Position numbers and translations under genes: made by a program. The notes under the pieces were generated by a model. That model ran no database searches. It was not told the origin of the DNA and saw nothing but the letters and a program-made list of their open reading frames with translations. Shown here one piece after another: positions 1 to 64,000 of a stretch of 64,000 nt of DNA. The stretch is taken from NCBI RefSeq assembly GCF_014873955.1, contig NZ_JADBED010000001.1, positions 2,480,001 to 2,544,000 of the forward strand. Reading direction: 5' to 3'. Source of the stretch: Nesterenkonia lutea. GTDB lineage: Bacteria; Actinomycetota; Actinomycetes; Actinomycetales; Micrococcaceae. How positions within the stretch are numbered: position 1 is the first letter of the stretch; each line of letters starts with the position of its first letter.

Positions 1-166
1 TGCCCGCGGCCTGGGCAGCGTGGAACGCGTCCACCGTCCGAGTGGAGACGGACCCGCTCTCGGTGTGGGTGTAGCTGAGGATCGTGCCGTCGATGTCGCT
101 GGCGATCAGCTGCACGGGACCGCTGGCGAGCGTGGGAGCCGAGGTGGGGGCGGAGAGCTCGGTCAC
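1..166 (-). CDS. HAD-superfamily hydrolase, Cof/IIB type (partial, N-terminus only)
   Basis: Only the first 55 codons are in the window; the gene runs off the left edge. The visible peptide contains LIASDIDGTILSYTH, which has the HAD motif I signature (DxDGT) whose first Asp is the phosphoryl-accepting nucleophile. The proposed GTG start lies 3 bp after the stop of the upstream PfkB kinase, so the two are probably co-transcribed and act on the same sugar or sugar phosphate. Subclass IIB (Cof-like sugar phosphatase) is inferred from motif I at the very N-terminus; the rest of the protein is needed to confirm it. Confidence 0.7.
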   Translation of the reverse strand, partial: MTELSAPTSAPTLASGPVQLIASDIDGTILSYTHTESGSVSTRTVDAFHAAQAAG

Positions 167-169
167 GGG

Positions 170-1153
170 TCAGTCCCCGAGTGCGTGGTCGAGCTCATCC
201 GCCGTCGGGGGCTGGGCACCGAAGCGGGAGGAGTTGATGGCGGCCGCTCGGGCCGCCGTGCGCAGCACCGTGGCCAGCTGTTCGGGGGTGATCTCGCGCA
301 GCGCCGGGCGCCGGGAAGCGCCGAGGAGGTTCATCCCGCGCAGTGTGGAGAGTGTGGCCGCCATGAAGGAGTCCCCCGCGCCCACGGTGTCGGCGACCTC
401 GATGGAGAAGGCCTCCTGCTCAGCGAAGCCTGCACGGGTCAGCCCCATCGCGCCGGAGGGCCCCCGGGTGACGGTGACCAGGGAGGGTCCCAGCTCGAGC
501 CAGGCGTCCATGGTCTTTCGATGGCTGCGCTCCGGGTAGAGCAGGTCGAGGTCATCGGTGGAGGCCTGGATGATGTCGGCCCGGGAGATGAACTCCTCCG
601 CCTGCCGCCGCGCGTCATCGCGGTTGGGCACCAGCGTGGGCCGGTAGTTCGGGTCATAGGAGATGGTGGCGACGGCGTGGGCGCGGTCGATCACGCCTTT
701 GACGGTCTCGGCGCCCGGCTGCAGCATGGCGCCGATCGAGCCGGCATGCAGATGCTCCAGCGGACCGGAGCCGTCGACGCCGAGGTCCTGCTTGGCCTGT
801 CCGGCAAGGGTGCAGAACTTCTCTTCGAGCTCATCGGCGCTGGGCAGCGTCCAGTCCAGGGTGAACTCGTAGCTGGCCTGTCCGGTGGGATCCAGCGTGG
901 CGCGTGCCACGGAGGTCGGGGAGGCATCGGCTTCGAGCAGGGCGGTGATGCCCTGGGCCCGCAGGCTGCGCGCGATCATCCGCCCGTAGTCGTCGTCACC
1001 GCGGCGCCCCGCGAAGACGACGTCGTGCTCCAGCCGAGCCAGACCCACTGCCACATTGAACGGTGAGCCGCCGACGTGCGCCTTGGGGGCAGATGTCTCC
1101 GATTGGACGACATCGACCAGGCACTCGCCGATGACCGCTAGGTATGCACTCAC
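170..1153 (-). CDS. PfkB-family carbohydrate kinase (fructokinase-like)
   Basis: A 327-residue ribokinase-fold enzyme that should transfer the gamma-phosphate of ATP to a sugar. The N-terminal substrate motif is seen as GGSPFNVAVGLARLE (from residue 28), and the C-terminal PfkB signature DTVGAGDSF contains the anion-hole GAGD with catalytic Asp at about residue 261. Length is normal for fructokinase/2-keto-3-deoxygluconate kinase. The GTG start is supported by TAGTTT exactly 6 bp upstream (1160-1165), the leaderless arrangement repeated through the window. It is followed 3 bp later by a HAD phosphatase-like gene. The sugar cannot be read from the sequence; fructose is a guess. Confidence 0.85.
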   Translation of the reverse strand: MSAYLAVIGECLVDVVQSETSAPKAHVGGSPFNVAVGLARLEHDVVFAGRRGDDDYGRMIARSLRAQGITALLEADASPTSVARATLDPTGQASYEFTLDWTLPSADELEEKFCTLAGQAKQDLGVDGSGPLEHLHAGSIGAMLQPGAETVKGVIDRAHAVATISYDPNYRPTLVPNRDDARRQAEEFISRADIIQASTDDLDLLYPERSHRKTMDAWLELGPSLVTVTRGPSGAMGLTRAGFAEQEAFSIEVADTVGAGDSFMAATLSTLRGMNLLGASRRPALREITPEQLATVLRTAARAAAINSSRFGAQPPTADELDHALGD

Positions 1154-1159
1154 CCCACT

Positions 1160-1165
1160 AAACTA
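1160..1165 (-). promoter_or_regulatory. -10 hexamer TAGTTT for leaderless PfkB kinase mRNA
   Basis: TAGTTT lies 6 bp before the GTG start, with no Shine-Dalgarno sequence between. This matches the actinobacterial TAnnnT -10 box and predicts transcription starting at or next to the start codon. Confidence 0.6.
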
Positions 1166-1181
1166 CCGCACCGCTCCAAGC

Positions 1182-2363
1182 TCAGAGCTGCTTATAGAGC
1201 TCGTATCCGCCGATGAGGTTGCGCAGCTCGGCCTCCGGGTGGCGCTGGCGCAGGGCTTCCAGCGCCCGGCGAGAGCGGACCCCGATCTTGCAGTACAGCA
1301 CCACCGGCCTTCCGGAGTCCTGATGGAGTCCCGAGACGGCGGCGTCGTCCTCTCCGGGATTCCCCAGCAGGTCGCCCAGCGGGATGTTCACGGCGCCCTC
1401 GATGGTGCCCATCTGGTGCTCCCAGGGTTCCCGGACATCGACGATGCCGCCGATCAGCCCGGACGCCATGAGCTCGCGCAGCTGAGCAGGGGTGAGCTCG
1501 TCGTCGCGCTTGGGCTCCCCGGTGAACGGATTGAACTCGGGGTCCTCGACGACGGGCTCGGGTTCGGGAGTGAAGCCGCCGAGGCCGCTGACATCGGCAC
1601 CGATGGTGGTGACCGGCGTGCGCTCGGGGTCCGGGTGCAGGGTGATCTCTCGGAAGCTGGAGTTCATCGCGTCATAGGTGAGCACCCGTCCCAGCAGGGT
1701 GCGGCCGATGCCGGTGAGGAACTTGATGGTCTCGGTGGCCATGATGGAGCCGATCACTCCGGGAAGCACGCCGAGCACCCCGGCCTGGGCGCAGGTGGGG
1801 ACCTCGCCGGCGTCGGGCGCCTCCGGGTAGAGGTCGCGATAGGTCGGTCCGTGTCCGGCCCAGAAGAGGCTGACCTGCCCGGCGAAGCGCAGGATGGAGC
1901 CGGAGACCATGGGCTTGTCGGCGATCTCGCAGGCGTCGGCGACCACGTAGCGGGTGGCGAAGTTGTCCGAGCCGTCCACCACGATGTCTGCTTCGGCGAT
2001 CAGCTCGAGCGCATTGGCGGCGGTGATCGGTTCCTGATGCTCGTGGATGATGATCTCGGGGTGCAGCCCGCGCATCACCGCGGCCGCGGAGGCGGTCTTG
2101 GGCTGCCCGATGCTGTCTTCGGAGTGGATCACCTGCCGGTGCAGGTTGGAGCGGTCGACCACGTCATGGTCGATCACATCGATGGTGCCCACGCCGGCGG
2201 CGGCCAGATAGGTCAGGATCGGCGCGCCGAGCCCGCCGGCGCCTATGACCACCACGCGGGAGTTCAGCAGCCTGGTCTGAGCCTCGATGCCGAAGCCGTC
2301 CAGGGAGAAGTGCCGCTGGAACCGCTCCATCTGGGAGCGGGAGTACTGGGAGAGATCGTTCAT
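1182..2363 (-). CDS. thiF: ThiF/MoeB-type adenylyltransferase with C-terminal rhodanese domain
   Basis: This 393-residue protein should adenylate the C-terminal Gly-Gly of a ubiquitin-like sulfur carrier (ThiS, possibly MoaD). The nucleotide-binding GAGGLG is at residues 41-46, followed by the E1-like core. The C-terminal rhodanese domain ends in an active loop CKIGVRS with Cys at about residue 358, which could carry the persulfide for sulfur transfer. The CxxC zinc pairs found in most MoeB/MoeZ proteins are not visible; the usual CPVCG position reads HPDPERTPVTT. It is the last gene of the thiO-thiS-thiG-thiF operon, 14 bp after thiG, which favours a role in thiamine synthesis, though MoeZ-like dual use is possible. 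Confidence 0.85.
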   Translation of the reverse strand: MNDLSQYSRSQMERFQRHFSLDGFGIEAQTRLLNSRVVVIGAGGLGAPILTYLAAAGVGTIDVIDHDVVDRSNLHRQVIHSEDSIGQPKTASAAAVMRGLHPEIIIHEHQEPITAANALELIAEADIVVDGSDNFATRYVVADACEIADKPMVSGSILRFAGQVSLFWAGHGPTYRDLYPEAPDAGEVPTCAQAGVLGVLPGVIGSIMATETIKFLTGIGRTLLGRVLTYDAMNSSFREITLHPDPERTPVTTIGADVSGLGGFTPEPEPVVEDPEFNPFTGEPKRDDELTPAQLRELMASGLIGGIVDVREPWEHQMGTIEGAVNIPLGDLLGNPGEDDAAVSGLHQDSGRPVVLYCKIGVRSRRALEALRQRHPEAELRNLIGGYELYKQL

Positions 2364-2377
2364 CGGTGCACAGGTCC

Positions 2378-3205
<828 letters not shown>

Positions 3206-3445
3206 TCAGCCGCCTTGGACGGCGGTGACGATCTCGATGTCCTCGCCGCCGGTGAGCGTGGTCGCTGACCAGCGGCTGCGCGGCACCACGGACGCGTTCA
3301 GGGCGACGGCGACGCCGAGCCTCCCTCCGTCGGCGGGGGTGCCGTCGGGGTTGAGGCTGCGACCGATGGTCTTCGCGACGGCGTCCACCACAGTGGCGTT
3401 CTCGGGCAGCTTCACGTGTTCTTCATTGATGCGGACGGTGAGCAT
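3206..3445 (-). CDS. thiS: Sulfur carrier protein ThiS
   Basis: A 79-residue ubiquitin-fold carrier ending in Gly-Gly (VTAVQGG), the residues that are adenylated by ThiF and converted to the thiocarboxylate used by ThiG. The start at 3445 (MLTVRINEE) is chosen because TGGAG lies 4 bp upstream of that ATG and longer versions add an unrelated leader. The protein has a small insertion around residues 30-42 (SLNPDGTPADGG) relative to the usual 65-70 residues of ThiS. It lies between thiO and thiG. Confidence 0.93.
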   Translation of the reverse strand: MLTVRINEEHVKLPENATVVDAVAKTIGRSLNPDGTPADGGRLGVAVALNASVVPRSRWSATTLTGGEDIEIVTAVQGG

Positions 3446-3564
3446 GATTCTCCACGTCATCAGGTGCGGGTGGTCTTGGCACAACACGGCGCGGGCCGGG
3501 TGTGTTCCTGGTCCGATCCAGGCCTCGGGCCGGCGAGCGCGGCCGTGACCAGTCTAGTGAGTCG

Positions 3565-4833
3565 TCACCGGTGCCGGGTGAGACTCATCCGCCGCAGCAG
3601 CTGTCGATCTTCTGCGGTGAGGGCAGCCGTACCGGGTTCCGGGTCGGTCAGGGAGCTCTGCAGCAGAGCGGCACCGAGCCGGGCGCCCAGCGGGGCGAGC
3701 AGGATGCCGTGGCGGGAGTAGCCGGTGGAGACGACGAGTCCGGGCCGCAGCTCACCGAGGAAGGGGCGCTCGTCCGGGGTGCCCGGGCGCGCCCTGGTGG
3801 TGATCTCGATGAGTTCCATGTCCTTGACCCCGGGCAGCACGGTCACGGCATCGGTGAGCAGCTCCTGCACCGAACCCGCGTGGATGCCGCTGAGGCTGTC
3901 CTCCCGAGAGGAGGCGCCGATGACCAGGCCCCCGTCGGCACGGGGCACGAGGTAGACCGACCGGCCGTTGACCTTCGCGCGGACGGTGGCGTCGAGGATA
4001 TGGGTCTCTGCGCCGCGGAGCTGGGCGGGAGTCACACGCAGCCGCAGCACGTCGCCGTGGATGGGCCGCAGGTCCAGCGGGCAGGTCTTGGGGAGGCCGC
4101 CGATGGCGGGGTAGCCGAGGCCCGGGACCAGCACCGCGGCGGAGAACCGGTGGGCGTCGTCGTCGGTGGTGATGATGAAGCGGTGAGCTGGGCCTGAATC
4201 GTGCGAGGCGGGCGCGGGGGCCTCTTCTCTCGGCGACTTGTCCTTCGGGAGTTCTTCCACGGAGGTGACGGTGGCGGTGAGCCATCGTGCGGGATCCCCG
4301 GCGCCGGGGAACTGCTGCGGGTCCAGCTCCGCGTCCAGGGCGGCACGGACGGCGAGCACGAGCTGGCGCGGGTCGATCTGGTGATCGCTGGGGACGTCCC
4401 AGCCCTTGGCGAGTCCTGGGGCCAGGGCCGGCTCACGACGTCGCAGGGTCGAGCTGGTGAGGGCGGTGACCTCCATGCCGTGCTCCTGCTGGATCGCCGC
4501 GAGCTCCGCGACGGCGTCACGGTCGGAGCGGTCGGCGGCGATCAGCAGAGTGCCGTTCTCGCGGTATCCGGTGGGGACCGCCGTGGCGCGGGAGAGGGTG
4601 GCGAGGAACTCCGGGTACTCGGCTCGGGAGGCGGTCATGATCGGCCAGAGATCCTCCTGGCCGTACTGGACCTCGCTGATCGGCGCGAGCATGCCGGCCG
4701 CCGCATAGGAGGCGTCCTGGGCGACGTCGGGGGCGATCAGGGTGACGTCATGGCCTGCCAGACGCAGCTGCCAGGCGGTCAGCAGCCCGACCACGCCCGC
4801 GCCGATCACTGCCGTGCTCGCGCTGGTGCTCAC
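3565..4833 (-). CDS. thiO: Glycine oxidase ThiO
   Basis: A 422-residue FAD-dependent DAO-family oxidase. It oxidises glycine to dehydroglycine, the aerobic donor for thiazole synthesis by ThiG. The N-terminal dinucleotide-binding motif is VIGAGVVG (residues 9-16), and the C-terminal flavin region reads STGYSRHGILLAPLGARLG. The GTG start at 4833 has GAGGAG 5 bp upstream. It is the first gene of the thiO-thiS-thiG-thiF operon, with 119 bp before thiS. No TPP riboswitch consensus is visible in the 126 bp upstream. Confidence 0.9.
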   Translation of the reverse strand: MSTSASTAVIGAGVVGLLTAWQLRLAGHDVTLIAPDVAQDASYAAAGMLAPISEVQYGQEDLWPIMTASRAEYPEFLATLSRATAVPTGYRENGTLLIAADRSDRDAVAELAAIQQEHGMEVTALTSSTLRRREPALAPGLAKGWDVPSDHQIDPRQLVLAVRAALDAELDPQQFPGAGDPARWLTATVTSVEELPKDKSPREEAPAPASHDSGPAHRFIITTDDDAHRFSAAVLVPGLGYPAIGGLPKTCPLDLRPIHGDVLRLRVTPAQLRGAETHILDATVRAKVNGRSVYLVPRADGGLVIGASSREDSLSGIHAGSVQELLTDAVTVLPGVKDMELIEITTRARPGTPDERPFLGELRPGLVVSTGYSRHGILLAPLGARLGAALLQSSLTDPEPGTAALTAEDRQLLRRMSLTRHR

Positions 4834-4959
4834 AGGAACTCCTCGTCAGCCAGGCGTGGCTCGAAAAACTGGACATCGACAGGATATCCGTTCGGCTTCG
4901 GGCAAGAAGAGCGTGACCCTCAGAGCTGGATCAGTGGTCCCCGGTCCCCAGGGCGGCGA

Positions 4960-5667
4960 TCACGCCTCCGCGACGAGAGTCGAGCCCGGAGAACGATTCA
5001 ATGACGTCGCACCGATCAGCTGTCGCACCGCATCCTCGCTGCCGGACACGCGGACGTTCGGAAGCCGCTCCAGGGCGACACCGCCGATCACGCAGGCTTT
5101 CCAGTCCTGCGTCGTGGCAGATACCTGGGCATCGGTCGGTTCCGGCTCCAGCGATCGAACCACCGTCGCAGCTCGCGTTGACATCCGCGCGACGTAGGTG
5201 ACCGGCTGGGCCCCCTGACGGCGGGAATCCGTGAGGCTCAGCTCAACACGTCGTTCGCTCGTGCACTCTGGCACCGATCGTGCATGCGCGCGCATCGCCA
5301 GGACCACCGTGTCGGGGCTCATCCCCGCTTCAAACGGCATGGTTGGTGAACCTACGGCCCACAACGACAATGCAGTGTTCACGGCCTCCAGCCCGTAGCC
5401 CCATTCGGTGAGCTCGTAGACGTCGATGTGCCCGAGTCCGGGCAGGCGCCGTCGTCGTGCGATGCCATGGGACTCGAGGTCCTGCAGGCGCTGGGTGAGG
5501 ACGGCGGGCCCGATGCCGATCACATCCCGCTGGACATCGGAGAAGCGTTTGGGGCCCAGGAGAAGCTCCCGCACGATGATCAGCGTCCACCGCTCACCGA
5601 CGAGGTCAAGGGCGTGGGCAGCGGCGCAGCCATCGTCGTAGGAACCGTAGGACCGTCGAGACACCAT
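4960..5667 (-). CDS. HxlR-family transcriptional regulator with SCP2-like C-terminal domain
   Basis: This 235-residue protein has an N-terminal winged helix of the HxlR type (residues about 10-105), shown by ALDLVGERWTLIIVRELLLG and FSDVQRDV..GIGPAVLTQRL. The C-terminal half is an extension found in some actinobacterial HxlR proteins, resembling a sterol-carrier/SCP2-like sensor. It is divergent from two MDMPI-like genes, which it probably controls. The ATG start at 5667 has TAGGCT exactly 6 bp upstream, and an inverted repeat TACTA-N9-TAGTA (5678-5696) adjoins this box, consistent with autoregulation. Confidence 0.8.
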   Translation of the reverse strand: MVSRRSYGSYDDGCAAAHALDLVGERWTLIIVRELLLGPKRFSDVQRDVIGIGPAVLTQRLQDLESHGIARRRRLPGLGHIDVYELTEWGYGLEAVNTALSLWAVGSPTMPFEAGMSPDTVVLAMRAHARSVPECTSERRVELSLTDSRRQGAQPVTYVARMSTRAATVVRSLEPEPTDAQVSATTQDWKACVIGGVALERLPNVRVSGSEDAVRQLIGATSLNRSPGSTLVAEA

Positions 5668-5673
5668 TGACTC

Positions 5674-5679
5674 AGCCTA
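5674..5679 (-). promoter_or_regulatory. -10 hexamer TAGGCT for leaderless hxlR mRNA
   Basis: TAGGCT ends 6 bp before the ATG, with no ribosome-binding site. It is one of about ten such arrangements in this window. Confidence 0.55.
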
Positions 5680-5696
5680 CTATTCTCACAGTAGTA
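5678..5696. promoter_or_regulatory. Putative HxlR operator, inverted repeat TACTA-N9-TAGTA
   Basis: The 52-bp divergent gap between the HxlR gene and the MDMPI operon holds a 5-bp inverted repeat with a 9-bp spacer. It overlaps the edge of the hxlR -10 box on one side and contains TAGTAT, a possible -10 for the rightward operon, on the other. It could therefore repress both. Confidence 0.5.
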
Positions 5697-5776
5697 TTCA
5701 CTTCAGAAAGAATATCTCCATGGTCTGTCGGCTCGTCTGGCCGCGGACCCATGACCTCACCAGAGAACGGCCCGGT

Positions 5777-6448
5777 ATGCGAACCTCATCAGGAGAGACC
5801 TGGCAGACCGTTCACGCCGAGAGGCGACGGCTGGCCGCAGATCTCTCGCAATTGCGCGCGGATGAGTGGTCTCTGCCTTCTCTGTGCCCGGGCTGGGATC
5901 TCCACGATGTGTTGGCGCATCTGGTCGACACCGCCCGGACCACTCGGCTTTCCTTCGTCCGTGACCTGCTCGGAGCACGCCTGGACTTTGATCGCGCGAA
6001 TGAGAACGGCATCGCCCGACACAAGCACCGGGATCCGCGAGATACGCTCGCTGCCCTTGAGGCAGCGGCCGACCTGACCCGGACACCGCCGGCTGCCCTG
6101 GCAACACGTCTGGTGGAGGCCATCGTGCACGGAGAGGACATTCGACGGCCTCTGGGCATCGCCGCGACGTATCCGGAGTCAGCGATCCACCAAGCACTCG
6201 CCTACCAGCTGCGCACGCCCGTCTCCTTCGGAGGTGGACGCGAGCGTGCTGTGGGCCTGCGCCTGATCGACCGCAGGACCGGAGCGAGCAGAGGGCAGGG
6301 CGAGGACGTCGAGGGAGACGCCATCGATCTGCTGCTCGCACTCTCCGGGCGTCCCGTGGACCCGGAGAGGCTCACCGGAAGCGGAGCACCTCGCCTCGCC
6401 CGTGCCGCGACGTCCACTTCGGTCCCAGACAAGCCGCGTGACCCGTGA
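5777..6448 (+). CDS. Maleylpyruvate isomerase/DinB-family mycothiol-dependent protein (paralogue 1)
   Basis: A 223-residue protein of the actinobacterial MDMPI N-terminal (DinB-fold) family. Signature features are the metal-ligand-like helix DLHDVLAHLVDT after LCPGWD (about residues 39-55) and the second HGEDIRRPLG motif, where His/Glu/Asp can ligate a divalent metal. The start at 5777 is chosen because it aligns with the start of the neighbouring paralogue; an in-frame ATG at 5720 would add 19 unusual residues. The activity (isomerase, thiol transferase or other) is unknown. It is probably co-transcribed with the next gene. Confidence 0.75.
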   Translation: MRTSSGETWQTVHAERRRLAADLSQLRADEWSLPSLCPGWDLHDVLAHLVDTARTTRLSFVRDLLGARLDFDRANENGIARHKHRDPRDTLAALEAAADLTRTPPAALATRLVEAIVHGEDIRRPLGIAATYPESAIHQALAYQLRTPVSFGGGRERAVGLRLIDRRTGASRGQGEDVEGDAIDLLLALSGRPVDPERLTGSGAPRLARAATSTSVPDKPRDP

Positions 6449-6465
6449 GGAAGCGACCGATCAAC

Positions 6466-7116
6466 ATGTCAACAAGTCAGGACTCCCGCCTGTGGTCATT
6501 GATGCACGACGAACGCCAGGCACTGGCAGATGACCTCTCGACCCTCAGCACAGAGCAGTGGGGGCACGACACCCTGTGCGGAGAGTGGGACGTCGAGCAG
6601 GTCGTCGCCCATCTCACAGCGGCCGCCAGCGTGAACCAATGGCAGTGGCTGCGCAGCATGATCGGCGCGCGTCTTCGTCCCCACGTGCACAACCAACGTC
6701 GGCTCATCGAGCACCTCGGTGCGACCCCCGAGGAGACGCTCAACCGGTTCCTTGCCGTGATTGGCAGCACTACCGCGCCGTCCGGACACACCCCGGCATA
6801 CCTCGGCGAGGTCCTCGTGCATGCTCAGGACATCCGCTGCCCGTTGGGACTGTCCAGCACACCAAGCATTGAGGCACTGACACCCGTGGCCGCCTTCTTT
6901 GCCCGACGAGACTTCACCGTGGCCAGCCGCACGCATGTCATCGGACTCCACCTGTCAGCTGACGACGGACCCTTTGCAGCCGGCTCCGGCCCCAAGGTCA
7001 CCGGTTCGACCCTCGCCCTGGTGATGAGCATGGCCGGTCGCGTCGCCTACCTCGACCAGCTCGACGGACCAGGGGTCCCGACCCTGCGGAGCCGCCTGCA
7101 CAACACTGCATCTTGA
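6466..7116 (+). CDS. Maleylpyruvate isomerase/DinB-family mycothiol-dependent protein (paralogue 2)
   Basis: A 216-residue paralogue of the preceding gene, with the same landmarks: LCGEWDVEQVVAHLTAAAS and VHAQDIRCPLG. The two proteins share domain layout and length, suggesting a local duplication followed by divergence. The ATG at 6466 follows GAGGAAG by 12 bp; an alternative GTG at 6445 overlaps the upstream stop (GTGA) and would add 7 residues. Tight spacing implies an operon under the divergent HxlR regulator. The substrate is not evident. Confidence 0.72.
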   Translation: MSTSQDSRLWSLMHDERQALADDLSTLSTEQWGHDTLCGEWDVEQVVAHLTAAASVNQWQWLRSMIGARLRPHVHNQRRLIEHLGATPEETLNRFLAVIGSTTAPSGHTPAYLGEVLVHAQDIRCPLGLSSTPSIEALTPVAAFFARRDFTVASRTHVIGLHLSADDGPFAAGSGPKVTGSTLALVMSMAGRVAYLDQLDGPGVPTLRSRLHNTAS

Positions 7117-7175
7117 AGCCGTCGCTGCTTCGGAACCTGTGATCCACGCAGGACCCAACAACCAGGAAGAACGCC

Positions 7176-7469
7176 ATGACCGACCTGCCACAGAACCTCG
7201 ACCACACCTTCACCGCGCCGATCGGAGTCGACGTCAAGGGCGAGATGTGGTCGTGTGTCGAAATTCCAGGCTCGGCCGAGCTCTTCGAGACCAGGAAGAG
7301 CGTGCGCGTGGACGCGACCGTGGATGACATAGCTATGCAAGATGTCGGGCTGCTGGTCACCGGTCGCGGCGGACATATGCTCTCGCTCAGCGCCGCTGTG
7401 CGAAAACGGCTCGGCGGCAAGGAGCTCGGAGACGAGGTCGTCGTCTGCCTCCAACGCCGCCTTCGCTGA
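7176..7469 (+). CDS. DUF1905 domain protein
   Basis: A 97-residue protein matching the DUF1905 pattern: an aromatic start (HTFTAPI), GEMWSCVEIPGS, a central RVDATVDD, then GGHMLSLSAAVRKRLGGKELGDEVVVCL. The family is a small beta-barrel domain of unknown biochemical role, often fused to YdeI-like segments, which are absent here. AGGAAG lies 6 bp before the ATG. It follows the MDMPI pair by 59 bp and could be the last gene of that operon. Confidence 0.7.
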   Translation: MTDLPQNLDHTFTAPIGVDVKGEMWSCVEIPGSAELFETRKSVRVDATVDDIAMQDVGLLVTGRGGHMLSLSAAVRKRLGGKELGDEVVVCLQRRLR

Positions 7470-7509
7470 GGCACCTGCCGCAGTCGCTGGAGCTTCGGAT
7501 GACACAGAT

Positions 7510-7541
7510 AGAGCCCCTGTTCCACGTCGGGGAGGGGCTCT
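7510..7541 (+). terminator. Putative terminator hairpin after the DUF1905 gene
   Basis: AGAGCCCCT and AGGGGCTCT form a 9-bp stem with a 14-nt loop, 40 bp after the DUF1905 stop and facing the convergent tRNA gene. There is no T-run, so intrinsic termination is uncertain. Confidence 0.4.
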
Positions 7542-7581
7542 GATCAGCGGTTCTGCGTCTTTGACGACCCAGGGTTCGACC

Positions 7582-7599
7582 AACACCAGTTCCGGTGTT
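7582..7599 (-). terminator. Small hairpin just 3' of tRNA-Gly
   Basis: AACACC and GGTGTT form a 6-bp stem around a 6-nt loop, starting 6 bp beyond the 3' end of the tRNA on its strand. It may be a processing or termination signal. No T-run follows. Confidence 0.35.
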
Positions 7600-7604
7600 C
7601 ACGG

Positions 7605-7675
7605 AGCGGGCGACGGGAATCGAACCCGCGTCGTCTGCTTGGGAAGCAGAAGCTTTGCCATTAAGCTACGCCCGC
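7605..7675 (-). tRNA. tRNA-Gly (anticodon CCC)
   Basis: A 71-nt cloverleaf. Acceptor arms GCGGGCG and CGCCCGC pair over 7 bp, and the discriminator base on the tRNA strand is T. The anticodon stem TCTGC/GCAGA encloses the loop TTCCCAA, giving anticodon CCC, which reads GGG. The T arm GCGGGTTCGATTCCCGT has the expected TTCGA. CCA is not encoded. Confidence 0.95.
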
Positions 7676-7784
7676 ATCTCGGCCTCCGGCTCAGTGCTGA
7701 AGGACCTGCCCCGAGATTACCAGGTGCGCTGGCCAGGGCAGGACACCGCAGAGGCATCAGACCGAGGGAGCGCCGGTGAAAAGC

Positions 7785-7790
7785 TAAAGT
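7785..7790 (+). promoter_or_regulatory. -10 hexamer TAAAGT for leaderless cardiolipin synthase mRNA
   Basis: TAAAGT ends exactly 6 bp before the ATG at 7797. No Shine-Dalgarno sequence is present. Confidence 0.55.
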
Positions 7791-7796
7791 GACGCC

Positions 7797-9059
7797 ATGA
7801 GGCATTCCCGGTCACACCGCCAGCGGCGTCGCAGACGACTGCTCCCACACACCCTTCCTGCACTGGCCGGGGCGGTGGCGGCCGTTCCGACCGCGGCGGC
7901 CGTCTCCGTGGTGGCGGTGGACCTGATCAAGCGACGGGGGCGCAGGACGCGCCGCGCGCCCCGGCCGGGAACGTTCCAGGCGCGGGCCGAAGAGTCGCAG
8001 CTGAGCATCTACACCGATGGCTCCTCGCTGTACGACGACATGATCGAGGCCATCGACTCGGCGCAGCACTCCATCTTCATGGAGACCTACATCTGGAAGA
8101 ACGACGAGGTGGGGCAGCGGTTCATCGACGCGTTCAACGCCGCCGCTCGCCGCGGCGTCGACGTCTGGATCATCTATGACGGCTTCGCCAATCTGGTGGT
8201 GCCCAGCTCCTTCTACCGGCAGCTGAGCGACTCCGTCCACGTCTTCCGGCTGCCCGCGATCGGACGGAAGGTCTGGAAGGGGCCGCTGCGCTACACGGGG
8301 ATGAACCATTCGAAGGTCATGGTGGTCGATGACACGACCGGGTTCGTCGGGGGGTACAACATCGGCGCCCTCTTCGCCAGTGAATGGCGCGACACCCACC
8401 TGCGCGAGACCGGACCCGCCGCCTGGGGTCTGCGACAGACCATCGCGCGGAAGTGGAATGAGGACCGGTCGGCCGAGGAGCAGATCCCGTGGATCCCGCC
8501 GACCAGCTGGAACCCCACGGTGCGGGTTGCGGCCAACCTGCCGGTCGATCTGGTCTACCCGATTCGGAACATGTACCTGAAGGCCATCGAGAGGTCACAG
8601 CGTCACGTGTGGATCTCCACCCCGTACTTCATCCCGGATCAGCAGATCCTGCGCGCGCTGAAACTGGCCGCCGAGCGGGGCGTCGACGTTCAGGTGATGG
8701 TGCCCAAGGCGTCCAATCACGTCCTGGGCGACTGGGTCTCCCGGGGCTTCTATGGACAGATGCTCGACTCCGGGATCTCGATCCTGCTCTACGCCACATC
8801 CATGATGCACTCGAAGACGGCAACGATCGATGGCGAATGGTCCACCATCGGCACCGCCAACATTGACCGGCTCTCCCTCTCGTTCAACTACGAATCCAAT
8901 GTGGAGATCGTCGACGAGGGATTCGCCGCGGAGATGGAGAAGGTCTTCCGCAGCGATGCCGAGCACTGTGAAGCGGTGGACCCCCGCCGGTGGCGGGACC
9001 GCAATCCCATGGCTCGGGCGACGGAGTTCGCGCTCATCCCGTTCCGGCCCGTGCTCTGA
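7797..9059 (+). CDS. cls: Phospholipase D-family cardiolipin synthase
   Basis: A 420-residue membrane protein. An N-terminal hydrophobic segment (about residues 16-40, LPALAGAVAAVPTAAAVSVV) anchors it. Two HKD motifs define the PLD superfamily: NHSKVMVVDD with His at about residue 171, and MHSKTATIDGEWSTIGTAN with His at about 338. This layout fits bacterial cardiolipin synthase, which joins two phosphatidylglycerols, or uses CDP-diacylglycerol. It is monocistronic, with a leaderless-type promoter. A secreted phospholipase is less likely because no cleavable signal is evident. Confidence 0.85.
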   Translation: MRHSRSHRQRRRRRLLPHTLPALAGAVAAVPTAAAVSVVAVDLIKRRGRRTRRAPRPGTFQARAEESQLSIYTDGSSLYDDMIEAIDSAQHSIFMETYIWKNDEVGQRFIDAFNAAARRGVDVWIIYDGFANLVVPSSFYRQLSDSVHVFRLPAIGRKVWKGPLRYTGMNHSKVMVVDDTTGFVGGYNIGALFASEWRDTHLRETGPAAWGLRQTIARKWNEDRSAEEQIPWIPPTSWNPTVRVAANLPVDLVYPIRNMYLKAIERSQRHVWISTPYFIPDQQILRALKLAAERGVDVQVMVPKASNHVLGDWVSRGFYGQMLDSGISILLYATSMMHSKTATIDGEWSTIGTANIDRLSLSFNYESNVEIVDEGFAAEMEKVFRSDAEHCEAVDPRRWRDRNPMARATEFALIPFRPVL

Positions 9060-9166
9060 GGCACGTCCCTCGCCGCGCGGGAAGATCGCCAAGGTTGACG
9101 GTGTTGGCCTGGAGGGACGTGACCCACCGCCTTCGGGCGCTGATCTACTGCGAACAAGGAGCACCT

Positions 9167-9778
9167 ATGCCGACAGCGACCGCCACTGTGGACCGCGAGA
9201 CGATGCACCAACTCTTCGAGGGTCGGCACACCACGAACCTCTTCTCGGCCGGTGAAGTGGATCTGGAACTCATCCAGCAGGCCTACGAGGACGCACGCTG
9301 GGGACCCACCTCTATGAACAGCCAGCCGATGCGCCTGACAGTGCTCAGGCCCGGGCCACGCCGCGACGCCGTCGTCGAGCACTTCAAAGGGGACAACGGC
9401 AAGAAGACCGCGGCCGCGCCGATGACCGTGGTGGTCGCCTATGATCCGGACTGGCATGAGCACATGCCTACGCTCTTCCCCCACGTGGAGGGCCTGCGCG
9501 AGAAGTTCTCCGGAATGGAGGAGTTCCGCAGGAGCATGGGTCGCGACAACGCCTTCCTGCAGGCGGGCTACCTGATCGTGTCGCTCCGGGCGCATGGGCT
9601 CGACGTCGGCCCCATGGCGGGCCTCGACGCGCCGGGCGTGGACGCCGAGGTTCACGCCGAGACCGGATGGAAGACACTCATGGTGCTCAATGTGGGCCAC
9701 GGTCCCAGCGAGCATGAAGGTGCCCAGTACCCGCGTGGCGCGCGATTCTCGTTCGACGAAGCGGCGCAGGTCCTCTGA
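9167..9778 (+). CDS. Nitroreductase family protein (RutE/HadB-like malonic semialdehyde reductase)
   Basis: A 203-residue FMN-dependent reductase. The start at 9167 has AAGGAG 5 bp upstream. The family pattern is visible as RHTTNLFSAGEVDLELIQQAYEDA, then WGPTSMNSQPMRL, and GLDVGPMAGLD near residue 145-155, as in the RutE/HadB subgroup. That subgroup uses NADPH/NADH to reduce malonic semialdehyde, but many members act on quinones or nitroaromatics. No rut genes are nearby, so the substrate remains open. Confidence 0.8.
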   Translation: MPTATATVDRETMHQLFEGRHTTNLFSAGEVDLELIQQAYEDARWGPTSMNSQPMRLTVLRPGPRRDAVVEHFKGDNGKKTAAAPMTVVVAYDPDWHEHMPTLFPHVEGLREKFSGMEEFRRSMGRDNAFLQAGYLIVSLRAHGLDVGPMAGLDAPGVDAEVHAETGWKTLMVLNVGHGPSEHEGAQYPRGARFSFDEAAQVL

Positions 9779-9913
9779 CGCCCCTCGGTTGCGGCGGCGG
9801 TCCAGCCCACGTCAAGGAAGCGCCACGGCAATCTTCAGCGCCCCGCCCTAGATTCGACGGGTGCACACGGCCCTAAGGGCCCGTCCTCGATGACAACGAA
9901 CAGGAGCATCATC

Positions 9914-10468
9914 ATGGCTGAGAACTTCCCCCAGATCACCGGAAAGACCATCGCAGTGCTGGTCACCGACGGCGTCGAGCTCCCGGAGCTCACGGAGCCC
10001 CTCGCCGCCATCAGCAGCGCGGGCGGGACAGCGAAGATCATCTCCCCCAACGAGTCCTCGCTGCAGGCCATGGAGGGCGATTGGAAGCACTCCGATCATT
10101 TCGACGTGGATGTGCAGCTCAGCTCCGCGTCAGCCGGCGACTTCGACGCTCTGGTCCTGCCCGGCGGCACGCTCAACGCCGACAAGCTCCGGATCAACGA
10201 GGACGCGCAGAAGTTCGTCTCCGCGTTCTTCGCCGCGGAGAAGCCCGTGGCCGCCATCTGCCACGGACCGTGGATCCTCACCGAGGTGGACCAGGTCAAG
10301 GGGCGCCGCGTGACGAGCTTCCCCTCGCTGAAGACCGACCTCACCAACGCCGGCGCTGAGTGGGTCGATGAGGCCGCCGTGGTCAGCAACGGACTGGTCA
10401 CCTCCCGGACCCCGGATGACCTGGACGACTTCAACCACGCGTTCCTGACGCTGGTGTCGCAGGGCTGA
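9914..10468 (+). CDS. DJ-1/PfpI family protein (type 1 glutamine amidotransferase-like)
   Basis: A 184-residue protein with the PfpI core. The nucleophile elbow AAICHGPWIL places Cys at about residue 116 followed by His, and the preceding LVLPGGTLNADKLR is family-typical. Members act as stress-linked deglycases, chaperones or proteases; the exact activity cannot be assigned. AGGAG lies 7 bp before the ATG. A very strong hairpin at 10489-10527 ends the unit. Confidence 0.85.
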   Translation: MAENFPQITGKTIAVLVTDGVELPELTEPLAAISSAGGTAKIISPNESSLQAMEGDWKHSDHFDVDVQLSSASAGDFDALVLPGGTLNADKLRINEDAQKFVSAFFAAEKPVAAICHGPWILTEVDQVKGRRVTSFPSLKTDLTNAGAEWVDEAAVVSNGLVTSRTPDDLDDFNHAFLTLVSQG

Positions 10469-10488
10469 CCCAGCCCGAACCGCAGAAT

Positions 10489-10527
10489 GAGGCGGCCAGG
10501 ACCTGTTGAACAGGTCCTGGCCGCCTC
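10489..10527. terminator. Perfect 17-bp terminator hairpin between convergent genes
   Basis: Two perfectly complementary 17-nt arms (10489-10505 and 10511-10527, starting GAGGCGGCC) flank a TTGAA loop, 20 bp after the PfpI stop. The hairpin is symmetrical enough to serve both the rightward PfpI gene and the leftward ferredoxin reductase gene. TTC follows on the right, with no long T-run. Confidence 0.8.
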
Positions 10528-10609
10528 TTCGTCCGCTCCGTATGGAGTCCGAGATCCAGCGTGAGCAGCACTCGTCACCCGCGCCTATACTCTCCATAAG
10601 CTGAGCAGC

Positions 10610-11854
10610 TCAGCCTCCAGAGGGTTTCGACGCCGCCTGACGAGCATAGGATTTCAGGCTGAAGCCCGGAGCGGCAGCCTCGTCCGGCGTAGGTCCAAGG
10701 CCTCCGCCCAGCAGCTTGCGGGCAGACATGTGATCGGCGGGAGAGTTCACGGACTCGACCGCCGCCAGCTGCCCCCCGCGGAAGCTCAGCACGGAGAACT
10801 TCCCTGCCCCGGGGTCTCCAGTCGCCACGGTCCAGTCATCCTTCGACGACAGGCCGGCGATCTGAAGCCGAAAGGACCCCTGCGTGCTCCAGAACCAGGG
10901 AAGATGGGTGTAGTCCGTGGTCTCCCCCAGTATTGTTCGGGCCGCATGCTTTCCCTGATCCGTGGCGTTCTGGACGGACTCCAGCCGGGTTCTCGTGCCG
11001 GAATGCACATTGGGGAAGTTTGCGCAGTCGCCGACGGCAAGAACGGCGGGATCCGAGGTGCGCAGTGAAGCGTCGACCACGATCCCGTTCTCCGTCTTCA
11101 GCTCAGCGGCGGCCGCCAGGGCGTCGTTGGCGACGACACCGATGCCCACGACGACGAGATCGGCGGGGTATCGGCTGCCGATGGTGGAGACTGCTGCCCG
11201 TACACGTCCCCGTTCATCGCTCTCGAAGTGCTCGATGCCTTCACCGAGTCGAAGCCGAACACCGAGCTCAGCGTGCGCGGAGGTGAACCAGGCTCCCGTC
11301 TCCTCACTCACAGCGCGCCCCATGGGCTGCGCTGCGAACTCCAGCACGGTGACACCGCAACCGTGTGCTCGCGCAGCCGCGGCGAACTCAAGTCCGATGA
11401 ATCCAGCCCCTACGACGACGACGTCCTGCGCAGCGGCAAGCTCACGGTGGAGTCGCTGCGCGTCGACAAGGGTCTTGAGCCCGAAGACCCCGTCGAGATC
11501 AGCGCCGGTGCAGCTCAGCCTGCGATTGCGGGCTCCGGTGGCGAACACCAGGTGGTCGTAGGTGAGCTCGGTCCCGTCGTCGAGCGCCACGGTTCGGGCG
11601 GATCGATCCACGGCGAGCGCCGTCGTGCCCTGGCGCAGGTCGATGTTCTTCTCCGTGAAGAACGTCTCCCCGCGCAGAGGAAGCGGAACGGGATCGGCCC
11701 CCGGGGTGAGATAGTCCTTCGAGAGGGGAGGACGCTGGTAAGGGAGCCCGTGTTCCTCAGAGATCACGGCAATGGGTTCTTCATAGCCGCCGCTGCGCAG
11801 CGAGTCTGCGACCTGCAGGCCTGCTTGACCTCCGCCGATGATGACAACTCCCAT
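10610..11854 (-). CDS. FAD-dependent ferredoxin reductase (P450 electron-transfer component)
   Basis: A 414-residue reductase of the putidaredoxin/rhodocoxin reductase type, which passes electrons from NAD(P)H to the adjacent [2Fe-2S] ferredoxin. It shows an N-terminal FAD motif VIIGGGQAGLQVA, the LPYQRPPLSKDYL signature, an NAD-binding VVVGAGFIGLEFAAAA around residue 145, and the C-terminal FAD motif VLAVGDCANF. It is the last gene of the P450-ferredoxin-reductase operon, 3 bp after the ferredoxin stop. Confidence 0.92.
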   Translation of the reverse strand: MGVVIIGGGQAGLQVADSLRSGGYEEPIAVISEEHGLPYQRPPLSKDYLTPGADPVPLPLRGETFFTEKNIDLRQGTTALAVDRSARTVALDDGTELTYDHLVFATGARNRRLSCTGADLDGVFGLKTLVDAQRLHRELAAAQDVVVVGAGFIGLEFAAAARAHGCGVTVLEFAAQPMGRAVSEETGAWFTSAHAELGVRLRLGEGIEHFESDERGRVRAAVSTIGSRYPADLVVVGIGVVANDALAAAAELKTENGIVVDASLRTSDPAVLAVGDCANFPNVHSGTRTRLESVQNATDQGKHAARTILGETTDYTHLPWFWSTQGSFRLQIAGLSSKDDWTVATGDPGAGKFSVLSFRGGQLAAVESVNSPADHMSARKLLGGGLGPTPDEAAAPGFSLKSYARQAASKPSGG

Positions 11855-11857
11855 GGG

Positions 11858-12181
11858 TCAGACCTGATCGCTGGGAACGTCGACGACCATGCCGTCCAAC
11901 TCGGGCGTCGCAGGTATCTGACAGCCCAGGCGTGAACGCTCTGTGCGTTCCGCCGTGGTGCATTCGAGCATCTCCTCTTCGTCGTCGGCGATCTCCGGAA
12001 GCGCCGCAGCGAACTCGGGACGCACGTACACGTGGCAGGTCGCGCACATCGCCTGGCCCCCGCACTCTCCCACGATCCCCTCGACGCCGTTGGTCACGGC
12101 CGCTCGCATCAGCGACGTGCCCTCCTCGACAGTGATCGCGTCGGTGGTGCCCGAGGGCTGGGTGAAGATGATGGTACTCAT
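11858..12181 (-). CDS. [2Fe-2S] ferredoxin, putidaredoxin type
   Basis: A 107-residue vertebrate/bacterial-type ferredoxin. The cluster ligands follow C40-x5-C46-x2-C49-x37-C87, the exact putidaredoxin spacing. It should shuttle electrons from the following reductase gene product to the P450 encoded 28 bp upstream. The C-terminal aromatic residue used by putidaredoxin is absent (ends VPSDQV). Confidence 0.95.
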   Translation of the reverse strand: MSTIIFTQPSGTTDAITVEEGTSLMRAAVTNGVEGIVGECGGQAMCATCHVYVRPEFAAALPEIADDEEEMLECTTAERTERSRLGCQIPATPELDGMVVDVPSDQV

Positions 12182-12209
12182 AGTTCTCCTCTGATCAGGT
12201 GAAACACGT

Positions 12210-13427
12210 TCAGTTCCAGCGGACCGGCATCTTGGTCATTCCGCGGAAGACCCACCCTGCGTCGACAGCAGGATCGGCCGGGTCCAGGCGGAGTCCGGGC
12301 AGGCGCTTGAAGACGCTCGGCAGGGCCACCTGGGCCACCTGAGCGCGAGCGACCCACGTGCCGGCACAGAAGTGGGCTCCGCCGCCGAAGCTCAAGTGGG
12401 GCTTCTTCACTCGATGGATGTTGAAGGCCTCTGGATCCTCGAAGACGTCGGGATCACGATTGGCCGCTCCGATCACCACGCCTAGCCGAGCACCCCTGGG
12501 AAGCTGGACGCCCTCCAGGACGGTGTCCCGAGTCGTCTCCCGCGGATACATGCCGATGGGAGCGACCCAGCGCACAGACTCCTCGAACGCCACCGCATAC
12601 CGCCTGGGGTCCTCCTCGACAGAGGCCAGCTGTTCGGGATGGTTCAGCAGGGCCCAGACTGTGGTGGCCAGGACGTCGCGCGGCTCGTTGAGGCCTCCTC
12701 CGATGGTCATCTTGAGGTTGGCGCGGATGGCTTCCAATGGAATGGGCATGGAGGCCAGCCCGGAGAGCAGAGAGTGGTCTGGATTCTCTGCGAGCAGCGG
12801 CAGCATCTCGTCGATGGCCGCGTCGACCTCAGCAGAGGACTGTGCGCTCTTGGCCCACACCTCGGCGTCATCGGCGTAGTTTCCGGTCCCGTCGATCATC
12901 GTCTGGCTCCAACGCTGCATGTCCTCCTGCGTAGCGTTGTGGAAACCGCAGATCAGGCGCAGATTCTCGGCCGCATAGGGCGCTGCATAGTCCCAGACGA
13001 AATCGGCCCCGGGGCCCTTGGCCTGCAGTTCACTCAGGTACTTCTCGTTATTGGCCTCGAAGATGGCGTTCCAGTGCTTCTTGATCGTGCCAGGGCGCAG
13101 CGTGCTGCCATAGGAGTCACGGTCAACCTTGTGCTCAGGGTCATCCTTGCGCAGCATCGAATGGCCCATGGACCGCTTCATCAGGGAATCTGTCTCATCG
13201 GCCGAAAAGGTCTCCGCGTCCTGTTCGATCGTGTGACAGGCGGTGTAGCTCGTGACCATGTATCTGTTCACCGCCGGCACCCAGTGCACCGGTGCCTCTC
13301 GGCGCATCTGCTGGTAGATGGGAAACGGGTCCCGGTGCAGGTCGGGAATGGTCACCCATGCCGCGTCCGGCACTGCGCGGGGGAAGGTCCCCTCACTCAC
13401 GGTGTCTTGTGCTCCCACAGTGGTCAT
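12210..13427 (-). CDS. Cytochrome P450 with atypical I-helix
   Basis: A 405-residue soluble class I P450. The heme-binding loop FGGGAHFCAG has the ligand Cys at about residue 354; the ExxR motif is in FEESVRW. The I-helix reads GGGLNEPRD where most P450s have AGxDT. An N/Q-E-P variant here recalls aromatic O-demethylases such as GcoA, so oxidative dealkylation of a small aromatic or acid is plausible but unproven. The ATG at 13427 is preferred; a GTG at 13487 would add 20 residues and begin within 6 bp of the putative LysR operator. It is first in the P450-ferredoxin-reductase operon. Confidence 0.9.
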   Translation of the reverse strand: MTTVGAQDTVSEGTFPRAVPDAAWVTIPDLHRDPFPIYQQMRREAPVHWVPAVNRYMVTSYTACHTIEQDAETFSADETDSLMKRSMGHSMLRKDDPEHKVDRDSYGSTLRPGTIKKHWNAIFEANNEKYLSELQAKGPGADFVWDYAAPYAAENLRLICGFHNATQEDMQRWSQTMIDGTGNYADDAEVWAKSAQSSAEVDAAIDEMLPLLAENPDHSLLSGLASMPIPLEAIRANLKMTIGGGLNEPRDVLATTVWALLNHPEQLASVEEDPRRYAVAFEESVRWVAPIGMYPRETTRDTVLEGVQLPRGARLGVVIGAANRDPDVFEDPEAFNIHRVKKPHLSFGGGAHFCAGTWVARAQVAQVALPSVFKRLPGLRLDPADPAVDAGWVFRGMTKMPVRWN

Positions 13428-13492
13428 CGCCGATACCTGCTTCCTCTGAATGTCTGCGTGTGCCACCACAAGTGTGTCTGCAGTCACATACT

Positions 13493-13508
13493 CGGGTAAA
13501 GTACATTA
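13493..13508 (+). promoter_or_regulatory. Putative LysR operator, site 1 (CGGGTAAAGTACATTA)
   Basis: A 16-bp sequence between the P450 operon and the divergent LysR gene. It recurs as an exact reverse complement at 14486-14501 beyond the LysR gene. The core TAAAGTACATTAA is nearly palindromic and fits the LysR T-N11-A pattern. It lies 66 bp upstream of the P450 start and 36 bp upstream of the LysR start. Confidence 0.6.
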
Positions 13509-13543
13509 ACCCGTCCTATATCCACGTTTTCATCGAGGTACAA

Positions 13544-14455
13544 GTGGCAAGCTACACATTGCGGCAGCTCGAATCTTTCGTGGCAGTCGCGGAGAACGGC
13601 AGCATCGCCGGGGCCGCCGAGGCCCTGCGCGTCTCCCAGTCCTCCATCGCTGGGGCTCTCAACAATCTGGAACGTGTCTTCGACGCTCAGCTGACCATCA
13701 GACGGAAGGCTCACGGGGTCACTCTCACTCCGAACGGCCGCTTCGTGTTGGAGCGCGCCAAGAATCTGCTGAACCAGGCAGAGGACCTCGAGCTGCATGC
13801 CGACGCCGCCGGAACCGAGCTCCGAGGTTCGCTGAAGCTCGGCTGCTACCTGACGCTCGCCCCGACCGTGCTCTCCCGCCTCATGGACCACTACGGGAGG
13901 CGATACCCCGGGGTCGAACTGGACTTCTTCGACGGGGCTCAGACAGAAGTGCACCGAAGGCTGGCATCGGGCGAGCTCGACGCCGCGATCGCCTATGACA
14001 TGGCGCTGCCCTCGGGGCTGAGTCGAAGACGGCTCTATCACGCTGAGCCCACCATCGTGCTGGCGGCGGATCATCCGCTCGCACCGCGGGCCGAGCTCAG
14101 CCTCGCTGACGTCGCTGCGGAGCCCATGATTCTCCTGGATGTCGACCCCAGCCGGGAGAACACCACCACGATGTTTGAAGCCGCAGGCCTGGAGCCCAAC
14201 ATCCGATTCCGCACGACGGACTACGAGGTCACCCGATCCCTGGTGGGGCGAGGGATGGGCTACGCCATCCTCGTGCAGCAGCCTGCCGGTGATCAGTCCT
14301 ATGAAGGGCGCCGTCTGGCGGTCAGACCAATCTCCCCCTCGGTGCGCCACGTACCGGTGTCGATCGTCTGGCCGGAATCCGTTCGGCTCTCCCAGGCGAC
14401 CACCGCGCTCATCGACCTCGCCAGCGAACTTTATCCCGCGAAGCCCAAGGCCTAA
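13544..14455 (+). CDS. LysR-family transcriptional regulator
   Basis: A 303-residue LTTR. The N-terminal winged HTH reads LRQLESFVAVAENGSIAGAAEALRVSQSSI (shown here in two parts: LRQLESFVAVAENGS and AAEALRVSQSSIAGAL), followed by the effector domain. The GTG start at 13544 is supported by GAGGT 5 bp upstream. It is divergent from the P450 operon and followed by the AraC gene. Exact copies of a 16-bp motif lie on both sides, so it probably controls the P450 genes and the AraC/TRAP side as well as itself. Confidence 0.88.
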   Translation: MASYTLRQLESFVAVAENGSIAGAAEALRVSQSSIAGALNNLERVFDAQLTIRRKAHGVTLTPNGRFVLERAKNLLNQAEDLELHADAAGTELRGSLKLGCYLTLAPTVLSRLMDHYGRRYPGVELDFFDGAQTEVHRRLASGELDAAIAYDMALPSGLSRRRLYHAEPTIVLAADHPLAPRAELSLADVAAEPMILLDVDPSRENTTTMFEAAGLEPNIRFRTTDYEVTRSLVGRGMGYAILVQQPAGDQSYEGRRLAVRPISPSVRHVPVSIVWPESVRLSQATTALIDLASELYPAKPKA

Positions 14456-14485
14456 CCACGATCAAACCGTGGAGTATGGCCGGAA

Positions 14486-14501
14486 TAATGTACTTTACCC
14501 G
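14486..14501 (-). promoter_or_regulatory. Putative LysR operator, site 2 (TAATGTACTTTACCCG)
   Basis: Exact reverse complement of site 1, 130 bp upstream of the AraC-family gene. The similarity extends to about 35 bp with scattered mismatches (CACAT and CC-G-CC flanks). It probably recruits the same LysR protein to the promoter of the downstream catabolic genes. Confidence 0.6.
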
Positions 14502-14630
14502 GACATGTGATGCAGGACACACTGAGGTCTGGTTGAGCGCTCACTGAGGCCCCCACGGCCGGCTCCCTTCACAGCGGTCCCACCTACGACTTCGCACCGA
14601 TCTGCAACGAAGAGGAATGGAAGTCCCGTG

Positions 14631-15599
14631 ATGCACACTCTGGTTGATCATGCTTCAACGACTGAGGCCGTCCACTGCGACCGTGCGGACTCTCTGGAGG
14701 AGTGGCGCCAGGTGGCGGCGAACAGGATCACCCCGGTCAGAGTTGCGGCCGCAGAGGGGTTCAGCGGCCTCATCCGATGGCGAACCATCGAGCAGACGTG
14801 CCTGAGCGAGATCACCGCCGACGCACACACCGTCCGGCGCTCCCGGGACTTGATCGACAAGGACAGTCGGCAATACATCAAGCTCAGTCTCCAGCTGGAG
14901 GGAACCGGAACCGTCAGCCAGGGGGGTCGCCTCGCGACGCTCCAGCCCGGTGATCTGGCGATCTACGAGACGTCTTACCCCTACACCCTCGACTTCCCAG
15001 AAGCGCTGCGATGCATGGTGATGGCCTTCCCGCTGAAGAGCCTGGACGTTCCTCTCGCATCGGTGCGCCGCGTGACCGCCGTCTGTCTCCCGGGGGACAG
15101 CGGACTGGGGCAGATGGTGTCCCCGTTCATGCGCCACTTGTCCGAGAACCTGGACCAGCTCTCCGGAGTCACGGGAGCGCGGATGCTGCGGAGCACCTTT
15201 GACCTGTTGACAGCGTTCGTCTACACGCACCTTCCCGATGAAGACGACCAGAGGACAGGTGCACGGCGAGATGAGCTGCAGGCTCTGAAGCTCTACATGG
15301 ATGAACACCTGCACGATCCTGAGCTCAACGCCGACGCCATCGCGCGTGCCCACTTCGTCTCAGTGCGCTATCTGCAGTATCTGTTCAGCCAAGAAGACAT
15401 CACTGTCTCCGGATACATCCGAGCTCGTCGCCTGGAGAGGTGTCGTCTGGATCTCCTGGACCCAGGTCAATCGTCACTCTCCGTCCTGCATATCGCCCAA
15501 AGGCGCGGTTTCACTGACGCGAGTCACTTCAGCAAAGTCTTCAAGCTGCAATTCGGCGTGGCCCCCCGAGACTTTCGCGCCGCACACCTGCCCGTCTGA
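14631..15599 (+). CDS. AraC-family transcriptional regulator
   Basis: A 322-residue activator. The N-terminal half is an AraC-binding-like/FeaR-type cupin sensor (about residues 20-190, including LQPGDLAIYETSYPY). The C-terminal half holds the double HTH, with NADAIARAHFVSVRYLQYLF and ISPKG-like second helix region IAQRRGFTDASHFSKVFK. The ATG at 14631 has GGAAG 7 bp upstream; an adjacent GTG at 14628 is an alternative. It precedes a decarboxylase, dehydrogenase and TRAP transporter cluster, the probable targets. Confidence 0.85.
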   Translation: MHTLVDHASTTEAVHCDRADSLEEWRQVAANRITPVRVAAAEGFSGLIRWRTIEQTCLSEITADAHTVRRSRDLIDKDSRQYIKLSLQLEGTGTVSQGGRLATLQPGDLAIYETSYPYTLDFPEALRCMVMAFPLKSLDVPLASVRRVTAVCLPGDSGLGQMVSPFMRHLSENLDQLSGVTGARMLRSTFDLLTAFVYTHLPDEDDQRTGARRDELQALKLYMDEHLHDPELNADAIARAHFVSVRYLQYLFSQEDITVSGYIRARRLERCRLDLLDPGQSSLSVLHIAQRRGFTDASHFSKVFKLQFGVAPRDFRAAHLPV

Positions 15600-15665
15600 G
15601 CCTCCGTCGACCTTCTGGTGACCATGCGCTGGTGACCGAGTGGGGTGCACCTCAGCACAAGGCCC

Positions 15666-15697
15666 TCACGTGCTGCGAGGGCAAGACTGGCACGTGA
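15666..15697. promoter_or_regulatory. Inverted repeat TCACGTGC-N16-GCACGTGA upstream of the decarboxylase
   Basis: Two 8-bp arms, each containing CACGTG, are arranged as an inverted repeat about 75 bp before the CMD gene start. This is the only gap between the AraC gene and the operon it probably activates, so the arms are candidate activator or repressor sites. Confidence 0.45.
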
Positions 15698-15771
15698 CAG
15701 TCCGGACGAGGCTGGATCAGCGAGTGCTGTCGGCCCAAGGCATCAGCACCTATTGAAAGGACACCCGCACC

Positions 15772-16194
15772 ATGGTTCTCAAAGATGAGCTCTATACCGC
15801 CGGGATCGAGCAACGACGTCACATGTTTGGTCAGGCGGGTGCCGAAGACCAGACCGACCATACGACCCCGCTCAATGACAAGATCCAGGACTTCGTGACC
15901 AGATACTGCTTCGGTGACATCTGGCAGCGGCCGGAACTCTCCAAATCCGACCGCAGCAAGGTCACCTTTGCGATGCTGGTCGCCACGGGCAAACCTCATG
16001 AGACACGCATTCATGCCCGCGGTGCACTCGCCAACGGAGTGTCCGCCCTGGAACTGCGCGAGATCGCGGTGCACGCGGCTCTTTACTGCGGGATTCCCAC
16101 TGCGGTCGAAGCGCTGCAAGCCCTCGATGAAGTCTTCACCGAGAAGGGCGTCACGCTTGAGCCCCTCGCCGAATCCGCCGGAGAAGCTCGATGA
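15772..16194 (+). CDS. Carboxymuconolactone decarboxylase family protein (PcaC-like)
   Basis: A 140-residue AhpD-like protein. The family core is seen as KVTFAMLVATGKPHETRIHARGALANGVS and ELREIAVHAALYCGIPTAVEALQ (here quoted by position, residues about 63-112). PcaC decarboxylates gamma-carboxymuconolactone in protocatechuate degradation; AhpD members instead use CxxC thiols, absent here. No other pca genes are present, so a distinct lactone or keto acid is likely. AAAGGA lies 10 bp before the ATG. It is the first gene of the operon continuing with the dehydrogenase and TRAP genes. Confidence 0.82.
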   Translation: MVLKDELYTAGIEQRRHMFGQAGAEDQTDHTTPLNDKIQDFVTRYCFGDIWQRPELSKSDRSKVTFAMLVATGKPHETRIHARGALANGVSALELREIAVHAALYCGIPTAVEALQALDEVFTEKGVTLEPLAESAGEAR

Positions 16195-17096
16195 TGCGCG
16201 CAGGAACAGAGAAGGTCGCCTTCATCGGCCTGGGCACCATGGGCGGACCGATGGTCGCCAATGTCGTCAAGGGCGGTTTCGAGGTCTACCTCTATGACGC
16301 GGACCCGGAGCGGGCCTCCATTCTTGCAGACCAGCTGGACACAGGTGCTGAGACACGAGTCCACGCGGCTCGGACCCCGGGAGACCTCCAGGACTGCACG
16401 GTGGTGGTGCTCATGCTCCCGAACAGTGCGATCGTTCGGTCAGTTCTTCTCACGCAGGACGGTGGGCTGCAGCTTCCGCTGCAACCGGGCAGCGTCATCA
16501 TCGACATGAGCTCCTCCGACCCCACTGAGACGGTGAGCACAGGAGCAGCTCTCTCGACCCACGGCCTCTCCATGATCGACGCCCCGGTCTCAGGTGCGAA
16601 GGCGCGAGCCCTGGATGCAACATTGGCGATCATGATGGGCGCCGACGACGAAGCCGCTGCGCAACGCGCGATTCCGGTGGTCGACACCATGAGCCGCAGC
16701 ATCTATCGGACGGGAAAGCTCGGCACCGGACATGCCATGAAGGCCCTGAACAACTTCGTCGCCGCGGCATCGTTCGCCGCAGCCTCGGAAGCGGTCACGG
16801 CCGGCGAACGATTCGGACTCGATCCCGCGCTGATGGTGGACATCCTCAACGATTCGACGGGCCAAAGCTTCATCACCAGTCACGTCCTCGGGCCTCACGT
16901 GGTGGAGGGACGATTCGCCAGCGGCTTCGCCCTTCCGCTGCTGACCAAAGACGTCCGCATCGCCGAGAGCCTCCAACGCTCCGTCCACCACGAGTCGCCG
17001 GTCTGTGACGCGGTGAGCAGACAGTTCGGAGCCGCACTCGAGGAGCTGGGGGACGTCGACCACACCGAGGCCTTCAGCTACTGGAACACCAACTGA
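16191..17096 (+). CDS. Beta-hydroxyacid dehydrogenase (3-hydroxyisobutyrate/tartronate semialdehyde type)
   Basis: A 301-residue NAD(P)-dependent dehydrogenase. The Rossmann motif FIGLGTMGGPM is at the N-terminus, the substrate-binding DAPVSGAKARA near residue 130, and the catalytic Lys in GHAMKALNN at about residue 184. The family interconverts beta-hydroxyacids and semialdehydes (MmsB, GlxR, GarR). The ATG overlaps the preceding stop (ATGA), showing translational coupling. With the TRAP transporter downstream, it probably handles an imported organic acid or an intermediate of it. Confidence 0.88.
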   Translation: MMRAGTEKVAFIGLGTMGGPMVANVVKGGFEVYLYDADPERASILADQLDTGAETRVHAARTPGDLQDCTVVVLMLPNSAIVRSVLLTQDGGLQLPLQPGSVIIDMSSSDPTETVSTGAALSTHGLSMIDAPVSGAKARALDATLAIMMGADDEAAAQRAIPVVDTMSRSIYRTGKLGTGHAMKALNNFVAAASFAAASEAVTAGERFGLDPALMVDILNDSTGQSFITSHVLGPHVVEGRFASGFALPLLTKDVRIAESLQRSVHHESPVCDAVSRQFGAALEELGDVDHTEAFSYWNTN

Positions 17097-17118
17097 CGTG
17101 ACGTCGACACAGGCGGTG

Positions 17119-17136
17119 CCCACGCATTCGCGTGGG
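17119..17136 (+). other. Intercistronic hairpin before dctQ
   Basis: CCCACGC and GCGTGGG form a 7-bp stem with an ATTC loop, ending 2-3 bp before the GAGAGGAG ribosome-binding site of the TRAP small permease. It may adjust expression or mRNA stability between the enzyme and transporter genes. Confidence 0.45.
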
Positions 17137-17152
17137 CCGAGAGGAGCTTGAC

Positions 17153-17701
17153 ATGGAGCGTTTGGTTGTAAATCTGAGTCGCGTGATGGGGGTCATCGCC
17201 GCCCTGGCGATAGTCGTGCTCATGGCCGCGATCGTGACCGATGTGGTCACGCGATACCTGACCGGTTCGAGCATGCCGGCCATGGTGGAGCTCTCAGAAT
17301 CCGCGCTCGTGGTCTCCATCTTCTTCGGGCTGGCGTGGGCGGGCGCCTCCGGGGCGCATGTGTCAGTCACCCTGGTCACCGACCGCCTCTCGGCGCGGTT
17401 GAACCGGCTCCTGGCTGTCACGGTCTGGGTGCTCACCACCCTCTTCGTCAGCTGGTTGACCTTTGCGACCGCCGGCAGGGCGATGAACGCCACCGGCAGG
17501 GGTGAGACACGCATGGGCATCGTGGAATGGCCGACGTGGCCGCTTCGGTGGGTGATCGTGGCGGGCTTCCTGGCGCTGCTGCTCGTGTCCCTCGCCAATC
17601 TCGTGCGGGCCCTCCGTGGCCGTGACATCCTCCCGGCCCAGATCGACGAACTCCCCCGACGTGACACGGTCGCTGAGACCGGCGAGCACGCGAGCCTCTG
17701 A
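17153..17701 (+). CDS. dctQ: TRAP transporter small permease (DctQ type)
   Basis: A 182-residue integral membrane protein with four hydrophobic segments (near residues 12-32, 45-62, 80-105 and 125-150), the standard DctQ layout. It shows the conserved Arg-Tyr-x-x-G pattern in TDVVTRYLTGSSMPAMVELSE. It pairs with DctM to form the Na+ or H+-coupled membrane part of a TRAP transporter. The ATG at 17153 is preceded by GAGAGGAG with 6 bp spacing. Confidence 0.9.
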   Translation: MERLVVNLSRVMGVIAALAIVVLMAAIVTDVVTRYLTGSSMPAMVELSESALVVSIFFGLAWAGASGAHVSVTLVTDRLSARLNRLLAVTVWVLTTLFVSWLTFATAGRAMNATGRGETRMGIVEWPTWPLRWVIVAGFLALLLVSLANLVRALRGRDILPAQIDELPRRDTVAETGEHASL

Positions 17702-17720
17702 CCGGAAGAGAAACTGCCCA

Positions 17721-19118
17721 ATGGAGATCTATCACGTCGTCCTGCTCACCCTGGTCCTGCTGGTGGGGCTGCTGTGCATCAAGATGCCCGTAGCCCTGGC
17801 ACTCGGTCTCGCCGGTGCTGTCGGACTGGTGCTGCTGCGCGGGTTCGACTACAGCACGAGCACCCTGGGTTCGGTTCCTTTCGCTGATACGGCGAGCTTC
17901 ACCCTCACCATCATCCCCATGTTCATCCTGATGGGGATGTTCGCGGTGCGGGCCAATATCGCCGTCAATGTCTTTGCAGTGGCGCACTACTTCACACGAA
18001 GGGCCCCTGGAGGCATAGGAGTCGCGACCGTGATGGCCTGTGCCGGGTTCTCCGCCGTGTCCGGCTCCTCCATCGGAACCGCCGCGACCGTCTCACGCCT
18101 GGCAGTGGGTCAGATGCGAGCCTCTGGGTTTCCCGCGAGTCTCGCCACCGGAATCGTCGCCATCGCCGGCACGCTCGGCGTCATGATCCCGCCCTCCACC
18201 TTTCTCGTCCTCTATGCGGTGCTGGCTCGCGAGTCTGTGGCCGCACTGCTGGCGGCAGGAATCATCCCCGGGATCCTCTCCGCGCTGAGCTATATCACCT
18301 ACATCATGATCTTCGGTCAGCGTTCTGTGCGGAAGGAGCTGGCGCGACGCGAAGGTGCTGGCGGTGACAGCGGCGTCGACGGTGACGGTGAACGGCTGGG
18401 CGAGGCTGTGGAGCAGGCGCGCAGGGAGCTGGCCAGCAAGACCGTCTCCCTCCGTGAGCTGCCGTGGCGGGGGGTTGTGCATGTAGGCATACTCTTCCTC
18501 GTCGTGATGGGAGGGATGTACACAGGCGTCTTCACATCGACGGAGGGCGCTGCCATCGGTGCGCTCACCGGACTCGTGATCCTTGTCATCGAGAACCGGC
18601 GGCGGGGAGGGCGCCACATCTTCGCCGCGTTCAAGGACTCGCTCCTGGACACCGCGCAGTCGACCTCGATGGTCTTCCTCATCATCGTCGGTTCCGGCAT
18701 CTTCTCCGCCTTCCTGGTGACGGCCGGCGTCACGCAGGACATCACGGTATGGGTCACAGGCCTGTCGTTCCATCCGATGTTGATCATGGCGATGCTTCTC
18801 ATCTGTCTCATCCCGCTCGGCATGTTCCTGGAATCGATGTCGATACTCGTCCTGGCTGTTCCGCTGCTGTACCCCATCGCCGCGGACCTGGGATTCGACG
18901 GCATCTGGCTCGGCATCATGATCGTCAAACTCATCGAGATCGGGATGGTCACTCCTCCAGTGGGGATCATCACCTTCGTGATCGCGGGCACCGCGAACGT
19001 CAGATCAGAGACAGTCTTCCGCGGCGTCCTTCCTCTGCTCGTCATGGACGTCATCACGACGACGCTGCTGTTCCTGGTCCCAGGAATCACCCTCTTCCTG
19101 CCATCTCTCATGACGTAG
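17721..19118 (+). CDS. dctM: TRAP transporter large permease (DctM type)
   Basis: A 465-residue polytopic membrane protein, the translocation subunit. Family motifs visible include PVALALGLAGAVGLVLL, AVSGSSIGTAATVSRLA, LGVMIPPSTFLVLYAVL and the C-terminal IEIGMVTPPVGI. A cytoplasmic, charge-rich loop of about 45 residues (near 210-250, with GGDSGVDGDGERLGE) is longer than usual. The ATG at 17721 follows GGAAGAG by about 9 bp. It is 19 bp after dctQ. Confidence 0.92.
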   Translation: MEIYHVVLLTLVLLVGLLCIKMPVALALGLAGAVGLVLLRGFDYSTSTLGSVPFADTASFTLTIIPMFILMGMFAVRANIAVNVFAVAHYFTRRAPGGIGVATVMACAGFSAVSGSSIGTAATVSRLAVGQMRASGFPASLATGIVAIAGTLGVMIPPSTFLVLYAVLARESVAALLAAGIIPGILSALSYITYIMIFGQRSVRKELARREGAGGDSGVDGDGERLGEAVEQARRELASKTVSLRELPWRGVVHVGILFLVVMGGMYTGVFTSTEGAAIGALTGLVILVIENRRRGGRHIFAAFKDSLLDTAQSTSMVFLIIVGSGIFSAFLVTAGVTQDITVWVTGLSFHPMLIMAMLLICLIPLGMFLESMSILVLAVPLLYPIAADLGFDGIWLGIMIVKLIEIGMVTPPVGIITFVIAGTANVRSETVFRGVLPLLVMDVITTTLLFLVPGITLFLPSLMT

Positions 19119-19231
19119 CCGGCCCCTCGGAAACGCTTCGTCGCTGGAGCACAGGTCATGCACCGCTGGACCACCAGTGACGCTCCCTACCGCGGACAGT
19201 GGTAGCAACGAACTACAAGGAAGGAACAACG

Positions 19232-20374
19232 ATGTTCACGATTTCCAAGAGACGCAGAGTCGCAACAGCAGCTGGGGCGATCGGCGCCCTGGCGCTGCTT
19301 GCGGGGTGTTCAGAAGGCGTGGTGCAGGGCGAGGATGGTGGCGGTGAAGATGTGGCCGCGGAGGAGACCCTGACGCTGGTCACCGCCGCAATGGACGGGA
19401 CACCCAACGCGGCAGTCCAGGACTGGTTCCTGACTGAAGTTGAAGAACGCAGTGAGGGTCGTATCGAGTTTGAACGCACGGAGGCCTACTCCCTGTGCGA
19501 CGCTCCCGAGATCGCCGACTGTGTCCGTGACGGTCGAGCGGAGATCGGGGTCTCGATTCCGGACTACACGCCCGTCTACTTCCCCTCGACCTCGGTCGTC
19601 TCTGTCCCCTTCGTGGGGCAGAACTGGCAGGGGATCACACATTCCCTGCATGAGCTGCATCGGAACAACGCCGATGCAGAAGCCGTCATGACCGACAACA
19701 ACCTGCATTTCGTCGGCACCTGGCCGGTCGGTCGGATGCTCATCGGCACTCATGAGCCGCTGGAGTCCCCGGAGGATCTCGATGGACTCTCAACCCGGGT
19801 CTCGGGACCGTTGGCGATCAATCTCTTTGAAGGGGAGGGAACCAATGTCGTCTCCCTCGCGGCCAACGAGGTGTATGAGGGCCTCGAACGAGGTGTCGTG
19901 GACTCTGCTGCGGCCAGCATCGACTTCCCGGTCAACTACCGCCTCAATGAGCTTCTGCCCTATTGGACCGATCCCGGGGTGGGCGAATATTCGTCCTTCG
20001 GCATGTGGATGAATCTCGACACATACGAGGAGATGTCGGAAGACCTCCAGCAGGTCATCGATGAAGTCGCAGCTGACCTGGCTGCAGGGGCCGGCGCCGA
20101 GGCCTTCTATGCTCAGGCGACGGAGCAGTGCCCCTCGATGCTGGAGGCGGAGACGCTGGAAGGCTTCACGCGCTGGGACGAGGACATCACCGCGGCCTGG
20201 GAGGAAGAGACCGGAGACAGCCTGCAGAGCGCCTGGGTCGACCTCGCCACAGAGCAGGGACTCGAGAACGCCGAGTCAGTGCTCGATGAATACATGGCCG
20301 GTCTTGAGGAACTGTCCGACCCTGAGGCACAGGACGCGACCCTGACCTGCATCGAGGAGTTCAGCAACCAGTGA
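19232..20374 (+). CDS. dctP: TRAP transporter substrate-binding lipoprotein (DctP type)
   Basis: A 380-residue secreted binding protein. The signal peptide ends in the lipobox LLAGC (Cys at about residue 28), so it is a membrane-anchored lipoprotein, common for actinobacterial TRAP systems. The DctP signature includes EDLDGLSTRV, where the conserved Arg normally binds a substrate carboxylate. AGGAAGGA lies 6 bp before the ATG. Ligand is probably an organic acid related to the upstream P450/decarboxylase/dehydrogenase genes. A hairpin follows. Confidence 0.9.
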   Translation: MFTISKRRRVATAAGAIGALALLAGCSEGVVQGEDGGGEDVAAEETLTLVTAAMDGTPNAAVQDWFLTEVEERSEGRIEFERTEAYSLCDAPEIADCVRDGRAEIGVSIPDYTPVYFPSTSVVSVPFVGQNWQGITHSLHELHRNNADAEAVMTDNNLHFVGTWPVGRMLIGTHEPLESPEDLDGLSTRVSGPLAINLFEGEGTNVVSLAANEVYEGLERGVVDSAAASIDFPVNYRLNELLPYWTDPGVGEYSSFGMWMNLDTYEEMSEDLQQVIDEVAADLAAGAGAEAFYAQATEQCPSMLEAETLEGFTRWDEDITAAWEEETGDSLQSAWVDLATEQGLENAESVLDEYMAGLEELSDPEAQDATLTCIEEFSNQ

Positions 20375-20398
20375 TCTGCACAGCACGGTGAGCACCCT

Positions 20399-20455
20399 CA
20401 GCGGGAGATCGGAATGATGGACCCCCAAGGGATTCATCATGAAGGTCTCCCGCTG
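20399..20455 (+). terminator. Hairpin after dctP, probable operon end
   Basis: CAGCGGGAGA and TCTCCCGCTG form a 10-bp outer stem, with an inner ATGATG/ATCAT pairing. It lies 25 bp after the dctP stop and before the thiE promoter. It lacks a T-run, so it may act as a 3' stabiliser rather than an intrinsic terminator. Confidence 0.5.
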
Positions 20456-20486
20456 GTCGCTCAGGTGAATCTCGACCGCCGTGGCC

Positions 20487-20492
20487 TACCCT
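20487..20492 (+). promoter_or_regulatory. -10 hexamer TACCCT for leaderless thiE mRNA
   Basis: TACCCT ends 6 bp before the ATG at 20499. The GGAGG lying 1 bp from the ATG is too close to act as a Shine-Dalgarno sequence. Confidence 0.55.
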
Positions 20493-20498
20493 GGAGGC

Positions 20499-21221
20499 AT
20501 GAGCGAGACTTTGCCGACCACGCCTGAACCCACCCACCTGGGCCATCTGCGCCGGGAGCGACTGCTATCCGCCAGGCTCTACGTCTGCACGGACCTGCAG
20601 CGGTTCATCACCCGCCCCGAGGCCGGACCCGTGGACGAGCTGGACTTCGATGCGCTGCGCGAGTTCTTCGTCGCGGCCTACACCGGGGGCGTGGACATCA
20701 TCCAGGTCCGGGACAAACAGGTCACGGTGCAGACCGAGATCGCCGCGCTGGTCCTGCTGCGCCAGGTCGCCAATGAATACGGCGGCCTCTCTGCGGCGAA
20801 TGACCGCGCCGATGTCGCAGCGATCGCGGGAGTCGATGTCTTCCACGTGGGCCAGGAGGATCTCTCCACGGAGGAGGCACGGCTGGTCCTGGGCGACGAC
20901 GTGGTCATCGGTCGCTCCTGTCACAGCATCGAGCAGGTGCGTGAAGCCGATTCAGACATCGGCCTGGACTACTTCTGCACCGGACCGATCTGGGAGACCC
21001 CCACGAAACCTGGCCGAGCCGCCGTCGGACTCGAGCTCCCCGCACAGGCAGCGGCGCTGGAGAGTTCCAAGGTCTTCTTCGCCATCGGCGGCATCGACGA
21101 GACCAACATCGCGCAGGTCACCGAGGCCGGCGCCGACCGCGTGGTGGTTGTCCGCGCCGTGACCCAGGCTTCGGACCCTGCCGCGAGCGCCCGGGCGCTT
21201 CGCGACCAGCTCCCGGCTTAG
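20499..21221 (+). CDS. thiE: Thiamine-phosphate synthase ThiE
   Basis: A 240-residue TIM-barrel enzyme joining hydroxymethylpyrimidine diphosphate and thiazole phosphate to give thiamine phosphate. Typical elements are VDIIQVRDK, LSAANDRADVAAIAGVDVFHVGQED, VIGRSCHS, and the C-terminal FFAIGGIDETNIAQV and ADRVVVVRAV phosphate-binding segments. The start is set at 20499 by the TACCCT-N6-ATG arrangement; an upstream GTG (20481) has no ribosome-binding site. It completes the thiazole branch encoded at 1182-4833. Its 3' end overlaps the convergent LysR-like gene by 104 bp. Confidence 0.93.
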   Translation: MSETLPTTPEPTHLGHLRRERLLSARLYVCTDLQRFITRPEAGPVDELDFDALREFFVAAYTGGVDIIQVRDKQVTVQTEIAALVLLRQVANEYGGLSAANDRADVAAIAGVDVFHVGQEDLSTEEARLVLGDDVVIGRSCHSIEQVREADSDIGLDYFCTGPIWETPTKPGRAAVGLELPAQAAALESSKVFFAIGGIDETNIAQVTEAGADRVVVVRAVTQASDPAASARALRDQLPA

Positions 21222-21945
21222 CGTTCGCTTTGGCGGGCTTGGTCTTCTCCGGCGCGGCCGTAGCGATCTCACTGCGGCCGCTGCCGGGCCTCCTGCCTCG
21301 GGCCACCCCGATGAACTCCTGGATCACCGGGCCGTCCGCCTCACGCAGCCAGGCCAGTCCGACGTCATAGCCCGGGGCGCCCTCGACCTGGCGGATCACC
21401 ACGTCGCGGCGCGAGAGCATCCGGGCCACCGAGTTCGGCAGGATCACCAGCCCTGCGCCCGAGGCGACGACCTCCAGGGCCAGGCGCTCCCCCGCCGCCA
21501 GTTCGGCACCGAGCTTCGGCGTGTGGACGTCACCGCTGGGATCTGTCTCCACCGGGTCTGGCCCGACCGGACCCGACCCCGCGGCATCCGCCACGCCCGC
21601 GGCACGCGCGGATTCTGCGAGCATCCTCGCCGGATCGAAGAAGGGCTCGGAGGCGATCTCCTCCCAGGTCACTGACTCCTCCGCCGCTGCGACCCAGTGA
21701 TCGCGGGCCGCGCAGACCACCGGGTGCTCGCGATAGAGCCAGACCCGGTGCAGATCGTCTCCAGTGCCGGTCTCCGCGTCCTCGGGGAAGCGGATATACC
21801 CCACGTCCACCGTCCCCGCGCGCAGACGCTCGAGCTGACCGGCCTCGTCGTAGTTCTCCACGCTCAGCGCGAAGTCCGGATAGCGCTGCCGCCAGCGGGT
21901 CACCCATTTGTCCGGTGTGGCACCCGGAACAGTCCCCAGCTTCAT
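21118..21945 (-). CDS. Orphan LysR-type substrate-binding domain protein lacking an HTH
   Basis: A 275-residue protein that aligns with the effector domain of LysR regulators (LGTVPGATPDKWVTRWRQRYP at the first strand, then GTVDVGYIRFPED) but has no DNA-binding helix. The last ~60 residues are a low-complexity Lys/Arg/Pro/Gly tail that could bind nucleic acid; this tail is encoded antisense to the end of thiE. The ATG at 21945 has TAGACT exactly 6 bp upstream, so the short form appears to be the real one, not a truncated pseudogene. Function unknown. Confidence 0.7.
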   Translation of the reverse strand: MKLGTVPGATPDKWVTRWRQRYPDFALSVENYDEAGQLERLRAGTVDVGYIRFPEDAETGTGDDLHRVWLYREHPVVCAARDHWVAAAEESVTWEEIASEPFFDPARMLAESARAAGVADAAGSGPVGPDPVETDPSGDVHTPKLGAELAAGERLALEVVASGAGLVILPNSVARMLSRRDVVIRQVEGAPGYDVGLAWLREADGPVIQEFIGVARGRRPGSGRSEIATAAPEKTKPAKANAKPGAGREAPGRSRQGPKPGSRRGQPPRGRRRPR

Positions 21946-21951
21946 CGTTCC

Positions 21952-21957
21952 AGTCTA
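21952..21957 (-). promoter_or_regulatory. -10 hexamer TAGACT for the orphan LysR-domain gene
   Basis: TAGACT ends 6 bp before the ATG. This supports the start at 21945 and the absence of an HTH in the native protein. Confidence 0.5.
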
Positions 21958-21964
21958 CGGATCG

Positions 21965-23338
21965 CTAGGCCACCGGCACCTCCGCAGTGCTCAGGTAGGC
22001 GGCGGAGCTGTCATCCAGCGCTTCGATCCACGGGGTGTGGTGCGGCACCGCCTCGGTCTGGGTCATCACGGAGCGGTAGCAGCGGTCGCGGTAGGTCAGG
22101 ATGTCTGCCTGCTTGTCATGCTTCCACTCCAGGAAGATCTCGACCACTGCATCGAGATCGAACATCGGATAGTCCGTGAGCTCGATCAGGTCACGGATGT
22201 AATCCGCCTGGAACTCGACATCCTCACGGACCGTCTCGATCGCGTGCATCCGGTTCAGCCACCTCTGGATGTCCCTGCGCCGCACCTCGGCGGCGGGGAT
22301 CGCGAAGCGGTCCAGGATCATGTCGCGCACGAGCCATGCCTGGGCGTCGAACATGTTGAAGGTGAACCACTGGTCCTGCATGCCGAGGAAGTACAGATGA
22401 GGTGTCTCCTCGGCGGCCACACCCTTATAGAGCCTGTCGGGATAGAGCGTATTGGCTGTGCGCAGCCTGAGCTCCTGCGGCAGGAAGGGAAAGTGGTGCC
22501 GATACCCCGTGGCCAGGATGACCGCGTCGAATCCTCGGGTCCTCCCGTCACGGAAATACGCCGTGCGCCCCTGAAAACGCCGCACCAGCGGCCATTCCTC
22601 GAGAGAGGCTGGCCAGCCAAAACCCATCGGTTCGGTGCGATAGCTGAAGACCACGGAGGCCGCACCGAGCTTGTGCGCCTGGATGCCGATGTCTTCCGCA
22701 GAGTAGCTTGATCCGATCACCAGCACGTCCTTGTCGGCCAGCTCCTCCGCCCCACGAAAGTCGTGGGCGTGCATCACTGGGCCGGGGAAGCTCTCGATAC
22801 CCTCGAAAGCCGGCACATGGGGGAACGAAAAATGCCCGGTGGCCACCACGACGTCGTCGAAGTGCTCCGTGGACTCGGACTGACTCGGAAGATGTTCTGA
22901 GGTCACGAGGAACCCGCTGATCGGGTGCGGGGTCACGGTGCGTACAGCGGTGGAGAACCGCACCCAGTCTCGGAGCCCCGTTCCCTCCACCCGCCCATTG
23001 ATGTAGTCCCACAGCACAGCGCGCGGCGGGTAGGAGGAGATAGGACGGCCGAAGTGCTCGTCGAAGGAGTAGTCCGCGAACTCGAGGCACTCCTTGGGGC
23101 CATTGGACCACAGATGCCGGTACATGCTGCTGTGCACCGGTTCGCTGTGTTCATCCATTCCCGTGCGCCAGGTGAAGTTCCACTGACCACCCCATTGTGA
23201 CTGCTTCTCGAAGCAGACGACCTCTGGAATGTCGGCTCCCTGCGCGGCGGCAGAGGCGAAGCCGCGAAGCTGTGCCATGCCACTCGGACCTGTTCCGATC
23301 ACGGCAATGCGGGCAGTCATCTCTGGCTCGTTGGGCAT
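21965..23338 (-). CDS. tmm: Flavin-containing monooxygenase, trimethylamine monooxygenase-like
   Basis: A 457-residue class B flavoprotein. The FAD motif VIGTGPSGMAQL begins at about residue 13. MYRHLWSNGPKECLEFADYS, the FMO fingerprint ATGHFSFPHVPAFEG and the NADPH motif VIGSSYSAEDIG all resemble the bacterial Tmm that oxidises trimethylamine to TMAO. It sits in one leftward operon with a cupin and dimethylamine monooxygenase genes, which strongly favours a methylated-amine substrate. The ATG at 23338 lies 9 bp after the cupin stop; TAGGGT is exactly 6 bp upstream of it, so an internal leaderless transcript is possible. An alternative start is the Met at residue 7. Confidence 0.85.
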   Translation of the reverse strand: MPNEPEMTARIAVIGTGPSGMAQLRGFASAAAQGADIPEVVCFEKQSQWGGQWNFTWRTGMDEHSEPVHSSMYRHLWSNGPKECLEFADYSFDEHFGRPISSYPPRAVLWDYINGRVEGTGLRDWVRFSTAVRTVTPHPISGFLVTSEHLPSQSESTEHFDDVVVATGHFSFPHVPAFEGIESFPGPVMHAHDFRGAEELADKDVLVIGSSYSAEDIGIQAHKLGAASVVFSYRTEPMGFGWPASLEEWPLVRRFQGRTAYFRDGRTRGFDAVILATGYRHHFPFLPQELRLRTANTLYPDRLYKGVAAEETPHLYFLGMQDQWFTFNMFDAQAWLVRDMILDRFAIPAAEVRRRDIQRWLNRMHAIETVREDVEFQADYIRDLIELTDYPMFDLDAVVEIFLEWKHDKQADILTYRDRCYRSVMTQTEAVPHHTPWIEALDDSSAAYLSTAEVPVA

Positions 23339-23344
23339 CGGTTG

Positions 23345-23350
23345 ACCCTA
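23345..23350 (-). promoter_or_regulatory. Possible internal -10 (TAGGGT) for tmm
   Basis: TAGGGT overlaps the TAG stop of the upstream cupin gene and ends 6 bp before the tmm ATG. It fits the leaderless pattern of the window but could be chance, because the gene is also inside an operon. Confidence 0.35.
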
Positions 23351-23728
23351 CGCCACGAAGTCCCGGTCCCCGGTGAAGAATCCGAGGGCGTAGTCGTCGG
23401 TCTCGAACCGGACTGGCGTGCCCTTGGGGAAGAACAGGATCTCTCCCTCCTCGGCGAGGACCTGTTCCCCGGTCTTCATGTCTGTGAGTTTGAACTGTCC
23501 TTTGACGACGTACTTCATCTCGTCATAGGTGTACTCGTACTCCAGCGGTTCCCCGGCCTTCAGTTCGAAGAATCCACTGCACATGCGGGCGCCCTCGGGA
23601 TTCATCAGAGCATCACCGATGAACGCCTCGACTCCTGGCACGTTCATCGAGGGAATGTCCTTCTTGGCACCGGTCACCTTGTGGATCGATCCGGTCTTCG
23701 TCATCGTGCCGAGCAGCTGCTTTTCCAT
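23348..23728 (-). CDS. Cupin domain protein (EutQ-like) in the methylamine operon
   Basis: A 126-residue single-domain cupin. The barrel motifs are GEPLEYEYTYDEMKYVVKG (motif 1, with Glu/Tyr rather than the usual two His) and GEILFFPKGTPVRFE (motif 2), resembling EutQ-type cupins that may lack a classical metal triad. AGGAGG lies 4 bp before the ATG at 23728. Located between an unrecognised gene and tmm, it probably has an accessory or enzymatic role in amine oxidation. Possible roles include TMAO demethylation or aldehyde handling, but neither can be inferred from the fold alone. Confidence 0.75.
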   Translation of the reverse strand: MEKQLLGTMTKTGSIHKVTGAKKDIPSMNVPGVEAFIGDALMNPEGARMCSGFFELKAGEPLEYEYTYDEMKYVVKGQFKLTDMKTGEQVLAEEGEILFFPKGTPVRFETDDYALGFFTGDRDFVA

Positions 23729-23762
23729 GGTTCCTCCTGGGTGGGGTGGTTCTTCTCGGTTC

Positions 23763-24671
23763 TCAGAGGTTCTCCGCGGGATCCTTCCCGGTGGAGAACC
23801 TCGCAAGGGCTTCATCGGCGGAGAGTCGTCGATAGGTCTGTGCGGTGATGCCGGCTTCTCTGCAGGCTCGGCGGCAGGCGAGCATCTGGGCTCTCGTGGC
23901 GGGGTCCACCTCATCCAGACGCGTCCCGAAGATCTCGAGCCACTGCCGCAGATCGCTGACGGAGCTGGGGCCCGCCCCTATCTCCAGCAGCGCCGCGTCC
24001 TCGCGGCGGGCGAACTTCTGATGACAGCGATGGGGCTGAAGGACATCTTCGACCATGGCCTCACACTCCGGGTCAGAGCTGCTCAGGACGGTCTCACCCA
24101 CAGCGGTCCCACCCCGGGGCGCGTAGAGGTAGGCCGAGGCGAGCTGCTCACAGAAGCTGGAGCCGTCGGTCCATCCGCTCGGGGAGCGACAGATCCAGTC
24201 TCTGCCCCTCCATGGCGCCGGGGAGGCGGCCGGGCCCTCCGGAGCCTCTCCGACTCCCTGAAGCCCGGACTCAGGGAGCCCAGTGTCGGCCAGCCCAGTC
24301 TCGGGCAGCAGCAATCGTGTGATGCCCCGGTCGTTGAGCGCACCGAGCAGAACATAGGGATCTGCGGGAACGAAGACCTCTCGCCGCGGAGGCCAGACGT
24401 CCATGGGAGAGAAGTCCCCGAACCTGCCGCCGACATGGAAGAGGAACACCGGCGGATACTGGTCCTCGCGACGCCTAGGCTCCGCGTCATAGGAGAGCCC
24501 CATTGCCAGCTGAATCATCAGGCTGGCTCCCACCGCCCCCAGGGGTGAGCTCATCACCACCCCCAGCCGATCGTGCCGGTCCCAGTCGGGGAGGATCATC
24601 CGCGGGTCGCAGGGTCCGCCTCCGATCTGAGCCTTGAAGAGCTCGGAGCGGCAGAGCACGGAGACGTGCAT
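23763..24671 (-). CDS. Unrecognised protein in the methylamine operon
   Basis: A 302-residue protein that I cannot assign to a family. It starts MHVSVLCRSELFKAQIGGG, contains conserved-looking segments VVMSSPLGAVGASLMIQL, FLFHVGGRFGDFSPMDVW and PYVLLGALNDRGITRLLLPE, and ends with a predicted helical region rich in Arg and Glu. No signal peptide or clear membrane segment is present. The start at 24671 is 7 bp after the stop of the secondary-amine monooxygenase alpha subunit, and a cupin follows 34 bp later. The spacing indicates co-transcription with the demethylase genes. An acidic/Pro-rich linker near residues 140-160 may separate two domains. Confidence 0.65.
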   Translation of the reverse strand: MHVSVLCRSELFKAQIGGGPCDPRMILPDWDRHDRLGVVMSSPLGAVGASLMIQLAMGLSYDAEPRRREDQYPPVFLFHVGGRFGDFSPMDVWPPRREVFVPADPYVLLGALNDRGITRLLLPETGLADTGLPESGLQGVGEAPEGPAASPAPWRGRDWICRSPSGWTDGSSFCEQLASAYLYAPRGGTAVGETVLSSSDPECEAMVEDVLQPHRCHQKFARREDAALLEIGAGPSSVSDLRQWLEIFGTRLDEVDPATRAQMLACRRACREAGITAQTYRRLSADEALARFSTGKDPAENL

Positions 24672-24678
24672 CCGGGGC

Positions 24679-25704
24679 CTACCCTTCCTGCGGTGCACGG
24701 GCGGAGAGCCACTGCACGGCGCGGTCGCGGTAGGCGATGAACCCTTTGTAGTCCGCCATGTCCTCGGGGAGCTCCGCGAGGACCGCATGCAGCCGGGCCC
24801 GCCAGGGCTCGATGCCTGCGATGGCCTCCAGGGGCAGCAGATAGGTGCGGATCAGGAACATGACGCTGCCGGACTCGGGAAGGCGCACCAGGTGCTGGAC
24901 CTCCACACGAAGGTGGACTTCAGCCCCGAACGCGTCGTCGTCCACGGTGAGGATCCGGGTCCGATCCGGGCCCCATTCCGGGTAGGTCTCTGTGGAGACG
25001 TCCAGCCGGCGTCCGACGGTCAGCGACCAGTTGGTCCGGCGGTGGGGCGCATCGGCCTGCAGGCGCATCAGGAACTTCTGTGCGCGGGCGATCACTCCCG
25101 TCTGGTGCACACGGGGCACAGGGCCGTGGATCTCCAGGAAGCTCATCCCCACGTCGAACCCGAAAGACCAGTCGGCGGCGAAGGTGACCAGTCCCGCGTC
25201 CACGAAGAGCTGACCTTCACGCTGATCCAGCAGCGCGATGTCCTCCTGCACCTGGGCGCCGATGAATGTCAGCGGCTCATCCGGGAGGGTGTCCTCGTCG
25301 CCGTAGCTGAATCGCTGTTCGATGCCCAGCAGCCGGTTGGTCCAGAGGAAGGTCTCGCCCTCGCCCTCGCGCTCCAGCACCATCTGCTCGGGATGGGCGA
25401 GCGCGAGCGCCTGCATGATCGTGAGCATCGCGTCCCAGGCGGAGGCCCGCATATGCGGCAGCACCTGCATCCGGGAGGGATCCCTGCCGAGGATGGCCTG
25501 GCGCTCCCCGAGCTCGTGGGCGTACTCGCTGTCGATGTGCACGACGCTCTCGCCCCACTGGCCGGCAGGGGTCTCCACGGCAGCGCCGGCGCGCTCGACG
25601 TTGGTGGAGTATCGGTAGATGTCCTGGGGGAAGGGGAACGGAAAGGTCCTCACCAGGTCAGGTGCCAGATCAGACGCCAGGTCGGATGCCAGGTCGATGT
25701 TCAT
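24679..25704 (-). CDS. Heme-dependent oxidative N-demethylase, alpha subunit (DUF3445; secondary-amine monooxygenase)
   Basis: A 341-residue protein of the DUF3445/HDOD family, the heme-binding catalytic subunit of dimethylamine (secondary amine) monooxygenase, which converts dimethylamine to methylamine plus formaldehyde. Family features include PFPFPQDIYRYSTN near the N-terminus, MQVLPHMRASAWDA, the FVDAGLVTFAADWSFGFDVG stretch and VHQTGVIARAQKFLMRLQ. The N-terminus has a short acidic direct repeat (LASDLASDLAPDL). Its start overlaps the reductase stop by 4 bp. With the next two genes it matches the three-subunit composition described for the purified enzyme. Confidence 0.85.
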   Translation of the reverse strand: MNIDLASDLASDLAPDLVRTFPFPFPQDIYRYSTNVERAGAAVETPAGQWGESVVHIDSEYAHELGERQAILGRDPSRMQVLPHMRASAWDAMLTIMQALALAHPEQMVLEREGEGETFLWTNRLLGIEQRFSYGDEDTLPDEPLTFIGAQVQEDIALLDQREGQLFVDAGLVTFAADWSFGFDVGMSFLEIHGPVPRVHQTGVIARAQKFLMRLQADAPHRRTNWSLTVGRRLDVSTETYPEWGPDRTRILTVDDDAFGAEVHLRVEVQHLVRLPESGSVMFLIRTYLLPLEAIAGIEPWRARLHAVLAELPEDMADYKGFIAYRDRAVQWLSARAPQEG

Positions 25705-26636
25705 AGCGGAACCTCCAGAGAGTCGGTCTGCGCCCGGGAGACGCAGCACATCAGGGAATCGTCTGCCGCCTTCTCCTGGTCTTCCAGGTAGTGGTCTCGG
25801 TGCAGCGGCGTCCCGGCGGTGACCGGGATGCGGCACTCACCGCAGAAGCCCTGGCGGCACAGATTGGGGACGGAGATGCCGGTCTCTTCGAGCACCTCCA
25901 GCAGGCTGCGCCCCGGCTCCACGGTCACGGTGCGCTGGGAGTCGCGGAGGACCACTTCGAAGGGCGCTCCGGGATCGAGTGCATCCGCTCCGAAGCGCTC
26001 GGTGTGAATGCGACCCTCCGGCCACCCGAACTCCTCAGCGCTGCGACAGACTGTGTCCATGAAGGACTCCGGGCCGCAGCAGTAGAGATGGGTGCCGATC
26101 GGCTGACGGCCGAGGCTCTCCTGCAGCGCGGCGTGAAACTCGCTCCGTCGGGTGAAGCACCGCAGAGACTCGGGGGCGAGCTGGCGCAGCTCGTCGAGGT
26201 GGGTGCCGTGTCCGGGTCGATGCGAATAGAGGACCTCTGTCTGGTGTCCCCAGCGGGCCGCTGCGCGTAGGTGGGACAGGATCGGGGTCACTCCGATGCC
26301 GCCAGCGATGAGCAGGTGCTTGCGCGCCTTCTGCATGGGCGGAAACATCGAGCGAGGGGGTCGGACGGTGACCATGTCCCCCGGGCTGCGCTCGTGCAGC
26401 CAGCGCGAGCCGCCCCGACCGGCGCCGAGCTTGAGCACGGAGATCGTGTAGGCGCTCGGCATCCGTGAGTCCCCCAGCAACGAGTAGGCGTTGACACTGG
26501 GACCGCACTCCAGCACCAGGTGGCTGCCGGGGGTGAAGGACGGCAGCGAAGCTCGGTCCGGTCGCGCCAGGGTGAGTGTGCGCACTTGCGGGGAGGCCTC
26601 GGTGATCTCCGTGACTACGAGTTGCAGCATGGTCAT
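25701..26636 (-). CDS. Flavin/[2Fe-2S] oxidoreductase subunit of secondary-amine monooxygenase (PDR/VanB type)
   Basis: A 311-residue phthalate-dioxygenase-reductase-like protein. An N-terminal flavin domain (TPGSHLVLECG, NAYSLLGDSR) is followed by the NAD-binding domain (LIAGGIGVTPILSHL) and a C-terminal plant-type ferredoxin domain. Cluster ligands lie in CRQGFCGEC and LMCC. It should pass electrons from NAD(P)H to the heme subunit encoded by the overlapping downstream gene. The start at 26636 (MTMLQL) overlaps the upstream stop region by 4 bp; Met at 26630 is possible. Confidence 0.88.
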   Translation of the reverse strand: MTMLQLVVTEITEASPQVRTLTLARPDRASLPSFTPGSHLVLECGPSVNAYSLLGDSRMPSAYTISVLKLGAGRGGSRWLHERSPGDMVTVRPPRSMFPPMQKARKHLLIAGGIGVTPILSHLRAAARWGHQTEVLYSHRPGHGTHLDELRQLAPESLRCFTRRSEFHAALQESLGRQPIGTHLYCCGPESFMDTVCRSAEEFGWPEGRIHTERFGADALDPGAPFEVVLRDSQRTVTVEPGRSLLEVLEETGISVPNLCRQGFCGECRIPVTAGTPLHRDHYLEDQEKAADDSLMCCVSRAQTDSLEVPL

Positions 26637-27184
26637 TCGACTGCCTCCCCCTCTGGAGCCCATTCCTCGGCATCGTTCTTGAATCCCAGGAAGCTGCCAC
26701 GGCGTCGGGAGACGTGGTGGTGGACCAGCAGCTCCTCCTGACAGCCGCGACAGCTGATCACCTCCGCGATGGCTGCGGAGGTGATCATCGTGGTCTCGCA
26801 GTGCGCGCAGGTGACCGGGAGGGCCTCCACACTGGTGGTTCCTACGATGATCTCGGCATCAAGGAGGCCCGCCCCCAGGGCGAGTGACCGGGTGCCCAGC
26901 ACGTCGAGCAGCGCTCCGGCGATCAGCAGCCTCCATCCGACGACGGCGTCGCGAAGCTCGGCGTCCACCCTCCGACGCTCGTCCGGCGAGGCTTGTTCCC
27001 GGGGCGCAAGCTCGAGCGTTCGGTGGGGGATGGAGAGCTCATCAAGACCGTCGGTCCAGCGCGCGGCGACCGGGGCAGCGGCGTAGGAGAGGATCGTGCA
27101 GCGCGAGGCCCGGGGATCAAGCGGCTGCACCAGGGGCTCCAGCGCCCACTGGGGAACGCTGGTGTGTTCCATCACCGGTGACAT
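26633..27184 (-). CDS. Dimethylamine monooxygenase small subunit (DmmA-like)
   Basis: A 183-residue protein. The C-terminal part carries a zinc-ribbon-like CxxC-x15-CxxC (CAHC and CRGC, about residues 128-150), preceded by a region that resembles the small subunit annotated DmmA in other amine-oxidising bacteria. It is the first gene of the leftward operon, with GGAGG 4 bp before the ATG. It overlaps the reductase gene by 4 bp. The role of the small subunit in the monooxygenase (assembly or electron transfer) is not known from the sequence. Confidence 0.75.
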   Translation of the reverse strand: MSPVMEHTSVPQWALEPLVQPLDPRASRCTILSYAAAPVAARWTDGLDELSIPHRTLELAPREQASPDERRRVDAELRDAVVGWRLLIAGALLDVLGTRSLALGAGLLDAEIIVGTTSVEALPVTCAHCETTMITSAAIAEVISCRGCQEELLVHHHVSRRRGSFLGFKNDAEEWAPEGEAVE

Positions 27185-27206
27185 CTGTCCTCCAGGAGCG
27201 CCTCAA

Positions 27207-27229
27207 GAAACGATTCCCATGCGGAAACG
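27207..27229. promoter_or_regulatory. Direct repeat GAAACG, period 17, before the dmm operon
   Basis: GAAACG occurs at 27207-27212 and 27224-27229, 23-45 bp upstream of the first dmm gene. One further copy (37800-37805) lies just before the XRE-cupin regulator gene. This hints at shared control, but the hexamer is short. Confidence 0.3.
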
Positions 27230-27333
27230 TTGTCTTCCCATGGTGGACCCAGGCAGGTTTCAGGCGCGTGACGAATGCGCAATGATCGCGTAAAAGCCGA
27301 AATTTCTCCGTTTTACTCAAAGCTTTCTCGTCC

Positions 27334-27349
27334 GTCACGCGGACGAAAC
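27334..27349 (+). promoter_or_regulatory. GlnR-like box GTCAC-N6-GAAAC, amt/dmm divergent region
   Basis: A perfect match to the actinobacterial GlnR consensus gTnAC-n6-GaAAC, 95 bp before the amt start and 150 bp before the divergent dmm operon. GTTTAC follows 8 bp later, the same arrangement as at gmaS. It predicts nitrogen-limitation control. Confidence 0.6.
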
Positions 27350-27443
27350 ACCAGGCTGTTTACTGTCGTAATACGCTGTTTAATACGGCGATACTACCGA
27401 TTGCCCTGAATAATCACTCGCCCGTGAATGGAGATCTGCACTG

Positions 27444-28667
27444 ATGGCCGAAATGCAGGAATTGGCAGATGTAGCGTGGGTTCTGGCCGCTATGACAGTG
27501 GTCCTTCTGATGTTTCCCGGCCTGGCCCTCCTCTACGGAGGCATGGCTGGGACAAAGAACGTCCTCAATATGTTCGCGATGGTGATGACCACTCTGGGCA
27601 CCGTCACCATCATCTATGTGCTCTACGGCCATGGCATGGTCCTGGGTGAATCCCTGGGCGGCGTCATCGGCAATCCGCTGGACTACTTCGGCATGGTGGG
27701 CCACGACCAGGTCGGGGTCGACGGCGGCTTCGCCGAGACGCTGGACCTGGCGTTCTACACCTTGTTCGCCTGCATCACAGTCTCGATCATCGCCTCGGGC
27801 GCCCTCGGTCGGATGAAGTTCTCAGCCTGGATGGTCTTCTCGGTCGTCTGGGCCACGCTGGTGTACTTTCCCCTGGGACACTGGGTCTTCGGTGACGGGT
27901 GGCTCGGGGCCAACGTCAACTTCCACGACTACGCCGGCGGGACAGCGGTCCACATGGCGTCCGGCTTCGGCGCACTTGCACTCGCTGTAGCCCTGGGCCC
28001 GCGGCGGAACCTGTCGGCGCGTCCACACAGCCTGCCGCTGGTCCTTCTCGGCACCGGCATCCTCTGGATGGGGTGGCTGGGCTTCAACGGCGGCACCGCA
28101 GCAGGGGCGAACTACGTCGCGCAGTACACCACGATGACCACGCTGTTCGCCGGGGGCACAGGCATGCTGGGCTTCATGGCCTTCGAGAAGTTCCGCGATG
28201 GGAAGGCGACAGTCCTGGGCATGTGCTCAGGCATCATCGCCGGGCTGGTGGCTATCACCCCTGCAGCTGACGCGGTCGACCCCTTCGGTGCGCTGGCGCT
28301 GGGTTTCATCGCCGGAGCCTTTGTGGCCTGGGCCTGCACCTGGAAGACGAAGCTGGGCGTGGACGAGTCACTGGATGCCTTCGCCGTGCATGGCATGGGC
28401 GGTATCGTCGGCGCCATGTTCGTCGTGTTCTTCGGCTGGGCCACGTACACCAATGACGAGCCGATTCGCGGCATCTTCTTCGGCGGCGACATCTCTCTGC
28501 TCTGGGGCGAGCTGATCGCCATCGGCGTCACCTGCATCTACGCCTTCGGCGTCACCTGGATCATCGCCAAGGTCATGGACAAGACCATGAACATCCGGGT
28601 CAGCGAAGAGGACGAGGAAGACCTCGACTTCAAGCTCCACGGCCAGACCGCCTACGACTACAACTGA
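27444..28667 (+). CDS. amt: Ammonium transporter Amt
   Basis: A 407-residue membrane protein with eleven expected helices. Family motifs seen are MFPGLALLYGGM, DYAGGTAVHMASGFGALALA (containing the pore His) and FAVHGMGGIVGAMFV with the second pore His. It imports ammonium, here adjoining amine-degradation genes that yield or compete with ammonium. GGAGA lies 9 bp before the ATG. The PII gene follows 11 bp later. The upstream region holds a GlnR-like box. Confidence 0.95.
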   Translation: MAEMQELADVAWVLAAMTVVLLMFPGLALLYGGMAGTKNVLNMFAMVMTTLGTVTIIYVLYGHGMVLGESLGGVIGNPLDYFGMVGHDQVGVDGGFAETLDLAFYTLFACITVSIIASGALGRMKFSAWMVFSVVWATLVYFPLGHWVFGDGWLGANVNFHDYAGGTAVHMASGFGALALAVALGPRRNLSARPHSLPLVLLGTGILWMGWLGFNGGTAAGANYVAQYTTMTTLFAGGTGMLGFMAFEKFRDGKATVLGMCSGIIAGLVAITPAADAVDPFGALALGFIAGAFVAWACTWKTKLGVDESLDAFAVHGMGGIVGAMFVVFFGWATYTNDEPIRGIFFGGDISLLWGELIAIGVTCIYAFGVTWIIAKVMDKTMNIRVSEEDEEDLDFKLHGQTAYDYN

Positions 28668-28678
28668 GGAGCACCCCC

Positions 28679-29017
28679 ATGAAACTGATCACCGCGGTCA
28701 TTCAGCGGAACAAGCTCGATCCTGTCACCAAGGCTCTGGCCGAGCGGGGTGTCGGCGGGCTGACCGTGATGGATGTGATGGGCTACGGCACGCAGAAGGG
28801 GCGCAAGGAGGTCTTCCGCGGAAAGACCTACGAAGCCGGCTTCCTTCCCAAGACCAGAATCGATGTGATCGTCCCGGCCGCCGAGGCCGAGGGCGTCATC
28901 GACACCATCGTGGCGGCTGCCAAGACCGGCTCCATCGGTGACGGCAAGGTCTGGGCGACGCCCTTGTCCGGCATCGTGCGGGTCCGCACCGGAGAGCATG
29001 GCGAGGACGCAATCTAA
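28679..29017 (+). CDS. glnK: PII nitrogen regulatory protein (GlnK/GlnB)
   Basis: A 112-residue trimeric signal protein. The T-loop is seen at about residues 37-55 (GRKEVFRGKTYEAGFLPK) with a Tyr near position 51 for covalent modification, followed by the C-terminal GDGKVWATPLSGIVRVRTGE signature. It normally blocks Amt in response to ADP/ATP and 2-oxoglutarate. GAGGAG lies 7 bp before the ATG. It is followed by an intrinsic terminator. Confidence 0.95.
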   Translation: MKLITAVIQRNKLDPVTKALAERGVGGLTVMDVMGYGTQKGRKEVFRGKTYEAGFLPKTRIDVIVPAAEAEGVIDTIVAAAKTGSIGDGKVWATPLSGIVRVRTGEHGEDAI

Positions 29018-29073
29018 CCGGCAGCGCCAGAAGACCTCCCTTTCAGGACGATGTCCAGGGAGGGTCCCTCCAG

Positions 29074-29118
29074 GGTGGGGATGCATGCTCCGCGCATGCA
29101 TCCCCACCTTTTTCCTTT
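29074..29118 (+). terminator. Strong intrinsic terminator after amt-glnK
   Basis: A perfect 15-bp stem (29074-29088 with 29094-29108, GGTGGGGATGCATGC arm) with a TCCGC loop is followed by TTTTTCCTTT. It separates amt-glnK from the gmaS operon. Confidence 0.92.
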
Positions 29119-29131
29119 CCGAGACCGGGGG

Positions 29132-29147
29132 TTCACATCGCGGAAAC
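29132..29147 (+). promoter_or_regulatory. GlnR-like box TTCAC-N6-GAAAC upstream of gmaS
   Basis: It matches gTnAC-n6-GaAAC with one mismatch (T for G). Its placement before a GTTTAC and the gmaS -10 candidate (TACGCT, 29171-29176) parallels the amt promoter. Confidence 0.5.
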
Positions 29148-29202
29148 AGAAGCGGTGTTTACTACAGGTGTACGCTGATTCATGACAGTGAAAGGACTCT
29201 CG

Positions 29203-30531
29203 ATGGCCTCCCCGTCCTTGAAGGAACTCACCGAGCAGCACAAGACGAGATTCATCCTCGCGCTCTTCGTCGACCTCAACGGCAAGCCCTGCGCCAAGCT
29301 CGTGCCCGTGGAAGCCGTCGACCAGCTGATCGAAGAAGGGGTCGGCTTCGCCGGCTACGCGGCCGGAGCGATGGGCCAGGAGCCCAAGGACCCAGACATC
29401 ATGGCGATGCCCGATGCTTCTTCCTTCACCCCCGTCCCCTTCATCCGCGAGGGTCTGGCCATCGTGCATTGCGACCCCCACGTGGAAGGCCGGCCCTGGG
29501 GCTACGCCCCCCGTGTGATCCTCAAAGACATGATCGCCAAAGCCGCGGAAAAGGGCTACGAGCCCCAACTGGGAGCCGAGGTCGAGTACTTTCTGCTCAA
29601 GAAGGACGCCGAGGGCAGACTCGTCACCGCCGACGACGGCGACAACCACGCGCAGCCCTGCTACGACGCCCGCGGGGTGACCCGGATGTTCGGTCATCTC
29701 TCAGAGATCTCCGAGGCGATGAATGCGCTGGGCTGGGGGAACTACGCCAACGATCACGAGGACGGCAACGGACAGTTCGAGCAGAACTTCCACTATGACG
29801 AAGCTCTGATCACCGCTGACCGGGTCGTGACCCTGCGCTATCTGATCACCATGATCGCGGAGAAACGCGGGATGATCGCCACATTCATGCCCAAACCTTT
29901 CGCCGACCGGACCGGCACCGGGCTGCACTTCCACATTTCGCTGACCTCCCAGGGGAAGCCGATCTTCCCGGGGGGCAGCGCGCCGGAGGTCCCCGATGCC
30001 CACGGACTCGGTCTCTCTGAGGACGCCTACCACTTCGTCGGCGGCCTGCTCGAACACGCCAACGCGCTGCAGGCGCTGCTGGCCCCGACTGTGAACTCCT
30101 ATAAGCGCACCGGGGCGGTGGCCACCACCTCGGGGGCCTCCTGGGCGCCGCGGACGGCGACCTACGGCGGCAACGACCGCACCCACTACATCCGGGTCCC
30201 CGACGCCCACCGCGTCGAGCTGCGAGGCGGTGACGGAGCGGCGAATCCCTACCTCGCAGCCTCTGCGCTCATCGGCGCAGGCCTGGACGGGATCGAGAAG
30301 AAGAGGGACCCGGGCACGCCCGGTGATGGGCGGGAGCATGAGCCCTGTCTGCCGCTGACCCTCGTCGACGCCGTCGAAGCACTGGAGGCAGACCAGACCA
30401 TCCTGAACGTGCTCAACACCGTCGATCCCGGCGTGGGCAGGTATTACAACAACCTCAAGCGTGAAGAGTTCCACCAGTACCATGCGCAGGTCACCGAGTG
30501 GGAGATCCAGCGCTACCTCACCGCCGTCTGA
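29203..30531 (+). CDS. gmaS: Glutamine synthetase-family enzyme, probable gamma-glutamylmethylamide synthetase
   Basis: A 442-residue GS-like enzyme (ATP-dependent ligation of glutamate with an amine). Catalytic-domain signatures are GAEVEYFLLK, NGQFEQNFHY, TGLHFHISL, APTVNSYKR and RVELRGGDGAANPYLAASAL. Type (GSIII/GlnT-like) and direct linkage to three GlxBCD/MgsABC subunits match the N-methylglutamate pathway, in which GmaS ligates methylamine. Ordinary glutamine synthesis remains possible. The ATG at 29203 has AAAGGA 6 bp upstream; an in-frame ATG at 29182 lies 5 bp after TACGCT and may be a leaderless start, adding 7 residues. Confidence 0.8.
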   Translation: MASPSLKELTEQHKTRFILALFVDLNGKPCAKLVPVEAVDQLIEEGVGFAGYAAGAMGQEPKDPDIMAMPDASSFTPVPFIREGLAIVHCDPHVEGRPWGYAPRVILKDMIAKAAEKGYEPQLGAEVEYFLLKKDAEGRLVTADDGDNHAQPCYDARGVTRMFGHLSEISEAMNALGWGNYANDHEDGNGQFEQNFHYDEALITADRVVTLRYLITMIAEKRGMIATFMPKPFADRTGTGLHFHISLTSQGKPIFPGGSAPEVPDAHGLGLSEDAYHFVGGLLEHANALQALLAPTVNSYKRTGAVATTSGASWAPRTATYGGNDRTHYIRVPDAHRVELRGGDGAANPYLAASALIGAGLDGIEKKRDPGTPGDGREHEPCLPLTLVDAVEALEADQTILNVLNTVDPGVGRYYNNLKREEFHQYHAQVTEWEIQRYLTAV

Positions 30532-30604
30532 GCCTCACCGCCTTCTGGCACCTCACGGCCCTACAGCCAGCGCCTCACGGCCGAATAGAAGAAGGGAACC
30601 CGCC

Positions 30605-31519
30605 ATGTGTGGAATCGTCGGACTTCATCTGCGAAACCCAGACCTGTATCCGCGGCTCGGCGAGATGCTGAGCAGCATGCTCTGCGAGATGGAGGAGCGC
30701 GGAGCGGACTCTGCAGGGGTCGCCGTCTACGGGGACCCGCAATGGTGCCCTCCGGGCACGGTCACCGTCTCGGTGCTGGAGTCCCAGCAGAGCTCGCTGG
30801 AACTGAGCACTGCCGTCACTGCCCGCCTCGGAACCTCGGTGAGCATCGCCCAGGTCGGAGAGACCCAGCTCATCAGCGCTCCCGTCGACGTCGAGGAGCT
30901 CAAGCAAACCATCCGCGACGTTGCCCCTGGGTCTCTGGTCGCCGGGTTCGGCCAGGACCTCGCCGTGCTCAAGGGCGTGGGGCACCCTCGTGATCTCGCG
31001 GCGGAGTTCGGACTCGCCTCGGCGCAGGGCTGGCAGGGCGTGGGGCATACCCGAATGGCCACGGAGTCCGCGGTGACCCCTGGCGGCTGCCACCCCTATG
31101 CCGTGGGTGACGGCCAGTGCATGGTGCACAACGGCTCCTTCTCCAACCATGCGACCCTGCGTCGGGAGCTCATCCGCGACGGGGTCACGTTCGATTCGGA
31201 GAACGACACCGAGGTCGGCGCCCGCTACATCGCCGAGCAGATGCGCCGGGGAGCGACAGTGGAAGAAGCCGTGCACTCGCTCAGCGAGGAGTTCGACGGC
31301 TTCTACACCCTGCTGGTCTCCAACCGCGACTCCTTCGCCGTGGTCCGCGACGCCATCGCCTGCAAACCTGCGGTCATCGCCGAGACCGAGGACTGGGTGG
31401 CCATGGCCAGCGAGTACCGGGCGCTCACCGACCTGCCCGGCATCGAATCGGCCCGCCTCTATGAGCCCGAGCCCAACCGGATCTACGCCTGGTCCCGCAA
31501 GGAGGTCTCCGCGGCATGA
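30605..31519 (+). CDS. mgsA: Class II glutamine amidotransferase, N-methylglutamate synthase subunit A-like (GlxB)
   Basis: A 304-residue Ntn-hydrolase. The protein begins MCGIVGLHL, so Cys2 becomes the catalytic N-terminal nucleophile after Met removal; an upstream extension of the frame is rejected for this reason. Further GATase II motifs are GVGHTRMATES and VHNGSFSNHATLR. In the Mgs complex this subunit would hydrolyse the gamma-glutamylmethylamide or glutamine amide to release amine for transfer. It starts the mgsABC set 73 bp after gmaS. Confidence 0.85.
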   Translation: MCGIVGLHLRNPDLYPRLGEMLSSMLCEMEERGADSAGVAVYGDPQWCPPGTVTVSVLESQQSSLELSTAVTARLGTSVSIAQVGETQLISAPVDVEELKQTIRDVAPGSLVAGFGQDLAVLKGVGHPRDLAAEFGLASAQGWQGVGHTRMATESAVTPGGCHPYAVGDGQCMVHNGSFSNHATLRRELIRDGVTFDSENDTEVGARYIAEQMRRGATVEEAVHSLSEEFDGFYTLLVSNRDSFAVVRDAIACKPAVIAETEDWVAMASEYRALTDLPGIESARLYEPEPNRIYAWSRKEVSAA

Positions 31520-32211
31520 ACACACTGACTGACACCACCACCTTCGATCTCCAGAGCAGCACGCTGCGCGAGGTCAATCGGGCCCTGCATGTGCCAGGCG
31601 TCGCCGGGGCCTTCAGCATCCGCAATCCTCGGGGCGCCCACGCCCTGGCGGCGGGAGTCAATGCGGAGCTGGAGATCTCGATCGAGGGACATGTCGGTTA
31701 CTACGCCGCCGGCATGAACCAGCAGGCCGCCATCACCATCGCCGGCAATGCCGGCGTGGGCGTCGCCGAGAACATGATGAGCGGCTCCGTCCGTGTCACC
31801 GGAAACGCCTCCCAGTCTGCGGGCGCCACCGCCCACGGCGGCCTGCTGGTGGTCGAGGGAGACGCGGCGGCACGCTGCGGGATCTCGATGAAGGGCGTGG
31901 ACATCGTCGTCGGCGGCGACGTCGGTCATATGAGCGCCTTCATGGCTCAGGCCGGGCGGCTCGTGGTGCGCGGCGATGCCGGCGAGGCGCTCGGGGACTC
32001 GATCTATGAGACCCGCATCTACGTCCGGGGCTCGGTGGCCTCCCTCGGCGCCGACTGCACGGTCAAGGAGATGCGCCCGGAGCACCATGAGGAACTCGCC
32101 GCGCTGCTGGCGGCGGCCGGATACCTCGAGGACGACACCCATGCCTACACCCGCTATGGATCGGCCCGTCAGCTCTACCACTTCACCGTCGACAACGCGG
32201 ACAGCTACTGA
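31516..32211 (+). CDS. mgsB: GXGXG-motif protein, N-methylglutamate synthase subunit B-like (GlxC)
   Basis: A 231-residue protein corresponding to the C-terminal beta-helix domain of glutamate synthase. The repeating Gly pattern is visible from GNAGVGVAENMMSGSVRV onward (for example HGGLLVVEGDAAARCGISM). The ATG overlaps the mgsA stop (ATGA). Split glutamate-synthase-like proteins GlxB, GlxC and GlxD, next to a GS-family gene, are the diagnostic set for N-methylglutamate synthase. Confidence 0.85.
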   Translation: MNTLTDTTTFDLQSSTLREVNRALHVPGVAGAFSIRNPRGAHALAAGVNAELEISIEGHVGYYAAGMNQQAAITIAGNAGVGVAENMMSGSVRVTGNASQSAGATAHGGLLVVEGDAAARCGISMKGVDIVVGGDVGHMSAFMAQAGRLVVRGDAGEALGDSIYETRIYVRGSVASLGADCTVKEMRPEHHEELAALLAAAGYLEDDTHAYTRYGSARQLYHFTVDNADSY

Positions 32212-32248
32212 GCGTCCTGCAGTCCCTTCCGGAAGGAACACCACCGTC

Positions 32249-33589
32249 ATGACTGAACAGGCCACCGCCCATGGGCTCCGCGAATCGGCCACCTTCGACC
32301 AGAGCACCATGGCCGAGATCCGCCGCGCCGCCGCCACCGGCGTCTACGACATCCGCGGCGGGGGCTCCAAACGCCGACTCCCCCACTTCGATGATCTGCT
32401 CTTCCTGGGCGCCTCGATGTCCCGCTACCCGCTGGAGGGATACCGTGAGCGCTGCGGCACCGACGTCCTGCTGGGGACCCGCTTCGCAGAGCAGGGCGTG
32501 AAACCCATGCATCTCGACATTCCGGTGACCATCGCCGGAATGAGCTTCGGCGCGCTCTCCGGCCGCGCCAAAGATGCGCTGGGCCGCGGCGCCTCGGCAG
32601 TGGGCACCTCCACCACCACCGGCGACGGCGGGATGACCGATGAGGAGCGCGGCCAGTCCAAGCACCTGGTCTATCAGTACCTGCCCTCGCGCTACGGGAT
32701 GAACCCCGATCACCTGCGCATGGCCGACGCCATCGAAGTGGTGCTCGGCCAGGGCGCCAAGCCTGGCGGCGGCGGCATGCTGCTGGGTCAGAAGATCACC
32801 AGTCGGGTGGCGAAGATGCGCACCCTGCCCGAGGGGATCGATCAGCGCTCTGCCTCCCGCCATCCCGACTGGACCGGCCCGGACGACCTGACCATCAAGA
32901 TCCAGGAGCTGCGCGAGATCACCGACTGGCAGGTGCCCATCTACGTGAAGGTGGGAGCCTCCCGGACCTATTACGACACCAAGCTGGCCGTCCATGCCGG
33001 GGCCGACGTCATCGTCGTCGACGGCATGCAGGGCTCCACGGCCGCGACCCAGGAGGTGTTCATCGAGCATGTGGGCATCCCGACCCTGGCGGCGATCCCG
33101 CAGGCGGCACAGGCCCTGCGTGAGCTCGGGATGGAGCGCGAGGTGCAGCTGATCATCTCCGGAGGCATCCGTCACGGTGCGGATGTGGCCAAGGCCATGG
33201 CGCTCGGGGCAGACGCCGTCTCCATCGGCTCGGCGGCGCTGATCGCGCTGGGTGACAACGATCCGCGCTACGCGAAGGACTATGAGGCGCTGGGTTCGGC
33301 TGCCGGGTACTTCGACGACTATCAGGACGGCACCGATCCCTCCGGCGTCACCACACAGGATCCGGAGCTGCAGATGCGGCTGGACCCCGAGGCCGGCGGG
33401 CGCCGACTGGCGAACTTTCTGCGCGTGATGACCATGGAGGCCCAGACGATCGCCCGGGCCTGCGGCAAATCGCATATCCAGCACCTCGAGCCGGAGGACC
33501 TGGTGGCGCTGACCGTGGAGAGCTCGGCCATGGCACGGGTGCCGCTGGCCGGGACCAGCTGGATCCCTGGGTCCGCGACCGGTTACTGA
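32249..33589 (+). CDS. mgsC: FMN/Fe-S glutamate synthase-related protein, N-methylglutamate synthase subunit C-like (GlxD)
   Basis: A 446-residue protein equivalent to the FMN-binding synthase domain of glutamate synthase. Marker segments include ITIAGMSFGALSGRAKDALG-like text, GDGGMTDEERGQSK, GAKPGGGGMLLG and IISGGIRHGADVAKAMALGADAV, the FMN phosphate-binding part. With subunits A and B it should transfer the amine to 2-oxoglutarate. GGAAGGA lies 11 bp before the ATG, 38 bp after mgsB. Confidence 0.85.
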   Translation: MTEQATAHGLRESATFDQSTMAEIRRAAATGVYDIRGGGSKRRLPHFDDLLFLGASMSRYPLEGYRERCGTDVLLGTRFAEQGVKPMHLDIPVTIAGMSFGALSGRAKDALGRGASAVGTSTTTGDGGMTDEERGQSKHLVYQYLPSRYGMNPDHLRMADAIEVVLGQGAKPGGGGMLLGQKITSRVAKMRTLPEGIDQRSASRHPDWTGPDDLTIKIQELREITDWQVPIYVKVGASRTYYDTKLAVHAGADVIVVDGMQGSTAATQEVFIEHVGIPTLAAIPQAAQALRELGMEREVQLIISGGIRHGADVAKAMALGADAVSIGSAALIALGDNDPRYAKDYEALGSAAGYFDDYQDGTDPSGVTTQDPELQMRLDPEAGGRRLANFLRVMTMEAQTIARACGKSHIQHLEPEDLVALTVESSAMARVPLAGTSWIPGSATGY

Positions 33590-33639
33590 TCCGACCGGCG
33601 ACGGATGAGACCTGCCGAGGACCAACTCGGCGCGGACCA

Positions 33640-34332
33640 GTGAGCACAGACGCCTCCCGCGCCCCGCGCCCGACCCCGCGGGCTGAGGTCCGAGCGCTCT
33701 CCAGCCTGCCGGCGAGCCCCTGGCGCAACGGCGGCGGGACGACCCGGCAGCTCGCTGTGGCAGCTGCCGACGCCGGCCCGGGGTTCAGCTGGCGACTGAG
33801 CCAGGCAGAGCTGATCGGCGATGCAGAATTCTCGCCATTTCCAGGGGTGGGGCGGGTCTTCACGCTGCTCTCCGCGGGTCCCGTCCGGCTGGCGGTGGAT
33901 GGGGAGAGCCGGACGGTTCCCCGAGGTGAGCCGCAGAGGTTCTCCGGGGAGACCGAGGTCTCGGTCAGCCTCAGAGCAGGCACACCGGAGAAGGCGCTGA
34001 ACCTGATGCTCGCCCGCGGGCTTGCGCGGGGAGACGTGCAGGTCATTCGCGGCTCTGGCCGGCTCGTCCTGCCCGCTGATCACCTTGTGGCAGTGGTGGT
34101 CATCGACGGAGCGCTGGTGCTGCGCGACGGCAGGACAGTGAACGCGCTGGAGGCGATCCTGCCCTCCCCGCGGGCGCACTCCGGGACCCCGTCCCACGGC
34201 GGCCCGGCCCCCGGCGGCGGGCTCCACGACGGTCTGATCCAGGAGCTCGACTCCGCACGGGCGGGCGGCGCCGGGTCGGTCACCGTGGCAGCAGTCCAGG
34301 TGTTCCCCGGTGGCGCGGAGGCTATCGGCTGA
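33640..34332 (+). CDS. hutD: HutD-family protein
   Basis: A 230-residue bicupin of the HutD family. It shows the signature SPWRNGGGTTRQLAV and FSWRLSQAELIGDAEFSPFPGVGRVFTLL region (residues about 26-72). HutD is thought to moderate histidine degradation, and is also found beside other nitrogen-catabolism genes. No hut enzymes are present, so it may bind a different amide or carboxylate. The GTG start at 33640 lacks a strong ribosome-binding site; it is 50 bp after mgsC. It overlaps the convergent amidohydrolase by 11 bp. Confidence 0.8.
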   Translation: MSTDASRAPRPTPRAEVRALSSLPASPWRNGGGTTRQLAVAAADAGPGFSWRLSQAELIGDAEFSPFPGVGRVFTLLSAGPVRLAVDGESRTVPRGEPQRFSGETEVSVSLRAGTPEKALNLMLARGLARGDVQVIRGSGRLVLPADHLVAVVVIDGALVLRDGRTVNALEAILPSPRAHSGTPSHGGPAPGGGLHDGLIQELDSARAGGAGSVTVAAVQVFPGGAEAIG

Positions 34333-35530
34333 GATCCTCCAGCACTGTGACCAGCGCCTGGACACCTTCCTCGATGTCTGCATCGCCAGCATGCTCCGCC
34401 GGGGCGTGGGAGACGCCTCCGGGGTTGCGCACGAACAGCATGGCCGAGGGCACATGGGCGGCGAGCACACCGGCGTCGTGTCCTGCTCCCGTGGGCAGCA
34501 GAGGCGCACCCGGGAGCAGCTCCTGCATCCGCTGTTGCAACGCCACATCGAAGGTGACCGTGGGTGAATAGGAGTTCTCGGCCAGAGTGAAGCGACACCC
34601 CTCCGCGGCGGCGATCTGATGGGCTCGCGTCTCGACGGCGCTCACCAGTCGGCGGACCACCGCGTCGTCAAGGTGGCGCACGTCCATCCACATGTCCACC
34701 GCGGAGGCGATCACATTGGTGCCCCCCGGCACGGGGATGAGGTTGCCGATGGTTGCCCGCGCCTCCGGGATCTTCTCGGCCTCCTCGCGGATGGCGAGGA
34801 TGATCTGCGCCGCGGCGACCACGGGATCGCGGCGGTCATCCATCGGGGTGGTCCCGGCATGATTGCCCTCCCCCTCCAGCCGCAGCTGCCAGCGACCGTG
34901 GCCCAGGATGCTGGTGGCCACTGCCACGGGCGCATCCAGGTGGACGAGCCCTTTGCCCTGCTCCACGTGGAGTTCGACGAAGGCGGCGATGGACCTCATC
35001 CGCTCCGGATCTGCGCCGATGCGTTCCGGGTCCAGGCCATGCCGAGCGGCGAGCTCGGCGAAGGTCACGCCTGCCGAGTCGGTCAGCGCCCGGGCCTTCT
35101 CCGGGGCCAGCTCTCCGACCATGAGCCGGGAGCCCAGGCAGGCCTGGTTATAGCGAGAGCCCTCCTCCTCCGGAAAGACGACGACGGCGAGGGCCCGCCT
35201 CAGCCGGTGGCCGCGCTGTTTGATCCGGTCCAGCGCATCCAGTCCGGAGACCACTCCGAGGGGGCCGTCATAGGCTCCTCCGCCGGGCACCGAGTCGAGA
35301 TGGCTGCCGGTGATCACGACTTCTTCGCGCTCTCCGTGCGGGGCGTCCAGCCAGGCCCAGAGGGCGCCGTTGCGGTCCACCTCCACGTCGAGGCCGCGCG
35401 CAGCGGCCGCTGCGGTGAACCAGGCGCGGAGTTCCAGCTCGGGTGCGGAGAAGACCGGACGGCTGTATCCGCCTCGCTGCGGGTCTCGGCCGATCTCGGC
35501 GATCTCTGCAAGCAGCTTGACTGCGGTCAT
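34322..35530 (-). CDS. M20 family amidohydrolase (hydantoinase/carbamoylase, allantoate amidohydrolase type)
   Basis: A 402-residue binuclear zinc hydrolase. Metal-ligand motifs are ITGSHLDSVPGGGAYDGPLG (His and Asp), FPEEEGSRYNQACLGS (Glu pair) and FVELHVEQG. The family hydrolyses N-carbamoyl amino acids or allantoate. It overlaps the upstream FAD oxidase (ATGA) and is therefore co-transcribed with it. The substrate may be an N-carbamoyl or N-acyl amino acid connected with the oxidase product. Confidence 0.85.
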   Translation of the reverse strand: MTAVKLLAEIAEIGRDPQRGGYSRPVFSAPELELRAWFTAAAAARGLDVEVDRNGALWAWLDAPHGEREEVVITGSHLDSVPGGGAYDGPLGVVSGLDALDRIKQRGHRLRRALAVVVFPEEEGSRYNQACLGSRLMVGELAPEKARALTDSAGVTFAELAARHGLDPERIGADPERMRSIAAFVELHVEQGKGLVHLDAPVAVATSILGHGRWQLRLEGEGNHAGTTPMDDRRDPVVAAAQIILAIREEAEKIPEARATIGNLIPVPGGTNVIASAVDMWMDVRHLDDAVVRRLVSAVETRAHQIAAAEGCRFTLAENSYSPTVTFDVALQQRMQELLPGAPLLPTGAGHDAGVLAAHVPSAMLFVRNPGGVSHAPAEHAGDADIEEGVQALVTVLEDLSR

Positions 35531-36696
35531 GGGGCTGGGTCCTCTCCGGGAGTACTCGTCCACGGTGTCAGGAAGCGCTCCGGCAGCAGGGCGCGGCCGG
35601 CGTCGTCGGTCTCTGCTGCTGCTGCGGCAGCGGCGAGCTCACCGATCAGCGGCGCGAACTTCGCCCCGTGTCCCGAACAGGGAGAGACCACGGTGATGTT
35701 CTCACAACGGTCGAAGACGAAGTCCTCCGTGGGGGTGTTGGTGAAGATGCAGGTGGTCTCGGCATAGGGCTCAGGCACCACCCCGGGAAGGTGGCGCTCG
35801 ACGTATTCCACCACGCGCTCTCGGTTGGCGGCGTCGACGACGCCGTCCTGGTCGGCGGCGGAGTGCAGGATTCTGCCGCCGTTGAACTCTGCGATCTTGT
35901 GGCCGCGGAAGTCGGCATCGCGCCCGCCGGGAAGTCCATAGGTCTGGATGGCGTCGGTCTTGTGCACCAGCACCGGCCACGCGAGTGTGGGATCGCGGTA
36001 GGGGAAGTGGTAGGCCTGCTCCTGCCGGACCTGAAACTCCGGAAGGGCCCTGCGAAAGCTCTCAGGCAGCTCCAGCGCGGCCAGCAGCGACGGCAGCCAC
36101 CCGCCCGCGGCGACGACCACACGTTCGGCGTCCACCTGCTGGCCGGAGACGCTGCTGATCCGGTAGCCCCGGGCGGACCGGGCGACCGAAGACACCTCCC
36201 AGGAGAGGTTCACCGTCGCTCCCGCCTCGGTGGCCAGACGGACCATCCCCTCCACCGTGCGTTCGGCGTCGATGACGCCGGCCTGGGGCTGCCAGAGCAC
36301 GTCGGAGTCGAAGGACAGCTGGGGCCAGCGCTGTTCGGCCTGGGCGGCGGTGAGGAGCTCGTTCTCGATCCCCTGCTTCTCCAGGATCTCGGAGAGCAGC
36401 GCGGGGCTGCGCCTGGCACCGAAGTCGACTCCCCCGGTGGGGGCGATCAGCTGTTCATCCAGCTGAGACTCCAGCTCGGACCAGAGCCCTGCGGAGCGTT
36501 TCACGAGTCCCACATAGTGCGGATCCGGGTAGGGGTACCGAAAGATGCGCGCGGAGCCGTGTGAGCTTCCGCGCGCCCCCGCGGGGGAGTCCTGCTGCTC
36601 GAGAAGAGTGACCTCGTGTCCGGCGGAGGCGAGCTTCCAGGCCACGGCGGATCCGGCGAGACCAGCGCCGATGACGGCATAGCGGGAGAAATCCAT
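35527..36696 (-). CDS. FAD-dependent oxidase of the monomeric sarcosine oxidase/N-methyltryptophan oxidase family
   Basis: A 389-residue DAO-fold enzyme. The N-terminal VIGAGLAGSAVAWKLA binds ADP-ribose. The family mark SSHGSARIFRYPYPD follows near residue 45. SPCSGHGAKFAP has Cys at about residue 340, equivalent to the cysteine that covalently binds FAD in MSOX. Members oxidise N-methyl amino acids, giving formaldehyde and H2O2. Its position 2 kb from the mgs genes makes N-methylglutamate or sarcosine a candidate substrate. The ATG is exactly 6 bp after TAGCGT (leaderless type). A LysR gene is divergent. Confidence 0.85.
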   Translation of the reverse strand: MDFSRYAVIGAGLAGSAVAWKLASAGHEVTLLEQQDSPAGARGSSHGSARIFRYPYPDPHYVGLVKRSAGLWSELESQLDEQLIAPTGGVDFGARRSPALLSEILEKQGIENELLTAAQAEQRWPQLSFDSDVLWQPQAGVIDAERTVEGMVRLATEAGATVNLSWEVSSVARSARGYRISSVSGQQVDAERVVVAAGGWLPSLLAALELPESFRRALPEFQVRQEQAYHFPYRDPTLAWPVLVHKTDAIQTYGLPGGRDADFRGHKIAEFNGGRILHSAADQDGVVDAANRERVVEYVERHLPGVVPEPYAETTCIFTNTPTEDFVFDRCENITVVSPCSGHGAKFAPLIGELAAAAAAAETDDAGRALLPERFLTPWTSTPGEDPAP

Positions 36697-36702
36697 GGTT
36701 CC

Positions 36703-36708
36703 ACGCTA
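36703..36708 (-). promoter_or_regulatory. -10 hexamer TAGCGT for the MSOX-family oxidase
   Basis: TAGCGT ends 6 bp before the ATG at 36696, with no Shine-Dalgarno sequence. Confidence 0.5.
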
Positions 36709-36791
36709 CGAACTCACTGTGCTGTGGTCCAATACCAATATCCGCACAACTAAGCTGTAAACCAGGATAATTAGAACTGTCAGGGCGCCCA

Positions 36792-36836
36792 GGACAGTCA
36801 GGGCAGTCAGCACAGTCAGGACAGTCAGGACAACCG
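36792..36836 (+). repeat. Tandem 9-bp repeat (about 5 units) in the LysR leader
   Basis: Units ggacagtca, gggcagtca, gcacagtca, ggacagtca and the partial ggacaaccg run head to tail and end 9 bp before the LysR ATG (36846). They lie between the divergent promoters. Copy-number change here would shift promoter or leader spacing by 9 bp steps. Confidence 0.85.
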
Positions 36837-36845
36837 GGGAGGACC

Positions 36846-37733
36846 ATGGAACTCAGACAGCTGCGATACTTCGTCGCCGTGGCGGAGGAGCTGCACTTCG
36901 GTCGGGCCGCGAGGCGCCTGCACCTCTCACAGTCTCCGCTGAGCGCGCAGATCCTGAAGCTCGAACAGGAGATCGGTCACCAGCTGTTCCACCGGACCAC
37001 ACGGCAGGTCACGCTGACCGGTCTGGGCAGAGAGTTTCACCGCCGGGTGATCGAGGTGCTCCAAGCGGCCGATGAGCTCAGCTCCGGCCTCGGCGGGGCT
37101 GCGGAGGGGACGGCCGGCCAGCTGCGCCTGGGGTTCGTCAGTTCCGCCAGCTATGCGCTGCTGCCGCGCGCCATCCGGCGCTTTCGGGAGGTCGCGCCTC
37201 AGGTCTCGCTGCAGCTGGAACCGCTGACCAGCAGTGAACAGGCCGAGGCGCTGCGCGAGGGGCAGTTGGACCTGGGAATCGTCAGAGGTGCTGACAGCGC
37301 CCCGGAGCTGCGGACGGAGGAGCTCCTCGCGGAGGAGATCATCGTCTGCCTGCCGGAGGATCATGATCTCGCGGGCCGAGCGGAGGTCTCTGCCCGGGAA
37401 CTCGTGGAGGGTCCGCTGATCTTCTTCCCGCCGCGGGAGATGCCGGGATATGCCGCGGAGATCCGGCCGATCTTCGAGGGGCTGCGCTTTCCTCCGGTCT
37501 ACGCCAGGATCATCCAGCAGGAGACGGCCCTGGGCTTTGTGGCGGCGGGGCTGGGATACACGCTGCTGCCGGCCTCGGTCACGGCCTTCGCGCCGCCCAC
37601 CATCTGCCTCGCGAGCCTCTCGGGCCGACCACGCACCAGGGTCTACGCGGCCTTCTCCGAGCACCAGGTCTCCCCCGCCGCAGAGCTGTTCCTGAGCGTC
37701 CTGCGTGAGGTGAGTGCTCAGCTGCGCAGCTGA
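36846..37733 (+). CDS. LysR-family transcriptional regulator
   Basis: A 295-residue LTTR of the CatR/BenM-like subgroup. The HTH reads ELHFGRAARRLHLSQSPLSA, and the effector domain follows. GGAGG lies 3 bp before the ATG. It is divergent from the MSOX-family oxidase/M20 operon, which it probably regulates. A 9-bp tandem repeat occupies its leader. Confidence 0.88.
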   Translation: MELRQLRYFVAVAEELHFGRAARRLHLSQSPLSAQILKLEQEIGHQLFHRTTRQVTLTGLGREFHRRVIEVLQAADELSSGLGGAAEGTAGQLRLGFVSSASYALLPRAIRRFREVAPQVSLQLEPLTSSEQAEALREGQLDLGIVRGADSAPELRTEELLAEEIIVCLPEDHDLAGRAEVSARELVEGPLIFFPPREMPGYAAEIRPIFEGLRFPPVYARIIQQETALGFVAAGLGYTLLPASVTAFAPPTICLASLSGRPRTRVYAAFSEHQVSPAAELFLSVLREVSAQLRS

Positions 37734-37810
37734 ACGGGATCTGAGCTGAGCGGGATCACCACTCGGCTCCCGCTCGACAGATACGCTGTCTCATGCCAGG
37801 AAACGTTCAG

Positions 37811-37816
37811 TAGTAT
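37811..37816 (+). promoter_or_regulatory. -10 hexamer TAGTAT for XRE-cupin gene
   Basis: TAGTAT ends 7 bp before the ATG at 37824. GAAACGTTC lies immediately upstream and may be an autoregulatory site. Confidence 0.45.
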
Positions 37817-37823
37817 GGGCTCC

Positions 37824-38603
37824 ATGAGTCCTGAGTCATCCCCCGAAGGGCAGCGCGCTCGGCACGGCGAGGACCCCGGGCCGGGCCCCAGGCCGGGCCC
37901 TCGGTCGGATCGTGGGACGGATCCTGCGCCGAAGACCGGACCAGATCCTGGACCGGCTCCCGAGTCGCTGCTGCGCAACCGCGCGGGCAGCGCGTGGGAC
38001 CGCGAACGTTCGGAGCCGCTGGCGGCAGACAACCTGGCGGAGGTGATCGGGTTCAACGTGCGGGCGCTGCGGACCCAGCATGGGTTCTCCGTGTCCGACA
38101 TGGCGACGAACATCGGCCTGTCCAAGGCGATGCTCTCCAAGATCGAGAACGCGCAGACCTCCTGCAGCCTCTCCACGCTGGCGCTCCTGGCGCAGGGGCT
38201 CGATGTGCCGGTGACCTCGCTGTTCCGTGGTGCTGACGCTGAGCGGGAAGCGGTGTACACCGAGGCCGGTGCCGGACCCATGATCACCCGCAACGGCACC
38301 AAGGCCGGGCACGCCTATGAGCTCCTGGGATCTCTGCGCGGTCAGCACAAGCGTTTGGAGTCCCTGCTGGTGACGCTGCGGCAGGACAGTGACGCCTATC
38401 CGCTGTTTCAACACCCCGGCACCGAGTTCATCTACATGCTCGAAGGGCAGATGCAGTACGGACACGGAATGTCCACCTACACCCTGCGCCCCGGCGACTC
38501 CCTGCAGTTCGACGGCGAGGCTCCCCACGGTCCGACGGCCCTGCTCACCCTGCCGATTCGATTCCTCTCAGTCATCGCCTTCCCGGACAACACCCCGCTC
38601 TGA
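37824..38603 (+). CDS. XRE-family regulator with C-terminal cupin domain
   Basis: A 259-residue regulator. Residues about 10-50 are a Pro/Gly/Asp/Arg-rich low-complexity stretch (for example GPGPRPGPRSDRGTDP). The HTH follows at about 75-130 (SVSDMATNIGLSKAMLSKIE), then a cupin_2 sensor (TEFIYMLEGQMQYGHG, LRPGDSLQFDGEAPHGP). Such proteins often control amine or polyamine catabolism (PuuR-like). It lies near the copper amine oxidase gene, a plausible target. The start at 37824 is favoured by TAGTAT 7 bp upstream. Its 3' end overlaps the convergent membrane protein gene by 36 bp. Confidence 0.82.
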   Translation: MSPESSPEGQRARHGEDPGPGPRPGPRSDRGTDPAPKTGPDPGPAPESLLRNRAGSAWDRERSEPLAADNLAEVIGFNVRALRTQHGFSVSDMATNIGLSKAMLSKIENAQTSCSLSTLALLAQGLDVPVTSLFRGADAEREAVYTEAGAGPMITRNGTKAGHAYELLGSLRGQHKRLESLLVTLRQDSDAYPLFQHPGTEFIYMLEGQMQYGHGMSTYTLRPGDSLQFDGEAPHGPTALLTLPIRFLSVIAFPDNTPL

Positions 38604-39068
38604 CCCGCGTCTGCTCATCCAGACGGCGCCGAGTACCTCTGCCACGGCGATCGCGGTGGCGGTGATCATGAGGCCGGGGTGGTCCAGGGGCAGGATCCCC
38701 GAGTACACAGTGGCAGCGCCGCCGTGATGCGCGGAGATGGAGACGCCGGCCGCGACCCCCACGGAGTGCGTCCCCGCGCTTGCCATCATCACCAGATGGA
38801 TGACCACCATCGACGCGTTCATCATTGCGGTCATGCCCAGCGTGCGGGGCGAGGGACCACGCCACAGCCGCCCGGCACAGAACAGACACCCGAAGGCGAG
38901 GGCGGCCATCATGATGCTCAGCCAGAACGAGCCATGGCCGAGCATCATGATGTGCAGCGCGGCAGAGATCCCTGCCAGCACGGCCAGCCCACGGCGGGCG
39001 CGAGATGAGGATCCGAGACCCTCCGCAGGGACGATCTCGAGCAGGAGGGGCTGTGCCCGCGCAGTCAT
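38568..39068 (-). CDS. Small polytopic membrane protein downstream of amine oxidase
   Basis: A 166-residue hydrophobic protein with four or five predicted membrane helices (first near residues 28-48, LAVLAGISAALHIMMLGHGS). It is rich in His and Met (HIMMLGH, SMVVIHLVMMA, SISAHHGG, DHPGLM), which could bind copper. It begins 12 bp after the stop of the copper amine oxidase, so the two are probably co-expressed. A role in copper supply to the oxidase is an inference from composition and context. I do not recognise the family. Confidence 0.65.
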   Translation of the reverse strand: MTARAQPLLLEIVPAEGLGSSSRARRGLAVLAGISAALHIMMLGHGSFWLSIMMAALAFGCLFCAGRLWRGPSPRTLGMTAMMNASMVVIHLVMMASAGTHSVGVAAGVSISAHHGGAATVYSGILPLDHPGLMITATAIAVAEVLGAVWMSRRGSERGVVREGDD

Positions 39069-39080
39069 CTCGGCACCTCT

Positions 39081-41045
39081 CTAATGACAGCTGGAGGGCT
39101 GTTCCGCCGGCAGGTCCAGCATCGGGTTGCCGTCGAAGAATCCGGAGGGCTTCAGGTGCAGCCCCACTGTGGCCACCGGCATCACCGGCCAGTCCTCCGG
39201 GCGCACCACGTGGTGTGCGCAGAGAATGGGCCAGAGCACGAGATCCTCGCCCGCGAGGGACCGGTCCTGCTGGACATATTCCGGCAATCCTCCGGAGCTG
39301 GGGTTCTGTGGAACGTATTCTCCGGCGGCGTAGCGTTCCCGTTCGGCGAACTGGGTGGCCCAGAGATGCTTGCGGGCGAAGGCTCCCCGAGCGTGCTGCT
39401 GCGAGCCCGGCTGGGCCATCGGGAGTGCGAGCGTGCCCCCGAGCTCCACCTTGTAGCCGATGTCTCCGCCGAGCCGGTTCTTCTTCTCGGCGTTGGTGAC
39501 CACCCATGAGCGTCCTCGCAGGGGATCCGCAGTGCGCTGGGCCGCCGACTCGGAGGCCAGCAGGGTCTTGGACTCATACCAGGCGTTGCCCCAGGGGTTG
39601 TCCTCCGGGGCCGCCACCTCGGACTGCAGCTCGTAGAGGTTGTTCCGGGGGCCGTCGACGTTCATGTCCAGGCGGACGGCGAAGAAATGCTGGTGGTTGG
39701 GGCCGTAGAGGCCCGGGGCGATGACCTTTCCGTACCTGGGGTCCTCCCCCTCCTCCAGGGCGCCGGTGGAGAGGACGCCGGTGAGCTTGGATTCGAACTC
39801 GATGGATCCGTCGAGGTAGAGGTACCAGTAGAAGCCGTAGTCGTAGTTGCCCACGGTGGTGAAGAAGGACACCACCAGGCGTCGATTGCGGCGGACCTCG
39901 CCGAGGCCGGTGCGGAAGTCGGTGTGCTTCCAGCCGATGCCGGAGTCTTCCTCGTGGATGCAGATGGCGTTGCTGATGCTGGTGGGCTCACCGTCCTGAT
40001 TGCTCAGCACGGCATCGAGGTAGGTGATCTCACCGAGGCAGTCACAGCCGAGCTCCAGCGAGTTGGCGAGTCCACCCAGCCCGTACTCGCCCTCGTCGAA
40101 GACGTTCTTGTTCCAGTGGGTGTCCGCGGGGTCCCCGTAGGGGACATACATCTCAGCCAGTGAAGCCCGGTAGAGCACCGGACGTTCGGTGCCGCGGTCG
40201 TTGTAGCTGATGCTGTGCAGCACCACTCCCTCGCGGGCGGTGAAGCCGACCTGCAGCTTCCAGTTGGCCCATTCGATGCCGTGTCCCTCCACGCGGAAGG
40301 AGGGGCCCTCGGGCTGGGTGATGTGGATCGGCTTCATCCGGTCGCGGACCTTCTCGAAGTGCGGGGAGTTCTCCGGATCCGTGATGCGATCGGCGGTGTA
40401 GTTGCCCTTCTTGCTCGGCAGCGGCACCACCCCGGTGTCCTTGACGTCGACGATCTGGTTGTTGTCCAGGTCCACGGTGATGATCAGGTTCTCCACCGGA
40501 CGGGCGTAGGCGTTGGCGTCATCCTCGCCCTGGATGAAGACGATCGGACGAGCAATTCGACGCTGGCTGGGGGCGTCGTCCTCCATGACGTAGCCTGCCG
40601 CCCATTTGTCCACCATGGCCCTGGAGAAGTCCTGGACGCCGCGCTTGCGCAGTGCCTCCTGGACCAGCGGATCCTGACGGATCATCTCCTCGCAGGCGAA
40701 GAACTCCTCCTCGGTCATCGGTGGCTGAGCATCCGGGATCTCGGTGTAGCTGGTCACCGCTTGGCTGCGGAGGTTGACCACGGCCTCCAGGGTCCGGTGC
40801 CGGGCATGGTCGCGAAGCAGGATGAATGCTTCACGGTCCCAGGGGGAGGACTCGGCGTCGAAGGCCCGGACTGTCGCCTTGGACGGCTCGCGGAGTTCGA
40901 TGAAGACGAACCGCTGCTCCGCGGTGAACTCGGGATGCTCCTTGAGGATGGCCGAGGCGCTGCTGATCTCCTCGGCCCTCAGCGGCTCCAGTGGATGTGA
41001 CGCCGTCGGCGTCTCGAGCTCGTGCGGTGCGGTCTGCTGCGTCAT
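39081..41045 (-). CDS. Copper-containing primary-amine oxidase (topaquinone enzyme)
   Basis: A 654-residue homodimeric quinoprotein. The topaquinone precursor Tyr is at about residue 401 in TVGNYDYGFYWYL, and copper ligands include the HQHFFAVRLDM pair. It shows the family substrate-channel region ALYRASLAEMYVPYGDP-like text. It oxidises primary amines to aldehydes with release of ammonia and H2O2; phenethylamine, tyramine, histamine and methylamine are typical substrates. AGGAG precedes the ATG at 41045 by 6 bp; a GTG at 41093 is rejected. No signal peptide is evident, so it is likely cytoplasmic. Confidence 0.93.
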   Translation of the reverse strand: MTQQTAPHELETPTASHPLEPLRAEEISSASAILKEHPEFTAEQRFVFIELREPSKATVRAFDAESSPWDREAFILLRDHARHRTLEAVVNLRSQAVTSYTEIPDAQPPMTEEEFFACEEMIRQDPLVQEALRKRGVQDFSRAMVDKWAAGYVMEDDAPSQRRIARPIVFIQGEDDANAYARPVENLIITVDLDNNQIVDVKDTGVVPLPSKKGNYTADRITDPENSPHFEKVRDRMKPIHITQPEGPSFRVEGHGIEWANWKLQVGFTAREGVVLHSISYNDRGTERPVLYRASLAEMYVPYGDPADTHWNKNVFDEGEYGLGGLANSLELGCDCLGEITYLDAVLSNQDGEPTSISNAICIHEEDSGIGWKHTDFRTGLGEVRRNRRLVVSFFTTVGNYDYGFYWYLYLDGSIEFESKLTGVLSTGALEEGEDPRYGKVIAPGLYGPNHQHFFAVRLDMNVDGPRNNLYELQSEVAAPEDNPWGNAWYESKTLLASESAAQRTADPLRGRSWVVTNAEKKNRLGGDIGYKVELGGTLALPMAQPGSQQHARGAFARKHLWATQFAERERYAAGEYVPQNPSSGGLPEYVQQDRSLAGEDLVLWPILCAHHVVRPEDWPVMPVATVGLHLKPSGFFDGNPMLDLPAEQPSSCH

Positions 41046-41253
41046 GGGATGCTCCTGCTCGGAGTGGATACGGTGTTTCTGCCTAGTTGTCACTGTTTAC
41101 TATCCGTGAATTTCCCGCGGGCCGGAAGGGCTTCGGTCAGCTTTTACCTCTCCGCTCCGCAGGTTTTACGTGGGGGTTACCTCGGCGCCTCTGTCCTGGA
41201 GAGTCCTTGGACTCATGAAGTGCCCGCGGCGAGGCGCCCGGCCAGGCCACAGA

Positions 41254-42357
41254 TCAGTCCACCAGCCAGGTCGGGGAGTCCAGGTACCTCTGGGCGACTT
41301 CCACGGCGCCGGGAAGCTGCGCGTCCCAGATCGCCGGCGGCAGGGCGTCCCTGCGGTGGGTGGTGGTCCACCCGAGCATGGTCAGTCGGCGCACCATGCT
41401 GAGGGCACATGCGTGGCGGAGATCCCGTGCGGAGAGACTCCGCACGCCCTGGTAGCCGGCGAGCCACTCTCTGGCGATCTGCGGGGTGTAGGGCTCGTGC
41501 TCGATGAAGGACAGTGCCGCGGCGAAGTCGTAGAGGTACCAGCCGTAGCCGCAGTCATCGAAGTCGATGACCGTGAGGCTGTCCTCGTGCATCATGATGT
41601 TCGAGGGACGCAGATCCGCATGGATCAGTCCCCAGCCCTGGTCCCCGGGCTGCAGTCCGTTGAGGTGCTGCACAGCGGCCGCCTCCGCAGACTCCAGGGT
41701 CTGCTGCTGCTGTGGGCTCATCTCGGCGGCGCGCCAGTCTCCCCAGCGACTGGAGTCCCAGAGCATGTCCTCCAGCCGCCACTGGAACCGGTCAAAGCCG
41801 ACTGGTCGCTGCCACGAGTCGGCATGCTGATGGAACTTGGCCGTCGCCTCCCCGATAAGTCGGTAGTAGGAGGCCGGATCTGGCAGCGCGCCGATGATGT
41901 CTTCCAGCACGGCACCCTGGACGAAGGCGAAGGCCACCACGTGCCACGGCTCTTCCTCAGGGGCCGCGCCCTCCTGGGCACCGCGCTGAAAGGTATGCAC
42001 CAGAGACCCGTCAGTCAGCGGCACCACTTCTGGGACGCTGACATCGATCTCCTCCCCCAGCGCCTGTACCCACTGGAGCTCGGAGCGGATCTGCAGAGAG
42101 TCGACATAGCTCGGACGGTGCACCCGCAGCACGGCGTAGGGAGCGCCGTCGACCTCAATGCGGAAGGTCGCGTTCTCGGAGACCGCGATCAGGCTCAGGA
42201 CAGTTCGAGCGGGATCGAGGCCCCAGGCGGAGATGATCTGTCGACTGAGCCAGTCGGGGGCCGGTTCGCCCCTGTGCAGGCTCGCGAACGCGATGAACGG
42301 TTCGGCCGCCGACGCCATGGTCTGCGTCGACTCGGTCGCGATGGGCTCGTTGTGCAA
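41254..42357 (-). CDS. APH-fold phosphotransferase (amino-alcohol/hydroxylysine kinase-like)
   Basis: A 367-residue aminoglycoside-phosphotransferase-like kinase. The catalytic loop LIHADLRPSNIMMHE and the metal-binding VIDFDDCGYGW are intact. The TTG start at 42357 is chosen because GAGGAG lies 6 bp upstream; ATG at 42318 is an alternative, and longer readings run into the divergent promoter. The neighbouring divergent gene is a class-III aminotransferase, recalling hydroxylysine kinase paired with phospholyase, or ethanolamine kinase/phosphoethanolamine phospholyase. Homoserine kinase II and choline kinase are more distant options. Confidence 0.75.
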   Translation of the reverse strand: MHNEPIATESTQTMASAAEPFIAFASLHRGEPAPDWLSRQIISAWGLDPARTVLSLIAVSENATFRIEVDGAPYAVLRVHRPSYVDSLQIRSELQWVQALGEEIDVSVPEVVPLTDGSLVHTFQRGAQEGAAPEEEPWHVVAFAFVQGAVLEDIIGALPDPASYYRLIGEATAKFHQHADSWQRPVGFDRFQWRLEDMLWDSSRWGDWRAAEMSPQQQQTLESAEAAAVQHLNGLQPGDQGWGLIHADLRPSNIMMHEDSLTVIDFDDCGYGWYLYDFAAALSFIEHEPYTPQIAREWLAGYQGVRSLSARDLRHACALSMVRRLTMLGWTTTHRRDALPPAIWDAQLPGAVEVAQRYLDSPTWLVD

Positions 42358-42519
42358 AGCAATCTCCTCGTCAAGATGCAAGGAGGGCTGGGTGCCGATC
42401 TCACTGTGCCACGGGTTCAGGTCTTCTGCCGCTGGCACGGGCCGTTCTCGGGCAGGTTTTACAGGCCCTTCACGCAGGTGCCGGGGCGTAACGAACCATT
42501 CACCAATGCTGGGATCTTT

Positions 42520-42535
42520 GTAACGCTGCGGAAAC
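42520..42535 (+). promoter_or_regulatory. GlnR-like box GTAAC-N6-GAAAC, kinase/aminotransferase divergent region
   Basis: A perfect gTnAC-n6-GaAAC match in the 277-bp divergent region. A partial second unit GTAAC-N6-TTCAC is at 42488-42503. It suggests that amino-alcohol catabolism is under nitrogen control together with amt and gmaS. Confidence 0.55.
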
Positions 42536-42634
42536 ATGCTTGTGGGCCGGCCGAGGGTGCGGGCTGAGACGATGGACTCCATCAGACGAGGGCTGGGTGC
42601 CTCCGCTGATCGATCTCAACTTCGAAGGACTCTC

Positions 42635-43978
42635 ATGGCCTCGCGTTCCACCATCATGGACAACAACAGCTTTCGCGCCGAGCACGCCGCAGACCTGGAT
42701 CCCGAGACGCGCAGGCTCACGGAGCGCCGCGAGGAGCTCCTCGGGGGCTCCTACCGGCTCTTCTACCGCAGGCCCGTGCACCTGGTCCGTGGCGAGGGCC
42801 AGTACCTCTGGGACGCCGTTGGGGAGAAGTACCTCGACATGTACAACAATGTGGCCTCCATCGGCCACGCCCATCCTGCGGTCGCGGAGGCGGTGCATGC
42901 CCAAATGCAGCGGCTGAACACCCATACGCGCTACCTCCATGAACGCATCCTGGACTACACCGATGACCTCTTGAGCACGCTGCCGGCGGAACTGGAGGCC
43001 GGTGACTACAAGGCCATGTTCATGTGCACCGGGTCAGAGGCGAACGATCTCGCGCTGCGTGTGGCGAAGACCCACACCGGGGGCACCGGATTCATCGCGA
43101 CCACCGAGGCGTATCACGGCAACTCCGAGCTCAGCTCCTCGGTCTCCCCGGCGCTGGGCACGGGTCAGCCGATCGGCGAGAACGTCTGGCTCCTCCCAGC
43201 ACCGGACAGCTACCGCACCGGCATCGCGGAGATCGGCCCCTGGTTCGCCGAGAAGATCCGCGCAGCCGTGACTGATATGGAGTCCAGGGGCGTCCGCTTC
43301 GCCGGGTTCATCGCCGATTCGATCTTCTCCTCCGACGGCGTCCTTCCCGGCAGCTACCTCGGGGAGGCGGTGGACGCGGTCCATGCGGCCGGCGGGGTCT
43401 TCATCGCCGACGAGGTCCAGCCCGGCTTTGCCCGCACCGGTGCGCAGTTCTGGGGCTTCGGCGCCCACGGCGTCGTTCCGGACATGATCACCACCGGCAA
43501 GCCCATGGGCAACGGGATCCCAGTCGCCGGGCTGCTCGCCAGGTCCGAGGTGCTGTCCTCCTTCAGCGACACGATCCCGTACTTCAACACCTTCGGCGGC
43601 AACCCGGTCTCGATGGCGGCTGCCCAGGCGGTGCTGGACGTGATCCGCCGTGAAGGCCTCCAGCAGCACGCTCAGGAGATCGGCGCCGAGGCGCTGGCCC
43701 GATTCCAGGAACTCGGCACCGCGCACTCAGCGGTGGGCGATGTCCGTGGCGCGGGGCTGTTCATCGGCTTCGAGCTGGTCAAGGACCGGCAGACCAGGGA
43801 GCCGGACCGAGACCTGGCGCTGGACATGCTCGAGGAGCTGCGCATGCGCGGTGTGCTCACCTCGGTGGCCGGACCACATGGAAACGTGCTGAAGCTGCGG
43901 CCTCCTCTGCCCTTCGGCCGCCAGGACATCGACTGGGCCGTCGGCGCGCTCGATGAATCACTCAAAGCACTCAGGTGA
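42635..43978 (+). CDS. Class-III PLP aminotransferase or phospholyase
   Basis: A 447-residue PLP enzyme. The Schiff-base Lys is at about residue 289 in MITTGKPMGNG; the KPMGNG form (instead of KxxxGG) is the pattern of AGXT2-like ethanolamine-phosphate and 5-phosphohydroxylysine phospholyases. The cofactor regions FMCTGSEANDLAL and FIADEVQPGFARTG are intact. Divergence from an APH-fold kinase supports a kinase-phospholyase pathway giving an aldehyde, phosphate and ammonia. GAAGGA lies 5 bp before the ATG. A GntR gene follows 3 bp later. Confidence 0.85.
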   Translation: MASRSTIMDNNSFRAEHAADLDPETRRLTERREELLGGSYRLFYRRPVHLVRGEGQYLWDAVGEKYLDMYNNVASIGHAHPAVAEAVHAQMQRLNTHTRYLHERILDYTDDLLSTLPAELEAGDYKAMFMCTGSEANDLALRVAKTHTGGTGFIATTEAYHGNSELSSSVSPALGTGQPIGENVWLLPAPDSYRTGIAEIGPWFAEKIRAAVTDMESRGVRFAGFIADSIFSSDGVLPGSYLGEAVDAVHAAGGVFIADEVQPGFARTGAQFWGFGAHGVVPDMITTGKPMGNGIPVAGLLARSEVLSSFSDTIPYFNTFGGNPVSMAAAQAVLDVIRREGLQQHAQEIGAEALARFQELGTAHSAVGDVRGAGLFIGFELVKDRQTREPDRDLALDMLEELRMRGVLTSVAGPHGNVLKLRPPLPFGRQDIDWAVGALDESLKALR

Positions 43979-43981
43979 ACC

Positions 43982-44734
43982 GTGAACCTGCCGACAGAGG
44001 CCGATCCTCCCGCCCAGGACCTCTACCTCCGGCTGTTGAAGATCCTGCGCGACGGGCGCTTCCGCCCCGGCGAGCGCCTCGGCAGTGAGCGGGCCCTGGC
44101 GGAGCAGCTGGGAGTGCCGCGCAGCGCCGTACGGCGCGGTCTGGACCGGCTCGAGGCCGAACACCGCGTCCGACGCGCCATGGGCCAGAGCGGCGGGGTC
44201 TTCGCCGACGACGGCAAGATCCAGCGGCATCTCAACACGGTCCAGGGTGTTCCCGACATGGTTCGCCACCAGGGGCTGACTGTGCATACTCAGGTGCTGC
44301 GCGCAGAACTTTCCCAGCCCTTCCCGGAGGAGCAGCGAGCTCTGCAGCTCGCGGAGTCGATGCCGGTAGTCCGGCTCATCCGGGTCCGCCACGCCGGCAG
44401 CGCGACCTGGTCCTTGGACACCTCGGTCCTACCCGCGCGCCGCTTCCCCGGCCTGCTGGCCCAGGACCTCACGGGTTCGCTGTACGCGCTGCTGGTCCGG
44501 GATCATGGCCTGGTCATCGACCGCGCCGATGAGACCGTGCAGGCGACGACGGCGACAGCGGTCGAATCCGAGCCTCTGCAGATCTCCCCCGGGGCCGGAC
44601 TGCTGGAGATCCACCGCACCACCTATGACGACCACGAGCTGCCCGTGGAATACGCGCACGACTTCTTCCGCGCCGACCGCACCCGGCTGCACCTGCAGAA
44701 GGTCGGCACTAGCTGGAAACGTTCCCGGCCCTGA
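43982..44734 (+). CDS. GntR-family transcriptional regulator with UTRA domain
   Basis: A 250-residue HutC-subfamily regulator. The N-terminal winged helix reads FRPGERLGSERALAEQLGVP and the UTRA effector domain follows (LIRVRHAGSATWSLDTSVLP onward). The GTG start is 3 bp after the aminotransferase stop, so it is co-transcribed and probably senses a phosphorylated or amino-alcohol intermediate of the kinase/aminotransferase pathway. Confidence 0.88.
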   Translation: MNLPTEADPPAQDLYLRLLKILRDGRFRPGERLGSERALAEQLGVPRSAVRRGLDRLEAEHRVRRAMGQSGGVFADDGKIQRHLNTVQGVPDMVRHQGLTVHTQVLRAELSQPFPEEQRALQLAESMPVVRLIRVRHAGSATWSLDTSVLPARRFPGLLAQDLTGSLYALLVRDHGLVIDRADETVQATTATAVESEPLQISPGAGLLEIHRTTYDDHELPVEYAHDFFRADRTRLHLQKVGTSWKRSRP

Positions 44735-44767
44735 GGTTGAGCAGCCCTCCCTCGTGTCACCGAAGCT

Positions 44768-45481
44768 TCAGCCGATGCGCTCCTTCAGGAATGTCACCGC
44801 ACGGTCCCAGGCCAGCTGGGCCTTCTCCGGGTCATAGGTGCCCAGCGGGTTCTCGTCATTGTGGAAGGCGTGGCCGGCGTCGTAGTAGTGGTAGGTGACC
44901 TCGGCGCCGGACTCGGCGCGGATCTGCTCCTCCTGCTCGCGGGCCTTCTCCACCGGGTAGTTCTGATCGTGCTCGGCGTAGTGGCCCTGCACGGCTGCCG
45001 TGACGCCGTTGTAGCTCTCGGGGACGCCCTGCCCGACTCCGTAGAACGGCACCGCCGCGGAGACCTTGTCTCCCTGTTGTGCGGCCATGGCCAGGACGAA
45101 GCCGCCGCCCATGCAGAAGCCGATGGCACCCACGGACTTCGAGCTCACGGCCTCCAGGCTCAGCAGATGGTCGGTGGCGCCGGCCAGCAGCCGCGCGCCC
45201 TCCTCGGCGGGGAGCCTGGACATCATCTCTCCGGCCTCCTCGCCGTCATGGGTGATGCTGCCCCCGTAGAGGTCAGGGGCCAGGGCGACGAACCCTTCAG
45301 CGGCCAGGCGATCGGCCACGTCCTTGATGTGATCGGTCAGACCCCACCACTCCTGGATGACGATGACCCCGGGCCCGGTGCCGCTCTGCGGCAGGGCCAG
45401 GTAGCCGTGGGCAGTGCTCGGTCCCTGTGCCGCGGGGTCGATCGTGAAGGTGGTGTTCTGGTGCGGGGTCTTTTCACTCAT
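44768..45481 (-). CDS. Dienelactone hydrolase family protein
   Basis: A 237-residue alpha/beta hydrolase. The nucleophile is a Cys in GFCMGGGFVLA (about residue 122), with the Asp-His acid/base in DAGHAFHND, the classic Cys-His-Asp triad. The opening IQEWWGLTDHIKDVADRLA is diagnostic. No catechol-cleavage genes are near. TAGAGT lies exactly 6 bp before the ATG, so it has its own leaderless promoter rather than depending on the ABC operon upstream. Confidence 0.88.
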   Translation of the reverse strand: MSEKTPHQNTTFTIDPAAQGPSTAHGYLALPQSGTGPGVIVIQEWWGLTDHIKDVADRLAAEGFVALAPDLYGGSITHDGEEAGEMMSRLPAEEGARLLAGATDHLLSLEAVSSKSVGAIGFCMGGGFVLAMAAQQGDKVSAAVPFYGVGQGVPESYNGVTAAVQGHYAEHDQNYPVEKAREQEEQIRAESGAEVTYHYYDAGHAFHNDENPLGTYDPEKAQLAWDRAVTFLKERIG

Positions 45482-45487
45482 GGTCCG

Positions 45488-45493
45488 ACTCTA
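45488..45493 (-). promoter_or_regulatory. -10 hexamer TAGAGT for leaderless dienelactone hydrolase mRNA
   Basis: TAGAGT ends 6 bp before the ATG at 45481. Confidence 0.5.
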
Positions 45494-45539
45494 GCGAATC
45501 GACCCCGCACCACAACCACCTGGTACCAGCTGCTGCGTG

Positions 45540-46862
45540 TTACTCCAGCTCGGAGGCCAGATCTCGCTCGTAGAGCTCCTCGAGGGACTCCTGCACCGAG
45601 GTCATCTCCTCCTGGACATCCACATCGGAGGTGAGGATCTCCTGCAGGGTCTGCGAGAGCTCCAGGTCCCCGCCGGGCAGGAAGACGCGAGCGTTGTCCT
45701 GCGAGCGTGCGCGCTCCAGCTGTTCCACGGCGACCTGGAACTGCGGGGTCTCCTCATAGACGGCGGACATGTCGGCATCCTGCTGGACCGGCATATAGCC
45801 CGTGGCCTCGGAGAACGTCGCGGTGTTCTCGGAGTTGGTCAGGAAGCCGATGAACATGGCCGCGGCCAGCTGCTCCTCCGGCTCCGACTCCGCCGAGATC
45901 ATCAGTCCTGCACCACCGGTCGGGGTCTCACCCTCGGCCTCGGGACCGCCCGGGAGGAAGGCCACGCCCACCTCGAACTCGGCGATGTCCAGGATGCCGC
46001 CCAGTGATCCGGTGGACTGCACGATCTGGCTCGTCGCTCCGGCCCCGAAATCATCTGCCGGGTCTCCGGAGGAGACGGAGGCCCAGTCATCGGTGGCGTC
46101 CTGTGCGAACTGGATGGCCTCCACGGTCTCCTCCGAGGCGACCGGGGCGAAGTCCCACTCCTCAGACCAGGATCCGCCATAGCCCCAGATCAGGTTCTGC
46201 ATCCACCAGGCGGGGTACTCCTCCTGGGGCGGGAAGGAGAATGCGGAATCGGCAGTCTCCGCCTCCATCAGCTGCTGGGAGACTTCACCGACCTCTTCCC
46301 AGGTCTCCGGGGGCGCTTCGATCCCGGCTTCCTCGTAGTGATCGGCGTTGTAATAGAACAGCGGGGTGGAGCGCGCATACGGCACGCCGTAGTGAGCGTC
46401 CTCGTAGTTGTAGTCCTCATAGAGGGCCTCCACGTAGCCGGAGGTGTCCACCTCTGCCGCTTCGAGCACCTCGTCGACCGCCAGCAGCGAGTCGTTGAGG
46501 TAGTTCGGGAACCAGGTCGCGTCGGAGAGGACGACGACGTCGGGGGTCGCCCCCGTGCCCTGCGAGGTCTGGAAGCCCTGGGAGGTCTCCTCATAGGTGG
46601 CGCCCGAGTTCTCGAGGGTGACCTCGATGCCGGTCTCCTCGGTGAACGCCTCGATCATGGCCTCTTCCTGCTCCACCGACGCGCCGGGGTGGTTGGACCA
46701 GAAGACGATCTCCTCGGCCGGTTCGACCTCGGCCCAATCGATGCCTTCGCCCGCCGTCTCCTCCTCGCCGGAGGTGTCGGGGCCGCAGGCGCTCAGCGCC
46801 AGCGCGGCGATGCTCAGGGCCGCCACGCCCTTCGTCGTCCTGCTGTTCATCAGCTTCTTCAT
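45540..46862 (-). CDS. Carbohydrate ABC transporter substrate-binding lipoprotein (CUT1)
   Basis: A 440-residue binding protein. The signal peptide ends in the lipobox ALSAC (Cys at about residue 26), followed by an acidic linker. The periplasmic fold motifs EEIVFWSNHPGASVEQEEAMIEAF, and a C-terminal helical lobe, fit family 1 sugar binders, including glycerol-3-phosphate (UgpB-like) types. AAGGAG lies 5 bp before the ATG. It is the last gene of a permease-permease-binding-protein operon. No ATPase is in the operon, so a shared MsmK-like ATPase is expected. Confidence 0.88.
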   Translation of the reverse strand: MKKLMNSRTTKGVAALSIAALALSACGPDTSGEEETAGEGIDWAEVEPAEEIVFWSNHPGASVEQEEAMIEAFTEETGIEVTLENSGATYEETSQGFQTSQGTGATPDVVVLSDATWFPNYLNDSLLAVDEVLEAAEVDTSGYVEALYEDYNYEDAHYGVPYARSTPLFYYNADHYEEAGIEAPPETWEEVGEVSQQLMEAETADSAFSFPPQEEYPAWWMQNLIWGYGGSWSEEWDFAPVASEETVEAIQFAQDATDDWASVSSGDPADDFGAGATSQIVQSTGSLGGILDIAEFEVGVAFLPGGPEAEGETPTGGAGLMISAESEPEEQLAAAMFIGFLTNSENTATFSEATGYMPVQQDADMSAVYEETPQFQVAVEQLERARSQDNARVFLPGGDLELSQTLQEILTSDVDVQEEMTSVQESLEELYERDLASELE

Positions 46863-46945
46863 GAGTGCTCCTTGTGGTGCGGTGAGTGATTCGAATTATC
46901 GACAGGAGGTCTGGGTGGCGTGACGGGGGAACCTCACGGGGGCGA

Positions 46946-47902
46946 TCATTTGACCGAGCCCTGGGTAAGTCCGGCCACGATGTACTTCTGCAGCGCGGCG
47001 AAGATCACCAGCATCGGCACGATCACGATGACCGCGCCGGCCATGAGGATGCCGTAGCTGCCGGCCTGGGTCTCCACCGACTGGAGCAGGTTCAGCCCCA
47101 CCGGCAGGGTCATCTTCTCCGCGCTGCCGGTGATCACCAGCGGCCACAGGAAGCTGTTCCACTCGTTGACCACGGTCACCAGGCCCACTGTGGCGATGGC
47201 CGGGATGGAGACCGGGGCGGCGATCTGGAAGAGCTTGCGGAAGTGTCCGGCGCCATCAAGCTCTGCCGCCTCGAACATCTCCTTGGGCAGGGCCTTGAAG
47301 TGCTGGCGCAGCAGGAAGGTGCCGAAGGCGGTGCCCAGACCCGGCAGGATGATCCCCCACAGGGTGTCGCGTCCGCCGAGCGAGGTGATGGTCAGGTAGT
47401 TCGGCAGCATGGACACCTCGGGCGGCACCATCAGCGCCACCAGGATGCCCAGGAAGATGAAGTTCCTGCCCGGCACGCGGATGAACACCAGCGCGTAGGC
47501 GGTGGTCACGGCCAGGAACACCTTGATGCTGGAGCCCACGAGCGTCACGTAGACGCTGTTGCCGAACATGGTCAGCAGCGGAACCCGGTCGACGACGTCG
47601 CCGTAGTTGCCCGCCGTGGGGTCCTGCGGCAGCAGCGTGGGGCTGAGCGTGACGATCTCGCTCGGCGGTTTGAAGCTGGAGGAGACCATCCAGGCCAGCG
47701 GCAGCACGATCACCAGCAGGGCCACGAAGATCGGCAGGTAGCCGGTGAAGATCGTGTCTGCGAGGTTCTGCCTGCTGAAGGCGTCCAACCAGCTGCCGCG
47801 GCGCATCTGCTTGCGTTCGGCCTTGGTGAGGTTCTTCTTCTCCGGCGCGATGCCCTGGGGCTTCGCCTCGCGCTCCGGGCTGCGTGTTCGGGTCAGGCTC
47901 AT
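46946..47902 (-). CDS. Carbohydrate ABC transporter permease (MalG/UgpE type)
   Basis: A 318-residue membrane protein with six helices. The EAA loop reads EAAELDGAGHFRKLFQIAAP, and the C-terminus has the usual VTGSAEKMTLPVGL region. The N-terminal 40 residues are hydrophilic and basic. The start overlaps the upstream permease stop by 4 bp. It forms the channel with the next permease. Confidence 0.92.
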   Translation of the reverse strand: MSLTRTRSPEREAKPQGIAPEKKNLTKAERKQMRRGSWLDAFSRQNLADTIFTGYLPIFVALLVIVLPLAWMVSSSFKPPSEIVTLSPTLLPQDPTAGNYGDVVDRVPLLTMFGNSVYVTLVGSSIKVFLAVTTAYALVFIRVPGRNFIFLGILVALMVPPEVSMLPNYLTITSLGGRDTLWGIILPGLGTAFGTFLLRQHFKALPKEMFEAAELDGAGHFRKLFQIAAPVSIPAIATVGLVTVVNEWNSFLWPLVITGSAEKMTLPVGLNLLQSVETQAGSYGILMAGAVIVIVPMLVIFAALQKYIVAGLTQGSVK

Positions 47903-48828
47903 GAGTAGTGCACCTTCCGCTCGACGAAGCGCAGCTGGACCGCAGTGATGAAGAACAGGGTGAAGAAGAGCACCACGGCGATGGCGGCGGAGTATCCGGC
48001 CCGCTGGTAGGCGCCGAAGGACTGCAGATAGATCTCGAAGATGATCGTGTTCGTGCCGTGACCGCTGGGGGTCATGGTGCGCAGGATGTCAAAGGCGTTG
48101 GTCATCGAGAACAGGATGTTGGTGACCAGCAGGAAGAACACCGTGGGGGTCAGCAGCGGCAGGGTCACCGAGACGAAACGGCGGATCGGGCCGGCGCGGT
48201 CGATGGTCGCCGCCTCGATCAGGTCCTTGGGAATGGACTGCAGGCCCGCCAGGAAGACGACGGCGCAGTAGCCCAGGTTCTTCCAGACGTAGACGACGAT
48301 CACCATGAGCAGGGACCAGTCCTCGTTGAGGTACCACTCGGGAGAGTCGAAGCCGAAGAAGTCGAGGATGTGCGCGAGGCCGCCGCGGGTGGGGTCGAAG
48401 ATGAAGTTCCAGACCATGGCCACCCCGACGCCGGAGAGCACGTAGGGAGAGAACACCGCCGTGCGGGCGGCCGTCTTGCCGGGGATCTTCTTGTTCAGCA
48501 CCAGGGCGATCAGCAGACCCAGCACCATGGAGCCGAGCACCGCGCCGGCGGTGAAGATGCCGGTCACCCGCCACACCTCGATCCCTGAGGCGGAGGTGAA
48601 GAACGAGGCGTAGTTCTCCAGCCCCACCGGAGTCGCGCTGGAGGAGCCCAGCCTCCAGTCCAGGGTGGAGTAGTACATGTTCGAGAACAGCGGGTAATAG
48701 ATGAACGCGAGGATCAGCAGGATGTTCGGGCCTGCGAAGAGCAGAAACAGGGTCCAGTTCTTCGACTGCTGACGCCGACGTGCGCGAACGCGCGTCCGTT
48801 CCAGCTCAGTCTGCACAGCAGCGCTCAT
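47899..48828 (-). CDS. Carbohydrate ABC transporter permease (MalF/UgpA type)
   Basis: A 309-residue membrane protein with six helices. The EAA loop reads EAATIDRAGPIRRFVSVTLP. A TM1 segment starts near residue 24 (WTLFLLFAGPNILLILAFIY). GGAAGGA lies 6 bp before the ATG. It is first in the operon; an upstream TAACAT and the inverted motif ACATGTCATGT (48850-48860) may belong to its promoter. Confidence 0.92.
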   Translation of the reverse strand: MSAAVQTELERTRVRARRRQQSKNWTLFLLFAGPNILLILAFIYYPLFSNMYYSTLDWRLGSSSATPVGLENYASFFTSASGIEVWRVTGIFTAGAVLGSMVLGLLIALVLNKKIPGKTAARTAVFSPYVLSGVGVAMVWNFIFDPTRGGLAHILDFFGFDSPEWYLNEDWSLLMVIVVYVWKNLGYCAVVFLAGLQSIPKDLIEAATIDRAGPIRRFVSVTLPLLTPTVFFLLVTNILFSMTNAFDILRTMTPSGHGTNTIIFEIYLQSFGAYQRAGYSAAIAVVLFFTLFFITAVQLRFVERKVHYS

Positions 48829-49042
48829 CCAGGTTCCTTCCAGTGTCTACACATGTCATGTTAGCCACACCACTGGCCGGAAGACGGACGCAACGTGAAC
48901 TAGGCATGAACCCGGCTCGATTGAGACCAACATCACATTTGTGCAGTCTATGCGCAGGGCACCCCGATCCAGCTCGCTAGGCTGGGGACAGCGAACCGCG
49001 CCAGTGACGGCGAAGCCCCCTTCGACCTGAGGAGGAGCAGTG

Positions 49043-49372
49043 ATGACCGACGCGATGCTGATGGTGGTCTTTGCCGTGCTGCTGCTCAACTACATCGTGG
49101 TCCTGCTGGTCTTTGCACGCCGCAGGCTGACCGCCAACTGGCTGCTGGTGATCCTGCTGACCGGCACCACCGGCGCCGCGCTCGCCGCAGTCCTGGCGGC
49201 GTTGGACCCGGGCAGCGATCGCCACCTCGACGTGGCACTGGTCCTCACCGGCACAGCCGCGGTGGCCGCGGCTGTGCGGGCCGGGATCGGCAGCTCCGCG
49301 CCTGCTGCTGCCACTGCCGCTGCCTCCGCCAAGCAGTCGCAGGGGGACTCACCGCAGGCCGGGCCGGCGTGA
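49043..49372 (+). CDS. mrpF: Mrp-like antiporter subunit F
   Basis: A 109-residue membrane protein with three helices in the MrpF position (LMVVFAVLLLNYIVVLLVFAR and two more), then an Ala/Gly/Ser-rich tail. GGAGGAG lies 5 bp before the ATG. It begins an eight-gene operon in which most genes overlap by 1-7 bp. The F assignment rests on size, helices and position; sequence likeness to classical MrpF is weak. Confidence 0.65.
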   Translation: MTDAMLMVVFAVLLLNYIVVLLVFARRRLTANWLLVILLTGTTGAALAAVLAALDPGSDRHLDVALVLTGTAAVAAAVRAGIGSSAPAAATAAASAKQSQGDSPQAGPA

Positions 49373-49662
49373 CGGCGGTGATCGAGGTCGCGGCGCTGAT
49401 CCTGCTCCTGTTGGGCGCCTTCTTCTTCAGCGTGGGCACCCTCGGACTGATCCGATTCCCGGATATGCGCAGCCGCCTGCATGCGCTGACCAAGGCGGAC
49501 AACCTGGGACTGGGCCTGATCCTCGCGGGCATCGCGCTGCTGCTCGGCAGCTGGGCCTCGGCTCTCGTGCTGGGGCTGACCTGGGTGCTGGCGCTGAGCG
49601 CTGCCTCCATCTCGGCCCAGGTGCTCGGAGGCATCGACGCGCAGGAACAGGGCGAGGCGTGA
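49369..49662 (+). CDS. mrpG: Mrp antiporter subunit G
   Basis: A 97-residue protein with the MrpG/PhaG signature. FFSVGTLGLIRFPDMRSRLHALTKADNLG is at about residues 20-48, within a three-helix layout. The GTG start overlaps the preceding stop by 4 bp. It is part of the cation/proton antiporter complex. Confidence 0.9.
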   Translation: MTAVIEVAALILLLLGAFFFSVGTLGLIRFPDMRSRLHALTKADNLGLGLILAGIALLLGSWASALVLGLTWVLALSAASISAQVLGGIDAQEQGEA

Positions 49663-50612
49663 CGGTGTTGGGTCCCGCACCGGCGGGGGTCCCGGTGTCG
49701 GACATGATCCTGGGGGCGGGACTGCTCGCCTCGGTGCTGTGCACCGTGATTCCGCGCTCACGATTCACCCAGTCCATGGGCCTGCTCGGCCTGGGCGTGC
49801 TGTGCACCCTGGCCTGGCTGCGTCTGGGCAGCGTGGATGTGGCGCTGGCGGAGGCGAGCATCGGCGGGGGAATCCTGGCCGCGCTCCTGGTCTGGCTCTC
49901 CTTCCACGCCCCCGCCCACTCCTCCCCCGATGCCGCCGCCGAGCCGCGGTGGAGCTGGCTGCGCCCGGCAGCAGGCACAGTGTGTGCCGCCGCACTCGTC
50001 CTGGTCTTCGCCGCGGTGTGGCTCCGCGCGGAGCAGGCGCTGCCCGCCTGGGACGCGGCGCTGCGCCAGGAGATGACCATTGACGGGGTGGAACACGAGA
50101 TCACCGGGGTCCTGCTCGTCTTCCGGTTCTACGACACGCTGCTGGAGACCGCGGTGCTGATGCTCACCGCCGTCGCCGCTCTGGCGCTGGGTCGGGATGA
50201 GACATCTGCTGGCCTGCCCGCCGTCAGCCAGCCTCTCTCCTCCGCGGGGCAGCCGGTGATCCCCTCGACACTGCACTGGCTCGTCCGCGTGCTGGCCCCG
50301 GTGCTGCTGCTGCTGGGACTGTGGCTTCTCTTCGCCGGGAGCACCGACTCCGGAGGTGCCTTTCAATCCGGCGCGGTGCTCTGTGCGGTGCTGATCCTGC
50401 TGCGCAGCTCCCAGGTTCCGCTCGGCGGCCTCACCCGAGTGTGGCTGCGCCCCGCGCTGGTGGCCGGGGTCATCGTGTTCATCCTGGCCGCGCTGACCCA
50501 TCTTGCGGCACCCTTCTCCTTCCCCGTGCTGCTGACCGTGGAGATCCTGCTCGCGCTGGGGATCGCTGCGGGGCTCTACGCCCTGTATCTGAGTCTGGAG
50601 AACCCCACGTGA
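49659..50612 (+). CDS. mrpB: Fused MbhD-like (DUF4040) and MrpB subunit
   Basis: A 317-residue membrane protein combining two subunits. Residues about 15-85 (including GSVDVALAEASIGGGILA) correspond to DUF4040/MbhD, which in classical operons is the C-terminal part of MrpA. The rest corresponds to MrpB, with SGGAFQSGAVLCAVLIL in the MnhB domain. The arrangement resembles archaeal Mbh/Mrp modules. Starts with GTG overlapping the mrpG stop by 4 bp. Confidence 0.85.
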   Translation: MTVLGPAPAGVPVSDMILGAGLLASVLCTVIPRSRFTQSMGLLGLGVLCTLAWLRLGSVDVALAEASIGGGILAALLVWLSFHAPAHSSPDAAAEPRWSWLRPAAGTVCAAALVLVFAAVWLRAEQALPAWDAALRQEMTIDGVEHEITGVLLVFRFYDTLLETAVLMLTAVAALALGRDETSAGLPAVSQPLSSAGQPVIPSTLHWLVRVLAPVLLLLGLWLLFAGSTDSGGAFQSGAVLCAVLILLRSSQVPLGGLTRVWLRPALVAGVIVFILAALTHLAAPFSFPVLLTVEILLALGIAAGLYALYLSLENPT

Positions 50613-51025
50613 TGCTCGCCCTGGGACTCTTCACGCTGGGCGAGGCACCGCTGACCCAGGTCCAGTGGTACCTCATGCTCGGCTCTGCGATCACGGTCAT
50701 CGGCGCGGTCCGCATGCTGCTGACCCGAGATCTGGTGGCTCGGCTGATCGGGATGAACGTGACGAGCATCGGTTCGCTGATGATCATCCTCGCCCTTGCG
50801 GCCCGGCCCCGGGAGGCGGCGAGCTTCGCCGGGGGTTCAAGCGCGAATGACCCCGTGCTCACAGCGCTGGTGATCACCGGGCTGGTCATCACAGTGGCCT
50901 TCACCGGTCTCGGCGCGGTGCTGATCCGCAGGATCGAGGGGATTCAGGAGCCCGCCCATCGAGACCCAGCGGCAGGGTCGGACACGGGATCAGGCGCAGA
51001 ACCAGACGCGGGAGAAGAGCCGTGA
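50612..51025 (+). CDS. mrpC: Mrp antiporter subunit C (NuoK-like)
   Basis: A 137-residue protein with three helices and the NuoK-like signature: LMLGSAITVIGAVRMLLTRDLVARLIGMNV, then LVITGLVITVAFTGLGAVLIRRI. A hydrophilic C-terminal tail rich in Asp/Glu/Gly follows. The ATG overlaps the mrpB stop by one base (TGATG); a GTG 3 bp earlier is possible. Confidence 0.88.
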   Translation: MLALGLFTLGEAPLTQVQWYLMLGSAITVIGAVRMLLTRDLVARLIGMNVTSIGSLMIILALAARPREAASFAGGSSANDPVLTALVITGLVITVAFTGLGAVLIRRIEGIQEPAHRDPAAGSDTGSGAEPDAGEEP

Positions 51026-52716
51026 ACGCCCCGCTGACGCTGACTCAGCTCTGCCTCGCCGGCGTGGTGATGATCCCGCTGCTGACCAGTGCGGTCAGCG
51101 TGCTGCTCGGCTCACGCGCCCGGCGGGTTCTGGGCGTGGTGACCGCGGCGGCGGTGCTCGGGCTGGGCGTTCCGCTGGTGGCGCAGGTGACCGCGGGGCA
51201 GACCGTGGAGCTGGCGCTCGGCGGATTCACCGCTCCGCTGGGCATCACGCTGCGCGCCGACGGTCTCTCCGCGCTGTTCCTCGCGATGACCGCTGTGGTC
51301 GGTGCTGTGGTCACCTGCTATGCGGCGGCCAGGCCCGACTCCACCGGGCTGCGCCTTGTGGGGAAGGACACCTGGCGCGCAGGCCAGACCGGTTTCTGGC
51401 CGCTGTGGCTGGGCTGCTGGGCGGGGTTGAACGCGATCTTCGTCTCCGCGGACCTGTTCAACACCTATGTGGGACTGGAGCTGGTCGGTCTCAGCGCAGT
51501 GGCGCTGGTCGCCCTCGGAGGCCGGGAGTCCTGGTCCAGCGCGCTGCGCTATCTCTTCATCACCGTCCTGGGATCGCTGCTGTTCCTGGTCGGGGTGGCG
51601 CTGATCTATTCCGTGACCGGCACGCTGGACCTGTTCGACGCGGGCGCAGCCATCGCCGAACTCGCACGCGCCGCAGACGCAACAGGCAGAACAGGCGGCA
51701 CGGGCGGAACAGCCGGTGCGGGCGGCATCGGCGGAGCAGACCCGAGCGCCGGCGATCCTGCCGGGACCGGGCCGGCTGACCTCTCCCCGGTGGTGCTCGC
51801 GATGATCCTGATGAGCCTCGGTCTGGCGCTGAAGATGGCCCTGGTTCCGCTGCACCGCTGGCTGATCCCCGCCCATTCGGGTGCCCCCAGCGCGGTCTCG
51901 CCGCTGCTCTCGGGACTGGTGATCAAGGCCTCGCTGTTCGTGCTCCTGCGCTGCTGGCTCTGGGTCGCCGGGCCGCTGCCCGAACTCACCGTGCTGGCCT
52001 GGCTGTTGGCCGGCATGGGCGCGGCCGCGATCCTGATCGGTTCGGTGCTCGCACTGCGGCAGACCCATCTGAAGCCACTGGTGGCCTATTCCACAGTGGC
52101 CCAGGTGGGGTACTGGTTCCTGCTGCTGCCGCTGATCCTGGACCCTTCCGCGAGCGCCATGGAGGCACGGCCCGGCACCACGCTGGAGGACGGTTCGGTC
52201 CTGGCCGGAGCACTGAGCGGAACAGTGACGCTGGCCCTGGGCCACGGTCTGGCCAAGGCGAGCCTGTTCCTCTCCGCGGGACATCTCAAGGACCTCTACG
52301 GCACCGATGAGATCGCGGTGCTGCGCGGGGCCGGCCGGGAGCACCCCATGCTCATCCTGAGCATGGGACTCAGCGCGGTGGGACTGATCGGATTGCCGCT
52401 GTCGCTGGGATTCTCCGGGAAATGGCTGCTGGCGACCTCGGCGGTCGCCTCCGGCCACTACTGGATGCTGCCGGTGCTCGTCATCGGCACCCTGCTCAGT
52501 GCCGCCTATCTGGTGAAGGCCGTCGCCCCGCTGCTGGTCATGAGTGAGGACGATGACTCTGCGGTGTCGCTGCCCGAGGCGCAGACCACCGCGGGCTCCC
52601 CCGCACTGACCGGTCGGGCGCAGCTGGCCCCCTTCGTGCTGGGAAGCCTGACCGTGCTGACCGGCTTCCTGGGCGTCTGGTTCACCGGCGTGCTGGAGGT
52701 GGGCGCGCCATGGTGA
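51022..52716 (+). CDS. mrpD: Mrp antiporter subunit D (NuoM/N-like proton channel)
   Basis: A 564-residue polytopic protein with about 14 helices. The proton-path residues are in LKMALVPLHRWLIPAHSGAPS and LLSGLVIKASLFVLLR (Lys). The Glu is in NTYVGLELVGLSA. A Gly/Ala/Thr low-complexity loop (about residues 216-254) interrupts helices 6 and 7, encoded by repeat-like codons. The GTG overlaps the mrpC stop by 4 bp. Confidence 0.88.
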   Translation: MNAPLTLTQLCLAGVVMIPLLTSAVSVLLGSRARRVLGVVTAAAVLGLGVPLVAQVTAGQTVELALGGFTAPLGITLRADGLSALFLAMTAVVGAVVTCYAAARPDSTGLRLVGKDTWRAGQTGFWPLWLGCWAGLNAIFVSADLFNTYVGLELVGLSAVALVALGGRESWSSALRYLFITVLGSLLFLVGVALIYSVTGTLDLFDAGAAIAELARAADATGRTGGTGGTAGAGGIGGADPSAGDPAGTGPADLSPVVLAMILMSLGLALKMALVPLHRWLIPAHSGAPSAVSPLLSGLVIKASLFVLLRCWLWVAGPLPELTVLAWLLAGMGAAAILIGSVLALRQTHLKPLVAYSTVAQVGYWFLLLPLILDPSASAMEARPGTTLEDGSVLAGALSGTVTLALGHGLAKASLFLSAGHLKDLYGTDEIAVLRGAGREHPMLILSMGLSAVGLIGLPLSLGFSGKWLLATSAVASGHYWMLPVLVIGTLLSAAYLVKAVAPLLVMSEDDDSAVSLPEAQTTAGSPALTGRAQLAPFVLGSLTVLTGFLGVWFTGVLEVGAPW

Positions 52717-54278
52717 CCCTGTTCGAGCGGCTGCCCGGCGAGTTCCTCCCGGTGATCCCGGTGCTGATGGTCCTGCTGTCCCTGACGGCCGCCGTCGTCA
52801 TCTTCCCGCTGCCCGAGAACAGGGTGAGGCTGCGCGCCGGGATCAACCTCACCGCCGCCGTGCTCAAGGTGCTGCTGGTCATCGCGCTGGTCCCCTCCGT
52901 GGTGGCCGACGGCGCCCGGCCCGAGTTCTCCGCCCCCTTCCTGCCTGGGATCGAGCTGGTGCTGCGGGTGGACCCGCTGGCGCTGTTCTTCGCCGGGCTC
53001 TCCTCGCTGCTGTGGCTGCTGACCACCATCTACGCCCTGGGATACCTGCGCGGCACGCAGAACAAGAGCCGCTTCTTCGGGTTCTTCAGCCTCTGCGTGA
53101 CCGCCACTGTGGGCATCTCCTTCTCCGGAAACCTGATCACCTTCCTGGTCTTCTATGAGCTGCTGACCGTGGTGACCTATCCGCTGGTGGCCCACTGGGG
53201 CACCCCCGAGTCCCTGCGCGCCGCACGGATCTACCTGCGCTATGCCCTCAGCGGGGGCCTCGCCGTGCTGATCGGGGTGGTCTGGCTGACCATCTACGTC
53301 GGGCCGGTGAGCTTCGAGGCCGGCGGGGCGGCGGGCGTGGCCGAGCTGGTCCGCGATCAGCCGATGCCCGCCCTGGCGATCTTCGTGCTGCTGGTGGGAG
53401 GCCTGGGGGTCAAGGCCGCACTGTTCCCGCTGCACGGCTGGCTGCCGCTGGCGATGGTCGCCCCAGCACCGGTCTCGGCGCTGCTGCATGCGGTCGCCGT
53501 GGTCAAGGCCGGCGTCTTCGGGATCCTGCGCGTGGTCCACGACGTCTTCGGCGTGGAGGCCGCCGCCGAGCTCGGGGTCCTCACGCCCCTGCTGGTCCTC
53601 GCCGCCTTCACGGTGCTCTACGGCTCATACCAGGCGCTGCGGCAGGAGGAGCTGAAGAAGCGACTGGCGTACTCCACGGTCTCCCAGGTCAGCTATGTGG
53701 TGCTGGGAGTGACCATGATCAACGAGCTGGCCACCTCTGGCGGGGTGGTGCACCTGGTCCATCAGGGCATCATGAAGATCACCCTGTTCTTCTGTGCGGG
53801 ACTCTTCGCCGAGGTCCTGCGCGCACACACCGTGACTGCGCTGCGCGGGGCTGGGCGCCGGATGCCGCTGACCTCGGTGGCGTTCACCGCAGGTGCCCTG
53901 GGCATGATCGGACTGCCGCCCACGGCGGGATTCATCTCCAAATGGCAGCTCGGCAGCGGAGCCGTGAGCTCGGACCAGTCCTGGGTGCTGTGGGTGCTGG
54001 TGGCCTCCTCGCTGCTCAACGCGGCCTATTTCCTGCCCGTGGTCTACTCCCTGTGGTTCGACGAACCCCCTGAACCCCCTGAAGATCCCGAAGGCCCCCG
54101 GACGACGACGGCGCGCGGCCCGAGCGAGGCGGATCCGCTGCGCGTCAAGGAGCCCAGATCCCTGGTAATCCCTGCGCTGATCACGGCCGGATTGACGGTG
54201 CTGCTGGGCCTGGTCGCCTCCCTGGCGTTCGCCCCGCTGCAGATCGCGCGGTTCATCGCCGAGGGGGTGCTGGGCTGA
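52710..54278 (+). CDS. Second NuoL/MrpA N-terminal-like antiporter subunit
   Basis: A 522-residue membrane protein. The motifs KAALFPLHGWLPLAMVAPAPVSALLHAVAVVKAG (residues about 230-265) and the preceding FYELLTVVTYPLVAHWGT are closest to MrpA N-terminal/MrpD proteins. It overlaps the mrpD stop by 7 bp. Its place in the MrpA role, with the A C-terminal domain moved to the MrpB fusion, is inferred. Confidence 0.82.
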   Translation: MVTLFERLPGEFLPVIPVLMVLLSLTAAVVIFPLPENRVRLRAGINLTAAVLKVLLVIALVPSVVADGARPEFSAPFLPGIELVLRVDPLALFFAGLSSLLWLLTTIYALGYLRGTQNKSRFFGFFSLCVTATVGISFSGNLITFLVFYELLTVVTYPLVAHWGTPESLRAARIYLRYALSGGLAVLIGVVWLTIYVGPVSFEAGGAAGVAELVRDQPMPALAIFVLLVGGLGVKAALFPLHGWLPLAMVAPAPVSALLHAVAVVKAGVFGILRVVHDVFGVEAAAELGVLTPLLVLAAFTVLYGSYQALRQEELKKRLAYSTVSQVSYVVLGVTMINELATSGGVVHLVHQGIMKITLFFCAGLFAEVLRAHTVTALRGAGRRMPLTSVAFTAGALGMIGLPPTAGFISKWQLGSGAVSSDQSWVLWVLVASSLLNAAYFLPVVYSLWFDEPPEPPEDPEGPRTTTARGPSEADPLRVKEPRSLVIPALITAGLTVLLGLVASLAFAPLQIARFIAEGVLG

Positions 54279-56140
54279 TGCTGATCGCACTGAGCCTGCT
54301 GCTCCCGCTGGTGACCGTGCTCGGCCTCACCCTGACGGGGCTGCTCAGACCCGCCCACGCCTTCCTCGTGCGGCGGCGGCTGAGTCTCCTCGCTCCGCTG
54401 ACGGTGCTGCCGGCGGTGCTCCTGGCCCTGCTCGCCGGCTCCGGCGCGGAGACAGTCGGCTCAGCCGAGGAGACTGCCGGCTCCGCCGCGACCCTCGACG
54501 TGCCCTGGCTGCTCTTCGGCGCGCACTTCGCGGTGGACCTCTATGCCAGGCCCCTGCTGCTGGTCGCGGCGCTGCTCTACGGAGCGGCCCTGACGGCGGT
54601 GAGCTGGGTCCGGCGGCAGGACAGCGAGCGCGGCGCCGGGGGCCTCTCAGCGTTCCTGCTGCTCAGCTATGTCGGCAACATCGGCACCTATATCGCCGCG
54701 GACGCGGTGAGCTTCTATACCTCCTTCGCGCTGATGAGCTTCTCCGCCGCGGGACTGGTGATCCATCACCGGACTCCGACGGCCCAGCGCGCCACGCGGA
54801 TCTACCTGGTCATGTCCGTGCTCTCCGAGACCGCCATCCTGGCGGCGCTGCTGCTCATCGTCGCGGCCGGTGGCTTCATGCTGGATGACGCCGCGGACGC
54901 GGCGGGAACCGCCCACACCGGACTGATCCAGGCCCTGCTGTTCCTGGGCCTCGGGGTCAAGGCGGGCACGGTGCCGCTGCATGTCTGGCTGCCGCTGGCC
55001 CACCCCGCGGCCCCGCCCGCCGCCTCGGCGGTGCTCTCCGGAGCGATGGTCAACGCGGGGCTGATCGGCTGGATCCGGTTCCTGCCCGAGGGCGCCCGAG
55101 CCGGCGAGGTGCTGCTGACCCTGGCGCTCATCGGCGCCTTCGCCGCTGTCGTCCTGGGCGTCCTCCAGCATGATCCCAAGGTCATCCTGGCCTATTCGAC
55201 GGTCTCCCAGCTGGGATTCATGACCGCCCTGATCGCCGTGGGCCTGCTGGATCCGGCGCTGCAGGGGGCGACGTCGGCGGCCGTGGTGCTCTACGCGGCC
55301 CACCACGGCCTGGCCAAGGGTGCGCTGTTCCTCGGTGTGCCGGTGGTCAGACACTTCGGACACGGCAGAGCCCGGCTCCCGGTCCTGGTGGGGATGCTCG
55401 GCGCAGGCCTCGCCGTGGCCGGCGCTCCGTGGACCTCCGGAGCCTTCGGAAAATACGTGTCCAAGGAGGCGGTGGGCGAGATCGGGCTGCTGGGCGTGGG
55501 CCTGGGGCACCTGCTGCCGCTGGTCGCCACCGGTTCGACCCTGCTGCTGCTGCGCTTCGCCGTGGTGATGTTCTCTGCCGAACGCGCTCCTCGGTCACGC
55601 CCGGACGGTGAGCTGCTCTCCTGGCTGGCGGTGTGCGCGGCCGGGATCGCGGTCCCCTGGGTCATCGGTGTCCGATGGGTGGTCGATGTCGCTGAGGAGG
55701 AGAAGATCAAGGTGCCCACCTGGGATGCGTCGACGCTCTGGGGAGCTGTCTGGCCGATCCTGCTCGGGCTGGTGCTGAGCGGGCTCGCCTTCGCCGCCGC
55801 GCGGAGGCGGCGGAGTCCGGCGCGCCGGAGTGCAGGCCAGGCGACGCAGGTGCCGCTGGTGCCACTGGTCCCGCCCGGGGATCTGCTGGGCGCCGAGGAG
55901 CGGATCATCCGGGGCATCCGCAGCTCCGGCGGGACGGTGCTGACCCGCACCCATCGGTTCACCGCTGACGCTGCCGCGCGCTGGGTCAGCTTCTGGGCCG
56001 GGCTCACCGGCAGGCTGCGCCAGGGGATCTCGGCGGGGGAGAATCGACTTAGCGGGTGGGAGTCCACCGGTCTGGCCCTGGTGGCGCTGCTCACCGGAGT
56101 CGTCCTGATCTCGATCATCCTGCTGGGGAGGGTGCCATGA
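54278..56140 (+). CDS. Third NuoL/HyfB-like antiporter subunit
   Basis: A 620-residue polytopic protein. KAGTVPLHVWLPLAHPAAPPAASAVLSGAMVNAGLIGW has the HyfB/NuoM pattern, but the Lys normally found as MVK/MIK is Asn. Residues about 505-590 form a cytoplasmic stretch before the last helix. It starts one base overlapping the previous stop. A third NuoLMN-like subunit in one Mrp operon is unusual for bacteria. Confidence 0.8.
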   Translation: MLIALSLLLPLVTVLGLTLTGLLRPAHAFLVRRRLSLLAPLTVLPAVLLALLAGSGAETVGSAEETAGSAATLDVPWLLFGAHFAVDLYARPLLLVAALLYGAALTAVSWVRRQDSERGAGGLSAFLLLSYVGNIGTYIAADAVSFYTSFALMSFSAAGLVIHHRTPTAQRATRIYLVMSVLSETAILAALLLIVAAGGFMLDDAADAAGTAHTGLIQALLFLGLGVKAGTVPLHVWLPLAHPAAPPAASAVLSGAMVNAGLIGWIRFLPEGARAGEVLLTLALIGAFAAVVLGVLQHDPKVILAYSTVSQLGFMTALIAVGLLDPALQGATSAAVVLYAAHHGLAKGALFLGVPVVRHFGHGRARLPVLVGMLGAGLAVAGAPWTSGAFGKYVSKEAVGEIGLLGVGLGHLLPLVATGSTLLLLRFAVVMFSAERAPRSRPDGELLSWLAVCAAGIAVPWVIGVRWVVDVAEEEKIKVPTWDASTLWGAVWPILLGLVLSGLAFAAARRRRSPARRSAGQATQVPLVPLVPPGDLLGAEERIIRGIRSSGGTVLTRTHRFTADAAARWVSFWAGLTGRLRQGISAGENRLSGWESTGLALVALLTGVVLISIILLGRVP

Positions 56141-56715
56141 GCGTCTCGGGAAGACCTCCCGCCACGGCCTGGGTGCTGACATCTCTGCTGCGAGGGGTCC
56201 TGCTGGGACTCCTCTGGTGGGGAGTGTCCGGCGGCAGTGCTGACTATCTGGTGTACGGAGCGGTCTCGGTGGTCCTGGCCACCGCGATGAGCCTCGCGCT
56301 GCTGCCGCCCCAGGGGCCGCCACTACCGGGCCGGTGGCCGCGACAGGTGCTGGGCGGCGTCGTCCTGGTCGGCTGGTTCCTCGGGCAGTCCGCGCTGGGC
56401 GGACTCGACGTGGCCCGGCGGGCGCTGGCTCGTCCCGTGAACATTGATCCCTGCGTGGTCCAGGCGCCCTTCGCCCTGCCGGAGGGACCCGCTCGGCAGC
56501 TGGCGGTGGTGATGATGAACCTGATGCCCGGATCCATGGTCCAGCGCGTGGTCACGGACTCCGGAGAGCCTGCCGATTTCACGGCGCAGGGGCCCGGAGA
56601 AGCGCCGGCCGGGGTCCAGCTGCACACCCTGTCCCCGGATTTGAACCCCGTCGAGCAGTGGGCCCGGCTGCAGCACCGGGTGGGCGCCGCCTTCGCGGTG
56701 CGAGCTTCGTCCTGA
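56137..56715 (+). CDS. mrpE: Mrp antiporter subunit E
   Basis: A 192-residue protein with two or three N-terminal helices (LLRGVLLGLLWWGVSGG) and the MrpE C-terminal domain. The segment LAVVMMNLMPGSMVQRVV is the family signature (TpGT-like region modified to MPGS), followed by LHTLSPDLNPVEQWARLQ. The ATG overlaps the upstream stop (ATGA). It ends the operon. Confidence 0.85.
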   Translation: MSVSGRPPATAWVLTSLLRGVLLGLLWWGVSGGSADYLVYGAVSVVLATAMSLALLPPQGPPLPGRWPRQVLGGVVLVGWFLGQSALGGLDVARRALARPVNIDPCVVQAPFALPEGPARQLAVVMMNLMPGSMVQRVVTDSGEPADFTAQGPGEAPAGVQLHTLSPDLNPVEQWARLQHRVGAAFAVRASS

Positions 56716-56740
56716 GGTCTTCGTTCTGATCTGGTTCGAC

Positions 56741-56746
56741 TAGGTT
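56741..56746 (+). promoter_or_regulatory. -10 hexamer TAGGTT for small membrane protein gene
   Basis: TAGGTT ends 6 bp before the ATG at 56753, a leaderless arrangement separating this gene from the Mrp operon. Confidence 0.5.
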
Positions 56747-56752
56747 GAAGGG

Positions 56753-56968
56753 ATGAGACGACACCGCAACGCCGTCAATCTCCTGCTGTTCTTCGCCCCC
56801 ATCGGCGTGGTGCTCTCGGCCATCCCGCAGGCCCCTGACTTCGCCCCGGCACTCGGGTGGGGACTCACGGTGGCGATGCTGCTGGGGGCACTGCTGCTGA
56901 CGCTGCATGGTCGGCGCACCGAGCAGAGGACGCCGACCGAGCCTGCGCGGGAGGATCTCAGCCGATGA
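56753..56968 (+). CDS. Small two-helix membrane protein
   Basis: A 71-residue protein. Two hydrophobic segments are visible (NLLLFFAPIGVVLSAIP and ALGWGLTVAMLLGALLLTL), followed by a charged tail. No family recognised. Its own TAGGTT promoter 6 bp upstream supports it as a true gene. It overlaps the convergent ROK gene by 11 bp. Confidence 0.65.
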   Translation: MRRHRNAVNLLLFFAPIGVVLSAIPQAPDFAPALGWGLTVAMLLGALLLTLHGRRTEQRTPTEPAREDLSR

Positions 56969-58175
56969 GCCGGTTGACGTTCTCCACTGAGAGGCCATGA
57001 CCGGTCACCAGGGCCGAGGCGCCGAGGATCCCCGCCTGACCGCGGGTCTGTGTGCCGAGGATTCGCAGGTGCTGGGTGGCCAGCGGCAGGGAGCGTGAGT
57101 ACACCGCCTCGCGGATGCCGGCGAGGAAGTGCTCACCGGCGGTGGAGACCACACCACCGATCACGATGACCGAGGGGTTCAACAGGTTCACGCAGCTGGC
57201 CAGCACGGACCCGACCTGCCTGCCCGCCTGACGGACGGTGAGCAGCGCCTCCGGGTCTCCGGAGCGGACCAGCTCCAGCAGGGCGGTGTGGTGGGGGACG
57301 TCGAAGCCGCTCTCCCGCAGCTGAGCGGCGATCGCCGGCCCCGAGGCCACGGCCTCCAGGCAGCCGGTGTTTCCACAGGTGCAGGGAGTGGCGCTGCCAT
57401 CAGGAACGGCGATGTGGCCGAGATCCCCGGCGGCCCCCTGGGCCCCGTGCTGCAACCGACCGTCGCTGATGATGCCGGCGCCGATGCCGGTCGCCACCTT
57501 CACGAACATCATGTTCGAGACGTCCGGGTACTTGACCGCGTGCTCCCCCAGAGCCATGGCGTTGACATCGTTGTCCACCAATATGGGCACCGAGAACCAT
57601 CGGCGCAGGTGGCCGGGAATGTCGAAGTGGTCCCACCCCGGCATGATGGGCGGACTCGTCAGCCGCCCGGTGGCGAACTCCACGGGTCCCGGCACTCCCA
57701 CGCCGACCCCGAGCAGGTCGGCAGGACTGCGTCCGACCTCCTCCAGCAGGGTCGTGGCGATCCTGCCCACAGCATCGAGGACCACCACCGGGCCCTGGCT
57801 GATGTCGAGCCTCTCCTCCCGCTCCGCGAGCACGCGGGTCGCGAGGTCGGTCACGGCGATCCGGGCATGCGTCCCGCCGAGGTCCACCGCGAGCACAGTC
57901 CGCGCCTCGGGGTTGAAGGCAAAGGTGCTCGGCGGTCTGCCACCGGTGGAGGAGTTCTCCCCCGCGGGGCTGATCAGCGCTGAGGCCAGAAGCTCCTCGA
58001 CCCGTGCAGAGATCGTCGAGCGGGCGAAACCGGTCATCTCCGCGAGGTCCGCCCGAGTGCGCGGAACCCCGTCTCGAAGGAGCTGGAACAGCGCCCCCGC
58101 ACTGTTCGGCAGCGTGTTGCCCGCCGGCGCGGCTGCCGCGCCATTCTGCTCATCGATCACGGAGACAAAGACCAT
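56958..58175 (-). CDS. ROK-family transcriptional regulator (NagC/XylR type)
   Basis: A 405-residue repressor. The N-terminal HTH includes RADLAEMTGFARSTISARVEEL, and the ROK kinase-like domain starts with VLAVDLGGTHARIAV. The zinc-binding CTCGNTGCLEAVASGPAI is intact (Cys ligands in CxCGxxGC). It should sense a sugar or aminosugar and control the divergent CUT2 ABC operon. The ATG at 58175 is preferred; an upstream ATG at 58217 would place codons through the operator. The inverted repeat at 58213-58247 is the likely operator. Confidence 0.88.
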   Translation of the reverse strand: MVFVSVIDEQNGAAAAPAGNTLPNSAGALFQLLRDGVPRTRADLAEMTGFARSTISARVEELLASALISPAGENSSTGGRPPSTFAFNPEARTVLAVDLGGTHARIAVTDLATRVLAEREERLDISQGPVVVLDAVGRIATTLLEEVGRSPADLLGVGVGVPGPVEFATGRLTSPPIMPGWDHFDIPGHLRRWFSVPILVDNDVNAMALGEHAVKYPDVSNMMFVKVATGIGAGIISDGRLQHGAQGAAGDLGHIAVPDGSATPCTCGNTGCLEAVASGPAIAAQLRESGFDVPHHTALLELVRSGDPEALLTVRQAGRQVGSVLASCVNLLNPSVIVIGGVVSTAGEHFLAGIREAVYSRSLPLATQHLRILGTQTRGQAGILGASALVTGHGLSVENVNRLIG

Positions 58176-58212
58176 GTGCCAAGTAAACCACCCCCACTTC
58201 TGCATTAACCAG

Positions 58213-58247
58213 ATCAAAAGTTTCCTAGTTTTTCCTTCACTTTTGAT
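58213..58247. promoter_or_regulatory. Putative ROK operator, inverted repeat ATCAAAAGT-N17-ACTTTTGAT
   Basis: Perfect 9-bp arms (58213-58221 and 58239-58247) are separated by 17 bp. The right arm touches the -35 hexamer of the sugar ABC operon (58247-58252). This is a good position for repression of the operon and for self-control of the ROK gene. Confidence 0.65.
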
Positions 58248-58275
58248 TGACTCACGACATAAGCCCCCCTAGATT
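58247..58275 (+). promoter_or_regulatory. Sigma-A promoter TTGACT-N17-TAGATT of the CUT2 operon
   Basis: A near-consensus -35 TTGACT and -10 TAGATT have the ideal 17-bp spacing. The ATG of the ATPase is 6 bp after the -10, so the mRNA is predicted to be leaderless. Confidence 0.8.
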
Positions 58276-58281
58276 GTGAGA

Positions 58282-59802
58282 ATGGTCACACACAGTGATG
58301 GAGCCGAGCTCCTGAACATGCGCAGCATCACCAAGCACTTCCCTGGCGCCAAGGCGCTCGACGGCGTCGACCTGGACATCCGTGCCGGCGAGGTGCACTG
58401 CCTCCTCGGCCAGAACGGAGCTGGGAAGTCGACCCTGATCAAGGTCCTTTCCGGTGCACATCAGCCCACTGCGGGTGAGATCTTCTGGAAGGGCGAACGG
58501 GTGACCATCCCCACCACGATGGCCGCCCTGCGCCTGGGCATCGCCACGATGTACCAGGAGCTCGACGTGGTCGAGGGGCTCACCGTCGCCGAGAACATCT
58601 TCCTCGGCCATGAGCTCAGCTCGGGCGGCGTGCTGCAGCGCGCGACGGCCGTGGAGCGGACCCGCGAGCTGCTGCAGCGGCTGGGGCACCCCGAGATCCC
58701 GGCCCAGCGAGAGGTGGGGCGCCTCTCCGCGGCGGGCAAGCAGATCGTCTCCATGGCCCGAGCCCTCTCTCACGAGGCGCAGCTGATCACCATGGACGAG
58801 CCGTCGGCGGTGCTGGATCCCGAGGAGGTGGAGAACCTCTTCCGAGTGGTGCACTCGCTGCGGGACCAGGGCGTGGCCGTGGTCTACATCTCCCACCGCC
58901 TCGAGGAGATCCGCAGGATCGGTGACCGCATCACCGTGCTCAAGGACGGACGCACAGCGGCGACCAGCCTCGACGCCGCCGACACTCCCACCACGGAGCT
59001 CATCTCGCTGATGACCGGACATGAGGTGAGCAGCGACTTCGGCGGAGTCGCCAGCGGGCCCCTCGGTGATGAACCGCTGCTGGAGGTGGACGGGCTGAGC
59101 CTTGAGGGGGTCTTCGAGACCGTCTCGTTCGATATCCGCCCAGGCGAGGTGGTGGGACTGGCGGGTCTGGTGGGTGCGGGCAGATCAGAGATCCTGGAGA
59201 CCATCTACGGTGCTCGCCGCGCCAGCACCGGGCAGGTCCGCGTCAAGGGACGAAAGCTGCGCCGCGGCTCCATCGACGACGCCGTGAACCACGGTATGGG
59301 GCTGGCCCCGGAGGAGCGCAAGAGTCAGGGACTCCTCCTGGACGAGCCGATCTACCGCAACATCACACTCTCCACCTTCGCACGCTTCGGCAGATCAGGT
59401 CTGCTGAACGAACGCGCGGAGAAGGCCGCATCCCAGGAACAGGCCGAGGCCCTGCACCTGTCACCCCCGGAAGTGCAGCGCAGCATCCGCACGCTCTCCG
59501 GCGGCAACCAGCAGAAGGTCATGCTTGCACGCTGGCTCGTGCATGGATGCGAGGTGCTGCTGCTGGATGAGCCCACGCGCGGCGTCGACGTGGGCGCCCG
59601 GGCCGAGATCTACGCCCTGGTGCGGAAGCTCAGCCGACAGGGAGCCGCCGTGCTGATGGTCTCGAGTGAGATCGAGGAGGTGCTCGGACTCGCCGATCGA
59701 GTCCTCGTCATCGCCGAAGGCTGGGTGGTCCACACCGGCCCCACCAAGGACATCGATGAACACCAGGTCCTCGACCTCATCATGGAAGGAGCTCACGCAT
59801 GA
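58282..59802 (+). CDS. Sugar ABC transporter ATPase, two ABC domains (CUT2, MglA/RbsA type)
   Basis: A 506-residue protein with duplicated nucleotide-binding domains. Domain 1 has Walker A GQNGAGKST (about residues 43-51) and Walker B LITMDEPSAVL. Domain 2 has degenerate Walker A (GLVGAGRSE), LSGGNQQKVMLARWL and VLLLDEPTRGVDVGA. It powers import of a monosaccharide or inositol. The start is fixed by TAGATT-N6-ATG. The permease start overlaps its stop by 4 bp. Confidence 0.93.
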   Translation: MVTHSDGAELLNMRSITKHFPGAKALDGVDLDIRAGEVHCLLGQNGAGKSTLIKVLSGAHQPTAGEIFWKGERVTIPTTMAALRLGIATMYQELDVVEGLTVAENIFLGHELSSGGVLQRATAVERTRELLQRLGHPEIPAQREVGRLSAAGKQIVSMARALSHEAQLITMDEPSAVLDPEEVENLFRVVHSLRDQGVAVVYISHRLEEIRRIGDRITVLKDGRTAATSLDAADTPTTELISLMTGHEVSSDFGGVASGPLGDEPLLEVDGLSLEGVFETVSFDIRPGEVVGLAGLVGAGRSEILETIYGARRASTGQVRVKGRKLRRGSIDDAVNHGMGLAPEERKSQGLLLDEPIYRNITLSTFARFGRSGLLNERAEKAASQEQAEALHLSPPEVQRSIRTLSGGNQQKVMLARWLVHGCEVLLLDEPTRGVDVGARAEIYALVRKLSRQGAAVLMVSSEIEEVLGLADRVLVIAEGWVVHTGPTKDIDEHQVLDLIMEGAHA

Positions 59803-60869
59803 GCGAAACAACAGCAGCAGGCTCCGCCCCCGGCACGGACACCTCCGCCGTCTCGGCCCAGGAGCCCGGCAGCCGCAGAGACCGAGGCAACGGCAACGGG
59901 AAGAAGACAGCCACGGGCACGAAGCTGAGCCTCGGACACAGCCTCGGTCTGGTGCTCGCGCTGGCGGCTCTGGTCGTCCTGGGCATCATCACCGGCGGGA
60001 CACGCTTTCTGAGCGTGGACAACCTCATGGTCATCCTCCAGCAGGCCGCCGTGGTCGGGGTGATCAGCATCGGAGCGACCTTCGTGATCACCTCCGGAGG
60101 CATCGATCTCTCCGTGGGCTCGGTGATGGGGCTGGCCACGATCTGGGCCACCACCCTGGGCACGCAGGCCATCGCCATGGACTTCCACTGGCTGATCATG
60201 GTCTTCACGGCTCTTGCGGTGGGCGTCGCCGCAGGCCTGCTCAACGGCATCATCATCGCCTACGGGAAGGTCGTGCCGTTCATCGCGACCCTGGCCATGC
60301 TCGTCGCCGCGCGAGGCTTCGCCGAGCTCATCTCGGGACGGCAGACCCAGATCGTCAGCGTGCCGGGATTCACGAACGCGTTCCGCAGGGACATCCTCGG
60401 CATCCCCGTCATCGTCTGGATGTTCGTTCTCGTCGCTGTGGCCGGATGGTTCCTGTTCAATCGCACGACCTTCGGGCGCCGAACGATCGCCGTGGGCGGA
60501 AATCGCGAAGCGGCCCGGCTGGCCGGCATCAAGGTCAATCGCCACCTCGTGATGGTCTACGCACTTTCCGGTCTCTGCGTCGGGATCAGCGCCGTGATGA
60601 TGCTCAGCCGCACCACCGCCGGGTCCTCCACCAACGGCTACCTCTATGAGCTTGACGTGATCGCCATCGTGGTCGTCGGCGGCACGCTGCTGGCAGGCGG
60701 GCGCGGCACCATCTTCGGCACCGTGCTCGGCGTGCTCATCTTTGCCGTGCTCACCAACGTCTTCGTCCAGAACAACCTCGACTCTTCAGTCCAGTCGGTG
60801 GTCAAAGGCGCGATCATCGTCGGCGCCGTCCTGCTGCAGCAACGGTTCTCCTCTCACAGTCGAACCTGA
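59799..60869 (+). CDS. Sugar ABC transporter permease (CUT2, RbsC type)
   Basis: A 356-residue membrane protein with the RbsC-like pattern. It includes IGATFVITSGGIDLSVGSVMGL, the RRTIAVGGNREAARLAGI EAA-like loop and LAGGRGTIFGTVLGVLI. The N-terminal 40 residues are Ser/Gly-rich and basic. ATG overlaps the ATPase stop. Functions with the ATPase and the lipoprotein downstream. Confidence 0.92.
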   Translation: MSETTAAGSAPGTDTSAVSAQEPGSRRDRGNGNGKKTATGTKLSLGHSLGLVLALAALVVLGIITGGTRFLSVDNLMVILQQAAVVGVISIGATFVITSGGIDLSVGSVMGLATIWATTLGTQAIAMDFHWLIMVFTALAVGVAAGLLNGIIIAYGKVVPFIATLAMLVAARGFAELISGRQTQIVSVPGFTNAFRRDILGIPVIVWMFVLVAVAGWFLFNRTTFGRRTIAVGGNREAARLAGIKVNRHLVMVYALSGLCVGISAVMMLSRTTAGSSTNGYLYELDVIAIVVVGGTLLAGGRGTIFGTVLGVLIFAVLTNVFVQNNLDSSVQSVVKGAIIVGAVLLQQRFSSHSRT

Positions 60870-60933
60870 CCCACCACACTTCTCCCGCACCACGACACTC
60901 GCACAGCTGAATCAACTCTCATCAGGAGGAATC

Positions 60934-61986
60934 ATGTCTCGCATCACCCCCCGCTACCTCTCGGTCGCCGCGCTCATCTCAGCCACACTGCTGGTCAGCG
61001 GCTGCCTCTCCAACGATCCCGAGGAGGTGGAGGCCGAGGACGACGCCGGAGCCGCCGCCGCCGAACCCGCGGGCGACAACGCCGAGGCAGGTGAGGACGT
61101 CGTCATTGGGTTCTCCGGACCCGCCGCCGGTCACGGCTGGATCGGCGCCATCACCGAAGGCGCCCAGAACCAGGGCGACGAGTTCGATGACGTGGAACTG
61201 CGCGTCTCAGAGGGCACCGATGACGTCAATGAACAGATCAGCCACATCGAACAGTTCATCAACGATGAGGTCGACGCGATCGTCGTTCTCCCCTTCGACG
61301 GGGCGGCCCTGACGGAGATCGCCACCGAGGCGATGGAGGCCGGGATCCCCGTGGTCAACGTGGACCGTGAATTCTCCAGCCCCTTCGCCGCCAGGACCAC
61401 CATCCTGGGGGACAACTATGGGATGGGCGTCTCCGCGGGCGAGTACATCTGTGAGCAGCTCGGCGATCAGGAGGACGCGGTGGTGGCCGAGATCGCCGGC
61501 ATCGATTCCCTGCCGCTGACCCAGGACCGCAGCGAAGGATTTGAGGAAGCCCTCAGTGACTGCGGACTGGAAGTCGACAACCGGGTCGCAGCTGACTTCA
61601 CGGTCCAGGGCGGGGAGAGCGCCGCCGCCAACCTGCTGCAGGCGGCACCGGAGATCGACGCCATCTGGAACCACGATGACGACCAGGGCGTCGGCGTCCT
61701 CGCAGCCATCGAGAACGCCGGCCGCGACGAGTTCTTCATGGTGGGCGGAGCCGGTTCCGCGAACATGATGCGCGAGATCGAATCCGGCGAGTCCGTGGTC
61801 GAGGCCACTGTCGTCTACCCCGCCACCCAGGCCGCCGACGGCGTGCGTCTGGCGCGGCTGCTCGCCCAGGATCGCGCCATGGGAGACCTCGTCCAGATCG
61901 AGGTGCCCCGTGAGATCCAGCTCTACGCACCCGTGGTCACGGCAGACAACGTGGACCAGTACCTGCCCAACGCCTTCGAGTCCTGA
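60934..61986 (+). CDS. Sugar-binding lipoprotein of the CUT2 ABC transporter (RbsB/IbpA type)
   Basis: A 350-residue periplasmic-binding-protein I fold. The signal peptide ends LLVSGC (lipobox Cys at about residue 23), followed by an acidic linker (EEVEAEDDAGAAAAEPAGD). Conserved elements include ADVDAIVVLPFDGAAL-like text and IPVVNVDREF. AGGAGG lies 4 bp before the ATG. Neighbouring MocA-like dehydrogenase and TIM barrel genes suggest the ligand is inositol or a related polyol or sugar. Confidence 0.9.
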   Translation: MSRITPRYLSVAALISATLLVSGCLSNDPEEVEAEDDAGAAAAEPAGDNAEAGEDVVIGFSGPAAGHGWIGAITEGAQNQGDEFDDVELRVSEGTDDVNEQISHIEQFINDEVDAIVVLPFDGAALTEIATEAMEAGIPVVNVDREFSSPFAARTTILGDNYGMGVSAGEYICEQLGDQEDAVVAEIAGIDSLPLTQDRSEGFEEALSDCGLEVDNRVAADFTVQGGESAAANLLQAAPEIDAIWNHDDDQGVGVLAAIENAGRDEFFMVGGAGSANMMREIESGESVVEATVVYPATQAADGVRLARLLAQDRAMGDLVQIEVPREIQLYAPVVTADNVDQYLPNAFES

Positions 61987-61995
61987 GCGGCAGCG

Positions 61996-63237
61996 ATGGC
62001 AGAGCGAGCGAAGCCGCGCCTCGGCGTGGCCATGATCGGGCATTCCTTCATGGGACGGACCCACTCCCACGCCTGGCGATCAGCCTCACGGTTCTTCAAC
62101 CTGCCGCTGGAGCCAGAGATGAAGGTGCTCGTCGGCCGTGACCAGCCCAGGGCCGAGGCCGCCGCCTCGACCCTGGGCTGGGCGGAGGTCTCCACGGACT
62201 GGCGCCAGGTGCTTGAGCGCAAGGATGTGCATCTGATCGACATCTGCACCCCGGGCGACACCCACGCGGAGATCGCCGAGGCCGCCCTCGATGCAGGGAA
62301 GCACGTCCTGGTGGAGAAGCCGATGGCCAACTCCGTGGCCGAGGCCCAGCGGATGGTCGACGCCGCCCAGCGGGCACGGTCACAGGGGATCCACGCCATG
62401 GTGGGGTTCACCTACCGGCGAGTGCCAGCGCTCCAGCTGGCCCGCGAGCTGATCAGCGAGGGGCGCATCGGTGAGATCCGGCAGGTGCGTGCCCAGTACC
62501 TGCAGGACTGGCTCGCCGATCCGGAGGTCCCGCTGTCCTGGCGGCTGGATCGGGAGAAGGCCGGTTCAGGTGCCCTGGGAGACATCGGGGCCCACATCGT
62601 GGACCTCACGTACTTCCTCACCGGCGAGCGCTTCGCAGGCGTCTCGGGACTTCTCGACACCCTGGTGCCGGAACGGCCCATCGCCGCACCGGCCGGAGGG
62701 GACGGTGCCGACGGCGCCGCCGGGAGCGCCGGGGCAGGAGGCGGTCTCGGTGGCGGCGTGGGAGGCGACGCGCGCGGTCCGGTCACGGTGGATGACACCG
62801 CGCTCGTCACCGGTCGGCTCAGCTCGGGGGCGCCGGTGATCCTTGAGGCCACCCGCTTCGCCTGGGGACGCAAGAACGCGATGCGCATCGAGGTCTCCGG
62901 CTCCCGCGGGGCGATCTGCTTCGACTTCGAGGAGATGAACGTCCTGCACCACTACGACGCCTCAGCTCCAGCCCGGACCGCGGGGTTCACCCGCATCCTG
63001 GCCACCGAACCGGAACACCCCTTCGTCGAGGCGTGGTGGCCCCCCGGCCATGGACTGGGCTACGAACATGGATTCACCCATCAGGTCGTCGACCTGGTGC
63101 GTGGGATCGCCGCGGATCAGGCCCCGCGGCCTTCCTTCGAGGACGGCCTCCACGTCCAGCACGTGCTGGACGCCATCGAGCGCTCGAGCGGCGCAGCCAA
63201 TCAGTGGACTGCGGTCCACCAGTCTGAGCGGAGTTGA
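61996..63237 (+). CDS. Gfo/Idh/MocA-family oxidoreductase
   Basis: A 413-residue NAD(P)-dependent dehydrogenase. The Rossmann part has [15 protein letters not shown], and the EKPMANS motif carries the catalytic-pocket Lys. A Gly/Ala/Asp-rich insertion (about residues 230-258) interrupts the C-terminal sheet domain. It starts 9 bp after the binding-protein stop. Together with the ABC transporter and the isomerase-like gene, it probably oxidises the imported polyol or sugar. Confidence 0.9.
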
Positions 63238-63241
63238 GAAC

Positions 63242-64000
63242 ATGACACGACCAGTCACGCTGTTCACCGGGCAATGGGCGGATCTGCCTTTCGAGGAAGT
63301 CGCCCGCCTCGCCGGGGAATGGGGCTACGACGGTCTGGAGATCGCCTGTTGGGGCGACCACCTCGATCCGGCGCGCGCCGCCGAGGATGACGCCTATGTC
63401 CAGAATCGCCTGGACATCTTGGAGAAGAACGGCCTGCAGGTCTTCACCATCGCGAACCACCTCAAGGGGCAGGCCGTCTGCGATGATCCCATCGACGCCA
63501 GGCACCGTGACATCCTGCCGGATCACCTCTGGGGCGACGGTGACCCGGAGGGGGTGCGTCAGCGGGCAGCTGAGGAGATGAAGCAGACCGCACACGCCGC
63601 TGCTCGGCTGGGAGTGAAGACGGTGACCGGGTTCACCGGCTCTGCGATCTGGAAGTATGTCGCGATGTTCCCGCCCGTCTCCGAGGAGCTGGTCGAGGCG
63701 GGCTACCAGGACTTCGCTGACCGATGGAACCCGATCCTGGACGTCTTCGATGAGGTGGGGGTGCGCTTCGCCCACGAGGTGCATCCCTCTGAGATCGCCT
63801 ATGACTATTGGACCACCCAGCGCACCCTGGAGGCGATCGGGCACCGTGAAGCCTTCGGGCTGAACTGGGACCCCTCCCACATGGTGTGGCAGGACCTGGA
63901 CCCGGTCGGCTTCCTCTGGGATTACCAGGACCGGATCTATCACGTGCATTGCAAGGACACGAAGAAGCGACTGAACAACGGGCGCAACGGTCGGCTGTCC
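63242..64000 (+). CDS. Sugar phosphate isomerase/epimerase, xylose isomerase-like TIM barrel (partial)
   Basis: At least 253 residues; the gene continues past the right edge. The barrel motifs are [21 protein letters not shown] at the start, [16 protein letters not shown], and metal-ligand-type acids in [13 protein letters not shown] and [10 protein letters not shown], with YHVHCKDTK near the edge. It belongs to the AP-endonuclease/xylose isomerase superfamily (IolE/IolH/Hyi-like). The ATG is 4 bp after the MocA-like gene stop, so it is in the same operon. Confidence 0.88.

Follow-up and report, generated by a model that had tools for sequence, protein, structure and literature searches.

The gene clusters described for methylated-amine use in Ruegeria pomeroyi and Methylocella silvestris carry tmm, tdm, dmmDABC, gmaS, mgsABC and mgdABCD (PMC5520151, PMC13390433). 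In the parts of these papers available to us, a GcvT-type DmmD is proposed to handle formaldehyde (PMC5520151), and the N-methylglutamate enzyme drawn for Ruegeria is MgdABCD (legend of Figure 1, PMC5520151). For Gram-positive bacteria with Tmm, the available sections of a further study report no aminomethyltransferase-type TMAO demethylase in the vicinity of Tmm, and propose a ferredoxin/flavodoxin protein as the candidate for this step (PMC5023230). The same sections, published in 2015, already describe Tmo together with EutQ, and Gma together with MgsABC, in actinobacteria; for the methylotrophic Arthrobacter and Mycobacterium 141/155 they name no separate dimethylamine monooxygenase candidate and list methylamine oxidase genes, which in Mycobacterium are partial (PMC5023230).

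The window analysed here, the whole 64-kb stretch of Nesterenkonia lutea DNA, contains two divergent operons that share an intergenic region of 259 bases. The minus-strand operon comprises tmm, a cupin gene, an unnamed gene that we call F0, dmmC, dmmB and dmmA, with neighbours spaced by -31 to +34 bases, and the plus-strand operon comprises amt, a PII gene, gmaS and mgsABC. Profile matches and coordinates place the genes named in a preliminary description where it had put them, on the same strands:

21965..23338, minus strand: tmm, trimethylamine monooxygenase (FMO); NF058570 723.2 bits, cut-off 675
23348..23728, minus strand: EutQ-like cupin, 126 aa; Pfam EutQ/Cupin_3, PDB 4axo at 1.3e-8
23763..24671, minus strand: F0, unnamed protein, 302 aa; no Pfam or NCBIfam match, predicted LmbE/PIG-L-like fold
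24679..25704, minus strand: dmmC, HODM-alpha-like haem-dependent oxidative N-demethylase (DUF3445); PF11927 212.5 bits, PDB 5lte at 1.8e-94
25701..26663, minus strand: dmmB-like FAD/2Fe-2S reductase; PF22290 DmmA-like_N 91.4 bits, Fer2 52.6 bits
26633..27184, minus strand: dmmA-like subunit; NF041259 100.5 bits, cut-off 60, and PF22289
27257..27272, minus strand: GlnR-box match towards dmmA, exact gTnAc-n6-GaAAc
27334..27349, plus strand: GlnR-box match towards amt, exact
27444..28667, plus strand: amt, ammonium transporter; TIGR00836 399.9 bits, cut-off 343.3
28679..29017, plus strand: glnK-like PII protein; PF00543 89.6 bits
29182..30531, plus strand: gmaS, gamma-glutamylmethylamide synthetase; TIGR03105 600.2 bits, cut-off 469.6
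30605..31519, plus strand: mgsA-like class II amidotransferase; GATase_6 62.8 bits, start placed by the MCGI N-terminus
31516..32211, plus strand: mgsB-like GXGXG protein; PF01493 35.6 bits, cut-off 32.5
32249..33589, plus strand: mgsC-like glutamate-synthase-domain protein; PF01645 296.9 bits
35527..36696, minus strand: monomeric oxidase of the DAO family, candidate for N-methylglutamate oxidation, beyond the span first described; PF01266 159.2 bits

As far as the available parts of the papers show, the locus follows the same planned reaction order as the Ruegeria and Methylocella clusters and uses the same Tmm, DmmABC, GmaS and MgsABC families, and amtB likewise figures in the published scheme. 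Unlike those clusters, it is without tdm, dmmD and mgdABCD and has F0, the cupin and a nearby monomeric oxidase, and where Ruegeria uses TmaR and TmoR it has GlnR-box matches (PMC5520151, PMC13390433). With the Arthrobacter and Mycobacterium 141/155 loci, as described in the available sections, it shares a EutQ-like cupin beside the trimethylamine monooxygenase and the absence of Tdm near it, and with both Mycobacterium strains Gma and MgsABC, but the window has dmmABC in one operon with F0 (PMC5023230). The preliminary description had called the set complete-looking, which does not hold: a canonical Tdm was found neither in the locus nor elsewhere in the genome, and 21965..33589 contains no enzyme for oxidising N-methylglutamate.

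The family assignments of Tmm, DmmABC, GmaS and MgsABC, also made in the preliminary description, are backed by profile, PDB and domain matches. Tmm exceeds its equivalog cut-off and matches PDB entries 6hns, 8b2d, 2xve and, at 5e-179, 6kbw ('Trimethylamine monooxygenase'), and the HODM-alpha-like, DmmB-like and DmmA-like subunits all lie in one operon. A GcvT-type DmmD was not found beside dmmABC, and none of the genome's five GcvT matches is inside the window. MgsABC consists of three separate subunits, a class II amidotransferase with an N-terminal Cys, a GXGXG protein and an FMN glutamate-synthase domain protein; such a three-subunit set stands next to gmaS, assigned by domains and position. 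GmaS itself could have fallen in a glutamine synthetase clade unrelated to methylamine users, and it does not, given its score against the family model and its GmaS-type residues. Its PDB matches 7cql and 9qur score 373.8 and 354.6 bits, with the next glutamine synthetase at 193; the equivalents of RhGmaS Asp177, Glu186, Arg312, Trp300 and Ala48 are all kept (alignment with offset 20), and the glutamine synthetase residues Asp50 and Glu304 are replaced (residues as given in the available part of PMC7948447).

Similar sets in Nesterenkonia and Arthrobacter beyond our 396-genome sample of the order make this a known kind of island, and what is new in it is F0. Within that sample the rarity first suggested is supported: a single genome of the 396, the window's own, combines Tmm, HODM and GmaS. 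The island of Nesterenkonia aurantiaca DSM 27373 is collinear, with 81-96% protein identity from amt to mgsC, but differs in that tmm and F0 are broken in the record: the coding sequence of both is split among several frames and stops occur in every one of the three, whereas the cupin gene, dmmA, dmmB, hodm, amt, glnK and mgsABC each run through a single open frame. One frame change in its gmaS means that sequence errors are possible in the record, and since F0 and dmmA diverge fast (dmmA has 72% DNA identity), divergence alone proves nothing. Nesterenkonia muleiensis and Arthrobacter efr-133-R2A-120 share F0, cupin, tmm, gmaS, mgsABC and oxidase in a gene order unlike the window's; the Arthrobacter stretch has no amt or PII match, and the N. 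muleiensis stretch includes only the edge of hodm.

We infer every reaction of the pathway from what the sequence itself displays, namely gene families, operon structure, GlnR-box matches, the lack of a recognisable Tdm and a formaldehyde dehydrogenase. Tmm would oxidise trimethylamine to TMAO, F0 with or without the cupin may convert TMAO to dimethylamine, and DmmABC would take dimethylamine to methylamine, which GmaS and MgsABC would move onto glutamate as N-methylglutamate. The monomeric DAO-family oxidase may then release glutamate and formaldehyde, the latter presumably oxidised by a mycothiol-dependent dehydrogenase, so that nitrogen would be retained and carbon lost. The genome encodes a mycothiol-dependent formaldehyde dehydrogenase that scores 619.8 bits against a cut-off of 512.9; the best match to hexulose-6-phosphate synthase reaches 26.8 bits against a cut-off of 200.

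Judging by profile searches, the TMAO to dimethylamine step here is without a known enzyme. A canonical Tdm, taken as DUF1989 and GcvT within one chain of about 760 aa, was not found in the locus or in its own genome, whose single DUF1989 match is a 292-aa frame far from all five GcvT matches. No Tdm-length frame was seen among the ten Tmm-bearing genomes examined. DUF1989 occurs in 16 of 44 genomes examined, in frames of 111-589 aa plus one of 1159 aa in genome G403, scored for DUF1989 only, and by this distribution Tdm fails to separate F0-bearing from F0-lacking Tmm genomes. Together with sampling biased towards F0, this weakens any simple argument from distribution that F0 replaces Tdm. 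We considered whether the cupin could carry out the demethylation as a classical Fe(II) cupin. Classical metal cupins carry His ligands in two cupin motifs, and in an alignment with 42 neighbouring cupins YxYTYDExK replaces HxH..E; we reject that role because these ligands are absent, though the protein could have a metal site of another kind. A search of open-licence literature found no paper joining a TMAO demethylase with a cupin.

F0 has no Pfam or NCBIfam match, and neither a single query nor a profile found anything credible among PDB sequences. It is no spurious reading frame: 76 proteins, its own included, are related at E <= 0.001 and show conserved columns. Its structure models (pLDDT 85.9 and 91.8) align in VIA-align with the LmbE/PIG-L superfamily, which suggests that fold, and Foldseek by itself gave no E under 0.001. 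LmbE/PIG-L zinc hydrolases have an HPDD-type motif after the first strand. F0 differs from the LmbE/PIG-L deacetylases, BshB and GalB in having neither this motif nor a sequence match: with column equivalence inferred from secondary structure, column 42 holds His in none of 37 alignment rows and in one of 34, columns 44-45 hold Asp equally often (0/37 and 1/34), and His occurs one column earlier in 3 of 37. The absence of the zinc motif means that no chemistry is evident. Members of the family come from 48 loci in named records that belong to several phyla, and in Actinomycetota and Bacilli it often adjoins amine-demethylation genes; 17 of the 48 have no marker gene in the available stretch. 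Genome counts use 37 of the 48 loci, leaving out L060, L061, L066, L067, L069 and L074, whose strain names repeat those of loci used, and L033, L040, L042, L055 and L071. The neighbour survey omits L052, L054, L057, L058, L066, L067 and L069 as redundant or unusable, its Pfam scan covered a chosen 30 proteins in 40 scan slots, part of the slots being given to recurrent families, and the F0 tree, with a very long branch (L062) and nine open forks, served solely for the Nesterenkonia-Arthrobacter grouping.

Could F0 be the TMAO demethylase? Of the operon's products, F0, alone or together with the cupin, is tentatively the strongest contender, and it is a testable candidate for the TMAO to dimethylamine step of Gram-positives with Tmm. 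It is possible, though doubtful, that F0 is the first of a second, non-homologous family of TMAO demethylases (or of enzymes elsewhere in the TMA branch) on an LmbE-like fold, found with Tmm in Actinomycetota and with an acyl-CoA-dehydrogenase-type flavoprotein replacing Tmm in Bacilli, which would fill the Gram-positive Tdm gap. Another possibility, also to be held loosely, is that F0 is a general accessory of N-demethylation in place of the GcvT-type DmmD, with TMAO excreted or demethylated by an unrecognised enzyme. Across 39 F0-bearing genomes, F0 indeed accompanies HODM (25/39) more than Tmm (5/39); the RuMP gene hps lies within 10 kb in 10 of the 48 loci; and F0 is found near DAO oxidases (L047, L112) and Oxidored_FMN/Pyr_redox proteins (L034, L050) that we take to be of the trimethylamine-dehydrogenase type. 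The oxidases at these four loci would need no TMAO step, which argues against a TMAO role. So does genome G125, which has tmm, dmmABC and cupins and neither F0 nor a DUF1989 match; F0 does not lie beyond its contig end, as another frame starts after its HODM gene, making it a counter-example. The ferredoxin/flavodoxin protein proposed for Gram-positives (PMC5023230) is a competing candidate and also counts against F0. The window is also without a GcvT gene where dmmDABC, in the available part of its description, has dmmD (PMC5520151). Four observations speak against the accessory role, the first two also in favour of a link between F0 and Tmm. In N. aurantiaca F0 is broken along with tmm while dmmABC is open; in Arthrobacter M4 it sits beside tmm and a cupin gene, with dmmABC and another cupin gene on a separate contig; in a Yaniella MAG, HODM is accompanied by a GcvT gene although an F0 is present on a different contig; and F0 was matched in just one of the 11 genomes of the order sample that have HODM, a call that scores the best six first-look candidates in the genomes listed and that distant copies could escape. 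F0 is present in one of the six Tmm-like genomes of that sample. Among the ten Tmm-bearing genomes, which include one (G363) under the Tmm cut-off, F0 is found in five of six with HODM and none of four without, a sample biased because four of those five were found via F0.

At the other end of the pathway, on balance we lean towards the monomeric DAO-family oxidase as the N-methylglutamate oxidase, a single protein that might stand in for the four-subunit N-methylglutamate dehydrogenase. It belongs to the DAO family and scores below the N-methyltryptophan/monomeric sarcosine oxidase models (NF008425, 245.3 vs 257; TIGR01377, 185.8 vs 479.65); no paper on an 'N-methylglutamate oxidase' was found in open-licence literature. 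A heterotetrameric sarcosine-oxidase/Mgd-type complex could instead do this work and the nearby oxidase act on something else, which we regard as rather unlikely. The sox-like four-subunit MgdABCD set is absent from 21965..33589, but the genome encodes soxB (629 bits, cut-off 529.45), soxA (1236.5, cut-off 1164) and a SoxG domain at 2265-2271 kb of its contig, and these soxBAG-type genes could supply a complex that oxidises N-methylglutamate. MgdABCD fills this role in the Ruegeria scheme, in the part available (PMC5520151), and about 1.9 kb, with HutD and hydrolase genes in it, separates mgsC from the window oxidase, which lies on the other strand. In favour of the monomeric oxidase, the sox genes are about 0.24 Mb away from gmaS-mgsABC, and its relatives overlap mgsC by 14 bases in N. 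muleiensis (38% identity to the window oxidase) and by 4 in Arthrobacter efr-133-R2A-120 (55.6%) and lie downstream of mgs genes in L119 (55%), L063 and L072 (both 27%), three of the five being only 27-38% identical. It is also conceivable, and quite improbable, that other N-methylated or small amines are the main substrates and that the likeness to the TMA pathway goes no further than family. Tmm-like FMOs and HODM may each take more than one amine, and neither HODM nor GmaS is present in four of the six Tmm-like genomes of the order sample; yet here Tmm, HODM, GmaS and MgsABC share one locus, with Tmm and GmaS above equivalog cut-offs.

As a whole, the locus is probably a nitrogen-scavenging island under GlnR-type control. 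Using the pattern gTnAc-n6-GaAAc as tabulated in PMC10704036, four exact GlnR-box matches were found in the 64 kb, where shuffling the whole window leads one to expect 0.09, and two of the four sit in the intergenic region, one per strand. The matches suggest that both operons are under GlnR-type control, in line with the coordination with ammonium sensing first proposed, and that the whole methylated-amine pathway may be nitrogen-controlled in an actinobacterium. A promoter and terminator scan of 27100-27520 found none. In N. aurantiaca the amt-side box is also exact, and the dmmA-side site has one mismatch.

The methylated-amine island announced by the preliminary description is real and well formed, and most of that reading was right, with both operons present. 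The minus-strand operon runs dmmA-dmmB-hodm-F0-cupin-tmm, where F0 encodes an unnamed 302-aa protein (window 23763-24671), and the plus-strand operon runs amt-glnK-gmaS-mgsA-mgsB-mgsC. Both are mostly tightly packed, the widest gap being the 164 bases between glnK and gmaS. Tmm, DmmA, Amt and GmaS score above the curated cut-offs of their NCBIfam models, and the haem-dependent oxidative N-demethylase (HODM; DUF3445) matches the solved enzyme 5lte at 1.8e-94. Class II amidotransferases are expected to begin with MCGI, and so does the mgsA product. The closest locus by protein identity is from Nesterenkonia. The island is a variant of an already known kind, and F0 is the part of it worth an experiment.

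Assignment of the GmaS-like gene to GmaS and not to glutamine synthetase holds on several counts. Its product reaches 600.2 bits on TIGR03105, where the cut-off is 469.6, and stays at 261.8 bits on the GlnA type I model, below the cut-off of 429.15. Its best solved relatives are 7cql (373.8 bits) and the glutamate-methylamine ligase 9qur (354.6 bits), followed by glutamine synthetases at no more than 193 bits. In the 7cql alignment, equivalents of Asp177, Glu186, Arg312, Trp300 and Ala48 are all retained; the Trp300 and Ala48 positions are described as points where GmaS departs from glutamine synthetase (PMC7948447).

Is the locus under nitrogen control? The GlnR box pattern tabulated for Streptomyces coelicolor, gTnAc-n6-GaAAc (PMC10704036), is matched exactly at four places in the window, where whole-window shuffles predict 0.09; that expectation reflects whole-window composition, and the intergenic region is A/T-richer by eye. 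Two of these putative boxes fall within the 259 bases that separate the divergent operons; they are on opposite strands, and each reads into a different operon. With one mismatch permitted there are 10 matches window-wide, three of them in this region. In N. aurantiaca one of the two intergenic matches is exact and the other has one mismatch. As bare counts, one-mismatch sites occur upstream of related operons in N. muleiensis (2), Arthrobacter efr-133-R2A-120 (2), locus L119 (1) and Arthrobacter M4 locus L122 (2), and none in N. muleiensis L027 20600-20795 or Arthrobacter M4 L028 9790-10000. The other two exact matches in the window are at 42520-42535, with an ORF starting at the next base, 42536, and at 48164-48179. 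The genome encodes a mycothiol-dependent formaldehyde dehydrogenase (619.8 bits; cut-off 512.9), and no hexulose-6-phosphate synthase was found in it (top match 26.8 bits; cut-off 200), a gene content that would fit use of the amines for nitrogen with formaldehyde oxidised. Just beyond the island, 19 bases after tmm, a minus-strand gene (21118-21945) codes for a protein in which a LysR effector-binding domain carries a basic tail, with no helix-turn-helix match; on the other strand, TRAP transporter genes (DctM, DctP; 17616-20374, plus) precede the island.

The label "complete-looking" has to be qualified: the known pathway steps are present except two, with one candidate for each gap. That pathway places the TMAO demethylase Tdm, with DUF1989 and GcvT domains (PMC12560246), between Tmm and Dmm, and then also requires N-methylglutamate dehydrogenase. 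Tdm was not found in the 2.96 Mb, two-contig genome, whose single DUF1989 match is in a 292-aa frame with no GcvT match near; the five genome-wide GcvT matches all lie outside the window. In a Yaniella MAG a GcvT gene adjoins HODM and dmmB, and a second has DMSP demethylase as its top model, under cut-off. The candidate for the second gap lies outside the 21965-33589 span described as the island:

35527-36696, minus strand (opposite to mgsC), DAO-family oxidase

Between mgsC and this gene stand a HutD-family gene (33640-34332, plus, next after mgsC on the same strand) and a hydantoinase/allantoate amidohydrolase-like gene (34322-35563, minus), which overlaps the oxidase. In N. muleiensis and Arthrobacter efr-133, relatives of the oxidase (38% and 55.6% identity to the window protein) share 14 and 4 bases, respectively, with mgsC; Halalkalibacter and Alteribacillus have relatives (27%) downstream of their mgs genes, as does genome G101 (55%), at a distance of about 0.9 kb. 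The N. aurantiaca stretch compared ends within the amidohydrolase-like gene, short of the expected oxidase position. The window oxidase scores too low to pass either the N-methyltryptophan oxidase or the monomeric sarcosine oxidase model; N-methylglutamate is its candidate substrate. A soxB/soxA/SoxG set over cut-off is encoded elsewhere in the genome.

Which step does F0 serve? Action at the TMA/TMAO step is a tentative reading, and so is the rival in which F0 is a general accessory. The former is favoured by the N. aurantiaca record, where both tmm and F0 are broken up among several frames and all three frames contain stops, but dmmA, dmmB and hodm are open, as are cupin, amt, glnK, mgsA, mgsB and mgsC, and by Arthrobacter M4, where F0 sits beside tmm and away from dmmABC. 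The N. aurantiaca gmaS also has one frame change, however, so sequence error is possible in the tmm/F0 reading. Against a TMAO role, F0-bearing genomes carry HODM in 25 of 39 cases and Tmm in 5 of 39, F0 occurs near oxidases with no need of TMAO, and in genome G125 Tmm and DmmABC occur with neither F0 nor DUF1989. Divergence is no argument for the step: DNA identity to N. aurantiaca is 66% for F0 and 74-76% for tmm against 82-89% for other compared operon genes, but dmmA is likewise divergent (72%) and yet open. The F0 family keeps a histidine at position 2, next to the start residue, in all 34 rows of alignment A2. In five Bacilli loci (L056, L057, L058, L067, L074) F0 stands in a run of genes with cupins, an acyl-CoA-dehydrogenase-type flavoprotein, an FMN reductase, an FAD synthetase-like gene and an EamA transporter, possibly an alternative amine oxygenase system.

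The set was also thought uncommon for an actinobacterium. Among 396 order genomes Tmm is over cut-off in five (a sixth reaches 562 bits; loose matches to FMO-like proteins number 282), HODM occurs in 11, six being partial matches within one genus, GmaS at E <= 1e-120 in 18 and F0 in two. The window's genome alone combines Tmm, HODM and GmaS, and the sole same-genus genome sampled (G071) has no Tmm over cut-off and no HODM, GmaS or F0 match. The combination is nevertheless uncommon rather than unique, because relatives beyond the sample hold similar sets: N. muleiensis, Arthrobacter efr-133-R2A-120, N. aurantiaca and, split over two loci, Arthrobacter M4. For actinobacteria, EutQ next to Tmo as well as Gma together with MgsABC had been described in 2015 (PMC5023230), and dmmABC in Nesterenkonia was described in 2022 (PMC8875376). 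Several Rhizobium plasmids (records H1-H10) carry a tmm-matching NAD(P)/FAD-dependent oxidoreductase and a DUF3445 gene at most about 2 kb apart. In the final 120 bases of the G125 locus (L118) another frame, which resembles a copper amine oxidase, begins after the HODM gene.
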